From Kineococcus xinjiangensis (GTDB taxonomy: Bacteria > Actinomycetota > Actinomycetes > Actinomycetales > Kineococcaceae), in NCBI RefSeq assembly GCF_002934625.1, contig NZ_PTJD01000020.1, positions 1 to 42,529 on the forward strand: 42,529 bases of DNA, given 5' to 3'. The notes beneath the pieces are model-generated. The model did not search any database, was not told the DNA's origin, and saw only the letters and a program-made list of their open reading frames with translations. The translations under genes and the position numbers were made by a program. This document shows, piece after piece, positions 1 through 42,529 of this stretch (its first letter is position 1; every line of letters starts with the position of its first letter).

Positions 1-63
1 GGCCGATTGACCCCTATCGAGTACGAGACCATCATGACCGCACCGGCCAATCAGGCCGCGTGA
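1..63 (+). pseudogene. IS3-family transposase OrfB, C-terminal end only
   Basis: The reading frame from base 1 ends GRLTPIEYETIMTAPANQAA followed by TGA. The LTPxEYE motif is typical of the last residues of IS3-family OrfB (DDE/rve) transposases, so this is the 3' end of an element lying mostly outside the window. It is a different lineage from the IS3-type element at 4262-5519, which ends LSPAEYERLHTAAIAAA. Whether the rest of the gene is intact cannot be seen. Confidence 0.75.
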
Positions 64-95
64 CCTGATCTGACACCGGATCATGCAGCAGACCC
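1..95 (+). mobile_element. Right end of an IS3-family element (partial)
   Basis: The transposase 3' end is followed by about 30 non-coding bases. From base 96 the sequence becomes identical to 5998 onward, so the IS end probably lies near 95. No second terminus is visible, so the inverted repeat and target duplication cannot be defined. The element has replaced whatever preceded the hairpin array in this copy: the leader present before the other two arrays is missing here. Confidence 0.5.
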
Positions 96-420
96 CAGCG
101 CCGGCGCTGATGGTTCGCAGGGCAGGGGCCGAGCCGCAGGCGAGCTCGGCTTGACCGAAGGCGGCGGGCGGCCAGGATCGAACGCCGGGAGGGGCAGGAC
201 CCCAAGAAGACGCCGCCGCGTCAGCGGCGACCGCCCAGCCCGCGAGGAGCGAGCGGGACGACCAGCCAGCAGAACAGAGGCGAACGAGGCACGAGCACGC
301 CACCACCGCGGCGGCCCCAGAGCGAGGAACGAGCGAGCCGCCGCCACCCCCGGCGCCAAGGCCCGCCAGGGCCGCAGCCCCGGGGCAACAGGCGCCGCCG
401 AAGGCGCCCGCACCAACCGC
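96..420. repeat. Hairpin-array repeat, copy 1
   Basis: Bases 96-344 are identical to 5998-6246 (offset 5902). The tail to about 420 resembles copy 3 more than copy 2. It contains a GCCGAGC/GCTCGGC stem, a CGCCGC-GTCA-GCGGCG stem, and a stem CCCGC/GCGGG at 239-257 enclosing the loop GAGGAGCGA. Further GAGGMACGA motifs follow near 287 and 323, the latter inside a GCGGCGG/CCGCCGC outer stem. Open frames across it look like translated repeat and are not called as genes. Confidence 0.8.
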
Positions 421-507
421 ACCGTTCACAGCTGACCAAAGACTGCCATGGTTGTAGTTCCACAGTTAGCGAGACTTCGCCACCAGGGCCGCGTAGGGTC
501 TTCGAGC

Positions 508-1068
508 GTGGAATGGAGTGACCTGGACTGGGGAAACCTTCCGAGCTGGGGAGCGTTTCTGGCTGCCTCAATCGCCGTCACTCTGGCCGCTGGCGCCTAC
601 AAGCGAGAAGGTCAGCGTGACCAGTTGAAGCAGCGTCTCGCAATACAGGAACAGGCATCGAAGGTTGGGGCCTGGATTGCCCGAGTCGTCGAAGGCCGGG
701 CGGTTGAGGCGCGACTTCTCAACCGATCTGACCTCCCCGTCACAAACATGGAGGTTTGGGTTGAAGCGAAGCTCAAGCCCGGGCTCACTGGGCGAACTGG
801 TCCTCCAATCATCAGCAACCTGGGGCATACGATTCCTGTACTGGAACCCAAGGATGACAAAACGGCGACTATGAACCTGCCGGCTGGAACCACGGAGGAG
901 AGCTACGATTTCAGGGTAACCAGCACCTTCACAGATGCACTGGGGATCAAGTGGAGACGCACTCCGGACTCACTTGAACCTGACGGCGAGAACCAGCCGT
1001 CTTGGCATCGCCAGATGGCAGAGCTCAACGCGAGGGTTTGGCGCTCTGTCAGGCATCGAAGGTTGTGA
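508..1068 (+). CDS. Small membrane-anchored protein of unknown function
   Basis: Unrecognised family. I chose GTG 508 (about 186 aa), giving the N-terminus VEWSDLDWGNLPSWGAFLAA; an in-frame ATG at 448 would add 20 residues of arginine-rich sequence with no sign of selection. One transmembrane segment (about residues 11-30, GAFLAASIAVTLAAGAY) is followed by a basic, coiled-coil-like stretch (KREGQRDQLKQRLAIQEQ). The remainder is soluble and may be a small beta domain (ARLLNRSDLPVTNMEVWVEAKL), an arrangement seen in many actinobacterial proteins of unknown role. It stands alone between the repeat and an IS5 element; a weak hairpin follows at 1104-1137. Confidence 0.6.
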   Translation: MEWSDLDWGNLPSWGAFLAASIAVTLAAGAYKREGQRDQLKQRLAIQEQASKVGAWIARVVEGRAVEARLLNRSDLPVTNMEVWVEAKLKPGLTGRTGPPIISNLGHTIPVLEPKDDKTATMNLPAGTTEESYDFRVTSTFTDALGIKWRRTPDSLEPDGENQPSWHRQMAELNARVWRSVRHRRL

Positions 1069-1103
1069 AAATCTGCACGAGCTCTCTATGCCGCCTGATG
1101 TCC

Positions 1104-1137
1104 GTCCTCGTCACTGCTCGTCCAGCACGGCGAGGAC
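1104..1137 (+). terminator. Possible terminator after the 508-1068 gene
   Basis: GTCCTCG (1104-1110) and CGAGGAC (1131-1137) form a perfect 7-bp stem with a 20-base loop, 36 bases after the stop. There is no U-tract, which is usual in high-GC actinobacteria. The long loop makes this a weak call. Confidence 0.3.
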
Positions 1138-1152
1138 AGACCTTGGTGCTTA

Positions 1153-2047
1153 CAGCTCATTTCACTATGACTTCGGGAGTTTGCGGTAGCAGATGAGGGC
1201 GCAGGCCAGCTGCAGGAGCCCGAGGTGCAGGTCGGCACGGACTTCGAAGCGGGTGCGGAGGCGCTTGAACTGGTGCAGCCACGCGAATGTCCGCTCCACC
1301 ACCCAGCGAACGTGCCCGAGGCCGGAGCCGTGGGCGATGCCGCGGCGGGCGATGCGGGGCACGATGGCGCGTGTCCGCAGGGCGCGGCGGTAGACGTCGA
1401 AGTCGTAGCCGCGGTCGGCGAACAGGTAGCGCGGGCGCCAGCCGGGCCGGCCGCGGATGCCCCGCACGAGCGGGAAGGCGTCCACCAGGGGCAGCAGTTG
1501 GGTCACGTCGTGGCGGTTGCCGCCGGTCAGCGTCACGACGAGGGGAACCCCGCCTGCATCGGTGAGGAGGTGGTGCTTGGAGCCGTTGGGGGAGCGGTCA
1601 ACCGGTGAAGGGCCGGTGTGAGCCCCCCTTGAGGGCCCGCACGTGCGAGCCGTCCACCACCGCGGTCTCCAGGTCCAGCTTTCCCGCCGCACGCAGCTCA
1701 TCGAGCAGGACCTGGTGCAGGCGGGGCCACACGCCCGCCTCGGTCCAGTCCCGCAGCCGCCGCCAGCACGTCACCCCTGAACAGCCAAACTGCTCAGTGG
1801 GAACCTGCGCCCAGGTGCAGCCGGTGATCAGCACGTGGACGATCCCGGCCAGCGCGGCGCGGTCATCGCGGGGCAGGCGTCCTGGGTAGCGGTGCCGGCG
1901 TGGCGGACGCTCAGGCAGCAGCGGCTACACCCGCTCCCACAGTCCCTCGGGCACCAGCTCCGCGACCCGCGCGGGCACCACGTCGTCGGCCATGCCACCA
2001 GGCTGCTCCCACCTCACCGCCCCAGCAAGTCATACTGAAACGAGCTG
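1153..2047 (-). mobile_element. IS5-family (IS427-like) insertion sequence
   Basis: Terminal inverted repeats are visible: CAGCTCATTTCACTATGACT from 1153, and the reverse complement of the right end reads CAGCTCGTTTCAGTATGACT. A TA lies outside each end, fitting the short TA-centred target preference of IS427-type elements. The element is about 895 bp and carries one transposase split over two frames on the minus strand, the usual layout of this group. The nonsense codon in the first frame suggests it no longer transposes on its own. Confidence 0.8.
1165..1993 (-). pseudogene. IS5-family transposase, amber stop in the first frame
   Basis: The first frame starts at 1993 (MADDVVPARVAELVPEGLWE...), meets TAG at 1927-1925 after codon 22, then continues open in the same frame (PLLPERPPRRHRYPGR...) through VDGSHVRALKGGSHRPFTG to a stop near 1598. 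The second frame carries the catalytic core: HTGPSPVDR, the TGGNRHD motif, LFADRGYD, and the VVERTFAWLHQF signature ending near 1165. Passing from frame one to two needs a +1 (or -2) slip near AAGGGGGGCTC at about 1621-1631, a plausible programmed site. Where the stop lies, relatives have a glutamate or similar residue (ERVEPLLP). Reinitiation at ATG 1834 is possible but would lose the N-terminal domain. Confidence 0.75.
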
Positions 2048-2212
2048 TAAGCCAACGGCAGATCCCACGTCGCAGCTCGCAGCGCGTGATCCTCGGTGGT
2101 TCCAGGCTCGACGCCTTCCGCGGCTTCTGTCGAAACGTGCACAGGGTGCGGAGTAGGACGGTAGGGTCCGACAACCCTTCCGGTGATGCAAGTGCTAGGA
2201 GCTGCTCGAACA

Positions 2213-3607
2213 ATGCAATATCGCACCAAGACCGGCCTGGCCGCCGCCGTGACCCTGACGATCAGCTTGCTGATCCCGACCGCAGCGGCTACAGCGCCGG
2301 AGACGGCGGCCCAGCTTCCCACCGAGGCATCAACTCGTCCCTCGAACGCGCAGCCGTCCCCCACGTTGGCGGAGCGTCCGGATTTGGCAGGGAAGCCGCT
2401 GCGCGCGGTACGAGCTGACGAGGCAGATCGGCTCAAGGCCGCCAAGGACAATCTACCGAAGGTTGATGCCCTGCGCGCGACTGTCGCCAAGCTCGGCGGC
2501 ACTACCAGTCTGGATGTCACCAGCGTCGCGGAGTACGCGCGCACCGAGGGCGTCAGCACTGAGGAAGCCGAGCGGCGCCTGCTCCTTGAGGAGCAGGCAG
2601 CAGTAACGATGAACTGGCTAGCGGAGAACCGCCCGCACAGCTATACGGAGTTCCGCTTGGAGAGGAACCCCTACCACTTCGAGTACCGCAGCACCGACCC
2701 CGTCGACAAGGCCCTCGCTGGCGCTCCTCTTGGCGACATCGGCGACCTCATCACTGTGCACGAGGTGAAGCACTCTGGCGTGTGGTTGCAGCGTAGGACC
2801 GAGGCACTGGCCAAGGGTGTGCGAGCGCGCGGCGTCAAGGTTGATGCGGGTATTGACTTGGGTGCGCAGCGGATCGAGTTGTCGGTTGAAGCCAAGGACA
2901 TGTCCAAGGTGCGCAGTGTGGTCGAGGCTGACCCGGTAATGACGAGCAGTGCGACGGTGGACGTCACCGACACTGGAGGTTCCACTCCCGCGGTTCGGGT
3001 TCATGGCGGCCTAAATTTCGACTCCCGAGACGGTGACTGCACAACCGGGTTCGCGGCTGTCCGACGAGACGGTGTTCGTGTGCTGTGGATATCGGCGCAC
3101 TGTCCCAACCGCGGGACTGTGGTGCACGGCAGCGGGTCGCCCACATATGTGAACGACGTCGAGCACTACTTCCAGGGCCAGGACGTCCAGCAGATGTTCG
3201 CGACTGTCTGCTGCATCCAGGTGCCGAACTGGGTTAACGACGCCCAGAACCCGGCTGGTGACCCGACGCCCTGGTACCGCCGCATTACGAACTACCAGCT
3301 CAGCAACGTGAACATGATCAATCGGCGGGTCGAAAAGTACGGACGCAACACCGGGTACAACTCTGGCCTCATCGAGCGTACCAACTTTTCCCCCAGTTAC
3401 GTGCCCCGTGTCACCGCGACGTTCTACACCGTCGCTCTGCTAGCCCGCTGTGGCGACAGCGGTGGACCCGTCATGATCGGGGAGGTTGCCTACGGCGTCC
3501 TCAGCGGCAGTACGAACCGTGACTCGTGCCTTGCCACGACCCGGGACCGAATGATCTACATGCCGGTGCGTAACTCGACTCTGCCCTCTACGATCGCGGT
3601 CAATTAA
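2213..3607 (+). CDS. Secreted chymotrypsin-fold serine protease (S1 family)
   Basis: A 464-aa exported protease. ATG 2213 gives a clean signal peptide: basic MQYRTKTG, hydrophobic LAAAVTLTISLLIPTAA, cleavage near ATA-AP. GTG/ATG codons at 2183-2186 would add ten residues. A pro-region of about 230 residues precedes the catalytic domain, as in alpha-lytic/streptogrisin-type enzymes. The His of the triad is in LWISAHC (about residue 296) and the nucleophile in CGDSGGPV (about 416). A YGRNTGYNSG motif lies between them, where streptogrisins have a G-R-T-T-G turn; the Asp is not assigned with certainty. Paired cysteines (GDCTTGF, SAHC, CGDSGG) suggest disulphides. The substrate is unknown. It is a single gene with a candidate -10 TAGGGT near 2162, followed by a lipoprotein gene about 100 bp downstream. 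Confidence 0.85.
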   Translation: MQYRTKTGLAAAVTLTISLLIPTAAATAPETAAQLPTEASTRPSNAQPSPTLAERPDLAGKPLRAVRADEADRLKAAKDNLPKVDALRATVAKLGGTTSLDVTSVAEYARTEGVSTEEAERRLLLEEQAAVTMNWLAENRPHSYTEFRLERNPYHFEYRSTDPVDKALAGAPLGDIGDLITVHEVKHSGVWLQRRTEALAKGVRARGVKVDAGIDLGAQRIELSVEAKDMSKVRSVVEADPVMTSSATVDVTDTGGSTPAVRVHGGLNFDSRDGDCTTGFAAVRRDGVRVLWISAHCPNRGTVVHGSGSPTYVNDVEHYFQGQDVQQMFATVCCIQVPNWVNDAQNPAGDPTPWYRRITNYQLSNVNMINRRVEKYGRNTGYNSGLIERTNFSPSYVPRVTATFYTVALLARCGDSGGPVMIGEVAYGVLSGSTNRDSCLATTRDRMIYMPVRNSTLPSTIAVN

Positions 3608-3705
3608 CAACCCGCGTGAGCCATCGCCCGGGCAAGTCTGGGTTTGTCGGTGGCTCGATTGCCCAAGCGATGGAACCAGCACATGAAGGGGCGCGTCTAC
3701 GTTCC

Positions 3706-4152
3706 ATGAGCGCATATCGAATCACGCAGCAGGGGACCCTGATCGCTGCCCTGCTTCTGCTGGCCGCCTGCGGCTCCGCTGAGAGCAGGGGAGGAGCAGC
3801 CCCACAGGCGTCCACGATGGCCCCTGTCTCTCCTGTCATTACCGCGCCGGAGCCGGCCGAAGCGGACTCCCCCGGCGCGCTCGTTAAGGGAACCTTGGAG
3901 CGGGCCGATGACTGCCTGTACCTCAACGGTGTGCCCATCATCTGGGTGGCCGGGACGACATGGGACGAGAGCGCAGCCAAGGTCCGCACCCCGGATGGAT
4001 CGAGTGTGGCCGTCGGCGGTGACGTCTCGGGCGGCGGCGGCCAGGTCAGCGAGGTCGGCACCGTCTACGGCGAGGAGGTTGCTGACCGCGTGGCCAAGTG
4101 CTCAGACGGAGGCGACAAGGCTGTATACATCAGCGGCGCATCCACGGCGTAG
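3706..4152 (+). CDS. Small lipoprotein of unknown function
   Basis: ATG 3706 gives a lipoprotein signal (MSAYRITQQGTLIAALLLLAACG) with lipobox LAAC at residues 20-23, predicting a lipid-anchored protein on the outer face of the membrane. The open frame extends to 3616, but that extension would bury the signal peptide. After a low-complexity linker, the mature domain of about 100 residues has two cysteines (DDCLYLNGVPIIW and VAKCSDGG) that could form a disulphide. It resembles small lipoproteins that follow exported enzymes in actinobacteria, but I do not recognise the family. It is co-directional with the protease and ends before a strong terminator hairpin at 4171-4212. Confidence 0.7.
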   Translation: MSAYRITQQGTLIAALLLLAACGSAESRGGAAPQASTMAPVSPVITAPEPAEADSPGALVKGTLERADDCLYLNGVPIIWVAGTTWDESAAKVRTPDGSSVAVGGDVSGGGGQVSEVGTVYGEEVADRVAKCSDGGDKAVYISGASTA

Positions 4153-4170
4153 AGCTAGCACGTGACCAAA

Positions 4171-4212
4171 GTCAGGCTGGCTGTCCTTGCACGTAGGGAC
4201 GGCCAGCCTGAC
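4171..4212 (+). terminator. Strong intrinsic terminator hairpin
   Basis: GTCAGGCTGGC (4171-4181) pairs with GCCAGCCTGAC (4202-4212). The stem extends inward through TGTCC/GGGAC around the loop TTGCACGTA. It lies 19 bases after the lipoprotein stop and is the longest perfect stem in the first 10 kb. Confidence 0.8.
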
Positions 4213-4300
4213 GGGTTCAGCCCGGATCAACCGCTGATCTTGATGGCTCAGCATGACCAGCGGAGCTTGACCCGGTTTCCCGGACAGGCGGGTGGCTCGA

Positions 4301-5139
4301 TCATGCCGCAGCAATCGCCGCGGTGTGAAGCCTCTCGTACTCGGCAGGGCTGAGGTAGCCGATGCCGGAGTGGCGCCGGCGGGGGTTGTAGAACGCTTCG
4401 ATCCACTCGAACATCGCCGACGCCAGTTCGGCTCTGGTGGACCAGGTGCAGCGGTCGAGCAGCTCGCGCTGCATCGTGGACCAGAAGCTCTCCATGAGCC
4501 CGTTGTCGACGCTGGAGGCGACGCGGCCCATCGAGCCCAGGAGGCCGGCAGTCCGCAACCGGTGCCCGAAGATCCACGAGGTGTACTGGCTGCCTCTGTC
4601 GGCGTGGACGATGGTTCCCGGCTGCGGACGGCGTCGCCAGCAGGCCATCTCCAGGGCGTCGACGACGAGCTCGGCGCGCAGTAGACCTTGCCCTCGCCGG
4701 TGGGGTGCTCAGTGATGTCTGTGACCCAGAGGCGATCCGGTTCCTCAGCAACGAAGCGACGCTGAACCAGGTCCTCGTGCGGTGCCGGCAGTGGGCGGGA
4801 CCCGGACCGCTTGCGGCGGTGGCAGACCCCGACCAGACCGGCGGCGCGCATGAGCCGGGCGATGCGCTTGCGCCCGCAGGCGATGCCCAGACCCAGGCGC
4901 AGTTCGGCTGGGGGTACCTCCCGCTCGCGGGGGAGCACTCGTGGAGCACCGTAGGTGGCCCGCGACGCGGCGTGGACCTTGGTGATCGTCTGCGTCAGTG
5001 CCGCATTCGCCTTGGAGCGGCTCGACGCGGGGCGGTCGCGCCACTCGTAATAGCCCGAGCGGGAGACGCTCAGCACCCGACAGGTCACCGCGACGGGTAA
5101 GCCGTCGGCGGCAAGGTCACGGACCAGCGGGAAGATCAT
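4301..5139 (-). pseudogene. IS3-family transposase OrfB with internal deletion and insertion
   Basis: The N-terminal part (MIFPLVRDLAADGLPVAVTC..., HTH_21-like region, CGRKRIARLMRAAGLVG, then the first catalytic Asp in LWVTDITEHPTGEGKVYCA) is followed after about 4680 by a shift of frame to LRAELVVDALEMACWRRR, IVHADRGSQYTS (second Asp), then MESFWSTMQRELLDR and the LSPAEYE tail. Relatives have about 20 more residues (VVLDxFSRRVVGW...) between the two parts, so roughly 60-75 bp are missing and the frame is lost. Around 4907-4945 a ten-residue stretch (LPREREVPPA) replaces the usual HA between APRV and ELRLG, the translation of a small palindromic insertion. The gene cannot make a normal DDE enzyme. 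Confidence 0.8.
4907..4945. repeat. Small palindromic insertion inside the IS3 transposase
   Basis: The + strand reads GGTACCTCCCGCTCGCGGGG then GAGCAC. CTCCCGC and GCGGGGGAG fold back on each other. Relative to other IS3 OrfB proteins it adds about eight codons in frame. Very similar short CTCCCGC...GCGGGGGAG palindromes are scattered in Streptomyces genomes as I recall them, but I have not checked this. Confidence 0.45.
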
Positions 5140-5453
5140 TTTGGGTCTGGCAGCGCCTCCCGAGCGAAGTAGGCGCTGGCCCGGCGCAGGATCTCGATCT
5201 CCATGGCCTGCACCCGCGTCTTGCGGCGCAGCTCGATCAGCTCAGCTCGTTCGCCACCGTCGAGCACGGTAGCCGCGTCTGGACCGGTGCGGCCGCCGGC
5301 ACGGACGGTGCCGCCTTCGGCCAGGCCGACCCAGCGGCGCAGGCAGGACTCGCTGATGCCGAGGTCAGCGGCGATCTTCCCCAAGGGCTGCTCACGCAGC
5401 TGGGCCAGCTCCACGGCACGCTGACGGAACTCCGGCGGGTGGGGTCGGGGCAT
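5136..5453 (-). CDS. IS3-family transposase OrfA (helix-turn-helix)
   Basis: A 105-aa OrfA beginning MPRPHPPEFRQRAVELAQ, a typical HTH_Tnp_1/IS3 start. The helix-turn-helix is LGKIAADLGISESCLRRWVG (about residues 24-43), which binds the IS ends. It is followed by the leucine-zipper-like region ERAELIELRRKTRVQAMEIEILRRASAYFA used for oligomerisation in this family. The stop overlaps the orfB start by four bases, allowing coupling or programmed frameshifting to the OrfAB fusion. OrfA is intact, but with orfB broken it could act only as a repressor or in trans with another copy such as that at 42435. Confidence 0.85.
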   Translation of the reverse strand: MPRPHPPEFRQRAVELAQLREQPLGKIAADLGISESCLRRWVGLAEGGTVRAGGRTGPDAATVLDGGERAELIELRRKTRVQAMEIEILRRASAYFAREALPDPK

Positions 5454-5510
5454 CGCAGGACTCCTCTCTGGGCGACATCATCGCCTCAGGTTGGTGTCCG
5501 GAGAAGCGGG

Positions 5511-5753
5511 TCAAGCTCCGGTGGGGTGTCCACCGCCGGGAGCGTCGACGTCGGCCACGTCTCGGCCGTGGTGGGTGAGGATGGCCGTGAAGGGGTAGCC
5601 GGGCACGTAGATCGGGCCGCAGTAGGCGCGGACGGTGAAGTCCTGCGAGGGGGCAGGGGTCAGGGTGGCGGGGAGCAGGACCGCCTCGCCGTCCGGGCTG
5701 TCGTCCTGCGGGTCGAGCATGGGCGCGTCGCTGAGGGCGCTGTGGCTGGTCAC
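5511..5753 (-). CDS. Unknown small protein, 3' end replaced by the IS3 element
   Basis: GTG 5753 is preceded by GAAGGAG at good spacing, giving VTSHSALSDAPMLDPQDDSPDG and so on, 80 aa in the present frame. The last codons and stop (TGA at 5513-5511) lie inside the IS terminal repeat, so the protein is a truncated version of a longer one. No motif is recognised; the surviving part is acidic then hydrophobic (FTVRAYCGPIYVPGYPFTAILTHHG). Its upstream region (5805-5970) is nearly the same as the one before the 10748 gene although the two proteins are not alike, which suggests shared regulation rather than gene duplication. Confidence 0.55.
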   Translation of the reverse strand: MTSHSALSDAPMLDPQDDSPDGEAVLLPATLTPAPSQDFTVRAYCGPIYVPGYPFTAILTHHGRDVADVDAPGGGHPTGA

Positions 5754-5804
5754 CAGATCGCTCCTTCTCTGCCGTGGGTTTGCCTGTGCGGGCGTGAACG
5801 TGTG

Positions 5805-5970
5805 CCGGGCGGGGACTCGGCCGTCTGCCTGCGGCATCCGGCCGAGCGTTTCTTCGCCCCCTCCCGGCGTCTTGAGATCCAGGCCGCTGGAGCCGTGCGC
5901 AGGCACCCGCAAGGGCAGCGGCGCAGCCGCTGAGCCGAGGAAGCCCCGCACCGAGAACGATCACGACGGC
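5805..5970 (-). promoter_or_regulatory. Shared non-coding leader, copy A
   Basis: About 165 bases are almost identical to 10776-10942, including CCGTCTGCCTGCGGCATCC, CCCCCTCCCGGCGTCTTGAG and ACCGAGAACGATCACGACGG. Each copy sits just upstream of a minus-strand gene and just downstream (in minus-strand sense) of a hairpin array. It contains the self-complementary AGCGGCGCAGCCGCT. Conservation without conserved protein downstream points to a promoter/leader, possibly a structured 5' UTR. I cannot match it to a known riboswitch. Confidence 0.55.
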
Positions 5971-5979
5971 GCTGCCAGC

Positions 5980-6290
5980 GACCGAGGAACGAAGAAGCAG
6001 CGCCGGCGCTGATGGTTCGCAGGGCAGGGGCCGAGCCGCAGGCGAGCTCGGCTTGACCGAAGGCGGCGGGCGGCCAGGATCGAACGCCGGGAGGGGCAGG
6101 ACCCCAAGAAGACGCCGCCGCGTCAGCGGCGACCGCCCAGCCCGCGAGGAGCGAGCGGGACGACCAGCCAGCAGAACAGAGGCGAACGAGGCACGAGCAC
6201 GCCACCACCGCGGCGGCCCCAGAGCGAGGAACGAGCGAGCCGCCGCACCCCCAGCCGCAGGCCGGGCGACAGGCGCCGCCGCAGGCGTCC
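5980..6290. repeat. Hairpin-array repeat, copy 2
   Basis: 5998-6246 is identical to 96-344. The flank to about 6290 diverges from copy 1 but keeps the GGCGCCGCCGCAGGCG-type tail. It contains the GCCGAGC/GCTCGGC stem, the GTCA-capped stem and GAGGMACGA/GAGGAGCGA loops. It is continuous with leader copy A. Confidence 0.8.
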
Positions 6291-6628
6291 GCGTCAGCTT
6301 CGTGGCCGACGAGTGTCTGGTTTCGGCCTCTCAGATGAGGGACTGAAACCAGAAGCGGTGCCGGTCAGGCTTCTGGCTGCTTCGGTCGCGGCCGGGCCAA
6401 CGACATCAGGACGGCACGTCACGTCGCTCGCGAAGTCGGCTGCATCAGCGGCGGCAAGAGCCTCCGTCGGCTTCTCCTCGTCGGCAGGGTCGGCAGCGTG
6501 CTGAGGCCCACACCGCTGCCGCCTACTCAGGCCCGGCAGGCGCCGGCGCCGTCCTTCGCGGCGTCAGCGCGACGTTGTGCGGTGTACCGGGTGACTCGTT
6601 TGCGGTGATCAGCGGGGGCCGTGGTGAC
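6291..6628. other. Gene-free stretch with a stem-loop
   Basis: No convincing gene. CTGGTTTC (6317-6324) pairs with GAAACCAG (6345-6352), enclosing CCTC-TCAGAT-GAGG. AGAAGC and GCTTCT form a second hairpin immediately after. This could be a terminator for the minus-strand lipoprotein gene ending at 6629 or the edge of an old insertion. A frame of about 63 codons here has no gene-like features. Confidence 0.35.
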
Positions 6629-7069
6629 TCAGCTACCGCCGCCGGCGATTACCCACCGATCCTCACGGAGGACCAAGTCGAGTGATCCTTCGGAGCTCGG
6701 TGTGTCGCTGAAGCTGATCGCTTCCTCCGGCACGTGGGCGGTGTCACCAGTCACCTTGATCATGGACTCGTCCACTTCCACGTCAGCCATCAACCGACGC
6801 AGCTCCTCGGTGGCACGCTCAGCGGTCAGGATCTCGCAAGGCTTGCCGGTGAGGCGTTGCAGCTGCTCCTGCAGTCCAGAGTCGACCATCGCGCATGCCT
6901 CGCCAAACTCGCTCTCGGCGACGTGCCCATAGAAGGTGTTCACCGTCTCAGTGGGAGAGTCCTGCCCTCCACCGCAGCCGCTCACCGCCGCGACGAGCAG
7001 CACACCGAGGCTCAGACGTGCCCCGGCGCCCCGGAAAAGGACGCGACTGGAGGAGCAGGTCTTCGTCAT
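6629..7069 (-). CDS. Lipoprotein, DUF4878/NTF2-like
   Basis: A 146-aa lipoprotein. ATG 7069 is chosen because GGGAG lies at proper spacing; that site overlaps the in-frame ATG 12 bases upstream. Signal peptide MTKTCSSSRVLFRGAGARLS then hydrophobic LGVLLVAAVSGC, with the lipidated Cys at about residue 32. The mature domain DSPTETVNTFYGHVAESEFGEACAMVDSGLQEQ resembles DUF4878-type NTF2-like folds, in which a conserved Cys pair (EACAM and GKPCEIL) is common. It ends with LVLREDRWVIAGGG, the expected last strand. Role unknown; such lipoproteins are often extracellular sensors or small-ligand binders. Confidence 0.7.
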   Translation of the reverse strand: MTKTCSSSRVLFRGAGARLSLGVLLVAAVSGCGGGQDSPTETVNTFYGHVAESEFGEACAMVDSGLQEQLQRLTGKPCEILTAERATEELRRLMADVEVDESMIKVTGDTAHVPEEAISFSDTPSSEGSLDLVLREDRWVIAGGGS

Positions 7070-7221
7070 GGCGTCTCCCATAGCGGCGGCGGTGTCGGGT
7101 AGGGCGAGCCCTCTCAGTCGCTCTCTGCGCCGTGAGCGTCCCAGAGGGCAACCTATCCGCCCGCGCAGAGGCATGGCCAGGGTGGGCCGTGCGGCCCGGT
7201 CCGGTCGGGCTGCTGTGCTCG

Positions 7222-8217
7222 TCAGTGCTTCCGGATCGGCTTCACGCTGGGGTCGTTGGGCCGCCGTTCAGTGACGTACCAGGTCAACGCCTCCTCAATG
7301 CGGACATCGCCTGCGGTGACCGGCGCGGTCGGCGCCGCACCCTCGAGACGGCGTGCTCCGAGGACGGCCGCGGCGAGACGCTCGGCCTGCTGCTCCTGGA
7401 TGGCGGTGACATCGGTCGGACTGGTGTGCAGGGAGACGTGGCGGACGATGCCAGCAGAGTCGACGCCAATCAGGACGCCGAGCGGCGAGGTGGCCCCCGC
7501 GTCGTCGAACGGGGCCTGGTCGCGTGTCGCCTCGTCCGCTCCTGCGGCGGTCAGCGCCGAGGCGCGGCGGGCGAGCGGCGTGTCGCGTGTGACGCCGAGG
7601 TGGGTCACGACGGTGGCGGCGTCGGTGGCGATGCCGCGGCGCACGAGCTGGCGGGCGACTTCGCCTTCGCGCACGTTCAGGCGGGCGGCCAGCTGGGGCA
7701 GCGGCTCGCGCTGCTGCCAGGCGGCGCGCAGTTCCTCGGTGGTGGCGGGGAACGTCTTGGCCCGGGCCTGACTCAGCGCCTGACGCCAGTCGTAGACGCC
7801 GGCGGTGGGGCCGTACACGGACAGGCGGTCGCGCAGCCAGTTCACCCGCTCACCGATCGCGTCGGGGAAGCCCTCACCTTCGGGGACCATGCGGGAGCAG
7901 CGGGACTCGATGGCTCCGCGGGTGCGGTTGTGGGACTTGGCGATGTCGGCGATGGTCAGGCCGGCGGCGAGCTCACGCACGAGCTGGGCGTCCTCGGTGT
8001 CGTTCCAGCGTCCACCGGCCCCGGCGGGGCGGGTGCGGGTGCGGGCCGGGGTGTCGCTCACGCGGTCCATGCTGCCAGGCCAGGCGGTGTCCGGCCGGGA
8101 CCTGGCGGGGTGGGGGCGGCGGTTTCCGCCGCCGTTGAGCATGGGCCGGCGCACGATCCAGGGGATCGCGCGGGTGCCGGGGCGGGAGGTCTGGGTGGTC
8201 GTGGTCGTGGCGGTCAT
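7222..8217 (-). CDS. Myb/SANT-like helix-turn-helix protein, unknown role
   Basis: ATG 8217 is preceded by GGAGAAACCG, giving a 331-aa protein MTATTTTTQTSRPG and so on. After a disordered N-terminus, residues about 68-110 (GGRWNDTEDAQLVRELAAGL TIADIAKSHNRTRGAIESR) form a Myb/SANT-type three-helix DNA-binding unit with the usual tryptophan and a second-helix IADIAKSHNRT. A second possible winged region follows (PLPQLAARLNVREGEVARQLVRRG). The C-terminus (SPLGVLIGVDSAGIVRHVSLHTS...) may be a small alpha/beta domain. It lies downstream of the PP-loop gene, separated by an 11-bp-stem hairpin at 8255-8286, so it may be made at a lower level. It could be the regulator or DNA-binding partner of that protein; this is inference. 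Confidence 0.6.
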   Translation of the reverse strand: MTATTTTTQTSRPGTRAIPWIVRRPMLNGGGNRRPHPARSRPDTAWPGSMDRVSDTPARTRTRPAGAGGRWNDTEDAQLVRELAAGLTIADIAKSHNRTRGAIESRCSRMVPEGEGFPDAIGERVNWLRDRLSVYGPTAGVYDWRQALSQARAKTFPATTEELRAAWQQREPLPQLAARLNVREGEVARQLVRRGIATDAATVVTHLGVTRDTPLARRASALTAAGADEATRDQAPFDDAGATSPLGVLIGVDSAGIVRHVSLHTSPTDVTAIQEQQAERLAAAVLGARRLEGAAPTAPVTAGDVRIEEALTWYVTERRPNDPSVKPIRKH

Positions 8218-8254
8218 CGGTTTCTCCGTTGGCTGGGTTGTGTCGGGTGGGCTG

Positions 8255-8286
8255 GTGGGAGGCGGCCGGGCGTGACCGCCTCCCAC
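8255..8286 (-). terminator. Intercistronic hairpin between the PP-loop and Myb-like genes
   Basis: GTGGGAGGCGG (8255-8265) and CCGCCTCCCAC (8276-8286) form a perfect 11-bp stem around CCGGGCGTGA. It sits 21 bases after the PP-loop stop and 38 bases before the next start, so it may act as an attenuator or mRNA-processing stem. Confidence 0.6.
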
Positions 8287-8307
8287 GGGGCTGTGCGCGG
8301 TGTGGTC

Positions 8308-9654
8308 TCAGGCGGTGTCGTGCAGTGGCTGGCCTGCGTCGAGGCGGCGCCACCAGAGGTCGAAGTCGGGCTTGGCCTTGTCCGCGAGGCCGGCGGGGGC
8401 GATGGTGACGAAGTGCTCGCGGGTGGGCAGGGTGGCGCCGCGGCGGCGCAGCCACAGGCGGGTGATGCCGTCGTGGTCGCTGACGGGGAAGCCGGCGCGG
8501 GCCGCCTTCTGGTGCAGTCGCTGCTGCAGCTGGGCGCGGCTTCCGGTGGCGATGATGCGGATGCTGCGGTCGGCGCGGCCGAGCTTGGCGGGGTCCTTGG
8601 CGGCGGGGCGCAGGATGCGGCGGACCTCGACGAGGACGTGGTCGGAGGCGTCCAGGGCGTCGTGGAAGGCGGTCAGGACGTGGCCGAGGTCGGCCTGGCG
8701 GATGAGGTCGATGGCGCTTCCTCTGCCGAGCAGGCCCTGCGCGGGGTTCAGGGCGAGGGAGCGGTGTTCGATCATGAGGATGTCCACGCCGGCCGCTGGG
8801 TCGGCGGCGATGCGCTCGAGGACGCGCTGGCGGCCCTCCTTGTTGGCCAGGGAGAACGGGCAGTAGGAGCAGGCCGACTTCTCCCAGACGATCCCGCCGG
8901 TGACGCCGGCGATGAAGTCGATGCAGCGCTGACGGTCCCAGTTCCAGTCGATGAGGGGGTAGACGGCGCTACGGTTGGCCGGTCCCTGGACGTGGTCTCC
9001 CTTCTTCTTGCCGCCGGTGTGGAGGTTGCCGAACGCCCGGGTGAGCTCGTTGGCCTCGAACCCGATCGCGTGGCGGTAGCCGCGTCCGGCGGTGAGGGCG
9101 TCGATCACCGGGTCCAGCACGGCTCCCTTGGCGCGCAGGGAGCAGCGCCGGTCCCCGCCGACCTGGGGGACGGTGGCGGTGAGGGTGAGCTCGTCGGAGA
9201 GGCGAAAGTCGCCGTCCAGGTGGAGCCGCTCAGGGGATCGGGAGTCGTCGAGGATGACGATGCCGTCCCCGGCGATGGTGGTGTGCAGGCGCGAGCGTGC
9301 GGCCTGCACCAGCCGCACGCCGTGGGCCCGCAGCAGGGGCAGGACGTGGTCCTCGCAGTCGCGGCCGGTGGAGGCCCACTCGTCGCCGGTCATGGCGACG
9401 ACGACCACGAGGTCCTCCAGGGCGAAGTCGCGGCTGGCCGGCTCCTGGATCCAGCGCAGCAGGATGGCGGTGGAGTCGACCCCGAGCCCCCAGGACAGGA
9501 TCATGCTGGGGCGCCGGCTCCCGGTCAGCTGCTCACGCCACTGCCGCAGCGGAGTCCCGACGCGACTGCGGGTCCTGCTTCCGATGCTGCTCGGGCGGGG
9601 GGTTGCTCGGCGGCCGGATCGGGTGGGTGCCTGCGTGGGGTGCTGGCTGGGCAT
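8308..9654 (-). CDS. PP-loop ATPase, PAPS-reductase-like
   Basis: A 448-aa protein with an adenine nucleotide alpha-hydrolase (PP-loop) domain. The nucleotide loop is LSWGLGVDSTAILLRW (about residues 53-68), followed by VVVVAMTGDEWASTG, the second strand typical of PAPS-reductase-like proteins. A CSYCPF motif (about residue 262) may bind metal or hold a reactive thiol, as in thiolation enzymes. Start 9654 has GGAGAG at good spacing. Proteins of this class adenylate a substrate and are common on phages and plasmids, where roles in nucleic-acid modification (DndC-like) or sulphur transfer are proposed. No dnd partner genes are seen here, so the substrate is unknown. It is followed by the Myb-like gene. 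Confidence 0.7.
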   Translation of the reverse strand: MPSQHPTQAPTRSGRRATPRPSSIGSRTRSRVGTPLRQWREQLTGSRRPSMILSWGLGVDSTAILLRWIQEPASRDFALEDLVVVVAMTGDEWASTGRDCEDHVLPLLRAHGVRLVQAARSRLHTTIAGDGIVILDDSRSPERLHLDGDFRLSDELTLTATVPQVGGDRRCSLRAKGAVLDPVIDALTAGRGYRHAIGFEANELTRAFGNLHTGGKKKGDHVQGPANRSAVYPLIDWNWDRQRCIDFIAGVTGGIVWEKSACSYCPFSLANKEGRQRVLERIAADPAAGVDILMIEHRSLALNPAQGLLGRGSAIDLIRQADLGHVLTAFHDALDASDHVLVEVRRILRPAAKDPAKLGRADRSIRIIATGSRAQLQQRLHQKAARAGFPVSDHDGITRLWLRRRGATLPTREHFVTIAPAGLADKAKPDFDLWWRRLDAGQPLHDTA

Positions 9655-9724
9655 GGTGCTCTCCTGCGGTTGGGCTGGTCGGTGCGGGCGGCGCGGGATG
9701 TGAGGGAAGCGGCCAGGGGGGCGC

Positions 9725-9758
9725 CCCCGGGGACCCTCCGGGTGGTGGGTCCCCGGGG
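9725..9758 (-). terminator. Strong terminator hairpin
   Basis: CCCCGGGGACCC (9725-9736) and GGGTCCCCGGGG (9747-9758) form a perfect 12-bp stem with a 10-base loop, just beyond the stop of the minus-strand gene ending at 9768. It separates that gene from the PP-loop gene. Confidence 0.75.
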
Positions 9759-9767
9759 CGGTCGGGC

Positions 9768-10748
9768 TCAGGAGTCCGTGGCGCTGCTCCGGGCCGTCTC
9801 GGCCGCACGGGAGTCGGTGGCGGTGGGGTCGAGGATCTGGCGCAGCCAGCCCTGTCCCTCGGGCAGTCGCACGACGGTGGTGGCAAGGTCACCGGCGGCG
9901 AGCAGGGCGCTGAAGGCGGCCATCATGCGGGGGTCGTCGTCGCTGTGGGCGAAGACGGCCACGATGTCGGTGGCCGGTCGGGCGTCGAGGTAGCTGACGC
10001 TCAGGCGCAGGGCGTCGGGGGGAAGCGCACCGGGGGTGACGTCGACGAAGGAGAACTCAGCGGCCGGCCCGAGCTCCAGCAGGTACATCAGCAGGTCGGT
10101 GGTGCAGGCCAGGGCGTCTTCGACGTCGGGCAGGCCGACCCGCACCGACACCAGCGCCTCGCCGTCCCCGTCGCGCACCGCGCCTGCGGGCAGGTCCTCG
10201 TTGTCCCGCTTGCCGGGCAGCAGCTGCGGCTCCACCAGGTTCAGGGCCTGCACGGGGTTGCGCAGCTGGGTGGCGGTGGCGGGCTCGGCGTGGAAGCGGG
10301 GCAGGTCGCTGTCGCCGGTGAGGCGTTCCACCGTCGCCTGCCACTCGCCGAGCGTGATGCCGCCGTCGTGGAAGGCGGTGACGTAGACCTGGCCGCTGCA
10401 GTCGGTGTCGGTGATCGGCAGGTAGTCCACCACCGACGTCGTCACGGCGTGCCGGGCGGCCTTCACTGCCGTCTGCTCCGCGAGGAGGTCGGGGTGCTCG
10501 GAGATGACCACGACGCTCTGGCTGCCGTCGCCGTGGGTGATGCAGAGCTGGCCGGCGTCGGCCTCGCTGAGGTGGACTCCGCCGTTCCTGGCGGCGGTGT
10601 CCAGCAGGACGAATGCCTTGGCGTGGGCGTCGCTGCGGTTGCGGTGGCTGCTGTCGTGCTGCGGCATGTCGTCGTGGCGGTTGAGGTCGAGCAGTTCCAG
10701 CTCGACGGGCAAGACCTCGTGCTCGCTGGTGTTCGGCTGTGCGGTCAC
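9768..10748 (-). CDS. Unknown cytosolic protein, 326 aa
   Basis: GTG 10748 with AAGGAG at good spacing gives VTAQPNTSEHEVLPVELELL and so on. The open frame continues upstream to 10925 through the conserved leader, but that part is also present before an unrelated gene and is not thought to be coding. No signal peptide, membrane segment or recognised motif. The composition is acidic with mixed alpha/beta segments (AKAFVLLDTAARNGG, SQSVVVISEHPDLLAEQTAVKAA, DIVAVFAHSDDDPRMMAAFSALLAAG). It is a single gene closed by the 9725-9758 hairpin. The conserved leader at 10776-10942 suggests that its expression is controlled together with the 5753 gene. Confidence 0.65.
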   Translation of the reverse strand: MTAQPNTSEHEVLPVELELLDLNRHDDMPQHDSSHRNRSDAHAKAFVLLDTAARNGGVHLSEADAGQLCITHGDGSQSVVVISEHPDLLAEQTAVKAARHAVTTSVVDYLPITDTDCSGQVYVTAFHDGGITLGEWQATVERLTGDSDLPRFHAEPATATQLRNPVQALNLVEPQLLPGKRDNEDLPAGAVRDGDGEALVSVRVGLPDVEDALACTTDLLMYLLELGPAAEFSFVDVTPGALPPDALRLSVSYLDARPATDIVAVFAHSDDDPRMMAAFSALLAAGDLATTVVRLPEGQGWLRQILDPTATDSRAAETARSSATDS

Positions 10749-10775
10749 GTCGCGCTCCTTGGGTCGAGACCAGGT

Positions 10776-10942
10776 GTGCCGGGGCGGGAACCGGGCCGTC
10801 TGCCTGCGGCATCCGGCCGAGCGTTTCTTCGCCCCCTCCCGGCGTCTTGAGATCCAGGCCGCTGGAGCCGTGCGCAGGCACCCGCAGGGCAGCGGCGCAG
10901 CCGCTGAGTCGAGGAAACCCCGCACCGAGAACGATCACGACG
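10776..10942 (-). promoter_or_regulatory. Shared non-coding leader, copy B
   Basis: Near-identical partner of 5805-5970, with a handful of substitutions and one-base indels. It ends about 28 bases before GTG 10748. The conserved palindrome AGCGGCGCAGCCGCT and the run CCCCCTCCCGGCGTC are kept. It is contiguous with hairpin array copy 3, as copy A is with copy 2. Confidence 0.55.
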
Positions 10943-10949
10943 GCCGCGT

Positions 10950-11330
10950 CCTCGAGGGAGGCACGACCGAGAGCGGCCGGCGCTGATGGTTCGCAGCGTG
11001 CGGGGTCGAGCCGCAGGCGAGCTCGACTTGCCGCAGCACGGCGGGCGGCCAGGATCGGAAGCCGGGAGGGGAGAAGACCAACAACCGCCGCCGCGTCAGC
11101 GGCGACCGAGTGGCGGGCGAGGCACGAGCCCGCTCACCAGCAGCAGACCCGCGAGGCACGAGCGGGACGACCGCCCGCAGGGCGCACGCCGACGCAGGAG
11201 GCGCACAGCGGCGGCAGCAGAGCGAGGCACGAGCGAGCCGCCGCACCCCCGGTGCGCAGGCCCGCCAGGGCCGCAGCACCGGGGCAACAAGCGCCGCCGC
11301 AGGCGCCCGCCGGCCCGATCGGCGCTGTCC
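10950..11330. repeat. Hairpin-array repeat, copy 3 (diverged)
   Basis: Same order of elements as copies 1 and 2 but diverged. The first stem is GTCGAGC/GCTCGAC instead of GCCGAGC/GCTCGGC, a compensated base-pair change. Three clear GAGGCACGA loops occur: in stem GCGGGC/GCCCGC at 11113-11133, in CCCGC/GCGGG at 11148-11166, and inside GCGGCGGC/GCCGCCGC at 11208-11244. A further GAGGCACGA lies near 10968. Confidence 0.8.
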
Positions 11331-11378
11331 TGTGGATAGTCCAGCCCGGTAGCGGACTGTGGCGGCGACACTGGGCGG

Positions 11379-11546
11379 GTGGACGTCGACTGGACCGAGT
11401 GGCCGCACGTGTGCGCCGTGTGCGGACAGCTGCTGCACCCGACCCTGACGAGCACGGGCCGTCCCACTCAATGGCTCCACGGGCAGGTGCACGTCGACCA
11501 CATGACTGTGCCGCTGCTTCTGGCTCCGGCGGACCTCGCCAGGTAG
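11379..11546 (+). CDS. Small CxxC protein, possible zinc ribbon
   Basis: A 55-aa frame from GTG 11379: VDVDWTEWPHVCAVCGQLLH, then PTLTSTGRPTQWLHGQVHVD, then HMTVPLLLAPADLAR. One CxxC pair is followed by three histidines that could complete a metal site. The length and sensible composition support a real gene, but there is only a poor ribosome site. It sits between hairpin array 3 and the LGFP genes. It may be a member of the small zinc-ribbon proteins encoded at 21-23 kb. Confidence 0.4.
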   Translation: MDVDWTEWPHVCAVCGQLLHPTLTSTGRPTQWLHGQVHVDHMTVPLLLAPADLAR

Positions 11547-11590
11547 GCAGCGGACCATCCGAACCGCCCTCATGGCCTTCCGTCCGCCGC

Positions 11591-11596
11591 TACGGT
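11591..11596 (+). promoter_or_regulatory. Candidate -10 of a leaderless promoter
   Basis: TACGGT ends six bases before GTG 11603, the spacing expected for a leaderless actinobacterial transcript. No clear -35 is seen. Confidence 0.35.
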
Positions 11597-11602
11597 GCGA
11601 TC

Positions 11603-12445
11603 GTGTCTTCTTCGTTCAGGTCCACCCGCGGCGTGCGCCGTCGAGGTGCCGCTGTCGTGTTGTCTGTGGCCGCCTTGCTGACGGCGGCTGTGCCCGCGCA
11701 GGCGGACCCGCGAGTCGGTGGCGACATCGGCGTGGCCTACGAGCGGGACTACGGCGGTGCTCGCGGCGTGCTGGGCGAGCCGCTGACGCCGGAGATCCGC
11801 ACCCCGAACGGGAGGGGCGCCTACGTCGGCTTCCAGCACGGCTCGATCTACTGGAGCCCATGGACCGGCGCCCACGCGGTCCGCGGGGAGCTTCGCAACG
11901 GCTGGGGTCGCCTGGGCTGGGAGGGCGGACGCCTCGGCTTCCCCAAGTCCAGCGAGCGACCCACCGACAGCCGCAGGGCTGTGGTGCAGGACTTCGAGGG
12001 TGGGCGGATGTACTGGACGCCGTCGACCGGCGCCCACGCTCTCCAGGGCGCCATCCTCGAACGCTACGAGCTGCGCGGTGACCCGGAGAACGGGCGGGAC
12101 ATCATCGCCGAGCAGGCCCTCGGCTTCCCCACCTCCAGCGAGATCCGCACGCCCAACGGCAAGGGCGCCTACAACACCTTCCAGTGGGGTGCCATCTACT
12201 GGGAGCCGCAGTACGGCGCCCACCCGATCTTCGGGGCGATCCGCAGCCGCTGGGGCCGCGAGGGCTGGGAGAACGGCTGCCTCGGCTTCCCCATCACCGA
12301 GGAGTACAGCTACGAGGGCTACTCAACGGTTCAGGAGTTCCAGGGCGGCTGGATCTGGTTCCACCCCAGCTACGGCACCGAGGTGGACCTCTACCCTCGC
12401 AACGACCCCAGCTACAGCCGCTACGGCCTCTACCCCCGCTGCTGA
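11603..12445 (+). CDS. Secreted LGFP-repeat protein 1
   Basis: A 280-aa exported protein. GTG 11603 gives an Arg-rich n-region (VSSSFRSTRGVRRRG), hydrophobic AAVVLSVAALLTAA and an AQA cleavage site before DPRVGGDIG. The mature part consists of LGFP-type repeats of about 50 residues, each with an IYWSP/MYWTP/IYWEP strand, a GAH(A/P) turn and the LGFP box (RLGFPKS, ALGFPTS, CLGFPIT), plus a degenerate first unit (VLGEPLT). LGFP repeats are known in actinobacterial wall-associated proteins and are thought to bind envelope polymer. Its paralogue begins 115 bp downstream. Confidence 0.85.
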   Translation: MSSSFRSTRGVRRRGAAVVLSVAALLTAAVPAQADPRVGGDIGVAYERDYGGARGVLGEPLTPEIRTPNGRGAYVGFQHGSIYWSPWTGAHAVRGELRNGWGRLGWEGGRLGFPKSSERPTDSRRAVVQDFEGGRMYWTPSTGAHALQGAILERYELRGDPENGRDIIAEQALGFPTSSEIRTPNGKGAYNTFQWGAIYWEPQYGAHPIFGAIRSRWGREGWENGCLGFPITEEYSYEGYSTVQEFQGGWIWFHPSYGTEVDLYPRNDPSYSRYGLYPRC

Positions 12446-12547
12446 CCGCCCCCGCAGTCACCGGGGCGCACCGCGGCCTCACAGCAGCGGTCAGAAAGGC
12501 CCTGCTGTGGCTGTGTGAAAGCACCCCAAGCTGTGTCTCGCTCTGGA

Positions 12548-12553
12548 TACCGT
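12548..12553 (+). promoter_or_regulatory. Candidate -10 of a leaderless promoter
   Basis: TACCGT ends seven bases before ATG 12561, mirroring TACGGT before the first LGFP gene. No ribosome site lies between, consistent with leaderless translation. Confidence 0.35.
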
Positions 12554-12560
12554 TCACGCC

Positions 12561-13325
12561 ATGACCTCTTGGAAGCTTCGCGCGGCGGGTGCTCTCGCCG
12601 CCGCGGTCGCGGCCGTCACCATGGCCGCTCCTGCGCAGGCCGATCCCCGCGTGGGCGGGGAGATCGGCTTCATCTACGAGCACCAGCACGGCGGTGCCAG
12701 CGGCTGGCTCGGGCAGCCGCTGACGCCTGAAATCCGCACTCCCAACGGCAAGGGTGCCTACGTCGTCTTCCAGAACGGCTCGATCTACTGGTCCCCGGGG
12801 ACTGGCGCCCGCGAGGTGCACGGGGAGCTCCGTAACGGTTGGGGTCGGCTCGGCTGGGAGGGCGGCTACCTCGGCTTCCCCACCTCCGACGAGCAGCCCA
12901 CGGCGAGCCGCCGGGGCAGGTTCCAGACCTTCCAGGGCGGGGCGCTGTACTGGGCACCCTGGACCGGCGCCCACGCCGTCCGCGGCGACATCCGCGATAC
13001 CTACGCGAGCTGGTATCAGAGCGAGGACATCCTCGGCTTCCCCATCACATCCGAGGTCCGCACCCCAAACAATCGCGGCGCCTACAACCACTTCCAGTGG
13101 GGCTCGATCTACTGGTCGCCGGACTACGGCGCCTTCCCCATCTACGGTGCAATCCGTGACCTGTACGCCAGTCAGGGGTGGGAGAACGGCCCCCTGGGCT
13201 TCCCTGTCTCAGCCGAGTTCGATTACGCCTTGTCCACCGTGGGTGAAGTAAAGGGCCAGGAGTTCGAGGGCGGATTCATCTGGTGGTGGCCGGAGGGCCA
13301 CGAGATCTACCTCACCGAGGGCTGA
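12561..13325 (+). CDS. Secreted LGFP-repeat protein 2
   Basis: A 254-aa paralogue of the preceding gene. Signal peptide MTSWKLRAAGALAAAVAAVT, then MAAPAQA before DPRVGGEIG. The LGFP units are YLGFPTS, ILGFPIT and PLGFPVS, with a degenerate WLGQPLT. Strands IYWSP, LYWAP and IYWSP and the conserved LRNGWGRLGWEGG are shared almost word for word with protein 1, showing tandem duplication. It differs in the C-terminus (QEFEGGFIWWWPEGHEIYLTEG) and lacks the final Cys of protein 1. Probably wall-associated; its own leaderless promoter suggests independent transcription. Confidence 0.85.
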   Translation: MTSWKLRAAGALAAAVAAVTMAAPAQADPRVGGEIGFIYEHQHGGASGWLGQPLTPEIRTPNGKGAYVVFQNGSIYWSPGTGAREVHGELRNGWGRLGWEGGYLGFPTSDEQPTASRRGRFQTFQGGALYWAPWTGAHAVRGDIRDTYASWYQSEDILGFPITSEVRTPNNRGAYNHFQWGSIYWSPDYGAFPIYGAIRDLYASQGWENGPLGFPVSAEFDYALSTVGEVKGQEFEGGFIWWWPEGHEIYLTEG

Positions 13326-13458
13326 TCCACGCTGAGGTGCAAGAGCGTCCCCCTGGACTGGCTCGGTCTTCGGCGGCTGTGCACGGGCGGCGGTGCGGTC
13401 CGGTGACGTGGCAGGTGGTGGTGCGCTGTCGCCGGTGCGCAGCCAGTCCGCTGGGTCC

Positions 13459-13527
13459 CGTCGTCCACGGGTGGGCGAGCTGAGCCGCGCAGCGGAGAGG
13501 AGCTCGGGTCGTCCACGGGTGGGCGAG
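13459..13527. repeat. 20-bp direct repeat
   Basis: GTCGTCCACGGGTGGGCGAG occurs at about 13459-13478 and again at about 13508-13527, in the non-coding gap between the convergent genes. No function is evident. Confidence 0.5.
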
Positions 13528-13566
13528 GGGCCGGCCCCGCTGACCCGGTCACCCCTGCGCGAGGCC

Positions 13567-13594
13567 GCCCGCCACCTCTCTTGAGGTGGCGGGC
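13567..13594. terminator. Bidirectional terminator between convergent genes
   Basis: GCCCGCCACCTC (13567-13578) and GAGGTGGCGGGC (13583-13594) form a perfect 12-bp stem with loop TCTT. It lies between the LGFP gene (plus strand) and the minus-strand gene ending at 13615. Confidence 0.8.
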
Positions 13595-13614
13595 GGGCTC
13601 CGTCGGCGCAGCGG

Positions 13615-14151
13615 TCAGGCGCTGAGCCGGGTGGGTGCTGGCACGGCCGGCAGGTCAGTGCTCTGCGCCCCTTCGGCTGTCGCCTCGGCTCTCGCCTCGG
13701 CGCGGCGCGGCAGTTCGCTGGGGATGCGGTTGGCCTGGGCGAAGTGGAAGCGCTGCTCAATCCTGGCGAGGTGCTCGTCGGCGAGCTCGCGCAGGGGGTG
13801 GCCGGGGCACATCGCGGCGAACTCCGAGAGCAGCGTGGTGATGGTCATGACCTCCCCGACGGTGAGGAGGGCGACGTGGTCCTTGGCGACGTCGCAGTGC
13901 AGGTGTCCCGGCGGGGGAGTGTGGAGCTGGCCGTCGTCGCCGCGCACGGCGAAGTGGCCGTGCTCGGCGTTGCCGCCGGTGAAGGTCCACACCCCCTGCA
14001 GGGTCTGGCCGTCGGGGTAGGTGAAGCGCACCCGGTCACCGGCGCAGGGGGTCCGGTGGTCACCGATCTGACGCAGCATCGTGGCCAGTGCCGCCGAAGC
14101 GCCTTCATCTGGCTGGTTCGCCGTGCGGGTACTCCGCCGCTGCTCAGGCAT
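13615..14151 (-). CDS. Unknown protein coupled to the KfrA-like gene
   Basis: ATG 14151 (MPEQRRSTRTANQPDEG) overlaps the end of the upstream gene by eight bases, with GAAGGAG nearby, so the two are translationally coupled; the protein is 178 aa. The central part (GDRVRFTYPDGQTLQGVWTF, then GGNAEHGHFAVRGDDGQLHT) looks like a small beta-barrel, perhaps SH3-like. The second half is helical (LTVGEVMTITTLLSEFAAMC, LADEHLARIEQRFHFAQAN). No family is recognised. As partner of a coiled-coil DNA-binding-type protein it may take part in plasmid maintenance; that is inference from the overlap only. Confidence 0.65.
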   Translation of the reverse strand: MPEQRRSTRTANQPDEGASAALATMLRQIGDHRTPCAGDRVRFTYPDGQTLQGVWTFTGGNAEHGHFAVRGDDGQLHTPPPGHLHCDVAKDHVALLTVGEVMTITTLLSEFAAMCPGHPLRELADEHLARIEQRFHFAQANRIPSELPRRAEARAEATAEGAQSTDLPAVPAPTRLSA

Positions 14152-15304
14152 CTGTGTCTCGCTCCTTCGCGCGGCGGGTCCTTGCGGACTTGGCAGGGCT
14201 GGCCGCGGTCGTCTTCCGTGACGACCTGCGGCGGCTAGAACTAGGAGCCGGGATGCGGACCGCCGCGGCCGCGGGGCCGTCGCCTTCCTCGACCTCGTAG
14301 CGATAGTCGTCGTACTCATCGACCACGGCGCTGAGCTGCGACTCCAGGTCAGCGATCAACTGCTGAGCTTCCTGCCACCGCTGCGCCACCTTCTCGCGGT
14401 CGCTGCGGACTTCGGCGATGAGCTCCTGGAGGTCTTCGACGCGCTGCTGCAGTGTCTCCTGCCGGGCGGTGAGCAGCTCCCGCACGGCTGCGACGGCTGC
14501 TTCCTGGCTCCGGGCCGCCTCGCGGGCGGCGTTCTCGGCGGCGTCGGCGGCGGCGTTGGCCTCACTGGCGCGGGCGGCGCGTTCGATGTCGCGGTCGGTG
14601 CGGACCTGGCGCAGCAGCTCCTGGGTCTCCTCCAGCTTCGCCTGCGCGGTCTCGGCGTCGCGCCGGCGCGCTGCCTGCTCCTCGGCGAGCTGCTCGCGCA
14701 GCTGGGCCTTCTCCTGCTGCAACTGCTGCAGCTGCTCGCGGGCCTGCTGGGTCTGCGCCTGCGCCTGCGCGTGGTCGCGCTGGGCCGCCTCCAGGTCGGC
14801 CCGTGCGGTGGCGGCGTCCTGCTGGGCGGCCTCGGTGGCGGTCTCGGCGGCCTGGGTCTGCTCCCACGCCTCGGCGGCGTCGGCGACCGCCTGGTCCCGT
14901 TCCGCCTGGGCGGCCTCCTCCGCGGCCCGAGCACGGCTAGCCTCCGCGCGAGCCCGGGCGGCACGGTCCTCCGCTTCGGCGACCTGCCGGGCGACGTCGG
15001 CGCGGGCGGCTTCCAGCTTCTCGTCGACGGCGTCGGGGTCGGCGAGCAGCTCCAGCGCGGCACGGGCGAGCTCCACCTGCTCGGCGATGCCCACCTGGGC
15101 GTTGTGCAGGACCTGCTGCAGGGACGCGACAACGCCGGCCAGCGACGCCACCGCCAGCTCAGGGCGCTCCGGTGTCACCGCGGCGCTGCGCCCGCCGCTC
15201 TCCGCCTGCCTTTCCCGGTAAGCGCGAGCCCGCTCCGCGGCGGAGGCGTACTTCTTCACGCGCCCACCGGTAGCGGGGGCCTGCCCGACGGGCGTCTCAC
15301 TCAT
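14144..15304 (-). CDS. Long coiled-coil protein, KfrA-like
   Basis: A 386-aa protein starting MSETPVGQAPATGG; ATG 15310 would add MG. Residues about 18-34 (KKYASAAERARAYRERQ) form a basic motif found at the start of actinobacterial plasmid and phage DNA-binding proteins. Residues about 75-330 are an almost unbroken Ala/Glu/Arg/Gln-rich coiled coil. The tail is basic (SSSRRRSSRKTT...). A DNA-binding head with a long coiled-coil rod is the plan of KfrA-type plasmid stability proteins, which bind repeats in their own promoter. Here the CGTT/CGAA array at 15320-15369 starts 16 bases upstream. The N-terminus is shorter than the KfrA helix-turn-helix domain, so homology is uncertain. Confidence 0.6.
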   Translation of the reverse strand: MSETPVGQAPATGGRVKKYASAAERARAYRERQAESGGRSAAVTPERPELAVASLAGVVASLQQVLHNAQVGIAEQVELARAALELLADPDAVDEKLEAARADVARQVAEAEDRAARARAEASRARAAEEAAQAERDQAVADAAEAWEQTQAAETATEAAQQDAATARADLEAAQRDHAQAQAQTQQAREQLQQLQQEKAQLREQLAEEQAARRRDAETAQAKLEETQELLRQVRTDRDIERAARASEANAAADAAENAAREAARSQEAAVAAVRELLTARQETLQQRVEDLQELIAEVRSDREKVAQRWQEAQQLIADLESQLSAVVDEYDDYRYEVEEGDGPAAAAVRIPAPSSSRRRSSRKTTAASPAKSARTRRAKERDTDA

Positions 15305-15319
15305 ACCCATCAGTATCTA

Positions 15320-15369
15320 CGTTCGTTCGTTCGCTTACAAGCGTTCGTGACGAACGAACGAACGAACGG
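15320..15369. promoter_or_regulatory. CGTT/CGAA tetranucleotide array, likely operator
   Basis: CGTTCGTTCGTTCG (15320-15333), CGTTCG around 15342, and CGAACGAACGAACGAACG (15351-15368) form two opposed tetranucleotide arrays separated by 17 bases. The whole is an interrupted palindrome in the gap between the coiled-coil gene and the antitoxin/Fic genes. Position and symmetry fit an autoregulatory operator or a centromere-like site for the adjacent coiled-coil protein. Confidence 0.6.
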
Positions 15370-15549
15370 CGCTGCATGCCGCAGCCGCGGGAACCGCGCC
15401 ACGGGGCGTCGCATCGCGCCCCCCTCGGTGCCCCGCTCAGCGCCTGCCATCTGTCGGTCGACGGCCCGCTTCACTACGGGATGCGTTGCGGCGTAGCGAG
15501 AATGGCGCTGCGCGAGGTACAGTGGATCACTGACACTCTGGAGGTCGCC

Positions 15550-15750
15550 GTGACGGTTCCACCCCGCGCCATCTCTGCGGCCGAGCAGGAGCGGCGACGC
15601 CGGCAGGTGGAGACCGTGCGTGCTTCGACCGAACTCGAGGGCGGTCGCTCCGACGATGAGGCCCGCGCAGAGCAGGACCGCTGGGTGCGCGGGGAGATCG
15701 ACGTCGACGAGCTGGTGCGCCGGGCCCGCGCCCAGTGCGGCCTGACCTGA
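15550..15750 (+). CDS. VbhA-like antitoxin of Fic
   Basis: A 66-aa protein from GTG 15550, preceded by CTGGAGG. The inhibitory-helix motif of class I Fic antitoxins, (S/T)xxxE(G/N), is seen as STELEGG at about residues 27-33. The end, DRWVRGEIDVDELVRRARAQ, matches the VbhA family. The antitoxin glutamate is expected to block ATP binding in the partner Fic. Its stop overlaps the Fic start region (GTG 15735), the usual coupled antitoxin-toxin order. Confidence 0.85.
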   Translation: MTVPPRAISAAEQERRRRQVETVRASTELEGGRSDDEARAEQDRWVRGEIDVDELVRRARAQCGLT

Positions 15751-16598
15751 CCCAGCCGGTGAGCGAGCCGACGCCGGGCGCCCCTGAACTCAGCGCGGAG
15801 CAGCGAGCCCGCGCGGCGGAGATCAACCGGCAGCGAGCTGCGGGCGATCCCTACCTGGACCCGGAGACCGGGATCCTGCGCAACAAGGTCGGCGCCACCA
15901 CCCAGGCGGAGCTGTCCCACAAGGAGGACATCCTCGTCGAGGCCCGGGCACTGCAGCTGACACAGTCACCGGGGAAGCTGACCTTCGACCTGGAGCACCT
16001 GCAGCGCATCCACGCGCACCTGTTCCAGGACGTCTACGACTGGGCCGGCCAGCTGCGCAGCATCGACATGCGCAAGGTGGGCGACACGGAGATGTTCTTC
16101 CCCCAGGCCCACCTGCCGCTCGGCGCGTTCCATACCTTCAACGCGCTGCATGAGGACCGGCTGCTGCGCGGCCTTCCGCGGGAGAAGTTCGTGGATCGGC
16201 TCGCCGAGCACCTGAACAACGTCAACATCCTGCACCCCTTCCGCGAGGGCAACGGGCGCACCCAGCGGATCCTGTTCGACCAGTTGGCCCAGCGCGCCGG
16301 CTACGAGCTGGACTGGCCCGCCGTGCGCGGTTTCACCAACGACCACGCCTCACGCGCCGCCCGCGGGGGAGACCTGCAGCCCCTGCGGGAGATGCTCGCC
16401 TCCATCACCCACCCCGCGCAGACCAATCCGAACGCCCAGCTCGAACAGGTCCGAGACGTCCTTAGGGCCCAGCGGGCAGCGCCACGGCAAGGCGTGGCGG
16501 CGGAACAGATGGCGCAGGGGGAGAGCTACTACGGCTCCGTTCACGAGCGGCAGCAGCGCCAAGGGCACCTAGAGCCGCGGCAGGGGCCGTCGCGGTGA
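15735..16598 (+). CDS. Fic-domain toxin (AMP transferase)
   Basis: A 287-aa Fic protein with a perfect active-site motif HPFREGNGR (about residues 167-175). The His is the catalytic base and the Asn/Gly/Arg positions bind the nucleotide. The flap that positions targets is VGDTEMFFPQAHLP (about 115-128). Helices preceding the motif (FVDRLAEHLNNVNILHPF) are typical. Fic enzymes usually transfer AMP from ATP to Ser/Thr/Tyr; VbhT/FicT-type targets include gyrase and topoisomerase IV. GTG 15735 overlaps the antitoxin; GTG 15759 is an alternative. The C-terminus after about residue 230 is Gln-rich with no clear domain, so there is no sign of a BID secretion signal. Confidence 0.9.
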   Translation: MRPDLTQPVSEPTPGAPELSAEQRARAAEINRQRAAGDPYLDPETGILRNKVGATTQAELSHKEDILVEARALQLTQSPGKLTFDLEHLQRIHAHLFQDVYDWAGQLRSIDMRKVGDTEMFFPQAHLPLGAFHTFNALHEDRLLRGLPREKFVDRLAEHLNNVNILHPFREGNGRTQRILFDQLAQRAGYELDWPAVRGFTNDHASRAARGGDLQPLREMLASITHPAQTNPNAQLEQVRDVLRAQRAAPRQGVAAEQMAQGESYYGSVHERQQRQGHLEPRQGPSR

Positions 16599-17167
16599 AA
16601 GCGCAAGGGCCGACGGCTGAGGCTGTGAGCCCTTGCGAGTTGGGATCAGTTGTCACTGGGAAGGCTCATTGAGGTTCCGTCGGTGGCGTTCCCTGCGGGT
16701 GCTGAGAGCGAAGGCCGGAGCATGATCGAATCAGCCACCTGTCCGGGAAACCGCGGCAAGCACCACTCACGGTGGGCGACGCCATGCCCGACGAAAGCTT
16801 GAGGCTAGAGCACGTAGAGGTGTCAGCCCTGGGCGGCCGGGCCAAGGGTCTGCCCGCAGCTGCGGCCGCGGATGCCTGCCCCTGAGCCGGCGGTGCCTGG
16901 TCGGCAAGAGTCGAGATGCTCTGACGCGCAGCGCCGCAGCGCGCCGGGACAGCGTGCCCGCTGGCCACGGTCAGGTCATGGATCCTGTCGGGCGCGGCGG
17001 TTGGCTTGGTCGCCACCGTCGTGACCGACCGAGTTGTACATTCTGCAACGACCCTGGCCCCGTCCATCCACGCGCTGAGCACGCCGCTACGGACCAAGGG
17101 GCGGTGTTACGCAGTGGCGATCGACTGCAACCGGCGAAGCCTGGATGCAGCCCACTGACGAAGGCCG
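16599..17167. other. Gene-free stretch with an IS3 end fragment
   Basis: No convincing gene. At 16720-16753 the sequence CATGATCGA...GCCACC, then CTGTCCGGGAAACCG, matches the orfB-side end of the IS3-type element at 4262 with small insertions and deletions, a solo remnant in opposite orientation. A minus-strand frame across 16666-17097 reads through the remnant and looks spurious. Confidence 0.5.
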
Positions 17168-17196
17168 TTGACAAGCGCAGCCCCCGTTGCTCTACT
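17168..17196 (+). promoter_or_regulatory. Strong sigma-70-type promoter
   Basis: TTGACA (17168-17173), a 17-base spacer, then TCTACT (17191-17196). It is the best -35/-10 pair I noticed in the window and points toward the 695-aa gene and the short frame in front of it. Confidence 0.6.
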
Positions 17197-17251
17197 TTTC
17201 GAATCCGCGCTCTGCGGGCACGACCGCACGCTACCGGCGGACGGGGAAGTC

Positions 17252-17437
17252 ATGTTCGACGCGGCACATGACCCATGGCGGACGCCTCGGCGACGTTTTC
17301 TGAGTGAAGTGGCTGCAGGCGCAGCCTCTTCGCCGGCGCCCCGACTTGTTGGGCTCACTTGCTGCGAACTGGCGCACGTTACCGCGCGCCGACTAGCTCG
17401 CCGGACTCGGAATCGGCGATGGGCGGGGACGACGTGA
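17252..17437 (+). CDS. Short frame with Tat-like N-terminus, doubtful
   Basis: ATG 17252 follows GGGGAAG. The 61-aa product contains RTPRRRFLSEVAAGAASS, which resembles a twin-arginine leader (RRxFL) followed by a short hydrophobic stretch. It then becomes Arg-rich and stops at 17437, overlapping the next start by 19 bases. It could be a leader peptide, a remnant of a Tat-exported protein, or chance. Confidence 0.25.
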   Translation: MFDAAHDPWRTPRRRFLSEVAAGAASSPAPRLVGLTCCELAHVTARRLARRTRNRRWAGTT

Positions 17438-19506
17438 TCTCCGTCGAGAAGCTGGCGGCGAAGGTTCACGCCGGGGGCAGGGGAGCCCAGCCGGCACTGG
17501 TAAGCGCTTTGCGGGCCAGCGGGGTACCAGTGCTCGACAAGACCGGCGCGCTGATGCAGCCCGACCTGCCGGCTTTGGGGATTGCCGTGCCTGCTCGGGA
17601 GCTCCAAATAGCCAGTCGGTTGGCCGGCAACGGTGGCGGCGTCCGACTCCCCGATCTTCAGAAGGCTCTGGCGGGTGGACAACTACCTCCACTAGGCCAA
17701 GCCCGGTTGGCCAAGTCCATCGCGCACGGCATCCGCGACGACGCCGATGGCCCCGACGGCCCGGCTCGCACGTGGGCGCGTTTCGTCGCCGCTCTCGGCC
17801 GCGAATCAGGCCGTGGGGATTTGCTGTCCACCGCTACGAAGTACGGCGAAGTGGAGCTTGACGGGTTGCAGGCGCAGCTAGTGCTTCGCCGAATGGCCGA
17901 TGTCTTCGCTGTCGAGGCTAAACAGCTCAGCGGAACGCTGCCCAACGTCAGCGACAAATCCTCCGGGGCGGGCGTGGCGGTCGCGGTCCCAGCTCCTGCC
18001 GCAGCCAACCCCGGCGCACCATGCATGCCGAGCAGCCCAGTCTGGGGAAAGATCTACTCCGGACTGCATACGGGTCAACATACTGCCTTTGGGTGGGCTT
18101 GGAAGCTGCTGCTGGGTCTCAGTCCTGAGGCGGGGACTGGGACGGGGACGGATCGGCTCGGAACAGCACTGATGACCGCCAGCGTCGTCACCGACTACGC
18201 CAAGTTGATATTGACGTACATGGCCCTGACCATGGATATCCATCTTGACGAAGGAGACCGCCCACTAGAGCGCACGAAGAAAATGCGGCCCGCCGGTGAA
18301 CGTCGACGGCTGCACGCAAGGCTACGCTACGACACCGGTAAGCCCGAGGTCGCGAACTGTCTCAAACTCCTGACCGGCTTCTCGGGAATCGATGTCAGCC
18401 TGCCAGACTCCGGCCCCGTAGCCGGGGCCATTTTCGGATTCGTCGGAGTGCAAGGCTTTCCAGGCGCCACCGCGGAACAGACCAAGTCGGCCCTCGTCCA
18501 ATTCTATGGCGGCAACCCACGCATGCGACTGTCCGACGCCAAGGGCGAGACGTCGATCGGAGTCGAGGGCCTCGGGCAGCGACAAAAGATCTCCGAGGCG
18601 GCGTCCCCTGTCGACAAGACAGCCAGTGTCCGCGTTGAGGTCGTCCTGAAGCGCGCCAACATGTGGCGTGACCTGAAGGACGCGGTAGACGCTGCGAGCG
18701 ATCTCATCCCCGGACCGATCGACTACGTCGTCACGGATGGGAAGCCCACGCCCGGTGGCGCCTCATTCCTCAAGGTGCCCGTGGAACTTCTCATGCGCAC
18801 CCGATGGATCGCATTTCGGCACCAATTCACCGTGCGCGACTGGTCAACCAACTGGCGACTCGTCGGAAAGATCACCGTCAAACAACAGAGAGAGTACAAG
18901 TATACATTTTCCGAAGGCTACGATAACGACGTGCAGGACAATCGGCTTGACCTCGACCTCAACCTGACGCAGTCGATGGGAAACCTCGACTCCTCTCTCG
19001 TGCTCTTCGACCTCGAAGGTCGCGACAGCACTGAAATGACGAAGTGGGGCGGGCCGGCGAAGTTTCGGCAAACTTACGCCGCATCGTATGAGCATGTGGG
19101 GAAGCGTTATGTGTTCACGCGTACGGAGCACGGGAGGAATCCAGTCAAGCCACCGGCGGGAACGGGGATTGCCTCCGTCTTGTGGACCGGTGGAGACGAG
19201 GTCTTACTGCGCCTCGATCTGCACACCCCCTACCCCGTCGGCACCTACAAGCAGCTAGCTAAATGGCCGGAAAAGGAGGAGCGAAAGGAGGGAAAGTTGG
19301 GGCAGCCAGACTGGTTCAAGGATCCGCCGAGTCGGCTCCCGATCCTTCACGGTACCGTAAGCACGGATGGCGTCACCGGCGAAGCCGTCTTTGACTTCGA
19401 CTCATCGATGTATATCGCGCCTGGACCCCGATGGAACGGGGGCAACGACTCTTCGTCAGAAACTATTGAGGTGAGCGGTTCGCTTCGTCTCGTCGCGGCA
19501 CCGTGA
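17419..19506 (+). CDS. Large protein of unknown function, 695 aa
   Basis: ATG 17419 (MGGDDVISVEKLAAKVHAGG) is chosen as the first plausible start; the frame is open back to 17359. No signal peptide; one moderately hydrophobic stretch lies near SVVTDYAKLILTYMALTMDI (about residue 255-275). The central segment LERTKKMRPAGERRRLHARL then YDTGKPEVANCLK and GIDVSLPDSGPVAGA gives way to beta-rich sequence with alternating hydrophobics (WRLVGKITVKQQREYKYTFS; LDLDLNLTQSMGNLDSSLVL). I recall similar segments in large uncharacterised actinobacterial proteins but cannot name a family. Codon use is less GC-biased than its neighbours, especially 18,850-19,100, hinting at separate acquisition. It is a single gene behind a strong promoter, converging on the recombinase operon. 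Confidence 0.7.
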   Translation: MGGDDVISVEKLAAKVHAGGRGAQPALVSALRASGVPVLDKTGALMQPDLPALGIAVPARELQIASRLAGNGGGVRLPDLQKALAGGQLPPLGQARLAKSIAHGIRDDADGPDGPARTWARFVAALGRESGRGDLLSTATKYGEVELDGLQAQLVLRRMADVFAVEAKQLSGTLPNVSDKSSGAGVAVAVPAPAAANPGAPCMPSSPVWGKIYSGLHTGQHTAFGWAWKLLLGLSPEAGTGTGTDRLGTALMTASVVTDYAKLILTYMALTMDIHLDEGDRPLERTKKMRPAGERRRLHARLRYDTGKPEVANCLKLLTGFSGIDVSLPDSGPVAGAIFGFVGVQGFPGATAEQTKSALVQFYGGNPRMRLSDAKGETSIGVEGLGQRQKISEAASPVDKTASVRVEVVLKRANMWRDLKDAVDAASDLIPGPIDYVVTDGKPTPGGASFLKVPVELLMRTRWIAFRHQFTVRDWSTNWRLVGKITVKQQREYKYTFSEGYDNDVQDNRLDLDLNLTQSMGNLDSSLVLFDLEGRDSTEMTKWGGPAKFRQTYAASYEHVGKRYVFTRTEHGRNPVKPPAGTGIASVLWTGGDEVLLRLDLHTPYPVGTYKQLAKWPEKEERKEGKLGQPDWFKDPPSRLPILHGTVSTDGVTGEAVFDFDSSMYIAPGPRWNGGNDSSSETIEVSGSLRLVAAP

Positions 19507-19539
19507 GGGGCCTCCATGTCCTGAGTCGCACGGGCCTTG

Positions 19540-19578
19540 TGCATGATCAGGTGACGGGTCGGGTCGCCTGGTCATGCA
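19540..19578. terminator. Inverted repeat between convergent genes
   Basis: TGCATGATCAGGTGAC (19540-19555) and GTCGCCTGGTCATGCA (19563-19578) are 16-base arms matching at 14 positions around GGGTCGG. Lying between convergent genes it most simply serves as a bidirectional terminator. Being next to a tyrosine recombinase gene, with 7-base spacing between arms, it could also be a recombination core. Confidence 0.55.
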
Positions 19579-19630
19579 GCAGACGCGGCCGTTTCGGAGG
19601 TGGCATGCGCCTGCAAGCACGTGGTGGTTG

Positions 19631-20986
19631 CTAGAGCCCGAGTCGTCCGGCGGGGTTCTTGGTCCAGACGGTGCCGCGGCGGATGTAGCGGCGGGCGACG
19701 GCGAGGGACTTCCACCGGCCGTGGCGCATGAGGTCGCGCTCGGCGACACCGTTGAGGGCGGCCTGGGTGGCGAAGCCGGCGCGGGTGGAGTGCGCGGAGT
19801 AGTAGCGTCTTCCCTCGGCCGGGCGCAGGCCGGCGGCGCGGGCGCGACGGGTGATGATGCGCTGGATGGATTCCGGCCAGAGCGGCGCGTCGATCCGGTC
19901 AGGGTCGGTGGCGGTGCCGAGGCGGTCGGTCTTGGGCACGATCGGGCGGAAGACGGGCCCGGTCAGGGCGTCGATACGGTTGCGACGTTGTTCGAGGGTC
20001 TCCATGGCCGCCTCGTGGTCGGCGCCGAGGAGGAGCTCGTCGGCTTCGTCTGCGGCGGCTTCATCGACTCCGGCGCGGGTCACCCCATCGACGTCGCGGG
20101 CGCCGCTGCTGCCGGTGGCGGGGGAGTGCTCGCGCAGTTCGGTGGTGAGGCGCTCGAGCCAGGCGTCGACGGCGCTGGGGGCGTCGAGCTGGGGGCGTTG
20201 GGCGAAGGGGACACCGACGTAGTCGCCGTGGCCTTCCTGGTCGGTCTTGGAGCTGCGCAGGTGCACGAGGAGGCCGGCGTCGTCGGCGACGAGGTCCTCC
20301 ACGCGCAGCGCGGCGAGCTCGGAGGCGCGCAGGGCGGAGGTGAAGGCGAGCAGGATGAGGGCCTTGTCGCGCACGTCGGCCAGCCCTTGGCCGTGGCTGG
20401 GGCTGTCGTTGATGGCGGCGATGATGCGTTCGATGTCGGAGGTCAGCAGCTCCGGTGCCTGGCTGGGGCGGTGCTTGTGCTCCTTGCGCAGGGCCGTGAG
20501 CGTGTCGCGCACCGTGGCGTGCTTGGTGGGGTCGTCGAGGCCTGCGTCGGCGTGGACGGCGGCGATGGCCGGCAGGTAGCGGGCCAGGGTGGCGATGCTG
20601 ACCGGACGTGGCTCCGTGCCGGGCTTGCCAGCTCGGCCTGGGGTGCCGACCTCACCTTCGGCGGAGGCGATGAGGTAGCGGGCGATGTCGGTGGGCTGGG
20701 CGGGGATGACGGGCAGGTGGTGGGCGGCGGCCCAGCCTGCCCAGCGTTCCCAGGAGTAGATGTAGGCCCGCCAGGTGTTCTCGCTGCGGCCGCGGTCGCG
20801 CAGCTCCTCCAGGCGGGCGTCGAGTCGGGCGAGGACCTCGGCGACGTCGCTGGGAGCAGCCGGCCCGCCTGCGCTGCCGGAGTCGCCCGCTGCAGCGGTC
20901 TCGGCCTCGGATGCCGACGCGGTGGCCCCTGCGGTGCCCGCGATGCCTGCCGTGGTCGCGCTGCGGCGTGGCGGGTCGGGGGTCAC
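19631..20986 (-). CDS. Tyrosine recombinase / integrase
   Basis: A 451-aa phage-integrase-family recombinase. GTG 20986 has AGGAG at five bases. The N-terminal Ala-rich tail is followed by a SAM-like core-binding domain (SENTWRAYIYSWERWAGWAA at about 68-87). Catalytic residues: Arg in LAFTSALRASELAAL (about 217), HxxR in SAHSTRAGFAT (about 396-399), Trp in HGRWKSLAVA, and the nucleophile Tyr in ARRYIRRG (about 432). An acidic insertion (GARDVDGVTRAGVDEAAADE) lies between Arg and HxxR. It acts by cutting and rejoining DNA at paired inverted core sites. It is the last gene of a six-gene minus-strand operon whose upstream end carries a 31-bp palindrome that could be its site. Confidence 0.9.
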   Translation of the reverse strand: MTPDPPRRSATTAGIAGTAGATASASEAETAAAGDSGSAGGPAAPSDVAEVLARLDARLEELRDRGRSENTWRAYIYSWERWAGWAAAHHLPVIPAQPTDIARYLIASAEGEVGTPGRAGKPGTEPRPVSIATLARYLPAIAAVHADAGLDDPTKHATVRDTLTALRKEHKHRPSQAPELLTSDIERIIAAINDSPSHGQGLADVRDKALILLAFTSALRASELAALRVEDLVADDAGLLVHLRSSKTDQEGHGDYVGVPFAQRPQLDAPSAVDAWLERLTTELREHSPATGSSGARDVDGVTRAGVDEAAADEADELLLGADHEAAMETLEQRRNRIDALTGPVFRPIVPKTDRLGTATDPDRIDAPLWPESIQRIITRRARAAGLRPAEGRRYYSAHSTRAGFATQAALNGVAERDLMRHGRWKSLAVARRYIRRGTVWTKNPAGRLGL

Positions 20987-21038
20987 CGGGTCTCCTGAGC
21001 GTGAGGCATCGGGGGCGGGGCATCGGGGACGGGCGGGG

Positions 21039-21662
21039 TCAGAACAGCATGCCGTCCTCGGCGGCGGGCAGGAGACCTGCCTCGGCGATGAGGTGGTTGA
21101 TGCAGCCCCGGCAGCGGGGCAGGTCCTCCACGGTGCGGGCTGGCGCGGGGGTAAAGATCCGCCCGCACAGCGACTTCACCGGCGGCAGGATGGGTGGCGG
21201 GCTCAGCGGCCGCCCGCGGCGTGGCCTGCGCCCGGGCTGGACTGCGCCGTCGGCGGGCGCGGGATCCGGCGGGGTGGCTGCCTCGGTGGGCAGGGGGCGG
21301 CAGGCGTGGCGACTGCGCCCGCCTGTGGACGTCATCCAGGTGACGTCGCGGGTGGGCGGGGGAGCAGTGAAAGCCTCCACCACCGCGCTGCAGCGCGGGC
21401 ACGGTGGCCGCTGCACCTGCTCGGCGGGGTGACGGGGCCGGCGGGTGAGGTAGACATCGACGCTGGCTCCGCACAGGGCCAGGCCGCGGTGCTCTTCCTC
21501 GGCCAGGCCCGGTTGGCGGGTCAGGGCGTGCAGCAGCCGCCCTCCGTGGCTGCGCCGCCAGACGACCTCCACGCCCTCCTCCTTCCCCTCGCGGTCGAGG
21601 ACCGCAGGAGCTGCTGGCCCCACCACTGCCCCCGTCTCTGTTCCGAGCACTGCCAGGGTCAC
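21039..21662 (-). CDS. Unknown Cys-rich protein of the recombinase operon
   Basis: GTG 21662 begins two bases after the upstream stop (TGACAGTGA), giving 207 aa (VTLAVLGTETGAVVGPAAPA). The open frame extends to 21710, but that part overlaps the previous gene. Two metal-binding-type pairs are visible: PPCPRCSAVVEAF (about residue 87) and LPRCRGCINHLIAEAGLL near the C-terminus, with a variable Pro/Arg-rich linker between. A conserved-looking core includes LALCGASVDVYLTRRPRHPA. Function unknown; the zinc-ribbon style matches its neighbours. Confidence 0.6.
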   Translation of the reverse strand: MTLAVLGTETGAVVGPAAPAVLDREGKEEGVEVVWRRSHGGRLLHALTRQPGLAEEEHRGLALCGASVDVYLTRRPRHPAEQVQRPPCPRCSAVVEAFTAPPPTRDVTWMTSTGGRSRHACRPLPTEAATPPDPAPADGAVQPGRRPRRGRPLSPPPILPPVKSLCGRIFTPAPARTVEDLPRCRGCINHLIAEAGLLPAAEDGMLF

Positions 21663-21664
21663 TG

Positions 21665-21904
21665 TCAGGGCCGCCGGGTGTGGGCGTCCAGCCTCAGGCA
21701 GTCCCCGCACAGCCAGCGCCCGGGCGCGGTCTGCTCGCCGGCGACGTCGACGCTGTAGCCGCAGCCGCGGCAGGGCCCGGCGTTAGCGACGGCGAAGACG
21801 TGCTCGACCCACTCCAACTCCGCCATCGGGTGCTCGTGGCTGATGTCGAGGGCGGCGCGCAGATCCTCAGGGAGGTCCTCGACGCGCTGCACCTGCTCGC
21901 TCAT
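21665..21904 (-). CDS. Small zinc-ribbon protein, 79 aa
   Basis: ATG 21904 overlaps the upstream stop as ATGA, so it is translationally coupled. The sequence MSEQVQRVEDLPEDLRAALD, then ELEWVEHVFAVANAGPCRGC, then a PGRWLCGDCLRLDAH end gives a CxxC-CxxC ribbon. The unit EHVF-(A)-xPCxxC-...-WxCxxC is shared with the 180-aa protein encoded at 22726, so the two are paralogues. Probably binds one zinc; the role (nucleic-acid or protein contact) is unknown. Confidence 0.75.
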   Translation of the reverse strand: MSEQVQRVEDLPEDLRAALDISHEHPMAELEWVEHVFAVANAGPCRGCGYSVDVAGEQTAPGRWLCGDCLRLDAHTRRP

Positions 21905-22656
21905 CGCTGCGCCCCCCGATCGCTGCGGTCGCCGATGGGGGCAGCGCCCCCCTCGATGCCGCCCTCGGTGCTGTCCTGCGCGCAGTCCTCAGTGATGAGG
22001 AGGTAGGTGCCGGTGGGGAAGTCGCAGCGCAGCACGACGGCCTGCTCCAGAGCGCAGGAACCGTCCGGCAGGTCCACCACAGCCAGGTCCAGGCGCAGCG
22101 GCACCTGCCGCAGCAGCTCCTGACTGCCCCGGGCGGGGGAGACGTGCACGCTGACGGGCAACTCGCCGGCCGTGCCCTCCAGCACGTGGCGCAGGGCCGC
22201 GACGCTCATCGCCCCACCCTCGCTGCGACTCCCACTGTCACTCCCGCCATCACTGCCGCGGTTGCTGTTGCTGTTGCTGTCGGGGTGGGGGAGTTCTCCG
22301 GGGAAGGCGAAGCGCAGGGCGGGGCCGCCTTCGAGGTCGGGGGTTCCGTCGGCTGCGGAGGTCTGGACGACGTCGGTGTAGGCGAGGACCTGCCGCAGCG
22401 TCTGGTCGCTGCCCGGGTGGGTGGCCACGGCGGCGGTGACCGCCAGGTGTCCGGGCAGGCCGTGCAGGGCCTCGCGCAGGGCGGCGACGTTCATGGCGGG
22501 AACGCGGTGGGCGTAGACGTGGTGACGGTCGCCCGTGGCCAGCTGCAGGGCGTCGGCGTGAGCTTCGGCCAGACGCCGCGTGAGCAGCTGCTCCAGGACG
22601 GACTCGCCCGGTGGGCAGTTCTGGGACGGCTGCTGCGGGTCGTGGTGGTCGAACAT
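21901..22656 (-). CDS. Protein with internally duplicated domain, 251 aa
   Basis: ATG 22656 is preceded by GAGGAGGCGACC. Two related halves are seen: MNVAALREALHGLPGHLAVT followed by a DQTLRQVLAYTDVV stretch (about residues 55-95), and MSVAALRHVLEGTAGELPVS followed by SQELLRQVPLRLDLAVVDLP (about 148-195). Each pairs a short helix with a beta segment. They are joined by a flexible SNSNSNRGSDGGSDSGS linker encoded by a GTTGCT-type repeat at about 22258-22285. No family is recognised. The halves could form a pseudo-dimer. Its end overlaps the 79-aa gene. Confidence 0.65.
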   Translation of the reverse strand: MFDHHDPQQPSQNCPPGESVLEQLLTRRLAEAHADALQLATGDRHHVYAHRVPAMNVAALREALHGLPGHLAVTAAVATHPGSDQTLRQVLAYTDVVQTSAADGTPDLEGGPALRFAFPGELPHPDSNSNSNRGSDGGSDSGSRSEGGAMSVAALRHVLEGTAGELPVSVHVSPARGSQELLRQVPLRLDLAVVDLPDGSCALEQAVVLRCDFPTGTYLLITEDCAQDSTEGGIEGGAAPIGDRSDRGAQR

Positions 22657-22676
22657 GGTCGCCTCCTCGGCTGCGC

Positions 22677-22699
22677 GGCTGCCCCGACGAGGGGCAGCC
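22677..22699 (-). terminator. Intercistronic hairpin
   Basis: GGCTGCCCC and GGGGCAGCC form a perfect 9-bp stem around GACGA, 27 bases after the 22726 stop and 20 bases before the next start. Possible attenuator within the operon. Confidence 0.5.
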
Positions 22700-22725
22700 A
22701 GCGGGGGGGTGGCTGGCGGGGCGGG

Positions 22726-23268
22726 TCAGCTCTTGCGGCGGGCCAGCGGGTTGTTGCCCGGGGTCATGCGGGCCTGGAGGACCTCGTGGGCGCGGCGGCA
22801 GTTGGCCTGGACGGTGGCTTCTCCACCCAGGCGCCCGTTGCGGCTGACTCTGGTGGTCAGGGCGTAGGCGAGGCAGTCGTGGCTGCGGGTGTCGCCGCTC
22901 TTCTCGCGGTAGGTCTGCGCGGTGGCGCTCAGGCTGGCCTCGATGTCGCAGCTGAAGGAGCGCAGCCGGCGCCCGTGCAGGGCGCCGGGGCGGCGCTGGA
23001 TGCAGGTGCGGCACCACCACTGGCCGGTGTCGTCGTGCCCGCCGCACAGCCCGACGGGGCCCCGGCAGGTGGTGCAGGGCGGGGCGGCGGCGAGGGTGAA
23101 GACGTGCTCGGTCCAGGCGTCCTGCCGCTCGGGGCTGCCCGCCCAGCGGTACAGCGCGGCCTGCAGCGACTCGGAGAGCCCGTCGTAGTGCCAGGTCCTC
23201 GCCGCGACCCCAGCGCCACCCTGGTGGACGTCGGGGGTGGTCTGCTCGGTCGGCTGCTGAGTGCTCAC
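22726..23268 (-). CDS. Zinc-ribbon protein, 180 aa
   Basis: GTG 23268 is preferred over ATG 23274 because GGAGG directly abuts that ATG but lies six bases from the GTG; the product starts VSTQQPTEQTTPDVHQGG. The first half holds the ribbon: AWTEHVFTLAAAPPCTTCRG, then GLCGGHDDTGQWWCRTCIQR, two CxxC pairs plus one Cys. It is paralogous to the 79-aa protein. The second half is helical with conserved-looking RSFSCDIEASLSATAQTYRE and HDCLAYALTTRVSRNG. It sits between the exonuclease gene and the duplicated-domain gene. Function unknown. Confidence 0.7.
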   Translation of the reverse strand: MSTQQPTEQTTPDVHQGGAGVAARTWHYDGLSESLQAALYRWAGSPERQDAWTEHVFTLAAAPPCTTCRGPVGLCGGHDDTGQWWCRTCIQRRPGALHGRRLRSFSCDIEASLSATAQTYREKSGDTRSHDCLAYALTTRVSRNGRLGGEATVQANCRRAHEVLQARMTPGNNPLARRKS

Positions 23269-23378
23269 GTGCATCCTCCGCGGTGTGAGGTGGTGCCGGC
23301 GGTCGGGGCGATCGGGGCGGTCGGGGCGAGCGAGGTGGGGCTGCTCAGGCTGTGGGGCTGGTTGGTCTGTTGGGCTGG

Positions 23379-24398
23379 TCAAGCGGTGATGGCGAGGGCA
23401 GTGATGTCGTGGGCCCAGCGCTGCTGCGGGGTGTTGGTCATGGTGAGCAGGCGGCTGCGGGCGCGGCGGCAGTCGTCGAGGACGCGGTGCCCGCCGTCGA
23501 GTCGCTGCCAGCGGCGCTGCATCGACCAGCCCGTCCAGCGGCGCATGATGCAGTCCCAGCGGTCCTCGTCTTCGAGGCCGTGCAGGTCCAGTGCGGTGTG
23601 CGCGGCGGATCGCAGCAGCGTGGCGTGGTCGAACCAGCAGTTGTAAGCCAGCACGCTGCGGTTGTCCGTGACGGCCAGCAGATCCGGGAGCACCTCGGCG
23701 AGGGTGGGGGCGTCGGCGACGTCGGCGTTGCTGATGCCGTGCACGGCCTCGGTGTCCGCGGTGATCGGTGTGGCCGGGCGAATGAGCGTGTGCAGCAGCG
23801 TCTCGCCGTCGGCGGCGTCGATGACGCCGAGCTCCACGACGTCGCCGTGGCGGTCGGAGGACTCCACATCCAGGACGACGGCCTGCCCGGGGCGGGTCAT
23901 CTCCTGCGCCCACCGCTGCGTCGCAACCGCAGCGGCCTGGGCTTCCTGCGCTTCGGCGGCCAGCCAGCAGGCAGCCCGCTCCAGGGCCTCGCGCCGAACG
24001 TCGCCGGCGGCGTCCAGCAGCTCGCGTGCCTCGACGTGCTCACGCAGCCACGCGAAGGTAATCAGAACTCCCAGGGGCAGCGGGTCGAGGACCGGCTGCA
24101 GTTCCTCCCGCCACGGGGCGACGTGCGCCTCCAGCACCTCCAGCGCGTGGCGCTGGACGGCCAGGGCCCGCTGCTCGCGGGCCTCGACGTGGTCGCGGGC
24201 GGTGATGGCCTCGCGCAGCAGGCCGAGGTGGAAGGCGGAGTCTTCGTGGCGCTTCTCACCCCACAGCTCCCGTCGACCCTGCACCTGCAGGCCGACGTGC
24301 CCGGCGTAGGGGTGGCGCGGCCGGAAGTTCACGGCCACGGCCGGCACCGCGGGCCAGGACGTCCCCAGGGCTGCGGGTGGAAGGACCGTGGTGCTCAT
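23379..24398 (-). CDS. DnaQ-like 3'-5' exonuclease (DEDDh)
   Basis: A 339-aa protein; ATG 24398 follows AGGAGCACGC. Residues about 1-165 are a helical N-terminal region (ALAVQRHALEVLEAHVAPWR..., REALERAACWLAAEAQEAQA) with no recognised fold. From about 172 the RNase-T/DnaQ exonuclease domain has Exo I in VVLDVESSDRHGDVVELGVI (Asp175, Glu177), Exo II in AYNCWFDHATLL, and Exo III in GGHRVLDDCRRA (catalytic His and Asp). The GISNADVADAPTLAEVLPDL segment is typical. It degrades or trims 3' ends using two metal ions. As first gene of the operon it may process DNA for the recombinase or act in defence or repair; that is inference. Confidence 0.85.
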   Translation of the reverse strand: MSTTVLPPAALGTSWPAVPAVAVNFRPRHPYAGHVGLQVQGRRELWGEKRHEDSAFHLGLLREAITARDHVEAREQRALAVQRHALEVLEAHVAPWREELQPVLDPLPLGVLITFAWLREHVEARELLDAAGDVRREALERAACWLAAEAQEAQAAAVATQRWAQEMTRPGQAVVLDVESSDRHGDVVELGVIDAADGETLLHTLIRPATPITADTEAVHGISNADVADAPTLAEVLPDLLAVTDNRSVLAYNCWFDHATLLRSAAHTALDLHGLEDEDRWDCIMRRWTGWSMQRRWQRLDGGHRVLDDCRRARSRLLTMTNTPQQRWAHDITALAITA

Positions 24399-24593
24399 GC
24401 GTGCTCCTGACGAGGGGGGAGAACTCGGCAGCTCTACTGGCCTGCTTCAACGTGGCGTGACGGCCTGCATGCGGCGCACCATGCCGTCGAGGTCGGACAG
24501 AACCTCCTTCCTGGGCCGTTCGCGACACGTCGTTACCAGACGCCACATGGCGACGCATCGCGGCTGCGACACAGCATGTTGAGCCTACCGCAT

Positions 24594-24624
24594 CACGTCA
24601 GATAAGGGAACATTATCTGACGTG
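24594..24624. promoter_or_regulatory. 31-bp perfect palindrome upstream of the recombinase operon
   Basis: CACGTCAGATAA (24594-24605), spacer GGGAACA, TTATCTGACGTG (24613-24624). The 12-bp arms match perfectly, about 195 bases upstream of ATG 24398. The shape (12 + 7 + 12) matches both a lox/dif-like tyrosine-recombinase core and a dimeric repressor operator. TAGGCT in minus sense follows near 24584 and could be a -10. Confidence 0.6.
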
Positions 24625-24763
24625 GTCGAGCGATACGCCTGCTGCCCAGCACGAATGTGTATGGCACAAGGTGGTTAAGAACGCACAGGTGCTGCCGGTG
24701 ACCGCAGTGCCCCAACCACTCCTCACCCGCATGAGCTTCGAGTCCTGCACCCAAGGGCTCGAC

Positions 24764-24769
24764 TAGGGT
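24764..24769 (+). promoter_or_regulatory. Candidate -10 of a leaderless promoter
   Basis: TAGGGT ends six bases before ATG 24776 and there is no ribosome site, as before the LGFP genes. Confidence 0.35.
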
Positions 24770-24775
24770 CCAACG

Positions 24776-25402
24776 ATGCTCGACGCCGCCTGGCTCATGG
24801 CCGTAGTCCTCGACGCGGCCACTCACGTCACCGACTTGACCGAGCACACCGTCTCGGCCTCTACCCAGAGCGGCACAACGGAGTCCACCGTTGGTGCCGC
24901 CGCCACCGGCGGGGTGATCGGAGCACTCATCGGTGCCTTCCTGACTGGCATCGTGAACTGGCTCCTGCATCGAGCCCAGGAAGACCACAAGGCCGCGGCC
25001 GATCGCGTCGAAGCCCTCCGTAAGAGGTTCGATGCCCTCATGGACGACGTCTTTGAACTGACAGATCCCAACGATGGGGTCGGCGAAGATGGCAAGCTGA
25101 CCGCCGAGCGGCATGCGACCTTCGCAAAGAGGGCGCGAATCGTTCCAATCGTTGCCCTCCGCCTTCAGCGCGTTTGTGCAGCCGCCCGGGTCGCTGGCTA
25201 CCCCGTACTTGAGGCCGACATCAGGGAGCTGACGTCCAGCACCGACTTCAAAGCTGTCGCGTCCAGCTGGGACGTCAGCACACGATTCACGACGCGCCTA
25301 CACGAGATTCACTACATGTGGGAGATCGCTCCTGAACGGTACCTGGCCGGCGGAGAGGGCACGCTGCCCCTTCCAGAGGAAGGTGCAGCAACGGAAGTCT
25401 GA
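24776..25402 (+). CDS. Single-span membrane protein of unknown function
   Basis: A 208-aa protein, ATG 24776. After about 35 polar residues comes a Gly/Ala-rich transmembrane helix (VGAAATGGVIGALIGAFLTG then IVNWLLHR, about residues 39-66) with GxxxG-type spacing. A cytosolic helical region follows (AQEDHKAAADRVEALRKRFD) and a folded domain ending near ERYLAGGEGTLPLPEEG. This plan, a short N-terminus, one helix and a helical cytosolic part, is shared by many small actinobacterial proteins. No family is recognised. It is monocistronic. Confidence 0.65.
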   Translation: MLDAAWLMAVVLDAATHVTDLTEHTVSASTQSGTTESTVGAAATGGVIGALIGAFLTGIVNWLLHRAQEDHKAAADRVEALRKRFDALMDDVFELTDPNDGVGEDGKLTAERHATFAKRARIVPIVALRLQRVCAAARVAGYPVLEADIRELTSSTDFKAVASSWDVSTRFTTRLHEIHYMWEIAPERYLAGGEGTLPLPEEGAATEV

Positions 25403-25563
25403 GTGCGCCAAAAGCTCAGGATGGGAAGCGGCCCTCCGCTTCCGTTCGTAGCAACATCAGGTCCTCCGATCCAACGCCGGCGCCAGCTCACGGCTTGACC
25501 ATGGCTCACAGGGTTGACGTTTCCGCCGAACTGCATGCCCGCGCCTCCCTCTCAAGAGGAAGG

Positions 25564-25612
25564 CAGTAAGCCATTCTCAGTAGCGGTCGATCGCTACCGA
25601 AAAGGCTTACTG
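25564..25612. mobile_element. 49-bp palindromic mini-element, copy 1
   Basis: Outer arms CAGTAAGCC / GGCTTACTG and inner arms GTAGCG / CGCTAC around GTCGAT. The left half (CAGTAAGCCATTCTCAGTAG) matches the reverse complement of the 3' end of the transposase gene at 26324-27130 and its flank (CGCTACTGAGAAAGGCTTAG) at most positions. It looks like two IS termini joined with nothing between, a minimal MITE. Confidence 0.6.
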
Positions 25613-25648
25613 GAAGCCTGGGTGGATGCTGGATCGACAGCGACACGC

Positions 25649-26278
25649 TCAGGAGATCTCGTGGGGCTCGGAGATTCTGACAATTAGGTCGGGAGAGCCC
25701 CCTTCAAAAGGGCAATCGATGTTGTGGGCGATAACCTTGGAACTGCCTGGCCGGGCAGTGAGCTTGACGCAAATGCTCATGCCATAACCCACACCGGACT
25801 TTCCGAGAAAACCGCCGTCAGTACTGTCATATCCGGTCACCGCGAACTCGATCTCCGTAGCGCCGTCAGCGCGGGCGGTAACGTCACCCATAAACACGTC
25901 GCCCTCGACATCAAGTGCTCGAGGTAGCGCGGAAGCATCAGCCATGCACTGACTCATCGGTGCCTGTCCCTGCTGTGCAGACCCGTTGGTGGCTGCGCAT
26001 GCCTGCATCTTCTTCATCAGCTCCGGGAGTATCTCCTCAGCGCGCTCCTTGGCGTTCTCCTTCAACTCGACGTCCGAGGTGCCGTCATGCAACAAGCCCA
26101 GAAGGAGAGGTGCGAAAATCACAAGCGCGAAGAGCAAGAGGACCACCATAAGCGGCTTCACGTCGCGCGGCGGCGCGTCCTGCATGGTCATGGCGCCTTT
26201 CACTGTGCCACTTCTCAGTGGCGAGCTGATCAGGGCTGATGCTGGGGCGATTGGCGCAGACAGGGCTTGAGTGGTCAT
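25649..26278 (-). CDS. Membrane-anchored protein of unknown function
   Basis: The start is uncertain. ATG 26278 (MTTQALSAPIAPASALISSP, 209 aa) follows CTGGAAATC, and ATG 26191 (MTMQDAPPRDVKPL, 180 aa) follows GAAAGG. Either way one transmembrane segment (PLMVVLLLFALVIFAPLLLGL) anchors a domain predicted to face outward, rich in charged residues (DVELKENAKERAEEILPELM) with cysteines (ACAATNG, QCMADA, ISICVKL, NIDCPF) suited to disulphides. The C-terminal half is beta-rich (ATEIEFAVTGYDSTDGG). A transposase gene begins 46 bases upstream of the longer start, so its native promoter may have been disturbed. Confidence 0.6.
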   Translation of the reverse strand: MTTQALSAPIAPASALISSPLRSGTVKGAMTMQDAPPRDVKPLMVVLLLFALVIFAPLLLGLLHDGTSDVELKENAKERAEEILPELMKKMQACAATNGSAQQGQAPMSQCMADASALPRALDVEGDVFMGDVTARADGATEIEFAVTGYDSTDGGFLGKSGVGYGMSICVKLTARPGSSKVIAHNIDCPFEGGSPDLIVRISEPHEIS

Positions 26279-26323
26279 GATTTCCAGCCACCAAGCATGG
26301 AACCGTGACCCCTTGGGGCCCGT

Positions 26324-27130
26324 GTGCTCTTCTATCGTGCCAGCCTCGACGTGCCCGTCGAACTCGCCTACGACCTCGCCACCCTGCTGCGCGCCCACCG
26401 CACTTTGATCGGCACCCGCAGGGGCCGCCGGGCTCTGGGCTGCTACCAGCAAGCCGTCTTAGCCCTGCGGTGGTTCCGCGACGCCACCCGCATCCCCGCC
26501 CTGGCTCGAGACGCCGGCATCGGCCTGGCCACGGCCTACCGCTACCTGCATGAAGTCATCGTCGTCCTCGCCGCGCAGGCACCCGACCTACACGACGTGC
26601 TCGCTGCAGCGCTGCGCAGCGGTCAGGACCACGTGCTCCTAGACGGGACCCTCATCCCGTCCGACCGGGTCAACGAACCGCACCGGCGCAGTGACCGCTG
26701 GTACTCCGGCAAGCACCACCGTCACGGCGGCAACGTCCAAGTCCTGTGCGCCGCGGACGGGACACCGATCTGGACTTCACCCGTCGAGCCGGGCTCCACC
26801 CACGATCTCACCGCCGCCCGCCGCCATGCCCTCCCCGCGCTGTACCCGGCCGCCACCAAGGGCCTACCTGTCCTCGCCGACAAGGGCTACACCGGCGCCG
26901 GCGCCGGGATCCATGTCCCCGTACGCCGCCCCGGCGGCACCCACATCCTCGACCCGGTCACGCGAGGGTGGAACTCCTACATCAACACTCACCGTGCCCC
27001 CGTCGAGCGAGGCATCGCCGTGCTGAAGAAGCGATGGAAAGCCCTTCAGCAAGTCAGCCTCTGCCCTCAACGCATCGGTGACATCGTCGCCGCAGCCCTC
27101 GTCCTCACCATCCACGAAAAGCGCTACTGA
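26324..27130 (+). CDS. IS5-like DDE transposase (Tnp_4 type)
   Basis: A 268-aa transposase from GTG 26324 (VLFYRASLDVPVELAYDLAT). The N-terminal HTH_Tnp_4-like part (about 25-90) includes LARDAGIGLATAYRYLHE. The DDE core has LLDGTLIPSDRV (first Asp, about 108), the WYSGKHHRHGGNVQVLCAAD strand, VEPGSTHDLTAARRHALPAL, VLADKGYTGAGAGIHVPVRR (second Asp) and RAPVERGIAVLKKRWKALQQ (Glu). It appears full length with no frameshift. The right terminus is CGCTACTGAGAAAGGCTTAG at 27122-27141, beginning inside the stop codon. I find no matching left terminus close upstream, so the element may be one-ended or use the palindrome at 25564 as its left end. Confidence 0.85.
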   Translation: MLFYRASLDVPVELAYDLATLLRAHRTLIGTRRGRRALGCYQQAVLALRWFRDATRIPALARDAGIGLATAYRYLHEVIVVLAAQAPDLHDVLAAALRSGQDHVLLDGTLIPSDRVNEPHRRSDRWYSGKHHRHGGNVQVLCAADGTPIWTSPVEPGSTHDLTAARRHALPALYPAATKGLPVLADKGYTGAGAGIHVPVRRPGGTHILDPVTRGWNSYINTHRAPVERGIAVLKKRWKALQQVSLCPQRIGDIVAAALVLTIHEKRY

Positions 27131-27183
27131 GAAAGGCTTAGTGAGCCCCTCCATGTGACGGTCGACGGCTTCGAGTTGGAACA

Positions 27184-27233
27184 CAGTAAGGTTTTGTCAG
27201 TAGCGACCGGTCGCTACTGACAAGGGCTCACTG
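27184..27233. mobile_element. 50-bp palindromic mini-element, copy 2
   Basis: The core 27196-27221 is a perfect 26-bp palindrome: GTCAGTAGCGACC and its complement GGTCGCTACTGAC. Outside it are CAGTAAG and GGCTCACTG. Both halves match the right terminus of the neighbouring transposase. Same architecture as copy 1 but different in the centre, so it arose or diverged independently. Confidence 0.6.
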
Positions 27234-27271
27234 GATATCGCTGTAGCTAAATGCACCGCAAGCGCCAACTG

Positions 27272-28030
27272 TCAATCAAAAATCAGCAGATGAGCCAACC
27301 ATGAAAGTGTTCCAACAATCGCGGCGCCGGAGATTGTCGCGAGAAGACCAAACGAAACACTGATAACTCCGCCAAGCGCACTCACTGCAGTCAACAGTGT
27401 GGCGCTTGATGCTCCGCTTGTCGGCATGGTAGTTCCAAGTTTCGACATGGCAATTGCCCAAGCGCCTCCGATCAACCAATTGACCAGAATTAATAAAAGT
27501 GTGACCCCTGCGATGGCCAGGGTTGACGCCCAGTCTGGCCACCTCAGTCCGCCCTCCCACCACCACGGCAGCGCGGCAACGATGGCTGCGATGGCACCGC
27601 CATGCGCGACCCAGGTAGACGAGTCGCTGAGACTCATCCGCACGAGACGCTTGCCGGCTGTAGGAAGCCGGGGCACGAGAACGCTGACGTAGCCACCGGC
27701 CTCAACGAGAAGGTCTTCACGAGCGGCTTCCTGCTCGGGTAGCGAGCGGTTGCGCCGAAGGTCTTTGAGCGCGCGTATGAAAAACAATCCGGTGAAAACA
27801 TGCGCAAGCGTCAGGGCAAATAATCCCACCCACGCCGCCTTCAATGGAAAATTTTCAATTATCCAGAAATTGACTTCTCCCGAGTTACTGAGAATTCGAG
27901 CGCTAATTATGACAAGCGCGGCAACGCTGCCAACTTGAAGGACGAGACTTACCGTCTTGGCCCATTTTATGGCCATCCGGTGCTCCAGCGGCTTGTCTTC
28001 CGGCACCGTCACACTCTGCCACTCTGACAA
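27272..28030 (-). CDS. Polytopic membrane protein of unknown function
   Basis: A 252-aa protein, ATG 28030 (MSEWQSVTVPEDKPLEHRMA). I count five or six transmembrane segments: VSLVLQVGSVAALVIISARI, AAWVGLFALTLAHVFTGLFF, a region after SSTWVAHGGAIAAIVAALPW, WASTLAIAGVTLLLILVNWL, and SALGGVISVSFGLLATISGA with GAAIVGTLSWLAHLLIF. A basic loop (IRALKDLRRNRSLPEQEAAR) lies between the second and third. Base composition is clearly more AT-rich than its neighbours, a sign of separate origin. It lies between a palindromic mini-element and an IS5 remnant, so it may be cargo of past transposition. Confidence 0.6.
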   Translation of the reverse strand: MSEWQSVTVPEDKPLEHRMAIKWAKTVSLVLQVGSVAALVIISARILSNSGEVNFWIIENFPLKAAWVGLFALTLAHVFTGLFFIRALKDLRRNRSLPEQEAAREDLLVEAGGYVSVLVPRLPTAGKRLVRMSLSDSSTWVAHGGAIAAIVAALPWWWEGGLRWPDWASTLAIAGVTLLLILVNWLIGGAWAIAMSKLGTTMPTSGASSATLLTAVSALGGVISVSFGLLATISGAAIVGTLSWLAHLLIFD

Positions 28031-28166
28031 TGAGTGAGGGAAGCAGTTCGCAAAAGTTCCTTGCTCCTTCTTCGCTGCGCCGAGGAGCTTCCGTCCCTTC
28101 TGGACGTCCGCTCATGGCTGCGGGCGTGGTCGGGTGTCCGTGGAAGGTGGAACGCGCGACCTCCAC

Positions 28167-28340
28167 TCTGCCAGAGGCTGGAACTCCTACGTCAACGCCA
28201 ACCGCGCCTTTGTCAAGCACGGCATCGCCCACCTCAAGACCCGCTGGCGGGCGCTACGCCGCGTCAGCCTCTGCCCGTGGCGCATCTCCGCGATCATCGC
28301 TACAGCCCTCGTCCTCAGCCAGTTGGAGAGCCGCTACTGA
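28167..28340 (+). pseudogene. IS5-like transposase, C-terminal fragment
   Basis: RGWNSYVNANRAFVKHGIAH, then LKTRWRALRRVSLCPWRISA and ATALVLSQLESRY, aligns with the last 58 residues of the transposase at 26324-27130 (RGWNSYINTHRAPVERGIAV...). Everything upstream, including the catalytic Asp residues, is missing. The terminal repeat CGCTACTGACAAAGGCTCAG at 28332-28351 is retained. Confidence 0.8.
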
Positions 28341-29248
28341 CAAAGGCTCAGTAGGTGAGCGAATCCGGTCCCAGTCAGGTCGACGAGGTCGCGCAGGCGA
28401 ATCGTGGCGCCGTCGCGGGTGAAGTGGTCCCCCTCCCCCGGCTCCGGCGTCCACTCCGCTCCGGCGACGGCGTCCAGCAACACGGGCAGGTGCGGAGCGA
28501 TCGACGCGCTGCGGGCCCTGGCGGCCGCGTCGTCGTCGGAGGCCAGCGTGGCGACCGTCTGCCCCAGCAGGGCCAGGCCGTTGTGGAGGGTCCCGCGCAG
28601 GAAATCCTCGCCGGCGGCCGGGCCGGAGAAAAGCGTCGCGTCGTGGGCGGGGTCCACGGCGACGTAGCGCAGCTCCAGATCCTTGCGGGACACGCTCAGG
28701 CGGGCTCCCGCTGGCCACGGGCCGGCGCCCGGGTCCTCGCCGTTCAAGGTGAAGGCGGTGCGGCCGAGCATGGGGCCGGGATCGCGGCGGGCGACGTCGG
28801 GGAACTGCCCGATGGTGGCGTCGAGAAAGCGGTCCAGGGTGGGGAACCGCAGCACGCAGTGGCCGGCGAAGTCACCGGCCTCGGTGAAGTGAGGCTCCAG
28901 GCTGCCGTAGGCGTTGCCGCCGTGGGCGCCGTGCACTTCCAGGCGGACGGGCTTGATCTCCACCGGCACGCCAAGGGCGGTGTAGGTCACACGCATGCTG
29001 TGCGCCGCCTCCAGGCAGGCGTTGCCCGGCAGGCCGTGGTGGTGCAGGTGGTCGAGGAAGATGAGTGTCGGCAGCAGGGTGAGCAGGTGGATGGGTTCTC
29101 CGCGCTCCAGCAGCATTGGAATCAGGCGCGGGTCGCTGACGAGACGCTGGGGGCGGTAGCCCTGCCGGCCCCGGCTACCGCGGGAGGTGGTGGTCGCATC
29201 GACCGGCTTGCGGGTGGCGGTTCGGTTCGGTGTCCGCTTGTTCTTCAT
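28334..29248 (-). CDS. Unknown protein, 3' end supplied by an IS remnant
   Basis: ATG 29248 follows CGAGGAGCGTC, giving 304 aa. A basic N-terminus (MKNKRTPNRTATRKPVDATT) is followed by a folded globular protein with no signal peptide. Visible segments include LIPMLLERGEPIHLLTLLPT, LIFLDHLHHHGLPGNACLEA and FAGHCVLRFPTLDRFLDATI. The last residues, HLLSLCQ and stop, are read from the reverse of the IS5-like terminal repeat at 28332-28354. The original C-terminus has therefore been replaced, though perhaps by only a few residues. No family is recognised. It is the last gene of the minus-strand set running down from EccC. Confidence 0.6.
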   Translation of the reverse strand: MKNKRTPNRTATRKPVDATTTSRGSRGRQGYRPQRLVSDPRLIPMLLERGEPIHLLTLLPTLIFLDHLHHHGLPGNACLEAAHSMRVTYTALGVPVEIKPVRLEVHGAHGGNAYGSLEPHFTEAGDFAGHCVLRFPTLDRFLDATIGQFPDVARRDPGPMLGRTAFTLNGEDPGAGPWPAGARLSVSRKDLELRYVAVDPAHDATLFSGPAAGEDFLRGTLHNGLALLGQTVATLASDDDAAARARSASIAPHLPVLLDAVAGAEWTPEPGEGDHFTRDGATIRLRDLVDLTGTGFAHLLSLCQ

Positions 29249-29295
29249 GACGCTCCTCGTGGCGGTTGGCGTGCGGTGCGGGCGGGATGGTGCAC

Positions 29296-29910
29296 TCAGG
29301 TGGTCAGACCAACCGTGAGAGCGACCTCGAGGGCGATGGCGGCCATGAAGCAGCAGGCGGCGAGGCCGGCTGCCCCGGCAGCGAGGACGGGCATCCACGC
29401 CGGGCGCTGCCACTGCGGGACGTTGCCTCGCACCGCGGCTCTCCACTGCGCAACGCTGGCGTAGCCGTGGACGGTGACTGCAGCCGGTGGCGCCTCGAGG
29501 CATGCCACGGCCCGGTCCCAGCGGCGCACCGCGAGGGCCTCGTCCGGCAGCTGCTGCAGCGCCGTAGGGGCGAAAGTGTGCACCCAGATCGCTGAGCTCT
29601 TCGACCAAGGCCAGATCCCGAGATCCCACAGCACCGTCCAGGTGTCGGGCACGCCGGCGAAGACGAAGGCGGCCGGACGCACGAAGGGTGGCGTCATCCA
29701 CCGCACCCACGGGCGGCTGCGGCGGCAGCAGCGGGCCGGGTCGAGCTGGATGGGCCCCGGCGCCGGCTCCCCCGCCTTGGCCCGCTGCACGTGGAAGACC
29801 TGCACGCGACGTAGCTGTGCCAGCTCCGCGGCCGTGGGTCGGCGATAGGAATTCGTACCCAGCACAGCAAGAGCGCCCACAGCCACCAGCAGCAGCATCG
29901 TCGTCAGCAC
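29296..29910 (-). CDS. Membrane protein with N- and C-terminal spans
   Basis: GTG 29910 (VLTTMLLLVAVGALAVLGTN) is chosen because GGGGGAGGGG lies just upstream; 204 aa. One transmembrane helix at residues 3-20 and a second near the C-terminus (MPVLAAGAAGLAACCFMAAI). In between is a soluble domain with QLRRVQVFHVQRAKAGEPAP, a Trp-rich stretch (TWTVLWDLGIWPWSKSSAIW) and AVACLEAPPAAVTVHGYASV. No known family. The gene ends 48 bases before the next start, so it is probably co-transcribed with it. Confidence 0.55.
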   Translation of the reverse strand: MLTTMLLLVAVGALAVLGTNSYRRPTAAELAQLRRVQVFHVQRAKAGEPAPGPIQLDPARCCRRSRPWVRWMTPPFVRPAAFVFAGVPDTWTVLWDLGIWPWSKSSAIWVHTFAPTALQQLPDEALAVRRWDRAVACLEAPPAAVTVHGYASVAQWRAAVRGNVPQWQRPAWMPVLAAGAAGLAACCFMAAIALEVALTVGLTT

Positions 29911-30053
29911 AGCCCCTCCCCCACCTCGGCAAGATCGACAAGACCGAGCATGGCGGCACCCTCCGACACATGAACGGCTACACGCCGTAGCCAACGTCCA
30001 GCCCCCGTGCCGGCGACGTCCCTCGCCCCATGACGCCCCGACAGGAGCTCACC

Positions 30054-30503
30054 TCACAGGCGGGGTCGCCAGGTGCGGCCCCTGAGGGCCTCGTGCAGAA
30101 CCGAGGTTCCACGAGCCCGGGCGGTCAGTTCCCGCCCGATGGACGCCACGGCGTCACGAACGGCGAGGCGCTCAGCAGGAGTGTGCTCCGCGACCACTCC
30201 CCCAGCATCGGGCTCGCCGAGTTCCCGCCAGCATCGACGAGCAGCTTCGACGTCGGCGCGCACCTGGTGGCTGGCCAGCCACGCCAGCACGACGGGGTGA
30301 CGGCGCAGCACTTCCTCTTCCCGCCAGCTCGCCGGGCCGTACGAGAGCATCAGCTCCGCCGCTTCTACGTCCCACGTCTCGACGCTCGGCGGCGGTACGC
30401 CGGGAGGCCAGCCGGGCGGTCTCCAGGACCGCGCGACAGGCCCATCTCCGGCGCGGCGCATGCCAAGAAGTCTGACGCACCACACGGGGTGGCGCTCGAA
30501 CAC
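30054..30503 (-). CDS. Unknown small protein, 149 aa
   Basis: The frame from 30503 (MFERHPVWCVRLLGMRRAGD) is open to 30054. It lacks membrane segments. The middle is helical (ETWDVEAAELMLSYGPASWR, EEEVLRRHPVVLAWLASHQV, ADVEAARRCWRELGEPDAGG) with an aliphatic pattern that looks real. The N-terminal 40 residues are Pro/Arg/Trp-rich and the true start may be further in. It lies 200 bp downstream of the DUF4407 gene in the same direction. Confidence 0.5.
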   Translation of the reverse strand: MFERHPVWCVRLLGMRRAGDGPVARSWRPPGWPPGVPPPSVETWDVEAAELMLSYGPASWREEEVLRRHPVVLAWLASHQVRADVEAARRCWRELGEPDAGGVVAEHTPAERLAVRDAVASIGRELTARARGTSVLHEALRGRTWRPRL

Positions 30504-30704
30504 GCGTTCGACAAGCCTGCGGCTCGTCGCTAGGGTCAGTTCGTCGCTGGCCGGGGGCGTGGAGTGGGGAAGCTCTCCGCTGCCCGGTCAGCGGCACCAC
30601 GTGTGAGGGCAGGATGAGCCGTCCATCCCGCGCCGGAGCAAGACTGTGGTCGTCCCGCAGCAGCGCCCCGTCTGAAGACGGCAGAGAAGCCATGACGCTT
30701 CACT

Positions 30705-32462
30705 TCAGAGATGGCGGGGGTGCTGATGCGGCAGGGGGACGGTGTCGGAGTCCCTTGTCGCGGTGCCGGCGGCCGGCTGGACGTGCCCTGGGTTGGGTTC
30801 GAACGGGGCACCGGGACCATGCGGGCGCGGCGGTGCTGTGCCGTGGCTGAGATCTGCAGAGTCGATGGGCTTGGTCAGTGATGACGTCCCCGCCGCGGCC
30901 CAGTTGCCGTCGTCGTGCGGCTCGCCGGGGGTTGCGGTGTCTGTGGAGGGCTGTGCGCCGGTGGTGCGTGGGTGGTGCTGCGGCGTCACGTGGGGATAGG
31001 TGACGCTGACGTTGTTGAGGTTGAGGATGCGACGTCGAGGGTCTGCGTCAGCGGTGGTCATCTCGCTGGCCAGCCGCGCGGTTTGGGTGGTCTTCCAGTG
31101 CTGGACTGCTTCGGCGGCCAGGTCTACCTGGGCGTCGAGGACGATGCGGGCCGCGCGAACTTCGGCGGTCAGTTGTGAGGCGGAGCGGGCCCGGGCGGCG
31201 TCGAGCTCGGCTTGCGCCTTGGCTTCGGCTTCGTTGTACGCGGTGTGGGCGAGGAGCAGCTCTCGCTTCTGCACGAACTCGTCCTCGGCTTCCATCAGGG
31301 TCTCGTAGCTGCTGCGCTTGCCGAGGAGCAGGATGGTCTTGAACAGTACCGGCAGGCACTCCAGCGCGGTGAGGAAGCCGAAGAGAACCCCGTGCGCGAG
31401 CTTCAAGGTCGGCCGGTTTTCCTCCAGTTCGTGCAGTGCCTGCAGGCGGGCTAGGAGACCGTCGTCTGCGGCGACGGCGGCGTCATTGGCGGCGACTTCT
31501 CGTGCCCGGGCCTGCTCGGCGGAGGCGACCTTGGTCTGCAATGCCTTCAGCTGTGCCTGCTTGTCGGTGACGAGGGCGCTCACCTGCTGTTCGGCGCTGG
31601 CGGCGACTTGCTGCTTTGTGGTGGTCAGCTGTGCGATGAGGGTGGCTCGCTCGCCGGCGAGACGGTCGCGGCGGGCTTCCTTGTCCCGGGCGGCGGGGCC
31701 GGCACCGAGGCGGCCGGAGCCGCAGGTGCCTTCCTTCTCGCAGGCCACGTCCTGCTCGGCGCGGTTGTAGTCGGCTTCCACCTGCGCCAGTCGCTGGGTG
31801 AGGTCTGCCACCTCGGGGTGGTTGCGGATGACGTCGGCGGGGCTGGCGGTGGCGATCTCCTGCTGCAGGCGCACGGCCTGCTCTCGGTCGGCGGGCAAGC
31901 TGGTGAAGCGGGGGTCGGCCTGCATGCGCCGCTCGAAGTCGGCCAGGGCTTCAGCGTGAGTCACCTGCAGGTGAGCGTTGATCTCGCCGTTGAAGGCCAG
32001 CAGCGTCAGCGGCGTCGAGACCACGAGGCCGATCACCACGGCGAGCACCACCCGCGGCACTCCCATGAGGAGAGTCTTGATCCAGTGGGACTGGCGCAGG
32101 GTGGACACCACCAGCCAGCGGTCCAGGTTGAGGATCAGGACACCCCAGATCAGGCCGCCGACCGCGGCGGCCAGCCAGTGCAGGTGGAAGACGACCCCGA
32201 GGGCCACTGAGCAGGAGATGACGGCCAGAAAGGCCGTCGTGAGGACCGCTCCCCCGAGGCTGACCTGCTTGACATGGTCCTGCGGGGCCCGCTGCAGGAT
32301 CGTGCGGTTGGTACCGGCGACCGTCAACATCGCGCCGGAGAGGGCCGAGGTCACTCGGGCGAGCTGACGCGCGGGAAGTCCGCGCAACCACCGGAGGAGG
32401 CGGCGCAGGCCGTCGAAAGCGGCCCCCAGGAGGCTGGTGAGACGCTGTGCGGGGCGGGTCAC
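30705..32462 (-). CDS. DUF4407-like membrane protein with coiled coil
   Basis: GTG 32462 overlaps the upstream TGA as GTGA, so it is coupled; 585 aa. Four hydrophobic segments: LGGAVLTTAFLAVISCSVAL, HWLAAAVGGLIWGVLILNLD, LLMGVPRVVLAVVIGLVVST and, after a long periplasmic-type insertion, LAHGVLFGFLTALECLPVLF. The NLDRWLVVS motif and the long helical insert with one CEKEGTC pair are typical of DUF4407 proteins. A coiled coil (about 185-345) separates the spans. The C-terminal 130 residues are Pro/Thr-rich and disordered. DUF4407 function is unknown; the family occurs near ESX-like loci and in other envelope contexts. Coupling with the next gene suggests a complex. Confidence 0.75.
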   Translation of the reverse strand: MTRPAQRLTSLLGAAFDGLRRLLRWLRGLPARQLARVTSALSGAMLTVAGTNRTILQRAPQDHVKQVSLGGAVLTTAFLAVISCSVALGVVFHLHWLAAAVGGLIWGVLILNLDRWLVVSTLRQSHWIKTLLMGVPRVVLAVVIGLVVSTPLTLLAFNGEINAHLQVTHAEALADFERRMQADPRFTSLPADREQAVRLQQEIATASPADVIRNHPEVADLTQRLAQVEADYNRAEQDVACEKEGTCGSGRLGAGPAARDKEARRDRLAGERATLIAQLTTTKQQVAASAEQQVSALVTDKQAQLKALQTKVASAEQARAREVAANDAAVAADDGLLARLQALHELEENRPTLKLAHGVLFGFLTALECLPVLFKTILLLGKRSSYETLMEAEDEFVQKRELLLAHTAYNEAEAKAQAELDAARARSASQLTAEVRAARIVLDAQVDLAAEAVQHWKTTQTARLASEMTTADADPRRRILNLNNVSVTYPHVTPQHHPRTTGAQPSTDTATPGEPHDDGNWAAAGTSSLTKPIDSADLSHGTAPPRPHGPGAPFEPNPGHVQPAAGTATRDSDTVPLPHQHPRHL

Positions 32463-33631
32463 GGTGTGCAGGGCCCTTCCTGGCGCGTGTGGTGGTCCTG
32501 CGATGAGGATGGCTCGGCGCCGGGCGTGTGCTGGGGGGCGCTGAAGCCTGCGGGTGGGCGTTGTGGTGGGTTCCGGTGGACGGCGCGGGCTTGGACGAGG
32601 GCGTCCAGAGCCGTGTCCAGGCCTGCGCCGAGGGCGGAGGTGACCGCGGAGTGCACCTGCCGGGTGGCGCCTTGCCACCACCGCCACAGGGGGGCCGGGG
32701 TCAGCATCGGCTGTAGCTGCGGTGGCGGGGCCAGCGGGCGCACGCCGTCCTGCTCGGCGTAGAGCTTCTGCAGCGCCCATGTCGCCGGCCGGGCATCCAG
32801 CAGTGCGGACACGTCCGCGCGAAGCCGCACCTGCGGCGGGGCCGGCACGGTGAGGGTGTCGATCCGCGGCATCGGCAGGACGACGACAAGCTCCGTCCAC
32901 TCCGGCCGTTCCCCCAGCCCGTTGCGCCCGATGACCGGGATCGCGCGGGACTCCTCCACCAGCAGCTGTGTGGAGCCGGTCGGCGGGAAGCCGCCTCGCC
33001 CATCGACGGTCACCTCGACGGCGTGCTCGAAGGACCACGACACCTGCACGGGCAGGCCCTGGCAGGTCACCGCCGGCTCCACGCTCAGGTGGCGCAGCAC
33101 CGGTGCGCTGGGCCAGTCATGAGGCAGGTGCGCCAGCTGGTCATCCCAGTACCCGTCGCGACCGCCTCCTCCCGCCGGCAGTGCCCCCACCGGCACGCCC
33201 GCTTCAAGGCCAGACGCAGGTGCCTGCCCGTCGATGGGGAGGGAGAAGACCCTGCGCCCACCCTCCGCGCCCCAGACCGCGGTGGCGTTTGCCGGTCCGG
33301 CATGTCGACCTGGACCGAGGCCCGTGGCCCAAAGCCATCCCGCTGCGCCTGCGCCCTTGGCCGGGGGTCTGGCGCCGGTGCCTCGTCCGCCTTTCGCGGA
33401 GGGCTGCAGGGCGTACAGGAGGCGGAAGGTCACGGCCACAAAGGTCAGCAGCAGGGCGAGGGCGAGGAGTTGAGCGGCGGCGTCGATGAGGAACTGCACG
33501 AACGCCGGCCAGCTGAACGGGGCACCGAAGTCGATATAGGGCATGGCGGCCCCGACCAGCACCACCACTGCCGCCGCGCCCCCTGCCAGCCGAATCGGAC
33601 GCTGCAGCCACCGCCGTACCTGGTTGCCCAT
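32459..33631 (-). CDS. Membrane protein coupled to the DUF4407 gene
   Basis: ATG 33631 (MGNQVRRWLQRPIRLAGGAA) follows GGGGAGGGAGTCGTC; 390 aa. Two N-terminal transmembrane helices, LAGGAAAVVVLVGAAMPYI and FVQFLIDAAAQLLALALLLT, followed by FVAVTFRLLYAL. The large soluble remainder includes a beta-rich part (LSVEPAVTCQGLPVQVSWSF, EHAVEVTVDGRGGFPPTGST, LVVVLPMPRIDTLTVPAPPQ) resembling Ig-like strands, then a helical segment and a disordered tail. Unknown family. The four-base overlap with the DUF4407 gene implies the two products are made together. Confidence 0.65.
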   Translation of the reverse strand: MGNQVRRWLQRPIRLAGGAAAVVVLVGAAMPYIDFGAPFSWPAFVQFLIDAAAQLLALALLLTFVAVTFRLLYALQPSAKGGRGTGARPPAKGAGAAGWLWATGLGPGRHAGPANATAVWGAEGGRRVFSLPIDGQAPASGLEAGVPVGALPAGGGGRDGYWDDQLAHLPHDWPSAPVLRHLSVEPAVTCQGLPVQVSWSFEHAVEVTVDGRGGFPPTGSTQLLVEESRAIPVIGRNGLGERPEWTELVVVLPMPRIDTLTVPAPPQVRLRADVSALLDARPATWALQKLYAEQDGVRPLAPPPQLQPMLTPAPLWRWWQGATRQVHSAVTSALGAGLDTALDALVQARAVHRNPPQRPPAGFSAPQHTPGAEPSSSQDHHTRQEGPCTP

Positions 33632-33787
33632 GACGACTCCCTCCCCTACGAACATCACCGGGCGCCACAGCCCCCGTCGTCAGCACATCCACTACCTGCA
33701 GTGCCCCCTGCCCACGTTGTCCTCGTCCGCGGCCGGTGGTCGATGCGTGCGTGTGGGCACCGGGGCAGCTGCGGTAGGCGCGAAGGA

Positions 33788-34549
33788 CTACTCGCAGCCC
33801 ACCCCATCGCGGTCGCGGTCGAACTTCTGCTGCCATCCCGGCTCACTGGGGTAGATCGGTGCGGCGCCGGCTGCGCGTACCGCCGCGCAGTTGGCGTAGT
33901 ACACCCGCGGTTCGCTACCGGCCACCACACCCGCAGAAGGCGTCGACGCCTTCGACGGAGGCGCAGTAGAGGTCGGGGTGACCGGGGATGCCTGCGATGT
34001 GCCGGAAGGCTGACTTCCTGGCGCTGCGTCGTGGTCGGCTGCATTCAGCTGATCAGCTGCAGTGGAGCTGTCCGCTGACACAGGCGTGGGCGTGGGCACC
34101 GACGTGGCATCGTCTGGGGCAGCCGGTGAGGAGGCGAGAACAGCACCGGTCAGCAGACCAAGCAGACCCATGGCGGCGATCACGCAGCCGGCGACACGGG
34201 TGGGGATGACCGCCCATTCCAGCCCGTCGCGCAGCGCGGCGACTGCACCGAGAACGGTGAGCACCGCCCCGGCTGCGATCAGCCCACCCGGCAAGATGGT
34301 GCTCGCCCAGCCGGCCGTCAACGCCGCCAGGCCCCCGAGGCACCCGGCGGCCGCCACGAGCCCTTGAGCCGCCCGCGGCGGCCCCGGCTGAGGGGCACCT
34401 GGACCCTCTAGGCCACGGGCAGGATCACCGATGTGGCTGTGGGTGTCTTGCAGTGGCACCTCGAGGGGCGTCTGGACATACAACGGCGCGGTCGCGCCCG
34501 GCACCTTCGGTCCCGGCCGCGGTGACGACATGCGCGGCGATCGGGTCAC
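33788..34549 (-). CDS. Membrane protein with excalibur calcium-binding domain
   Basis: GTG 34549 follows TGGAGGTTTCG; 253 aa. A Pro-rich cytosolic start is followed by two or three transmembrane helices (QGLVAAAGCLGGLAALTAGW, ILPGGLIAAGAVLTVLGAVA, VAGCVIAAMGLLGLLTGAVL). A Thr/Ser/Pro-rich linker of about 80 residues then leads to a C-terminal excalibur domain: VYYANCAAVRAAGAAPIYPS, ending KFDRDRDGVGCE. The DxDxDGxGCE loop and the two Cys are the family signature, thought to bind calcium outside the cell. It lies between the HTH gene and the DUF4407 pair in the EccC strand. Confidence 0.85.
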   Translation of the reverse strand: MTRSPRMSSPRPGPKVPGATAPLYVQTPLEVPLQDTHSHIGDPARGLEGPGAPQPGPPRAAQGLVAAAGCLGGLAALTAGWASTILPGGLIAAGAVLTVLGAVAALRDGLEWAVIPTRVAGCVIAAMGLLGLLTGAVLASSPAAPDDATSVPTPTPVSADSSTAADQLNAADHDAAPGSQPSGTSQASPVTPTSTAPPSKASTPSAGVVAGSEPRVYYANCAAVRAAGAAPIYPSEPGWQQKFDRDRDGVGCE

Positions 34550-34810
34550 CGAAACCTCCAGGCAGAACGCTCCAGCTCCGCACGCTAGCCACCCGCTCGC
34601 TTCGCTTGGGGGCGTTTCGCATTCCTCACCTAGATGGCAGGAGGCACGTCACCGCACGTCGCCTTCCAAGCGACCCATAGTCACGGTTCAGAGGGTGTTC
34701 ACGGTCTTCACGGCAGGCACACGGTGGTGTGACGGGACGGGGGGAGACTGGCGGGGGTGCGCGGTGGACTGCGTCGTCGCCGTGGGACAGCGGCTTGAGC
34801 CACGCCCCAG

Positions 34811-35134
34811 TCATGATCTTTTCGAGGGGGTGTCGGGTCGGCTCAGGCGGTAGCCGGTTTGCCGAGGTGGCGTCTGCGCCTGCCGGTGCAGCCAGCCGGC
34901 TGCGCGCAGCCACGCCACGTGCTCCGCGACGCGACGGCGGCTGCATCCGGTCGCCGCGACCAAGTCGTCCCAGGTGGCGCAGGTGACGCCGTCGTCATTG
35001 ATCGAGGCGGTCAGTGCGCCGGCGGTGCGGCTGGCGTTGCGGATGAAGTCGGCGCGACGACCCGAGGTAGCCAGCGCGGCTTCGACGGCCTTGAGCCATC
35101 TCAGCGGTTCCGGCGCCACGCCCACCTCTATCAA
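34811..35134 (-). CDS. Small helix-turn-helix protein
   Basis: About 104-107 aa. The start could be TTG 35134 (read MIEVGVAPEPLRWLKAVEAA) or GTG 35125; TAGGTT ends seven bases before the GTG, fitting a leaderless promoter. After a helical N-terminus the domain TWDDLVAATGCSRRRVAEHVAWLRAAGWLH is a winged helix-turn-helix (recognition helix SRRRVAEHVAWLRAAGW), as in plasmid replication or MarR-like regulators. The RQTGYRLSRP end would be the wing. It may regulate the secretion locus or act in replication; no direct evidence for either. Confidence 0.65.
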   Translation of the reverse strand: MIEVGVAPEPLRWLKAVEAALATSGRRADFIRNASRTAGALTASINDDGVTCATWDDLVAATGCSRRRVAEHVAWLRAAGWLHRQAQTPPRQTGYRLSRPDTPSKRS

Positions 35135-35346
35135 CCTACGCGATCCCTCACATGCCGCTTACCGCGACGAAGGCGGTCCTCGCGCAGCGTCCAGGGCCGA
35201 GTTGAGAGGCTGAGAGCGGGCGTACGCGAGGGCCAGACGTGAGGGGCCGCCACGCCAGCGGCTGGGTGTTGTGAGTCCCCGTTCACGTCGAGCATCACGT
35301 CGATTCAACGCTCCTGAGACTCCGGGCTCAGCCGGGCTTCAGTTGA

Positions 35347-35374
35347 GGACCGCGATCGGCACGGGTCGCGGTCC
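35347..35374 (-). terminator. Terminator after eccC
   Basis: GGACCGCGA (35347-35355) and TCGCGGTCC (35366-35374) make a perfect 9-bp stem with a 10-base loop, 14 bases beyond the EccC stop in minus sense. Confidence 0.7.
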
Positions 35375-35387
35375 GTGGCGGGTTGCC

Positions 35388-38300
35388 TCAGCGGGTGTCG
35401 TCGTCGGCGAGGGCGACCTGCACGAGTTGCGGGCTGCGTCCACGCGCTACGTGCAGGGCGCGGCCGGGTGGCAGGGTCTGCATTCGTGCACCGTGTGCGA
35501 TGACCCCTTCGTCCTTGGGACCTGACAGCAGCAGCGCCTGGCTGCCCAGCTCCCGCAGCCGGCGCAGGACCGGCTGCATCATGGCAGCGGCCACTCCCCC
35601 GGCGGATTGGGCCACGACCAGGTGCAAGCCGACGTCGCGGGCCACCGGCAGCAGGTCCAGCAGTTCCGCGAGGGGGTCGTTGCCGCTGTTGGAGACGAGG
35701 TCGTGGTCGTCCATGACGACCAGGGCGCGGGGGCCGCTCCACCAGGTGCGGGCCTGCAGTTGTTCGCGGCTGACGTCGGGGCCGGGCAGTCGCTCGGTGA
35801 GCTTGCCGGCGAGGTCCTTGAGGGTGCCGGCTGCGGCGGGGGCGGAGGCGCAGTAGCGGGAGAGGTGGGTGTCGTCGACGGCATCGAGGAGGCCGCGGCG
35901 GTAGTCGACGACGACGACGAGGAGTTCCTCGGGGGTGTAGGCGGTGGTGACCTGCCGAAGCAGCGTGCGCAGCAGGCTCGTTTTGCCTGCGCCGGAGTCA
36001 CCGATCACCAGCAGGTTCGAGTCGCGGGCGTCGATGAGGTCCAGATGTGCCGGGGCGAGGTCGCTCTCGCGGACTCCGATGGCCAGTGGGGGACGGCGCT
36101 GAGGACGAGCGCCGGGGGCTGCCGCCGAGGTCGTCTCGCTGCTCGTTGGGCTGTCGGCGTCCGGCTGCGAGACGGGGGTGCTGTGCTGTTCGGTGAGTCG
36201 GGTGTTCAGCTGGGCGAGGGTGAGGTGGGTGGGCAGCAGCCGCACCGGCGGGGCGGGCGGGCCCGACCATGCCTGGGCGAGGCGGGCGGCGGTCTCGGTG
36301 AATGGCTCTGGCTGCGCTGGTTGGCCGCTGAGGGTGGTGAGCGTAACGGGCAGGGCGACCTGCACCTTGGAAGTGGCGTTGACCAGCAGGCGCCCGGGGA
36401 TCGTGGGCATGGCCTTGGCGGCCTTGCGGTCGGCGCTGGTCTCAGCCGGGTCTCCCAGGCGCAGCTCGACCTTGGTGCCGAGGCTGTCCCGCAACGCCGG
36501 ACGTAGGTCGAACCAGCGTGCGGTGCTGACGATGACATGCAGGCCGTAGGCGGCGCCCCGGGCCGCGAGGGCGGTGACGGGCTGCTCGAGGTCTTCGAAG
36601 TCTGAGCGCAGCACACTCCAGCCGTCGACGATGAGGAAGACGTCGCCGTAGGCGTCCCATGCCCACTTCGCGGCACCCGCGTCACCGGAGACCGGGACCT
36701 CAGAGGAGGAAGTCGGGGGCGTGGAGGAGGTGGCTGCGGCGTTGCGCTGGGCGCGGTAGGCGAGCCAGGACTCCACCCCGGCATCGACGAAGCGCTGCTC
36801 ACGGGCTTCCAGCAGCGCTTGCATCTGGGCGATGGCGCGGCGTACCAGCTCGGGACGCTGACGGGAGGCGACGACCCCGACGTGGGGCAGGGCCTCCAGG
36901 CCGGTGAGGGCACCCCCTCCGAGGTCGATGCAGTACATCTGCACCTCCGCCGGGGTATGGGTCAGGGCCAGGGAGGTGACCAGGGTGCGCAGGAAGGTGC
37001 TCTTGCCGGACTGCGGTGCCCCGGCGATGCCGAGGTGGCCACCGGCGGCGGCGAGGTCGAGTGCGTAAACCCCTTGCACCTGCCGCTCGGGCAGGTCGAT
37101 GAGCCCGATGGGTGCGCGCAACCCGCCGCTGGAGGCGCTGGCGTGGTAGCCACGTTCGGGGTTGCTGCTGAGCCGGCCCAGGCAGGCGTGCAGCGGCAGA
37201 CTCGTGGGCAGCGGGGGCAGCCAGACCTGCTTGACCGGGGCCGCGGCGCCGCGCAGGCGCTCAGCGATCACGTCGAGGACCGAGGCGGTGTTGGGGTCGG
37301 ACAGTTGCGGGGCCAGCGCCGGCAGGGGCGCGGTGGTCTCCTGCCCGGCGGCGAAGGCGTCGAAGCGGCGCGGGCGCGGCAACAGCGGCTGGACAGGGGT
37401 GACGTCACCGGCCTGGTAGGGGGCGGAGACGGTCGCTGCCCGCAGTCGCTGGAAGACGGTGGTGTCGACCTTGAGATATGCCGAGCCCGGCACCGGTGGC
37501 AGTTCGAACGCGTCGGCGCTGCCGATGACGGTGCGGCTCTCGGCGGCGGAGAAGGTGCGCAGCGCGATGCGGTAGGACAGGTGGCTGTCCAGGCCGCGCA
37601 GTCGGCCTTCCTCCAGCCGCTGGGTGGCCAGCAGAAGGTGCACGCCGAGGCTGCGCCCGAGGCGGCCGATCATGACGAAGAGGTCGATGAACTCCGGCTT
37701 CTGCGCCAGCAGCTCACTGAACTCGTCCACCACGACCAGTAGGTGCGGCATCGCGGCGATGTCGGCGCCGGCGAGGCGGCGGGCGCGGTGCTCGCGGATG
37801 CTGGCGAGGTTGCCGCAGTCACGCAGCAACTCCTCGCGGCGGCGCATCTCCCCGCGCAGGGTTTCAGCGAAGCGGTCGACGGTGTCGGGATCGTCTTCGA
37901 GGTCGGTGAGGGCGCCTGCGACGTGGGGCAGTTGCTGCAGGCCGGCGAAGGTCGCCCCGCCCTTGAAGTCCACGAGCACCAGCGCCAAGTCCTCGGGCGC
38001 GTGGGTGAGGGCCAGGCCAGCCACGAGCGTGCGCAGCAGTTCGGACTTGCCGGAGCCGGTGGCGCCGACGACGAGGCCGTGGGGGCCCATCCCGCCGAGG
38101 GCGGACTCCTTCAGGTCCAGCTCCACGGGGCGTCCCTCGGCGTCGACGCCGATCGGCACGCGAAGCAGTGCCCGCTGCGGGTGCTGCTGCCAAAGCTGCT
38201 GCGGTGCCAGCTGCTGCAGGTCGTCGATGCCGAGGAGGTCGGGTAGGCCGCTGACACTGCCCAGGGACATCTCCGTCGCCTCCTCCTGCAGCTGCAGAGG

Positions 38301-39575
38301 GGACAGGCGGCGGGCGAGGACTTCTGCCTCGGCGAGGCTGAGCTCGTCGGCGTGCAGACTCGAGGTCTGGCCCAGCAGCTCCAGCGCAGCGCGGCGGGCC
38401 AGCTGCACTTCCGGCCCAGCCTGCGAGCCGGAGGTTCGGCTGCAGTGCTGCGGTGAGCGCAGCACGACCGTCATCTCCGCCGGCGCCTGCGCTGAGGGTG
38501 CGCTCAGGTGCAGGGAGACATCGACGGTGGCCGGCTCCTCGCTGGCGAAGGCCAGCAGCCGCAGCTGCGCGACGCCCAGGGCGGCGACCTCGGCGAAGGG
38601 GTCGGACTCCCCCACCGCGCCGTCGATGACGACCAGCAGGGCGGGGCCCGCGGGGCTGCCGGTGGCGGCGTGGGCGCGGCGGCGCTCCAGCTCCGCGTCC
38701 AGCAGCAGCGCCAGGCTGGAGGCATCCTCGGTCAGCAGCAGCCGCCCGGCCCCCTCACCGCCGGTGTCGGGATGGCGGGCGTGCGGCGCCCACTTCAGCC
38801 ACTCCCACTCCTCCACCGCGTGCGCACCGGCCGGGGTGCACACCGCGATGCGCACGTCATCTGGTGCGTGCAACGCCAGCAAGGAGGCGATCATGGCGCG
38901 GGCGGTGGCGCGGGTACGCGCGGGAGTCCCGATGAGGGTCGTGATGCCGGTCTGCAGGGGCAAGGCCACCGGGACCTCGGCGACCTGGGCGTGGCCGTGC
39001 AGCAGCTGCTGCACGGCCTCCGCGCAGGTGGGGTCGCTGGGGCGGGACGGGTCGTCCTCGGGCAGTCCTGGCAGGTGCAGCGCAGGCACCTGCCCCACCC
39101 CGACTCGCAGGAGCAGGAAGTCCTCATCGTCGCTGCGCCGCTCCCACACCCGCCCCGCCTGCACGACGCCCGCGGTCAGCTGCGCCGGGGCGGGGTGGCG
39201 GGTAGCGGCCTCTTCCCGTTGGGCCGCGGCGTTGGCCTCGATCAAGGCACGCACGTCCATCAGGTGCCGCAGGTAGCGCACTCGCCCGTCGAAGGTCTGC
39301 CCCCGGGTGCGTGAACGCATCTGCAGGAACATCGCCAGCCCCATGGCGATGGATCCGAGGACGAACACTGCGCCCGCGATGAGGAACAGCGGGTTGCCTC
39401 GCATCAGCGCCACAACAAGCATGCCCGCGCTGCCCAGCACGGGAAACAGGGCGTAGGTCCAGTTTGAGGTGGCTGTGGGATCGGCCAACGGAGGGGGTGG
39501 GCTCAACCGAACGGGTGCGCCGATGAGCGCCGAGGCTGGCCTGCGCGGGCCGCGGTGAACGAGCATGTTCGTCAT
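35388..39575 (-). CDS. eccC: EccC, type VII secretion FtsK/SpoIIIE-type ATPase
   Basis: A 1395-aa EccC, the motor and substrate receptor of ESX/type VII secretion. ATG 39575 (MTNMLVHRGPRRPASALIGA) has GAGGT upstream. Two transmembrane helices (YALFPVLGSAGMLVVALM and LFLIAGAVFVLGSIAMGLAM) near residues 40-85 anchor it. A stalk domain with FDGRVRYLRHLMDVRALIEA follows, then three FtsK/SpoIIIE ATPase domains. Their Walker A loops are GATGSGKSE (about 500), GAPQSGKST (about 850) and GDSGAGKTS (about 1190), all intact; Walker B-like strands are LLVVVDEFSELL, VFLIVDGWSVL and ALVVMDDHDLV. Length and domain order match actinobacterial single-chain EccC. It diverges from eccD with starts almost touching. 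Confidence 0.95.
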   Translation of the reverse strand: MTNMLVHRGPRRPASALIGAPVRLSPPPPLADPTATSNWTYALFPVLGSAGMLVVALMRGNPLFLIAGAVFVLGSIAMGLAMFLQMRSRTRGQTFDGRVRYLRHLMDVRALIEANAAAQREEAATRHPAPAQLTAGVVQAGRVWERRSDDEDFLLLRVGVGQVPALHLPGLPEDDPSRPSDPTCAEAVQQLLHGHAQVAEVPVALPLQTGITTLIGTPARTRATARAMIASLLALHAPDDVRIAVCTPAGAHAVEEWEWLKWAPHARHPDTGGEGAGRLLLTEDASSLALLLDAELERRRAHAATGSPAGPALLVVIDGAVGESDPFAEVAALGVAQLRLLAFASEEPATVDVSLHLSAPSAQAPAEMTVVLRSPQHCSRTSGSQAGPEVQLARRAALELLGQTSSLHADELSLAEAEVLARRLSPLQLQEEATEMSLGSVSGLPDLLGIDDLQQLAPQQLWQQHPQRALLRVPIGVDAEGRPVELDLKESALGGMGPHGLVVGATGSGKSELLRTLVAGLALTHAPEDLALVLVDFKGGATFAGLQQLPHVAGALTDLEDDPDTVDRFAETLRGEMRRREELLRDCGNLASIREHRARRLAGADIAAMPHLLVVVDEFSELLAQKPEFIDLFVMIGRLGRSLGVHLLLATQRLEEGRLRGLDSHLSYRIALRTFSAAESRTVIGSADAFELPPVPGSAYLKVDTTVFQRLRAATVSAPYQAGDVTPVQPLLPRPRRFDAFAAGQETTAPLPALAPQLSDPNTASVLDVIAERLRGAAAPVKQVWLPPLPTSLPLHACLGRLSSNPERGYHASASSGGLRAPIGLIDLPERQVQGVYALDLAAAGGHLGIAGAPQSGKSTFLRTLVTSLALTHTPAEVQMYCIDLGGGALTGLEALPHVGVVASRQRPELVRRAIAQMQALLEAREQRFVDAGVESWLAYRAQRNAAATSSTPPTSSSEVPVSGDAGAAKWAWDAYGDVFLIVDGWSVLRSDFEDLEQPVTALAARGAAYGLHVIVSTARWFDLRPALRDSLGTKVELRLGDPAETSADRKAAKAMPTIPGRLLVNATSKVQVALPVTLTTLSGQPAQPEPFTETAARLAQAWSGPPAPPVRLLPTHLTLAQLNTRLTEQHSTPVSQPDADSPTSSETTSAAAPGARPQRRPPLAIGVRESDLAPAHLDLIDARDSNLLVIGDSGAGKTSLLRTLLRQVTTAYTPEELLVVVVDYRRGLLDAVDDTHLSRYCASAPAAAGTLKDLAGKLTERLPGPDVSREQLQARTWWSGPRALVVMDDHDLVSNSGNDPLAELLDLLPVARDVGLHLVVAQSAGGVAAAMMQPVLRRLRELGSQALLLSGPKDEGVIAHGARMQTLPPGRALHVARGRSPQLVQVALADDDTR

Positions 39576-39675
39576 GTCGGCGACCTCAGACCTCACCACG
39601 TCCGGCAACGGGCACAACCCCTGGCTCAACGAGGTTGCCAGCCTGGGTGGGGACGACGCCTGCTCCGCCACACGA

Positions 39676-41043
39676 ATGCACTGGCTCAACGTGAAGGTCG
39701 TCACTCCAACGGGCGCCCTCGACATCACCCTTCCGGACTCCCGGCCTGTCGCCGAGATCATCGACGAGCTCACCTCCCGTCTTGCCCCTGGCGCACCGCT
39801 ATCGGCTCCGGCTGGTGGCTGGCATCTGCACCGTCTCGGTGGGGCCGCCTTCCGCCCCGGCCAGCCCCTGGCCGCGCTGAAGTTGCGTGATGGTGACGTC
39901 CTCTATCTCAGCGCTGAGCGGACACCGGATCCGGCGCGGCCGGTCGATGACCGGCTGCTCGTGATGGCTGAGGGTGCCGGTCTTGCTGGGCGGTGGAACC
40001 CGCGCTCGATGAGCGCGTTCGCGACGGCGGCTACTGCCCTCACCGCCGCCGCCGCGGTCGCCGCCGCGCACCTGGCGCTGCCGGGAGTCGCGGCGCTGCC
40101 GCTGGTGCTGGCCGCTGGACTGCTCACCGCAGCGGTGGCCCTCCGTCGCACCCGCACCGCCGCCGGCGAGGCCGCCGCGCTGGCCTCCCTGCCCGCCTGG
40201 GCCGGCGCCGGGCTGAGCGCAGCGACTTTCTGGTCTGCAGGCGTCGCAGCCCACGCCACCCTCGCCGGGGTGGGGCTGCTGCTCGGTGCACTTGCCGCGG
40301 CCGCCGTCGCCCCGCAGCGGATGCCGTGGTGGTCCTTCACCTGGGCCGCGGCCGGGGTCACCGCGGCCCTGGCCACTCTCAGCGGTACGCGCGCGTTGGC
40401 TCTGGGGCAGGCCGCAGCCATTACCGCAGTCATGTTGTTGCTCCTCAGCGCCGCCCTGCCGTGGCTGATCACCCGCAGCGGTGTGTGGAGCGCACCGGCG
40501 AGGCGAGCCGGCACCACGGACGCGGCCGGCCTGCGTGTCCTGGCCCGCGCGCACCGCCAGCTGCTCAACGCCGTGACTGCTGCGTTCTCGGCCGGCATCG
40601 CTGCCTGCGCAGCACTTCTGATCTTCTCCGGTGATCCCCTGCAGCAGGGCCTGGCCGCGGCGCTGGCGGTGGTGACCGGCCTTCGCGCCCGGCGCAGCTC
40701 CTTCGCGGTGGAGTCCGGCTCCATGCTGGCCGCGGCACTGACCTCATCGCTGCTCCTGCTGAGTGTGCTGGCCGTGCACGCCGACCTGCGGCTGCGGCTG
40801 CTTGTGCTGGCCGCGGCGCTGCTTCTGCTGGTGCTCTTGCTCGCCACCGTCGCCGCCCTCCAGGCCGGTGCAGGCACTGCTCGGGCAGACGCCGCGACTG
40901 CTGGTCTCGCCCGCTTCGCCACGCCCCGGCTGCGACGCGCTCTCGACGTCAGCGAGGTCATCGTCGCGATCACCATCATGCCGTTGTTGCTGGGCGCTCT
41001 CGGGGTCTACACCGCTGCCGCCAACACCGGCGCCCAGCTATGA
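39676..41043 (+). CDS. eccD: EccD, type VII secretion membrane channel subunit
   Basis: ATG 39676 gives 455 aa beginning MHWLNVKVVTPTGALDITLP, the normal start of the ubiquitin/YukD-like domain (to about residue 85, ending LKLRDGDVLYLSAE). The frame is open back to ATG 39565, which would add 37 residues with no counterpart in the family and would overlap the eccC start. About eleven hydrophobic helices follow, from AFATAATALTAAAAVAAAHL to EVIVAITIMPLLLGALGVYT, the EccD multi-span pore scaffold. Cytosolic loops are Arg-rich (RRTRTAAGEAA, RARRSSFAVESG). EccD and EccC are core parts of the same inner-membrane complex. EccB, EccE and mycosin are not in this window. Confidence 0.9.
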   Translation: MHWLNVKVVTPTGALDITLPDSRPVAEIIDELTSRLAPGAPLSAPAGGWHLHRLGGAAFRPGQPLAALKLRDGDVLYLSAERTPDPARPVDDRLLVMAEGAGLAGRWNPRSMSAFATAATALTAAAAVAAAHLALPGVAALPLVLAAGLLTAAVALRRTRTAAGEAAALASLPAWAGAGLSAATFWSAGVAAHATLAGVGLLLGALAAAAVAPQRMPWWSFTWAAAGVTAALATLSGTRALALGQAAAITAVMLLLLSAALPWLITRSGVWSAPARRAGTTDAAGLRVLARAHRQLLNAVTAAFSAGIAACAALLIFSGDPLQQGLAAALAVVTGLRARRSSFAVESGSMLAAALTSSLLLLSVLAVHADLRLRLLVLAAALLLLVLLLATVAALQAGAGTARADAATAGLARFATPRLRRALDVSEVIVAITIMPLLLGALGVYTAAANTGAQL

Positions 41044-41073
41044 CCGATGCTTCCTAGCGCCGGTCGGCTGCCG

Positions 41074-41211
41074 GTGAGCCGCCGCGGCATCAACATGATC
41101 ACGCGGCGAGAGCTCAACCAGACATTGGTGGGCCGTGATTTCCCGTTGACCAGACGCTCCAGCGGCCAGGTCGTCTTCATGACCTTCGAGGACGCCCTTT
41201 ACGGCGCCTGA
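41074..41211 (+). CDS. Small unknown frame after eccD
   Basis: GTG 41074 or ATG 41095: VSRRGINMITRRELNQTLVG, then RDFPLTRRSSGQVVFMTFED, then ALYGA. It is 45 or 38 aa. The sequence looks protein-like (ordered hydrophobics) but there is no ribosome site of note. It could be the remnant of a larger gene following eccD. Low confidence. Confidence 0.25.
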   Translation: MSRRGINMITRRELNQTLVGRDFPLTRRSSGQVVFMTFEDALYGA

Positions 41212-41714
41212 CTGGCACCGAGCGGAAGACCTCAGAGCGGGCATGGAATGGAACGCTTCCACGCACCCGCCGGTGCGCTCGATGGGCAGCACCCCGTCGA
41301 GGCGCACCCCGTCGAGGCTCACCCTGTCGAGGCTCACCCTGTCGACGCACTTCGCCGTCGTCGTCCCGCCCCCGCACCGGCCGGTCCCGCGGTAGCGAGC
41401 CGATTGGGCGCCGGACGTGTGCGACACCGTGGTGTGGGTCTCCTCGCGCCGGCGCCGCAGCGATTCCCTTTTCGCTTCGCCTTTGGTCCCTGACCGAAAT
41501 GCTGGGGCGGCAGAACCCTCCGTTTCCGCGCATCGGGTACCCGCGCGTTGGACCCTGCACGAGGATGGCCTCGGGGGTCCACCCGACGTGTCCAGAGCTG
41601 CAGCTGCTGAAGCGAGAGGTAGTGAAGCTTCCGGGGCGGTGCCTCGCTCAGAGTCCCGCATGCCTCTCGTGCGAGCCGACCCGTCCGCGCATTGCAGTGC
41701 GGTGGATACGCCAA
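41212..41714. other. Gene-free stretch with a 15-bp tandem repeat
   Basis: Four tandem 15-bp units (CACCCYGTCGAGGCT type) run from 41290 to 41349. They could encode HPVEA pentapeptides on the plus strand or DRVSL-like pentapeptides on the minus strand, but neither frame has a convincing start or body. No other gene is supported here. Confidence 0.45.
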
Positions 41715-41754
41715 GCGCCCGGGATACCCATCGGCTGATGAGTATCCCGGGCGC
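41715..41754 (-). terminator. Strong terminator hairpin
   Basis: GCGCCCGGGATAC (41715-41727) and GTATCCCGGGCGC (41742-41754) form a perfect 13-bp stem with a 14-base loop, about 50 bases beyond the stop of the proline-rich repeat gene in minus sense. Confidence 0.75.
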
Positions 41755-41975
41755 GATCTGACGTGGCTCCGGCGACCGCTCGGAGGCGTGACGAAGGTGC
41801 CGTCAGGCGAGACTCTCGGCGGAAGCGGCGGCCTCGGCGGCGGACAGCACCGTGTCACCGTCAAGGTCGATGACGTTCAGCGTCGCACCGTTCCAGGTCC
41901 AGGTCCCGTCACTGCCTTGCACCAGACCCTGCTGCGGCGCAGGGTCTGCTGCAGGCCCTTCCGGCGTGACCGGCA

Positions 41976-42036
41976 CCTCAGGGCTCAGCACCTCAGGGCT
42001 CAGCACCTCAGGGCTCAGCACCTCAGGGCTCAGCAC
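41976..42036. repeat. 15-bp tandem repeat, VLSPE coding
   Basis: Four copies of CTCAGGGCTCAGCAC encode VLSPE on the minus strand. The copies are identical, so the array is recent or homogenised. Confidence 0.8.
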
Positions 42037-42077
42037 CTCGTCGGGGGTGCCCACGGTCGGCTCTTCCGGCAGGACCG

Positions 42078-42410
42078 GCGCCTCAGGCGCCACCACCTCA
42101 GGCGCCACCACCTCGTCCGGCGTCCCCAAGCCCGGCTCCTCCGGCAGGACCGGCGCCTCAGGCGCCACCACCTCAGGCGCCACCACCTCGTCCGGCGTCC
42201 CCAAGCCCGGCTCCTCCGGCAGGACCGGCGCCTCAGGCGCCACCACCTCAGGCGCCACCACCTCGTCCGGCGTCCCCAAGCCCGGCTCCTCCGGCAGGAC
42301 CGGCGCCTCAGGCGCCACCACCTCAGGCGCCACCACCTCGTCCGGCGTCCCCAAGCCCGGCTCCTCCGGCAGGACCGGCGCCTCAGGCGCCACCACCTCA
42401 GGCGCGCAAT
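42078..42410. repeat. 75-bp tandem repeat (coding minisatellite)
   Basis: Units repeat every 75 bases (CCCGGCTCCTCCGGCAGGAC at 42131, 42206, 42281 and 42356), with a diverged unit at the low-coordinate end. Within each, GGCGCCACCACCTCA is itself partly duplicated. The multiple of three keeps the frame of the proline-rich gene. Near-identity implies recent expansion. Confidence 0.85.
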
Positions 42411-42434
42411 CGGACACCTCGTCGTCGGTGTCGG

Positions 42435-42529
42435 GGAGCTTGACCCGGTTTCCCGGACAGGTGGGTGGCTCGATCATGCCGCAGCAGTCAGTGTGGTGTG
42501 AAGGGCTTCGTACTCGGCAGGGCTGAGGT
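42435..42529 (-). mobile_element. IS3-family element, left end only
   Basis: The end GAGCTTGACCCGGTTTCCCG (from 42436) is identical over its first 20 bases to the left end of the element at 4262, with the same orientation. The next bases are close but not identical (GTGGGTGGCTCGATCATGCC). It continues past the end of the window. Confidence 0.85.
42475..42529 (-). CDS. IS3-family transposase OrfB, C-terminal end (partial)
   Basis: The visible part reads LSPAEYEALHTTLTAAA then TGA, matching LSPAEYERLHTAAIAAA of the copy at 4301. Only the last 17 codons are inside the window, so whether this copy is complete is unknown. Confidence 0.8.

Follow-up and report, generated by a model that had tools for sequence, protein, structure and literature searches.

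Among the closest described counterparts of the element reported here is the establishment gene regulatory sequence type 1 (EGeRS1) of the Bacillus plasmid pLS20 and its relatives, which is given a length of 420-750 bp and several copies per plasmid; readthrough is reported to be blocked by it in the native direction, its own mechanism being called 'unknown' (PMC8708921). For the establishment genes of pLS20, the non-template strand is reported to be the one transferred (PMC8708921). Other systems rely on folded DNA. The Frpo/ssi elements of F and ColIb-P9 stand before leading-region genes and are read from the transferred strand, their -35/-10 boxes lying in folded duplex (PMC11541004). The promoters of the N4 phage virion RNA polymerase are described as hairpins of the template strand whose loop has three bases and which contain a sheared G:A pair (PMC4496689). 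GNA loops of DNA are described as very stable (PMC6479982).

The window, that is, the whole 42,529-nucleotide stretch analysed, belongs to contig C20 of the Kineococcus xinjiangensis genome (G000) and carries repeated leaders before genes. Our best reading is that this leader is an actinobacterial variant of the establishment-gene leader and acts as folded single-stranded DNA, an RNA leader being a close rival. It shares with EGeRS1 the length class, the several copies, the multiple inverted repeats, the position immediately before ribosome sites (those of establishment operons in the case of EGeRS1), the lack of an evident promoter and the clustering of copies from the same plasmid. The two differ in that our covariance model R2, which covers 110 positions of the leader 3' part, has no match in the pLS20 region (L267) at E 0.5, that C-GNA-G triloops are absent from both strands of the five EGeRS1 stretches as we delimited them by the gene table, and that the transferred strand, reported there as non-template, would be the template here. 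The leaders resemble Frpo/ssi in being folded elements before leading-region genes, but they are longer, GC-rich and actinobacterial and show no -10 box. They share the hairpin features of the N4 promoters, with the template strand taken here relative to the downstream gene, whereas N4 combines a phage enzyme with a single short hairpin and the leaders combine arrays with a large folded core. A leader recognisable by sequence and fold would mark the establishment genes of high-GC Gram-positive conjugative plasmids, including many unnamed ones with a possible role against host defence. Through the strand bias of its hairpins, the choice between single-stranded DNA and RNA becomes testable.

Leader copies in the window and beyond

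A preliminary description had placed hairpin arrays with a constant nine-base loop, GAGGMACGA, in three intervals (96-420, 5980-6290 and 10950-11330). All nine occurrences of this motif in the window do lie inside them (1.12 are expected, and none of 100 shuffles reaches nine), and the stems it named are present, with 5, 7 and 5 bp at 244, 11119 and 11153 and a longer one at 11208 that encloses the motif at 11224. The loop at 244, GAGGAGCGA, is one base off the motif. The arrays are not free-standing: they are the 5' portions of a longer minus-strand repeat of roughly 450-750 bp which ends at a gene start. Three places is the right number for the window, but the genome holds nine leaders, three on C20 and six on contig C25, and the proposed covariance search of relatives yielded 14 matches in total in genomes G002, G009, G132 and G067. 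The features of the window are the following:

10749-11339, minus strand: leader copy 3, complete, recognised by homology to the other copies of the genome, upstream of the gene at 9768-10748
11073-11310, no strand assigned: hairpin array of leader 3, with GA-S-GNA-S'-GA sites at 11119, 11153 and 11224 and a C-GNA-G hairpin at 11177, all on the plus strand
10830-11072, minus strand: folded core of leader 3 in the consensus fold of alignment A1, closed by helix P1 (arms 11061-11071 and 10833-10843)
9768-10748, minus strand: 326-aa gene preceded by leader 3, with AAGGAG as ribosome site and GTG as start codon
8308-9654, minus strand: open reading frame of the same gene cluster, 448 aa, same orientation, coding-like codon use
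7222-8286, minus strand: open reading frame of the same gene cluster, similar to one in the leader cluster of G002 (54% over 71 aa)
5754-6338, minus strand: leader copy 2, complete, recognised by homology to other copies
5855-6097, minus strand: folded core of leader 2 in the A1 consensus fold, closed by helix P1
5511-5753, minus strand: open reading frame behind leader 2, GTG start, AAGGAG, 80 codons
4102-5139: IS3-like transposase open reading frame, near the preceding one
96-458, minus strand: 5' half of a leader, the homology match spanning 69-458

Positions 96-351 and 5998-6252 match at 99.6%, and positions 97-411 and 10972-11310 at 79%. The 3' half missing from the copy at 96-458 is probably the one found at the end of contig C25, and an IS3-family insertion appears to have split the two; window positions 1-103 resemble stretches annotated as IS3 transposase. 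Model R2 matches leader 3 at 10808-10919 (103.7 bits) and leader 2 at 5833-5945 (96.3 bits), both sequences being among those used to build it.

At the search thresholds used, no leader match was found in this genome beyond C20 and C25. The string GAGGMRCGAGC is not enriched genome-wide (39 against 68 for its reverse), and, of the 26 sites outside these two contigs, the 18 that were inspected have stems of 0-2 bp. Exact leader patterns gave no match in viral contigs, nor did leader DNA in phages; against plasmids it gave short weak matches only (62 and 57 nt, E about 1e-3), judged to be chance, and the plasmid relatives surfaced solely through protein searches. An 18-base piece was too unspecific as a query against genome contigs. 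We found no description of this leader family in one open-access literature collection.

Folded core and covariation

Strong covariation was found in two independent alignments, which supports the earlier suggestion of selection on a folded nucleic acid; the outcomes named there as contrary, a lack of covariation or plain GC-rich drift with random loops, did not occur. Alignment A1 comprises 16 of the 21 known copies; w1, c17474 and G9f were left out since one P1 arm is missing, and G2c and G2d because they have large deletions. The rows in which pairs were counted are also those that had yielded the A1 consensus structure. The compensated change proposed for the first stem is seen in the two window copies, but seven of the 16 copies are broken at the variable pair and there is no excess covariation; the partner with which this arm does covary lies farther away, CTCGRCTC (8 U-A, 6 C-G and 2 broken among 16 copies). 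Multiple inverted repeats and a stable fold were confirmed by folding one copy and by the A1 consensus. That copy folds well on both strands, as RNA and as DNA, and the consensus folds are likewise strong on both. An earlier model, R1, had an odd structure and was set aside.

These data bear on the close rival, in which the leader is a cis-acting 5' untranslated RNA that works by attenuation or antitermination in the manner of EGeRS1, so that establishment genes would stay off in a settled host cell and become readable when the element enters. The sequence reads in gene direction and ends just 5' of the ribosome site, it covaries, and the P1 3' arm can, judged by eye, pair alternatively with a closer downstream arm in a switch-like manner. 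Wobble pairs also lean somewhat to the leader strand as RNA in the family of Kineococcus and its relatives (G/T 11, A/C 1, in leaders where T exceeds A); in other plasmids they stand at 4 against 6. EGeRS1 offers a precedent: it is laid out alike, lacks a constitutive sigma-A promoter and stops readthrough in the native direction (PMC8708921). Against an RNA stands the lack of an Rfam family: the window has no match at gathering score, and the two sub-threshold matches over 5500-11600 (E 0.067 and 2.3) do not fall at a leader.

Genes behind the leaders and conjugative context

Of the 18 leaders whose 3' core is intact, 16 are followed by a start codon and ribosome site 95-117 nt past GCCGGGAGGGG, within a searched range of 90-230 nt. 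The downstream genes differ, with no DNA similarity among them outside the leaders, and families recur behind leaders across genomes, including ParB-like proteins, DUF932 and unnamed ones. In the window, the product of the gene at 9768-10748 has no Pfam match and resembles that of a gene behind a G009 leader (30% over 213 aa), the open reading frame at 8308-9654 has no Pfam or NCBIfam match, and that at 5511-5753 is probably a truncated gene.

Copies fixed before the ribosome sites of different genes, some of them in families that carry the leader in several genomes, speak against two identities which the preliminary description had entertained, a free non-coding RNA and a selfish palindromic element. 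The latter, in the broader form of mobile palindromes or attC-like cassette ends spread among genes, would account for the fact that copies within one element are mostly more alike than copies before related genes elsewhere; copies from the same element do cluster in the leader tree, apart from G9d, which falls with G2a, and two of the 13 inner branches are strongly supported. We nevertheless consider spread of this kind very improbable, in view of the fixed orientation, the narrow start-codon spacing, the covarying core and the confinement to C20 and C25 in this genome at the thresholds used. Integron attC-like cassettes and a CsrA-type sponge RNA were likewise considered and set aside.

In G002 and G009, a MOB relaxase, type IV secretion genes and VirD4 are found on the contig that carries the leaders, and the gene order on G002:C508 and G009:C34 is secretion genes (plus), relaxase (minus) and leader genes (minus). 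Such an arrangement, with leader genes reading toward the relaxase, is that of a plasmid leading region. In the Kineococcus genome the relaxase sits on a contig other than those of the leaders: proteins of G002:C508 match contig C19 (transfer and relaxase) and contigs C25 and C20 (leader genes). The Relaxase family is present in G000, G002 and G009; TrwC is absent from these three and present in G132. Repeated leaders also precede the same kinds of genes in named actinobacterial plasmids, one Nocardia plasmid carrying ten copies. From their kinds and place we infer that the genes behind the leaders are establishment genes, and the leader very probably serves the establishment of a conjugative element on its entry into a new cell.

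The strand that enters can be approached by analogy. In pLS20 the relaxase gene lies on the plus strand and the establishment genes on the minus strand; since the strand reported as transferred there is non-template for the latter, it must serve as template for the relaxase gene. If this rule holds here, where leader genes and relaxase are co-oriented, the leader genes would have the transferred strand (T-strand) as their template.

Strand bias of the hairpins and acting form of the leader

The nine-base 'loop' GAGGNACGA can be written GA-S-GNA-S'-GA, in which S/S' alternates between G/C and C/G. Among distinct sites, 23 have G/C and 11 C/G, together 34 of 37, and all 14 do so where the stem is 3 or more. 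Perfect triloop hairpins with a stem of 5 or more number 58 in all; 42 of these are C-GNA-G on the template strand and one is C-GNA-G on the opposite strand, with 12 distinct hairpin sequences against one. In 100 shuffles C-GNA-G triloops averaged 1.06 and never exceeded 4, and in 85 kb of other DNA of the same genomes 2 and 3 of 194 triloop hairpins were C-GNA-G. Ordinary intergenic drift might be suspected in a GC-rich genome, in which short hairpins are common, but shuffle, slide and control-DNA tests all fail to yield the observed counts, and we regard it as having practically no likelihood.

A count of 16 to 0 came from 32 leaders picked after the hairpin map had been seen and is biased; the fair count is that over 17 annotated regions of named plasmids (of 18, L252 being left out as it is without annotation). 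Fourteen regions were chosen for spread over genera from 40 of 262 plasmid records, Clavibacter and Prescottella being left out as possible pathogen plasmids. Over the 17 regions, C-GNA-G hairpins number 34 on the template and 5 on the coding strand in the gaps that precede plus-strand genes, and 11 and 11 within coding regions. Copies within one element are related and these counts are non-independent; distinct hairpins give a weaker 17 against 5 (p 0.017). The bias is missing in nine of the 17 regions, whose gaps hold one template-strand and two coding-strand C-GNA-G; they come from Nocardia, three other Mycobacteriales, Embleya, Micromonospora, Pseudonocardia, Paenarthrobacter and Arthrobacter. 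The Nocardia region lacks it despite ten leaders.

Hairpins opposite the RNA strand are what an RNA leader leaves unexplained, for C-GNA-G and GA-S-GNA-S'-GA alike; we regard that explanation as quite possible, though less likely than not. With folded single-stranded DNA as the acting form, the following sequence can be proposed. Many genes in the leading region, which enters the recipient ahead of the rest, are preceded by a leader copy; the T-strand, as template strand of these genes, would enter single-stranded and fold into the leader hairpins, and the folded DNA would recruit RNA polymerase (or a primase, or a binding protein), so that establishment genes would be expressed early and together. 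This expression would precede the copying of the strand, by which the structure would be lost into duplex.

Our confidence in folded T-strand DNA was lowered by the hairpin counts of the transfer regions and now falls somewhat short of even: in transfer-gene stretches, seven of eight hairpins on G000:C19 and four of five on G002:C508:1-10000 lie opposite the putative T-strand. These hairpins are few and mostly lie inside or beside oppositely directed genes, so the bias may follow the template strand of each gene rather than the T-strand. A TANNNT string, resembling a -10 box, is absent from 18 of 20 leaders, and thus no Frpo-type promoter is visible. A more specific form, in which arrays of C-GNA-G and GA-S-GNA-S'-GA hairpins on the entering strand of actinobacterial conjugative plasmids constitute a hitherto undescribed class of single-stranded-DNA promoters without -10 boxes that fires the establishment gene set in an N4-like manner, is rather doubtful.

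The leaders could finally be single-strand landing or priming sites that load a primase, SSB or a ParB-like protein for second-strand start or protection, their position before genes being secondary. Such a role fits the DnaG-like primase and ParB-like protein encoded in leader clusters, and the title of a report on Frpo names this element a promoter for the synthesis of primer RNA as well; we hold such a role to be distinctly unlikely, as the narrow start-codon distances point to expression.

Extent, genes and fold of the leader

The window holds nine occurrences of the motif GAGGMACGA where 1.12 would be expected, all of them inside the three hairpin arrays (96-420, 5980-6290 and 10950-11330) that the preliminary description had singled out. 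By self-comparison, 96-351 aligns with 5998-6252, 97-411 with 10972-11310 and 5800-6135 with 10774-11108. An alignment of nine copies revealed a long minus-strand repeat with a ribosome site and start codon at its 3' end. Minus-strand ORFs follow two of the window copies; one of them, 9768-10925 in the raw frame, is long and its codon use is coding-like. The arrays are thus the 5' parts of a leader that lies on the minus strand, not on the strand first read. They are also not limited to the three places noticed at first: a profile built on 20 leaders found nine in the K. xinjiangensis genome, some incomplete, three in the window and six on contig C25. Complete copies span about 480-740 bp in profile matches, and half leaders at 96-458 and at the C25 end appear to be the two parts of one copy divided by an IS3-type insertion. 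The window also holds a piece of an IS5-family transposase (1165-1701), an IS3-like transposase ORF (4102-5139) and, at the contig end, a short copy of the IS3 region (42435-42529).

The profile gave five leaders on a single contig of the related genome G002, copies on three contigs of G009 and one in G132. A model covering 110 positions of the 3' part had matches in five genomes out of 297 in the order (8 copies in K. xinjiangensis, 5 in G002, 7 in G009 and one each in G132 and G067). One 3'-part pattern was present in 4 of the 297, a second in K. xinjiangensis only (class sample of 394, without G002, G009 and G132), and a 3'-part pattern search found 1 of 13 genomes in the family of G132. 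No leader match was found in viral contigs (exact patterns) or phages (leader DNA), no Rfam family matches the leaders, and the open-access literature searched yielded no report of the family.

Start codons were sought 90-230 nt past GCCGGGAGGGG; in 16 of the 18 leaders having the 3' core, one with a recognisable ribosome site lies at 95-117 nt. DNA self-comparison detected no mutual similarity among the genes behind the leaders. Between genomes, several families recur there: ParB-like proteins (K. xinjiangensis, G002 and G009, scoring slightly below curated cut-offs), DUF932/TIGR03299 (K. xinjiangensis and G009), and families of the LVTLHPDYV and SRD..LVLAHRGSWAE types. The G132 leader gene encodes a DUF4192 protein and, by eye, the G067 copy precedes a similar one; leader clusters also hold, in three genomes, a DnaG-like primase and, in G002, a gene resembling gp82 of phage L5. 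With one exception, copies group mostly by genome rather than by gene in the leader tree, most branches of which are weakly supported; this pattern suggests that amplification or gene conversion took place inside each element.

An alignment of 16 cores yielded 48 consensus pairs, with standard pairs in 95.8% of cells. Compensatory changes affect 13 pairs, compared with 7.1 ± 1.6 after shuffling (13 is reached in 1 of 500). The score for covariation is 0.182, whereas sliding the partners gives 0.070 at most. The consensus structure was taken from the same rows, which favours these values. The consensus energy is -46 on the leader strand and -56 on the template strand (column shuffles about -17 and -19), and a single copy folds better than its shuffles on each strand. 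The closing helix P1 (CCCCUCCCGGC with GCCGGGAGGGG) is nearly invariant and uninformative alone; a telling pair links AAGYCGAG with CTCGRCTC (8 U-A, 6 C-G, 2 broken). The local stem with a compensated change noted earlier does exist, but its variable pair is broken in 7 of 16 copies. By eye, the 3' arm of P1 (GCCGGGAGG) could in several copies pair instead with a second partner a short way downstream, ahead of the ribosome site (5833-5868, 10808-10843), as in a two-state switch.

Hairpins on the template strand

On the leader strand, the nine-base loop UC-x-UNC-y-UC occurs 61 times in the 20 leaders (x,y being G,C in 40, C,G in 18 and other in 3) and on the opposite strand twice. The x,y pair is Watson-Crick in 34 of 37 distinct sites, among them all 14 whose stems have three or more pairs (8 G/C, 6 C/G). 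Read on the template strand, the loop becomes GA-S-GNA-S'-GA, in which S-S' closes a GNA triloop and is itself flanked by tandem G.A mismatches, which are stabilising. Among 58 perfect triloop hairpins in the leaders, 42 are C-GNA-G on the template strand and 1 is in the other sense, with a shuffle mean of 1.06; 85 kb of other DNA from the same genomes gives 2 and 3 of 194. Counted as distinct sequences, the strands differ by 12 to 1. Two papers describe GNA loops as very stable DNA hairpins (PMC6479982) and a hairpin of this type on the template strand at N4 promoters (PMC4496689).

Across 17 annotated plasmid regions, C-GNA-G in gaps before plus-strand genes is found 34 times on the template and 5 times on the coding strand (17 versus 5 distinct hairpins, p 0.017), and within coding regions 11 times on each. 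Eight regions (Microbacteriaceae, Cellulosimicrobium, Cellulomonas) contribute 33 and 3 of the gap hairpins, the other nine 1 and 2.

Conjugative elements and named plasmids

The contig G002:C508 carries SCO6880-family, VirB4-like and VirD4/TraG genes on the plus strand, followed by a relaxase gene and the leader genes, both on the minus strand; the order is the same on G009:C34, and the leader genes run toward the relaxase. The best K. xinjiangensis matches of the G002:C508 proteins lie on contigs separate in the assembly, transfer genes and relaxase on C19 and leader genes on C25 and in the window, which is therefore probably one piece of such an element.

The DUF932 protein has 4 matching plasmid records and the ParB-like protein 262; the matches listed were actinobacterial. 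In the fetched regions, genes of the ParB, NrdH, ArdC-like, SSB, DUF4192 and DUF3560 kinds are clustered and mostly co-oriented. Self-comparison showed repeats before such genes in 9 of the 11 regions tested first (Cellulosimicrobium, Cellulomonas, Mycetocola, Rathayibacter, Herbiconiux, Cryobacterium, two Microbacterium and Arthrobacter), none in Mycolicibacterium and 33 nt only in Paenarthrobacter. Five further regions gave ten copies in Nocardia asteroides, two in Pseudonocardia (before genes at 8497 and 10587) and, in the remaining three, either one to a few shorter repeats or apparent gene duplicates.

The ten homologous folded leaders of the N. asteroides plasmid (NZ_CP089213.1, 92078-121145) lie at places 2845 to 26388 of the region, on the strand running toward a MobC gene at 28555. 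Eight stop 5-49 nt short of an annotated plus-strand gene, a ninth runs over an annotated start, and for the tenth, 10435-10703, the annotation shows no gene downstream. They share 47 consensus pairs, 18 compensatory against 5.7 ± 1.8 shuffled (0 of 500), and score 0.205 against at most 0.086 for slid partners; in both alignments covariation supports the earlier proposal of a folded nucleic acid under selection. The best named-plasmid matches of the 3' model, three Cellulosimicrobium and two Nocardia leaders (E 0.012-0.2), are on the correct strand 27-34 nt upstream of genes, a weak hint of common descent. Two plasmids classed as non-mobilizable in PLSDB hold, in the fetched regions, the MobC gene (L251, the Nocardia region) and SCO6880-family and TrbC/VirB2 genes (L259).

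Single-stranded DNA or RNA

A role of the leader in establishment is likely. Bacillus pLS20 has its relaxase gene on the plus and its establishment genes on the minus strand, and the transferred strand is, in the authors' account, the non-template strand of the latter (PMC8708921), hence the template strand of the relaxase gene. Since the leader genes face the relaxase, by this rule the transferred strand (T-strand) here would be their template strand, the bearer of the GNA hairpins. At single-strand promoters, leading-region genes are transcribed from the T-strand while it is single-stranded (PMC11541004), and the leader genes may be read from the still-single T-strand in such a setting. Against this reading, TANNNT is absent from 18 of 20 leaders, so a promoter of the Frpo type, a single-strand promoter with this -10 element, is not visible; the folded strand would be recognised some other way, or the promoter would lie upstream.

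That the leader acts as RNA is slightly less likely. Also against the DNA form, EGeRS1, the pLS20 establishment-gene leader, has nearly the same layout and no evident promoter and blocks readthrough, and its authors dismissed a single-stranded DNA reading for pLS20 because of strand polarity (PMC8708921). Wobble pairs lean toward RNA in our own leader family (11 versus 1) but not in other plasmids (4 versus 6). C-GNA-G in transfer-gene stretches lies opposite to the leader clusters in 7 of 8 cases (C19, fetched regions L245-L247) and 4 of 5 (G002:C508:1-10000, L214); these few hairpins go against the proposed T-strand, and each gene's own template strand would fit better. The single-stranded DNA form remains slightly favoured, and a two-part element, with a DNA hairpin array and an RNA core, is possible. 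By analogy, the leader would work like EGeRS1 and Frpo yet belong to neither class, because the 110-position 3' model shows no sequence similarity to EGeRS1 and no -10 element of the Frpo kind is visible in 18 of 20 leaders.

Other features of the window are as follows.

2183-3607: 474-aa ORF with the string CGDSGGPV, resembling a trypsin-type protease motif; neither Pfam nor NCBIfam gave a match
11693-12304 and 12561-13325: two adjoining regions that resemble each other (pieces 73-83% identical in DNA); a protein with three LGFP repeats (PF08310) is encoded in the second
27194-27223, 38983-39029 and 41715-41754: long, nearly perfect palindromes that self-comparison detected beyond the leader cluster
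42003-42405: tandem repeat with a unit of about 75 bp and 87-96% identity between copies
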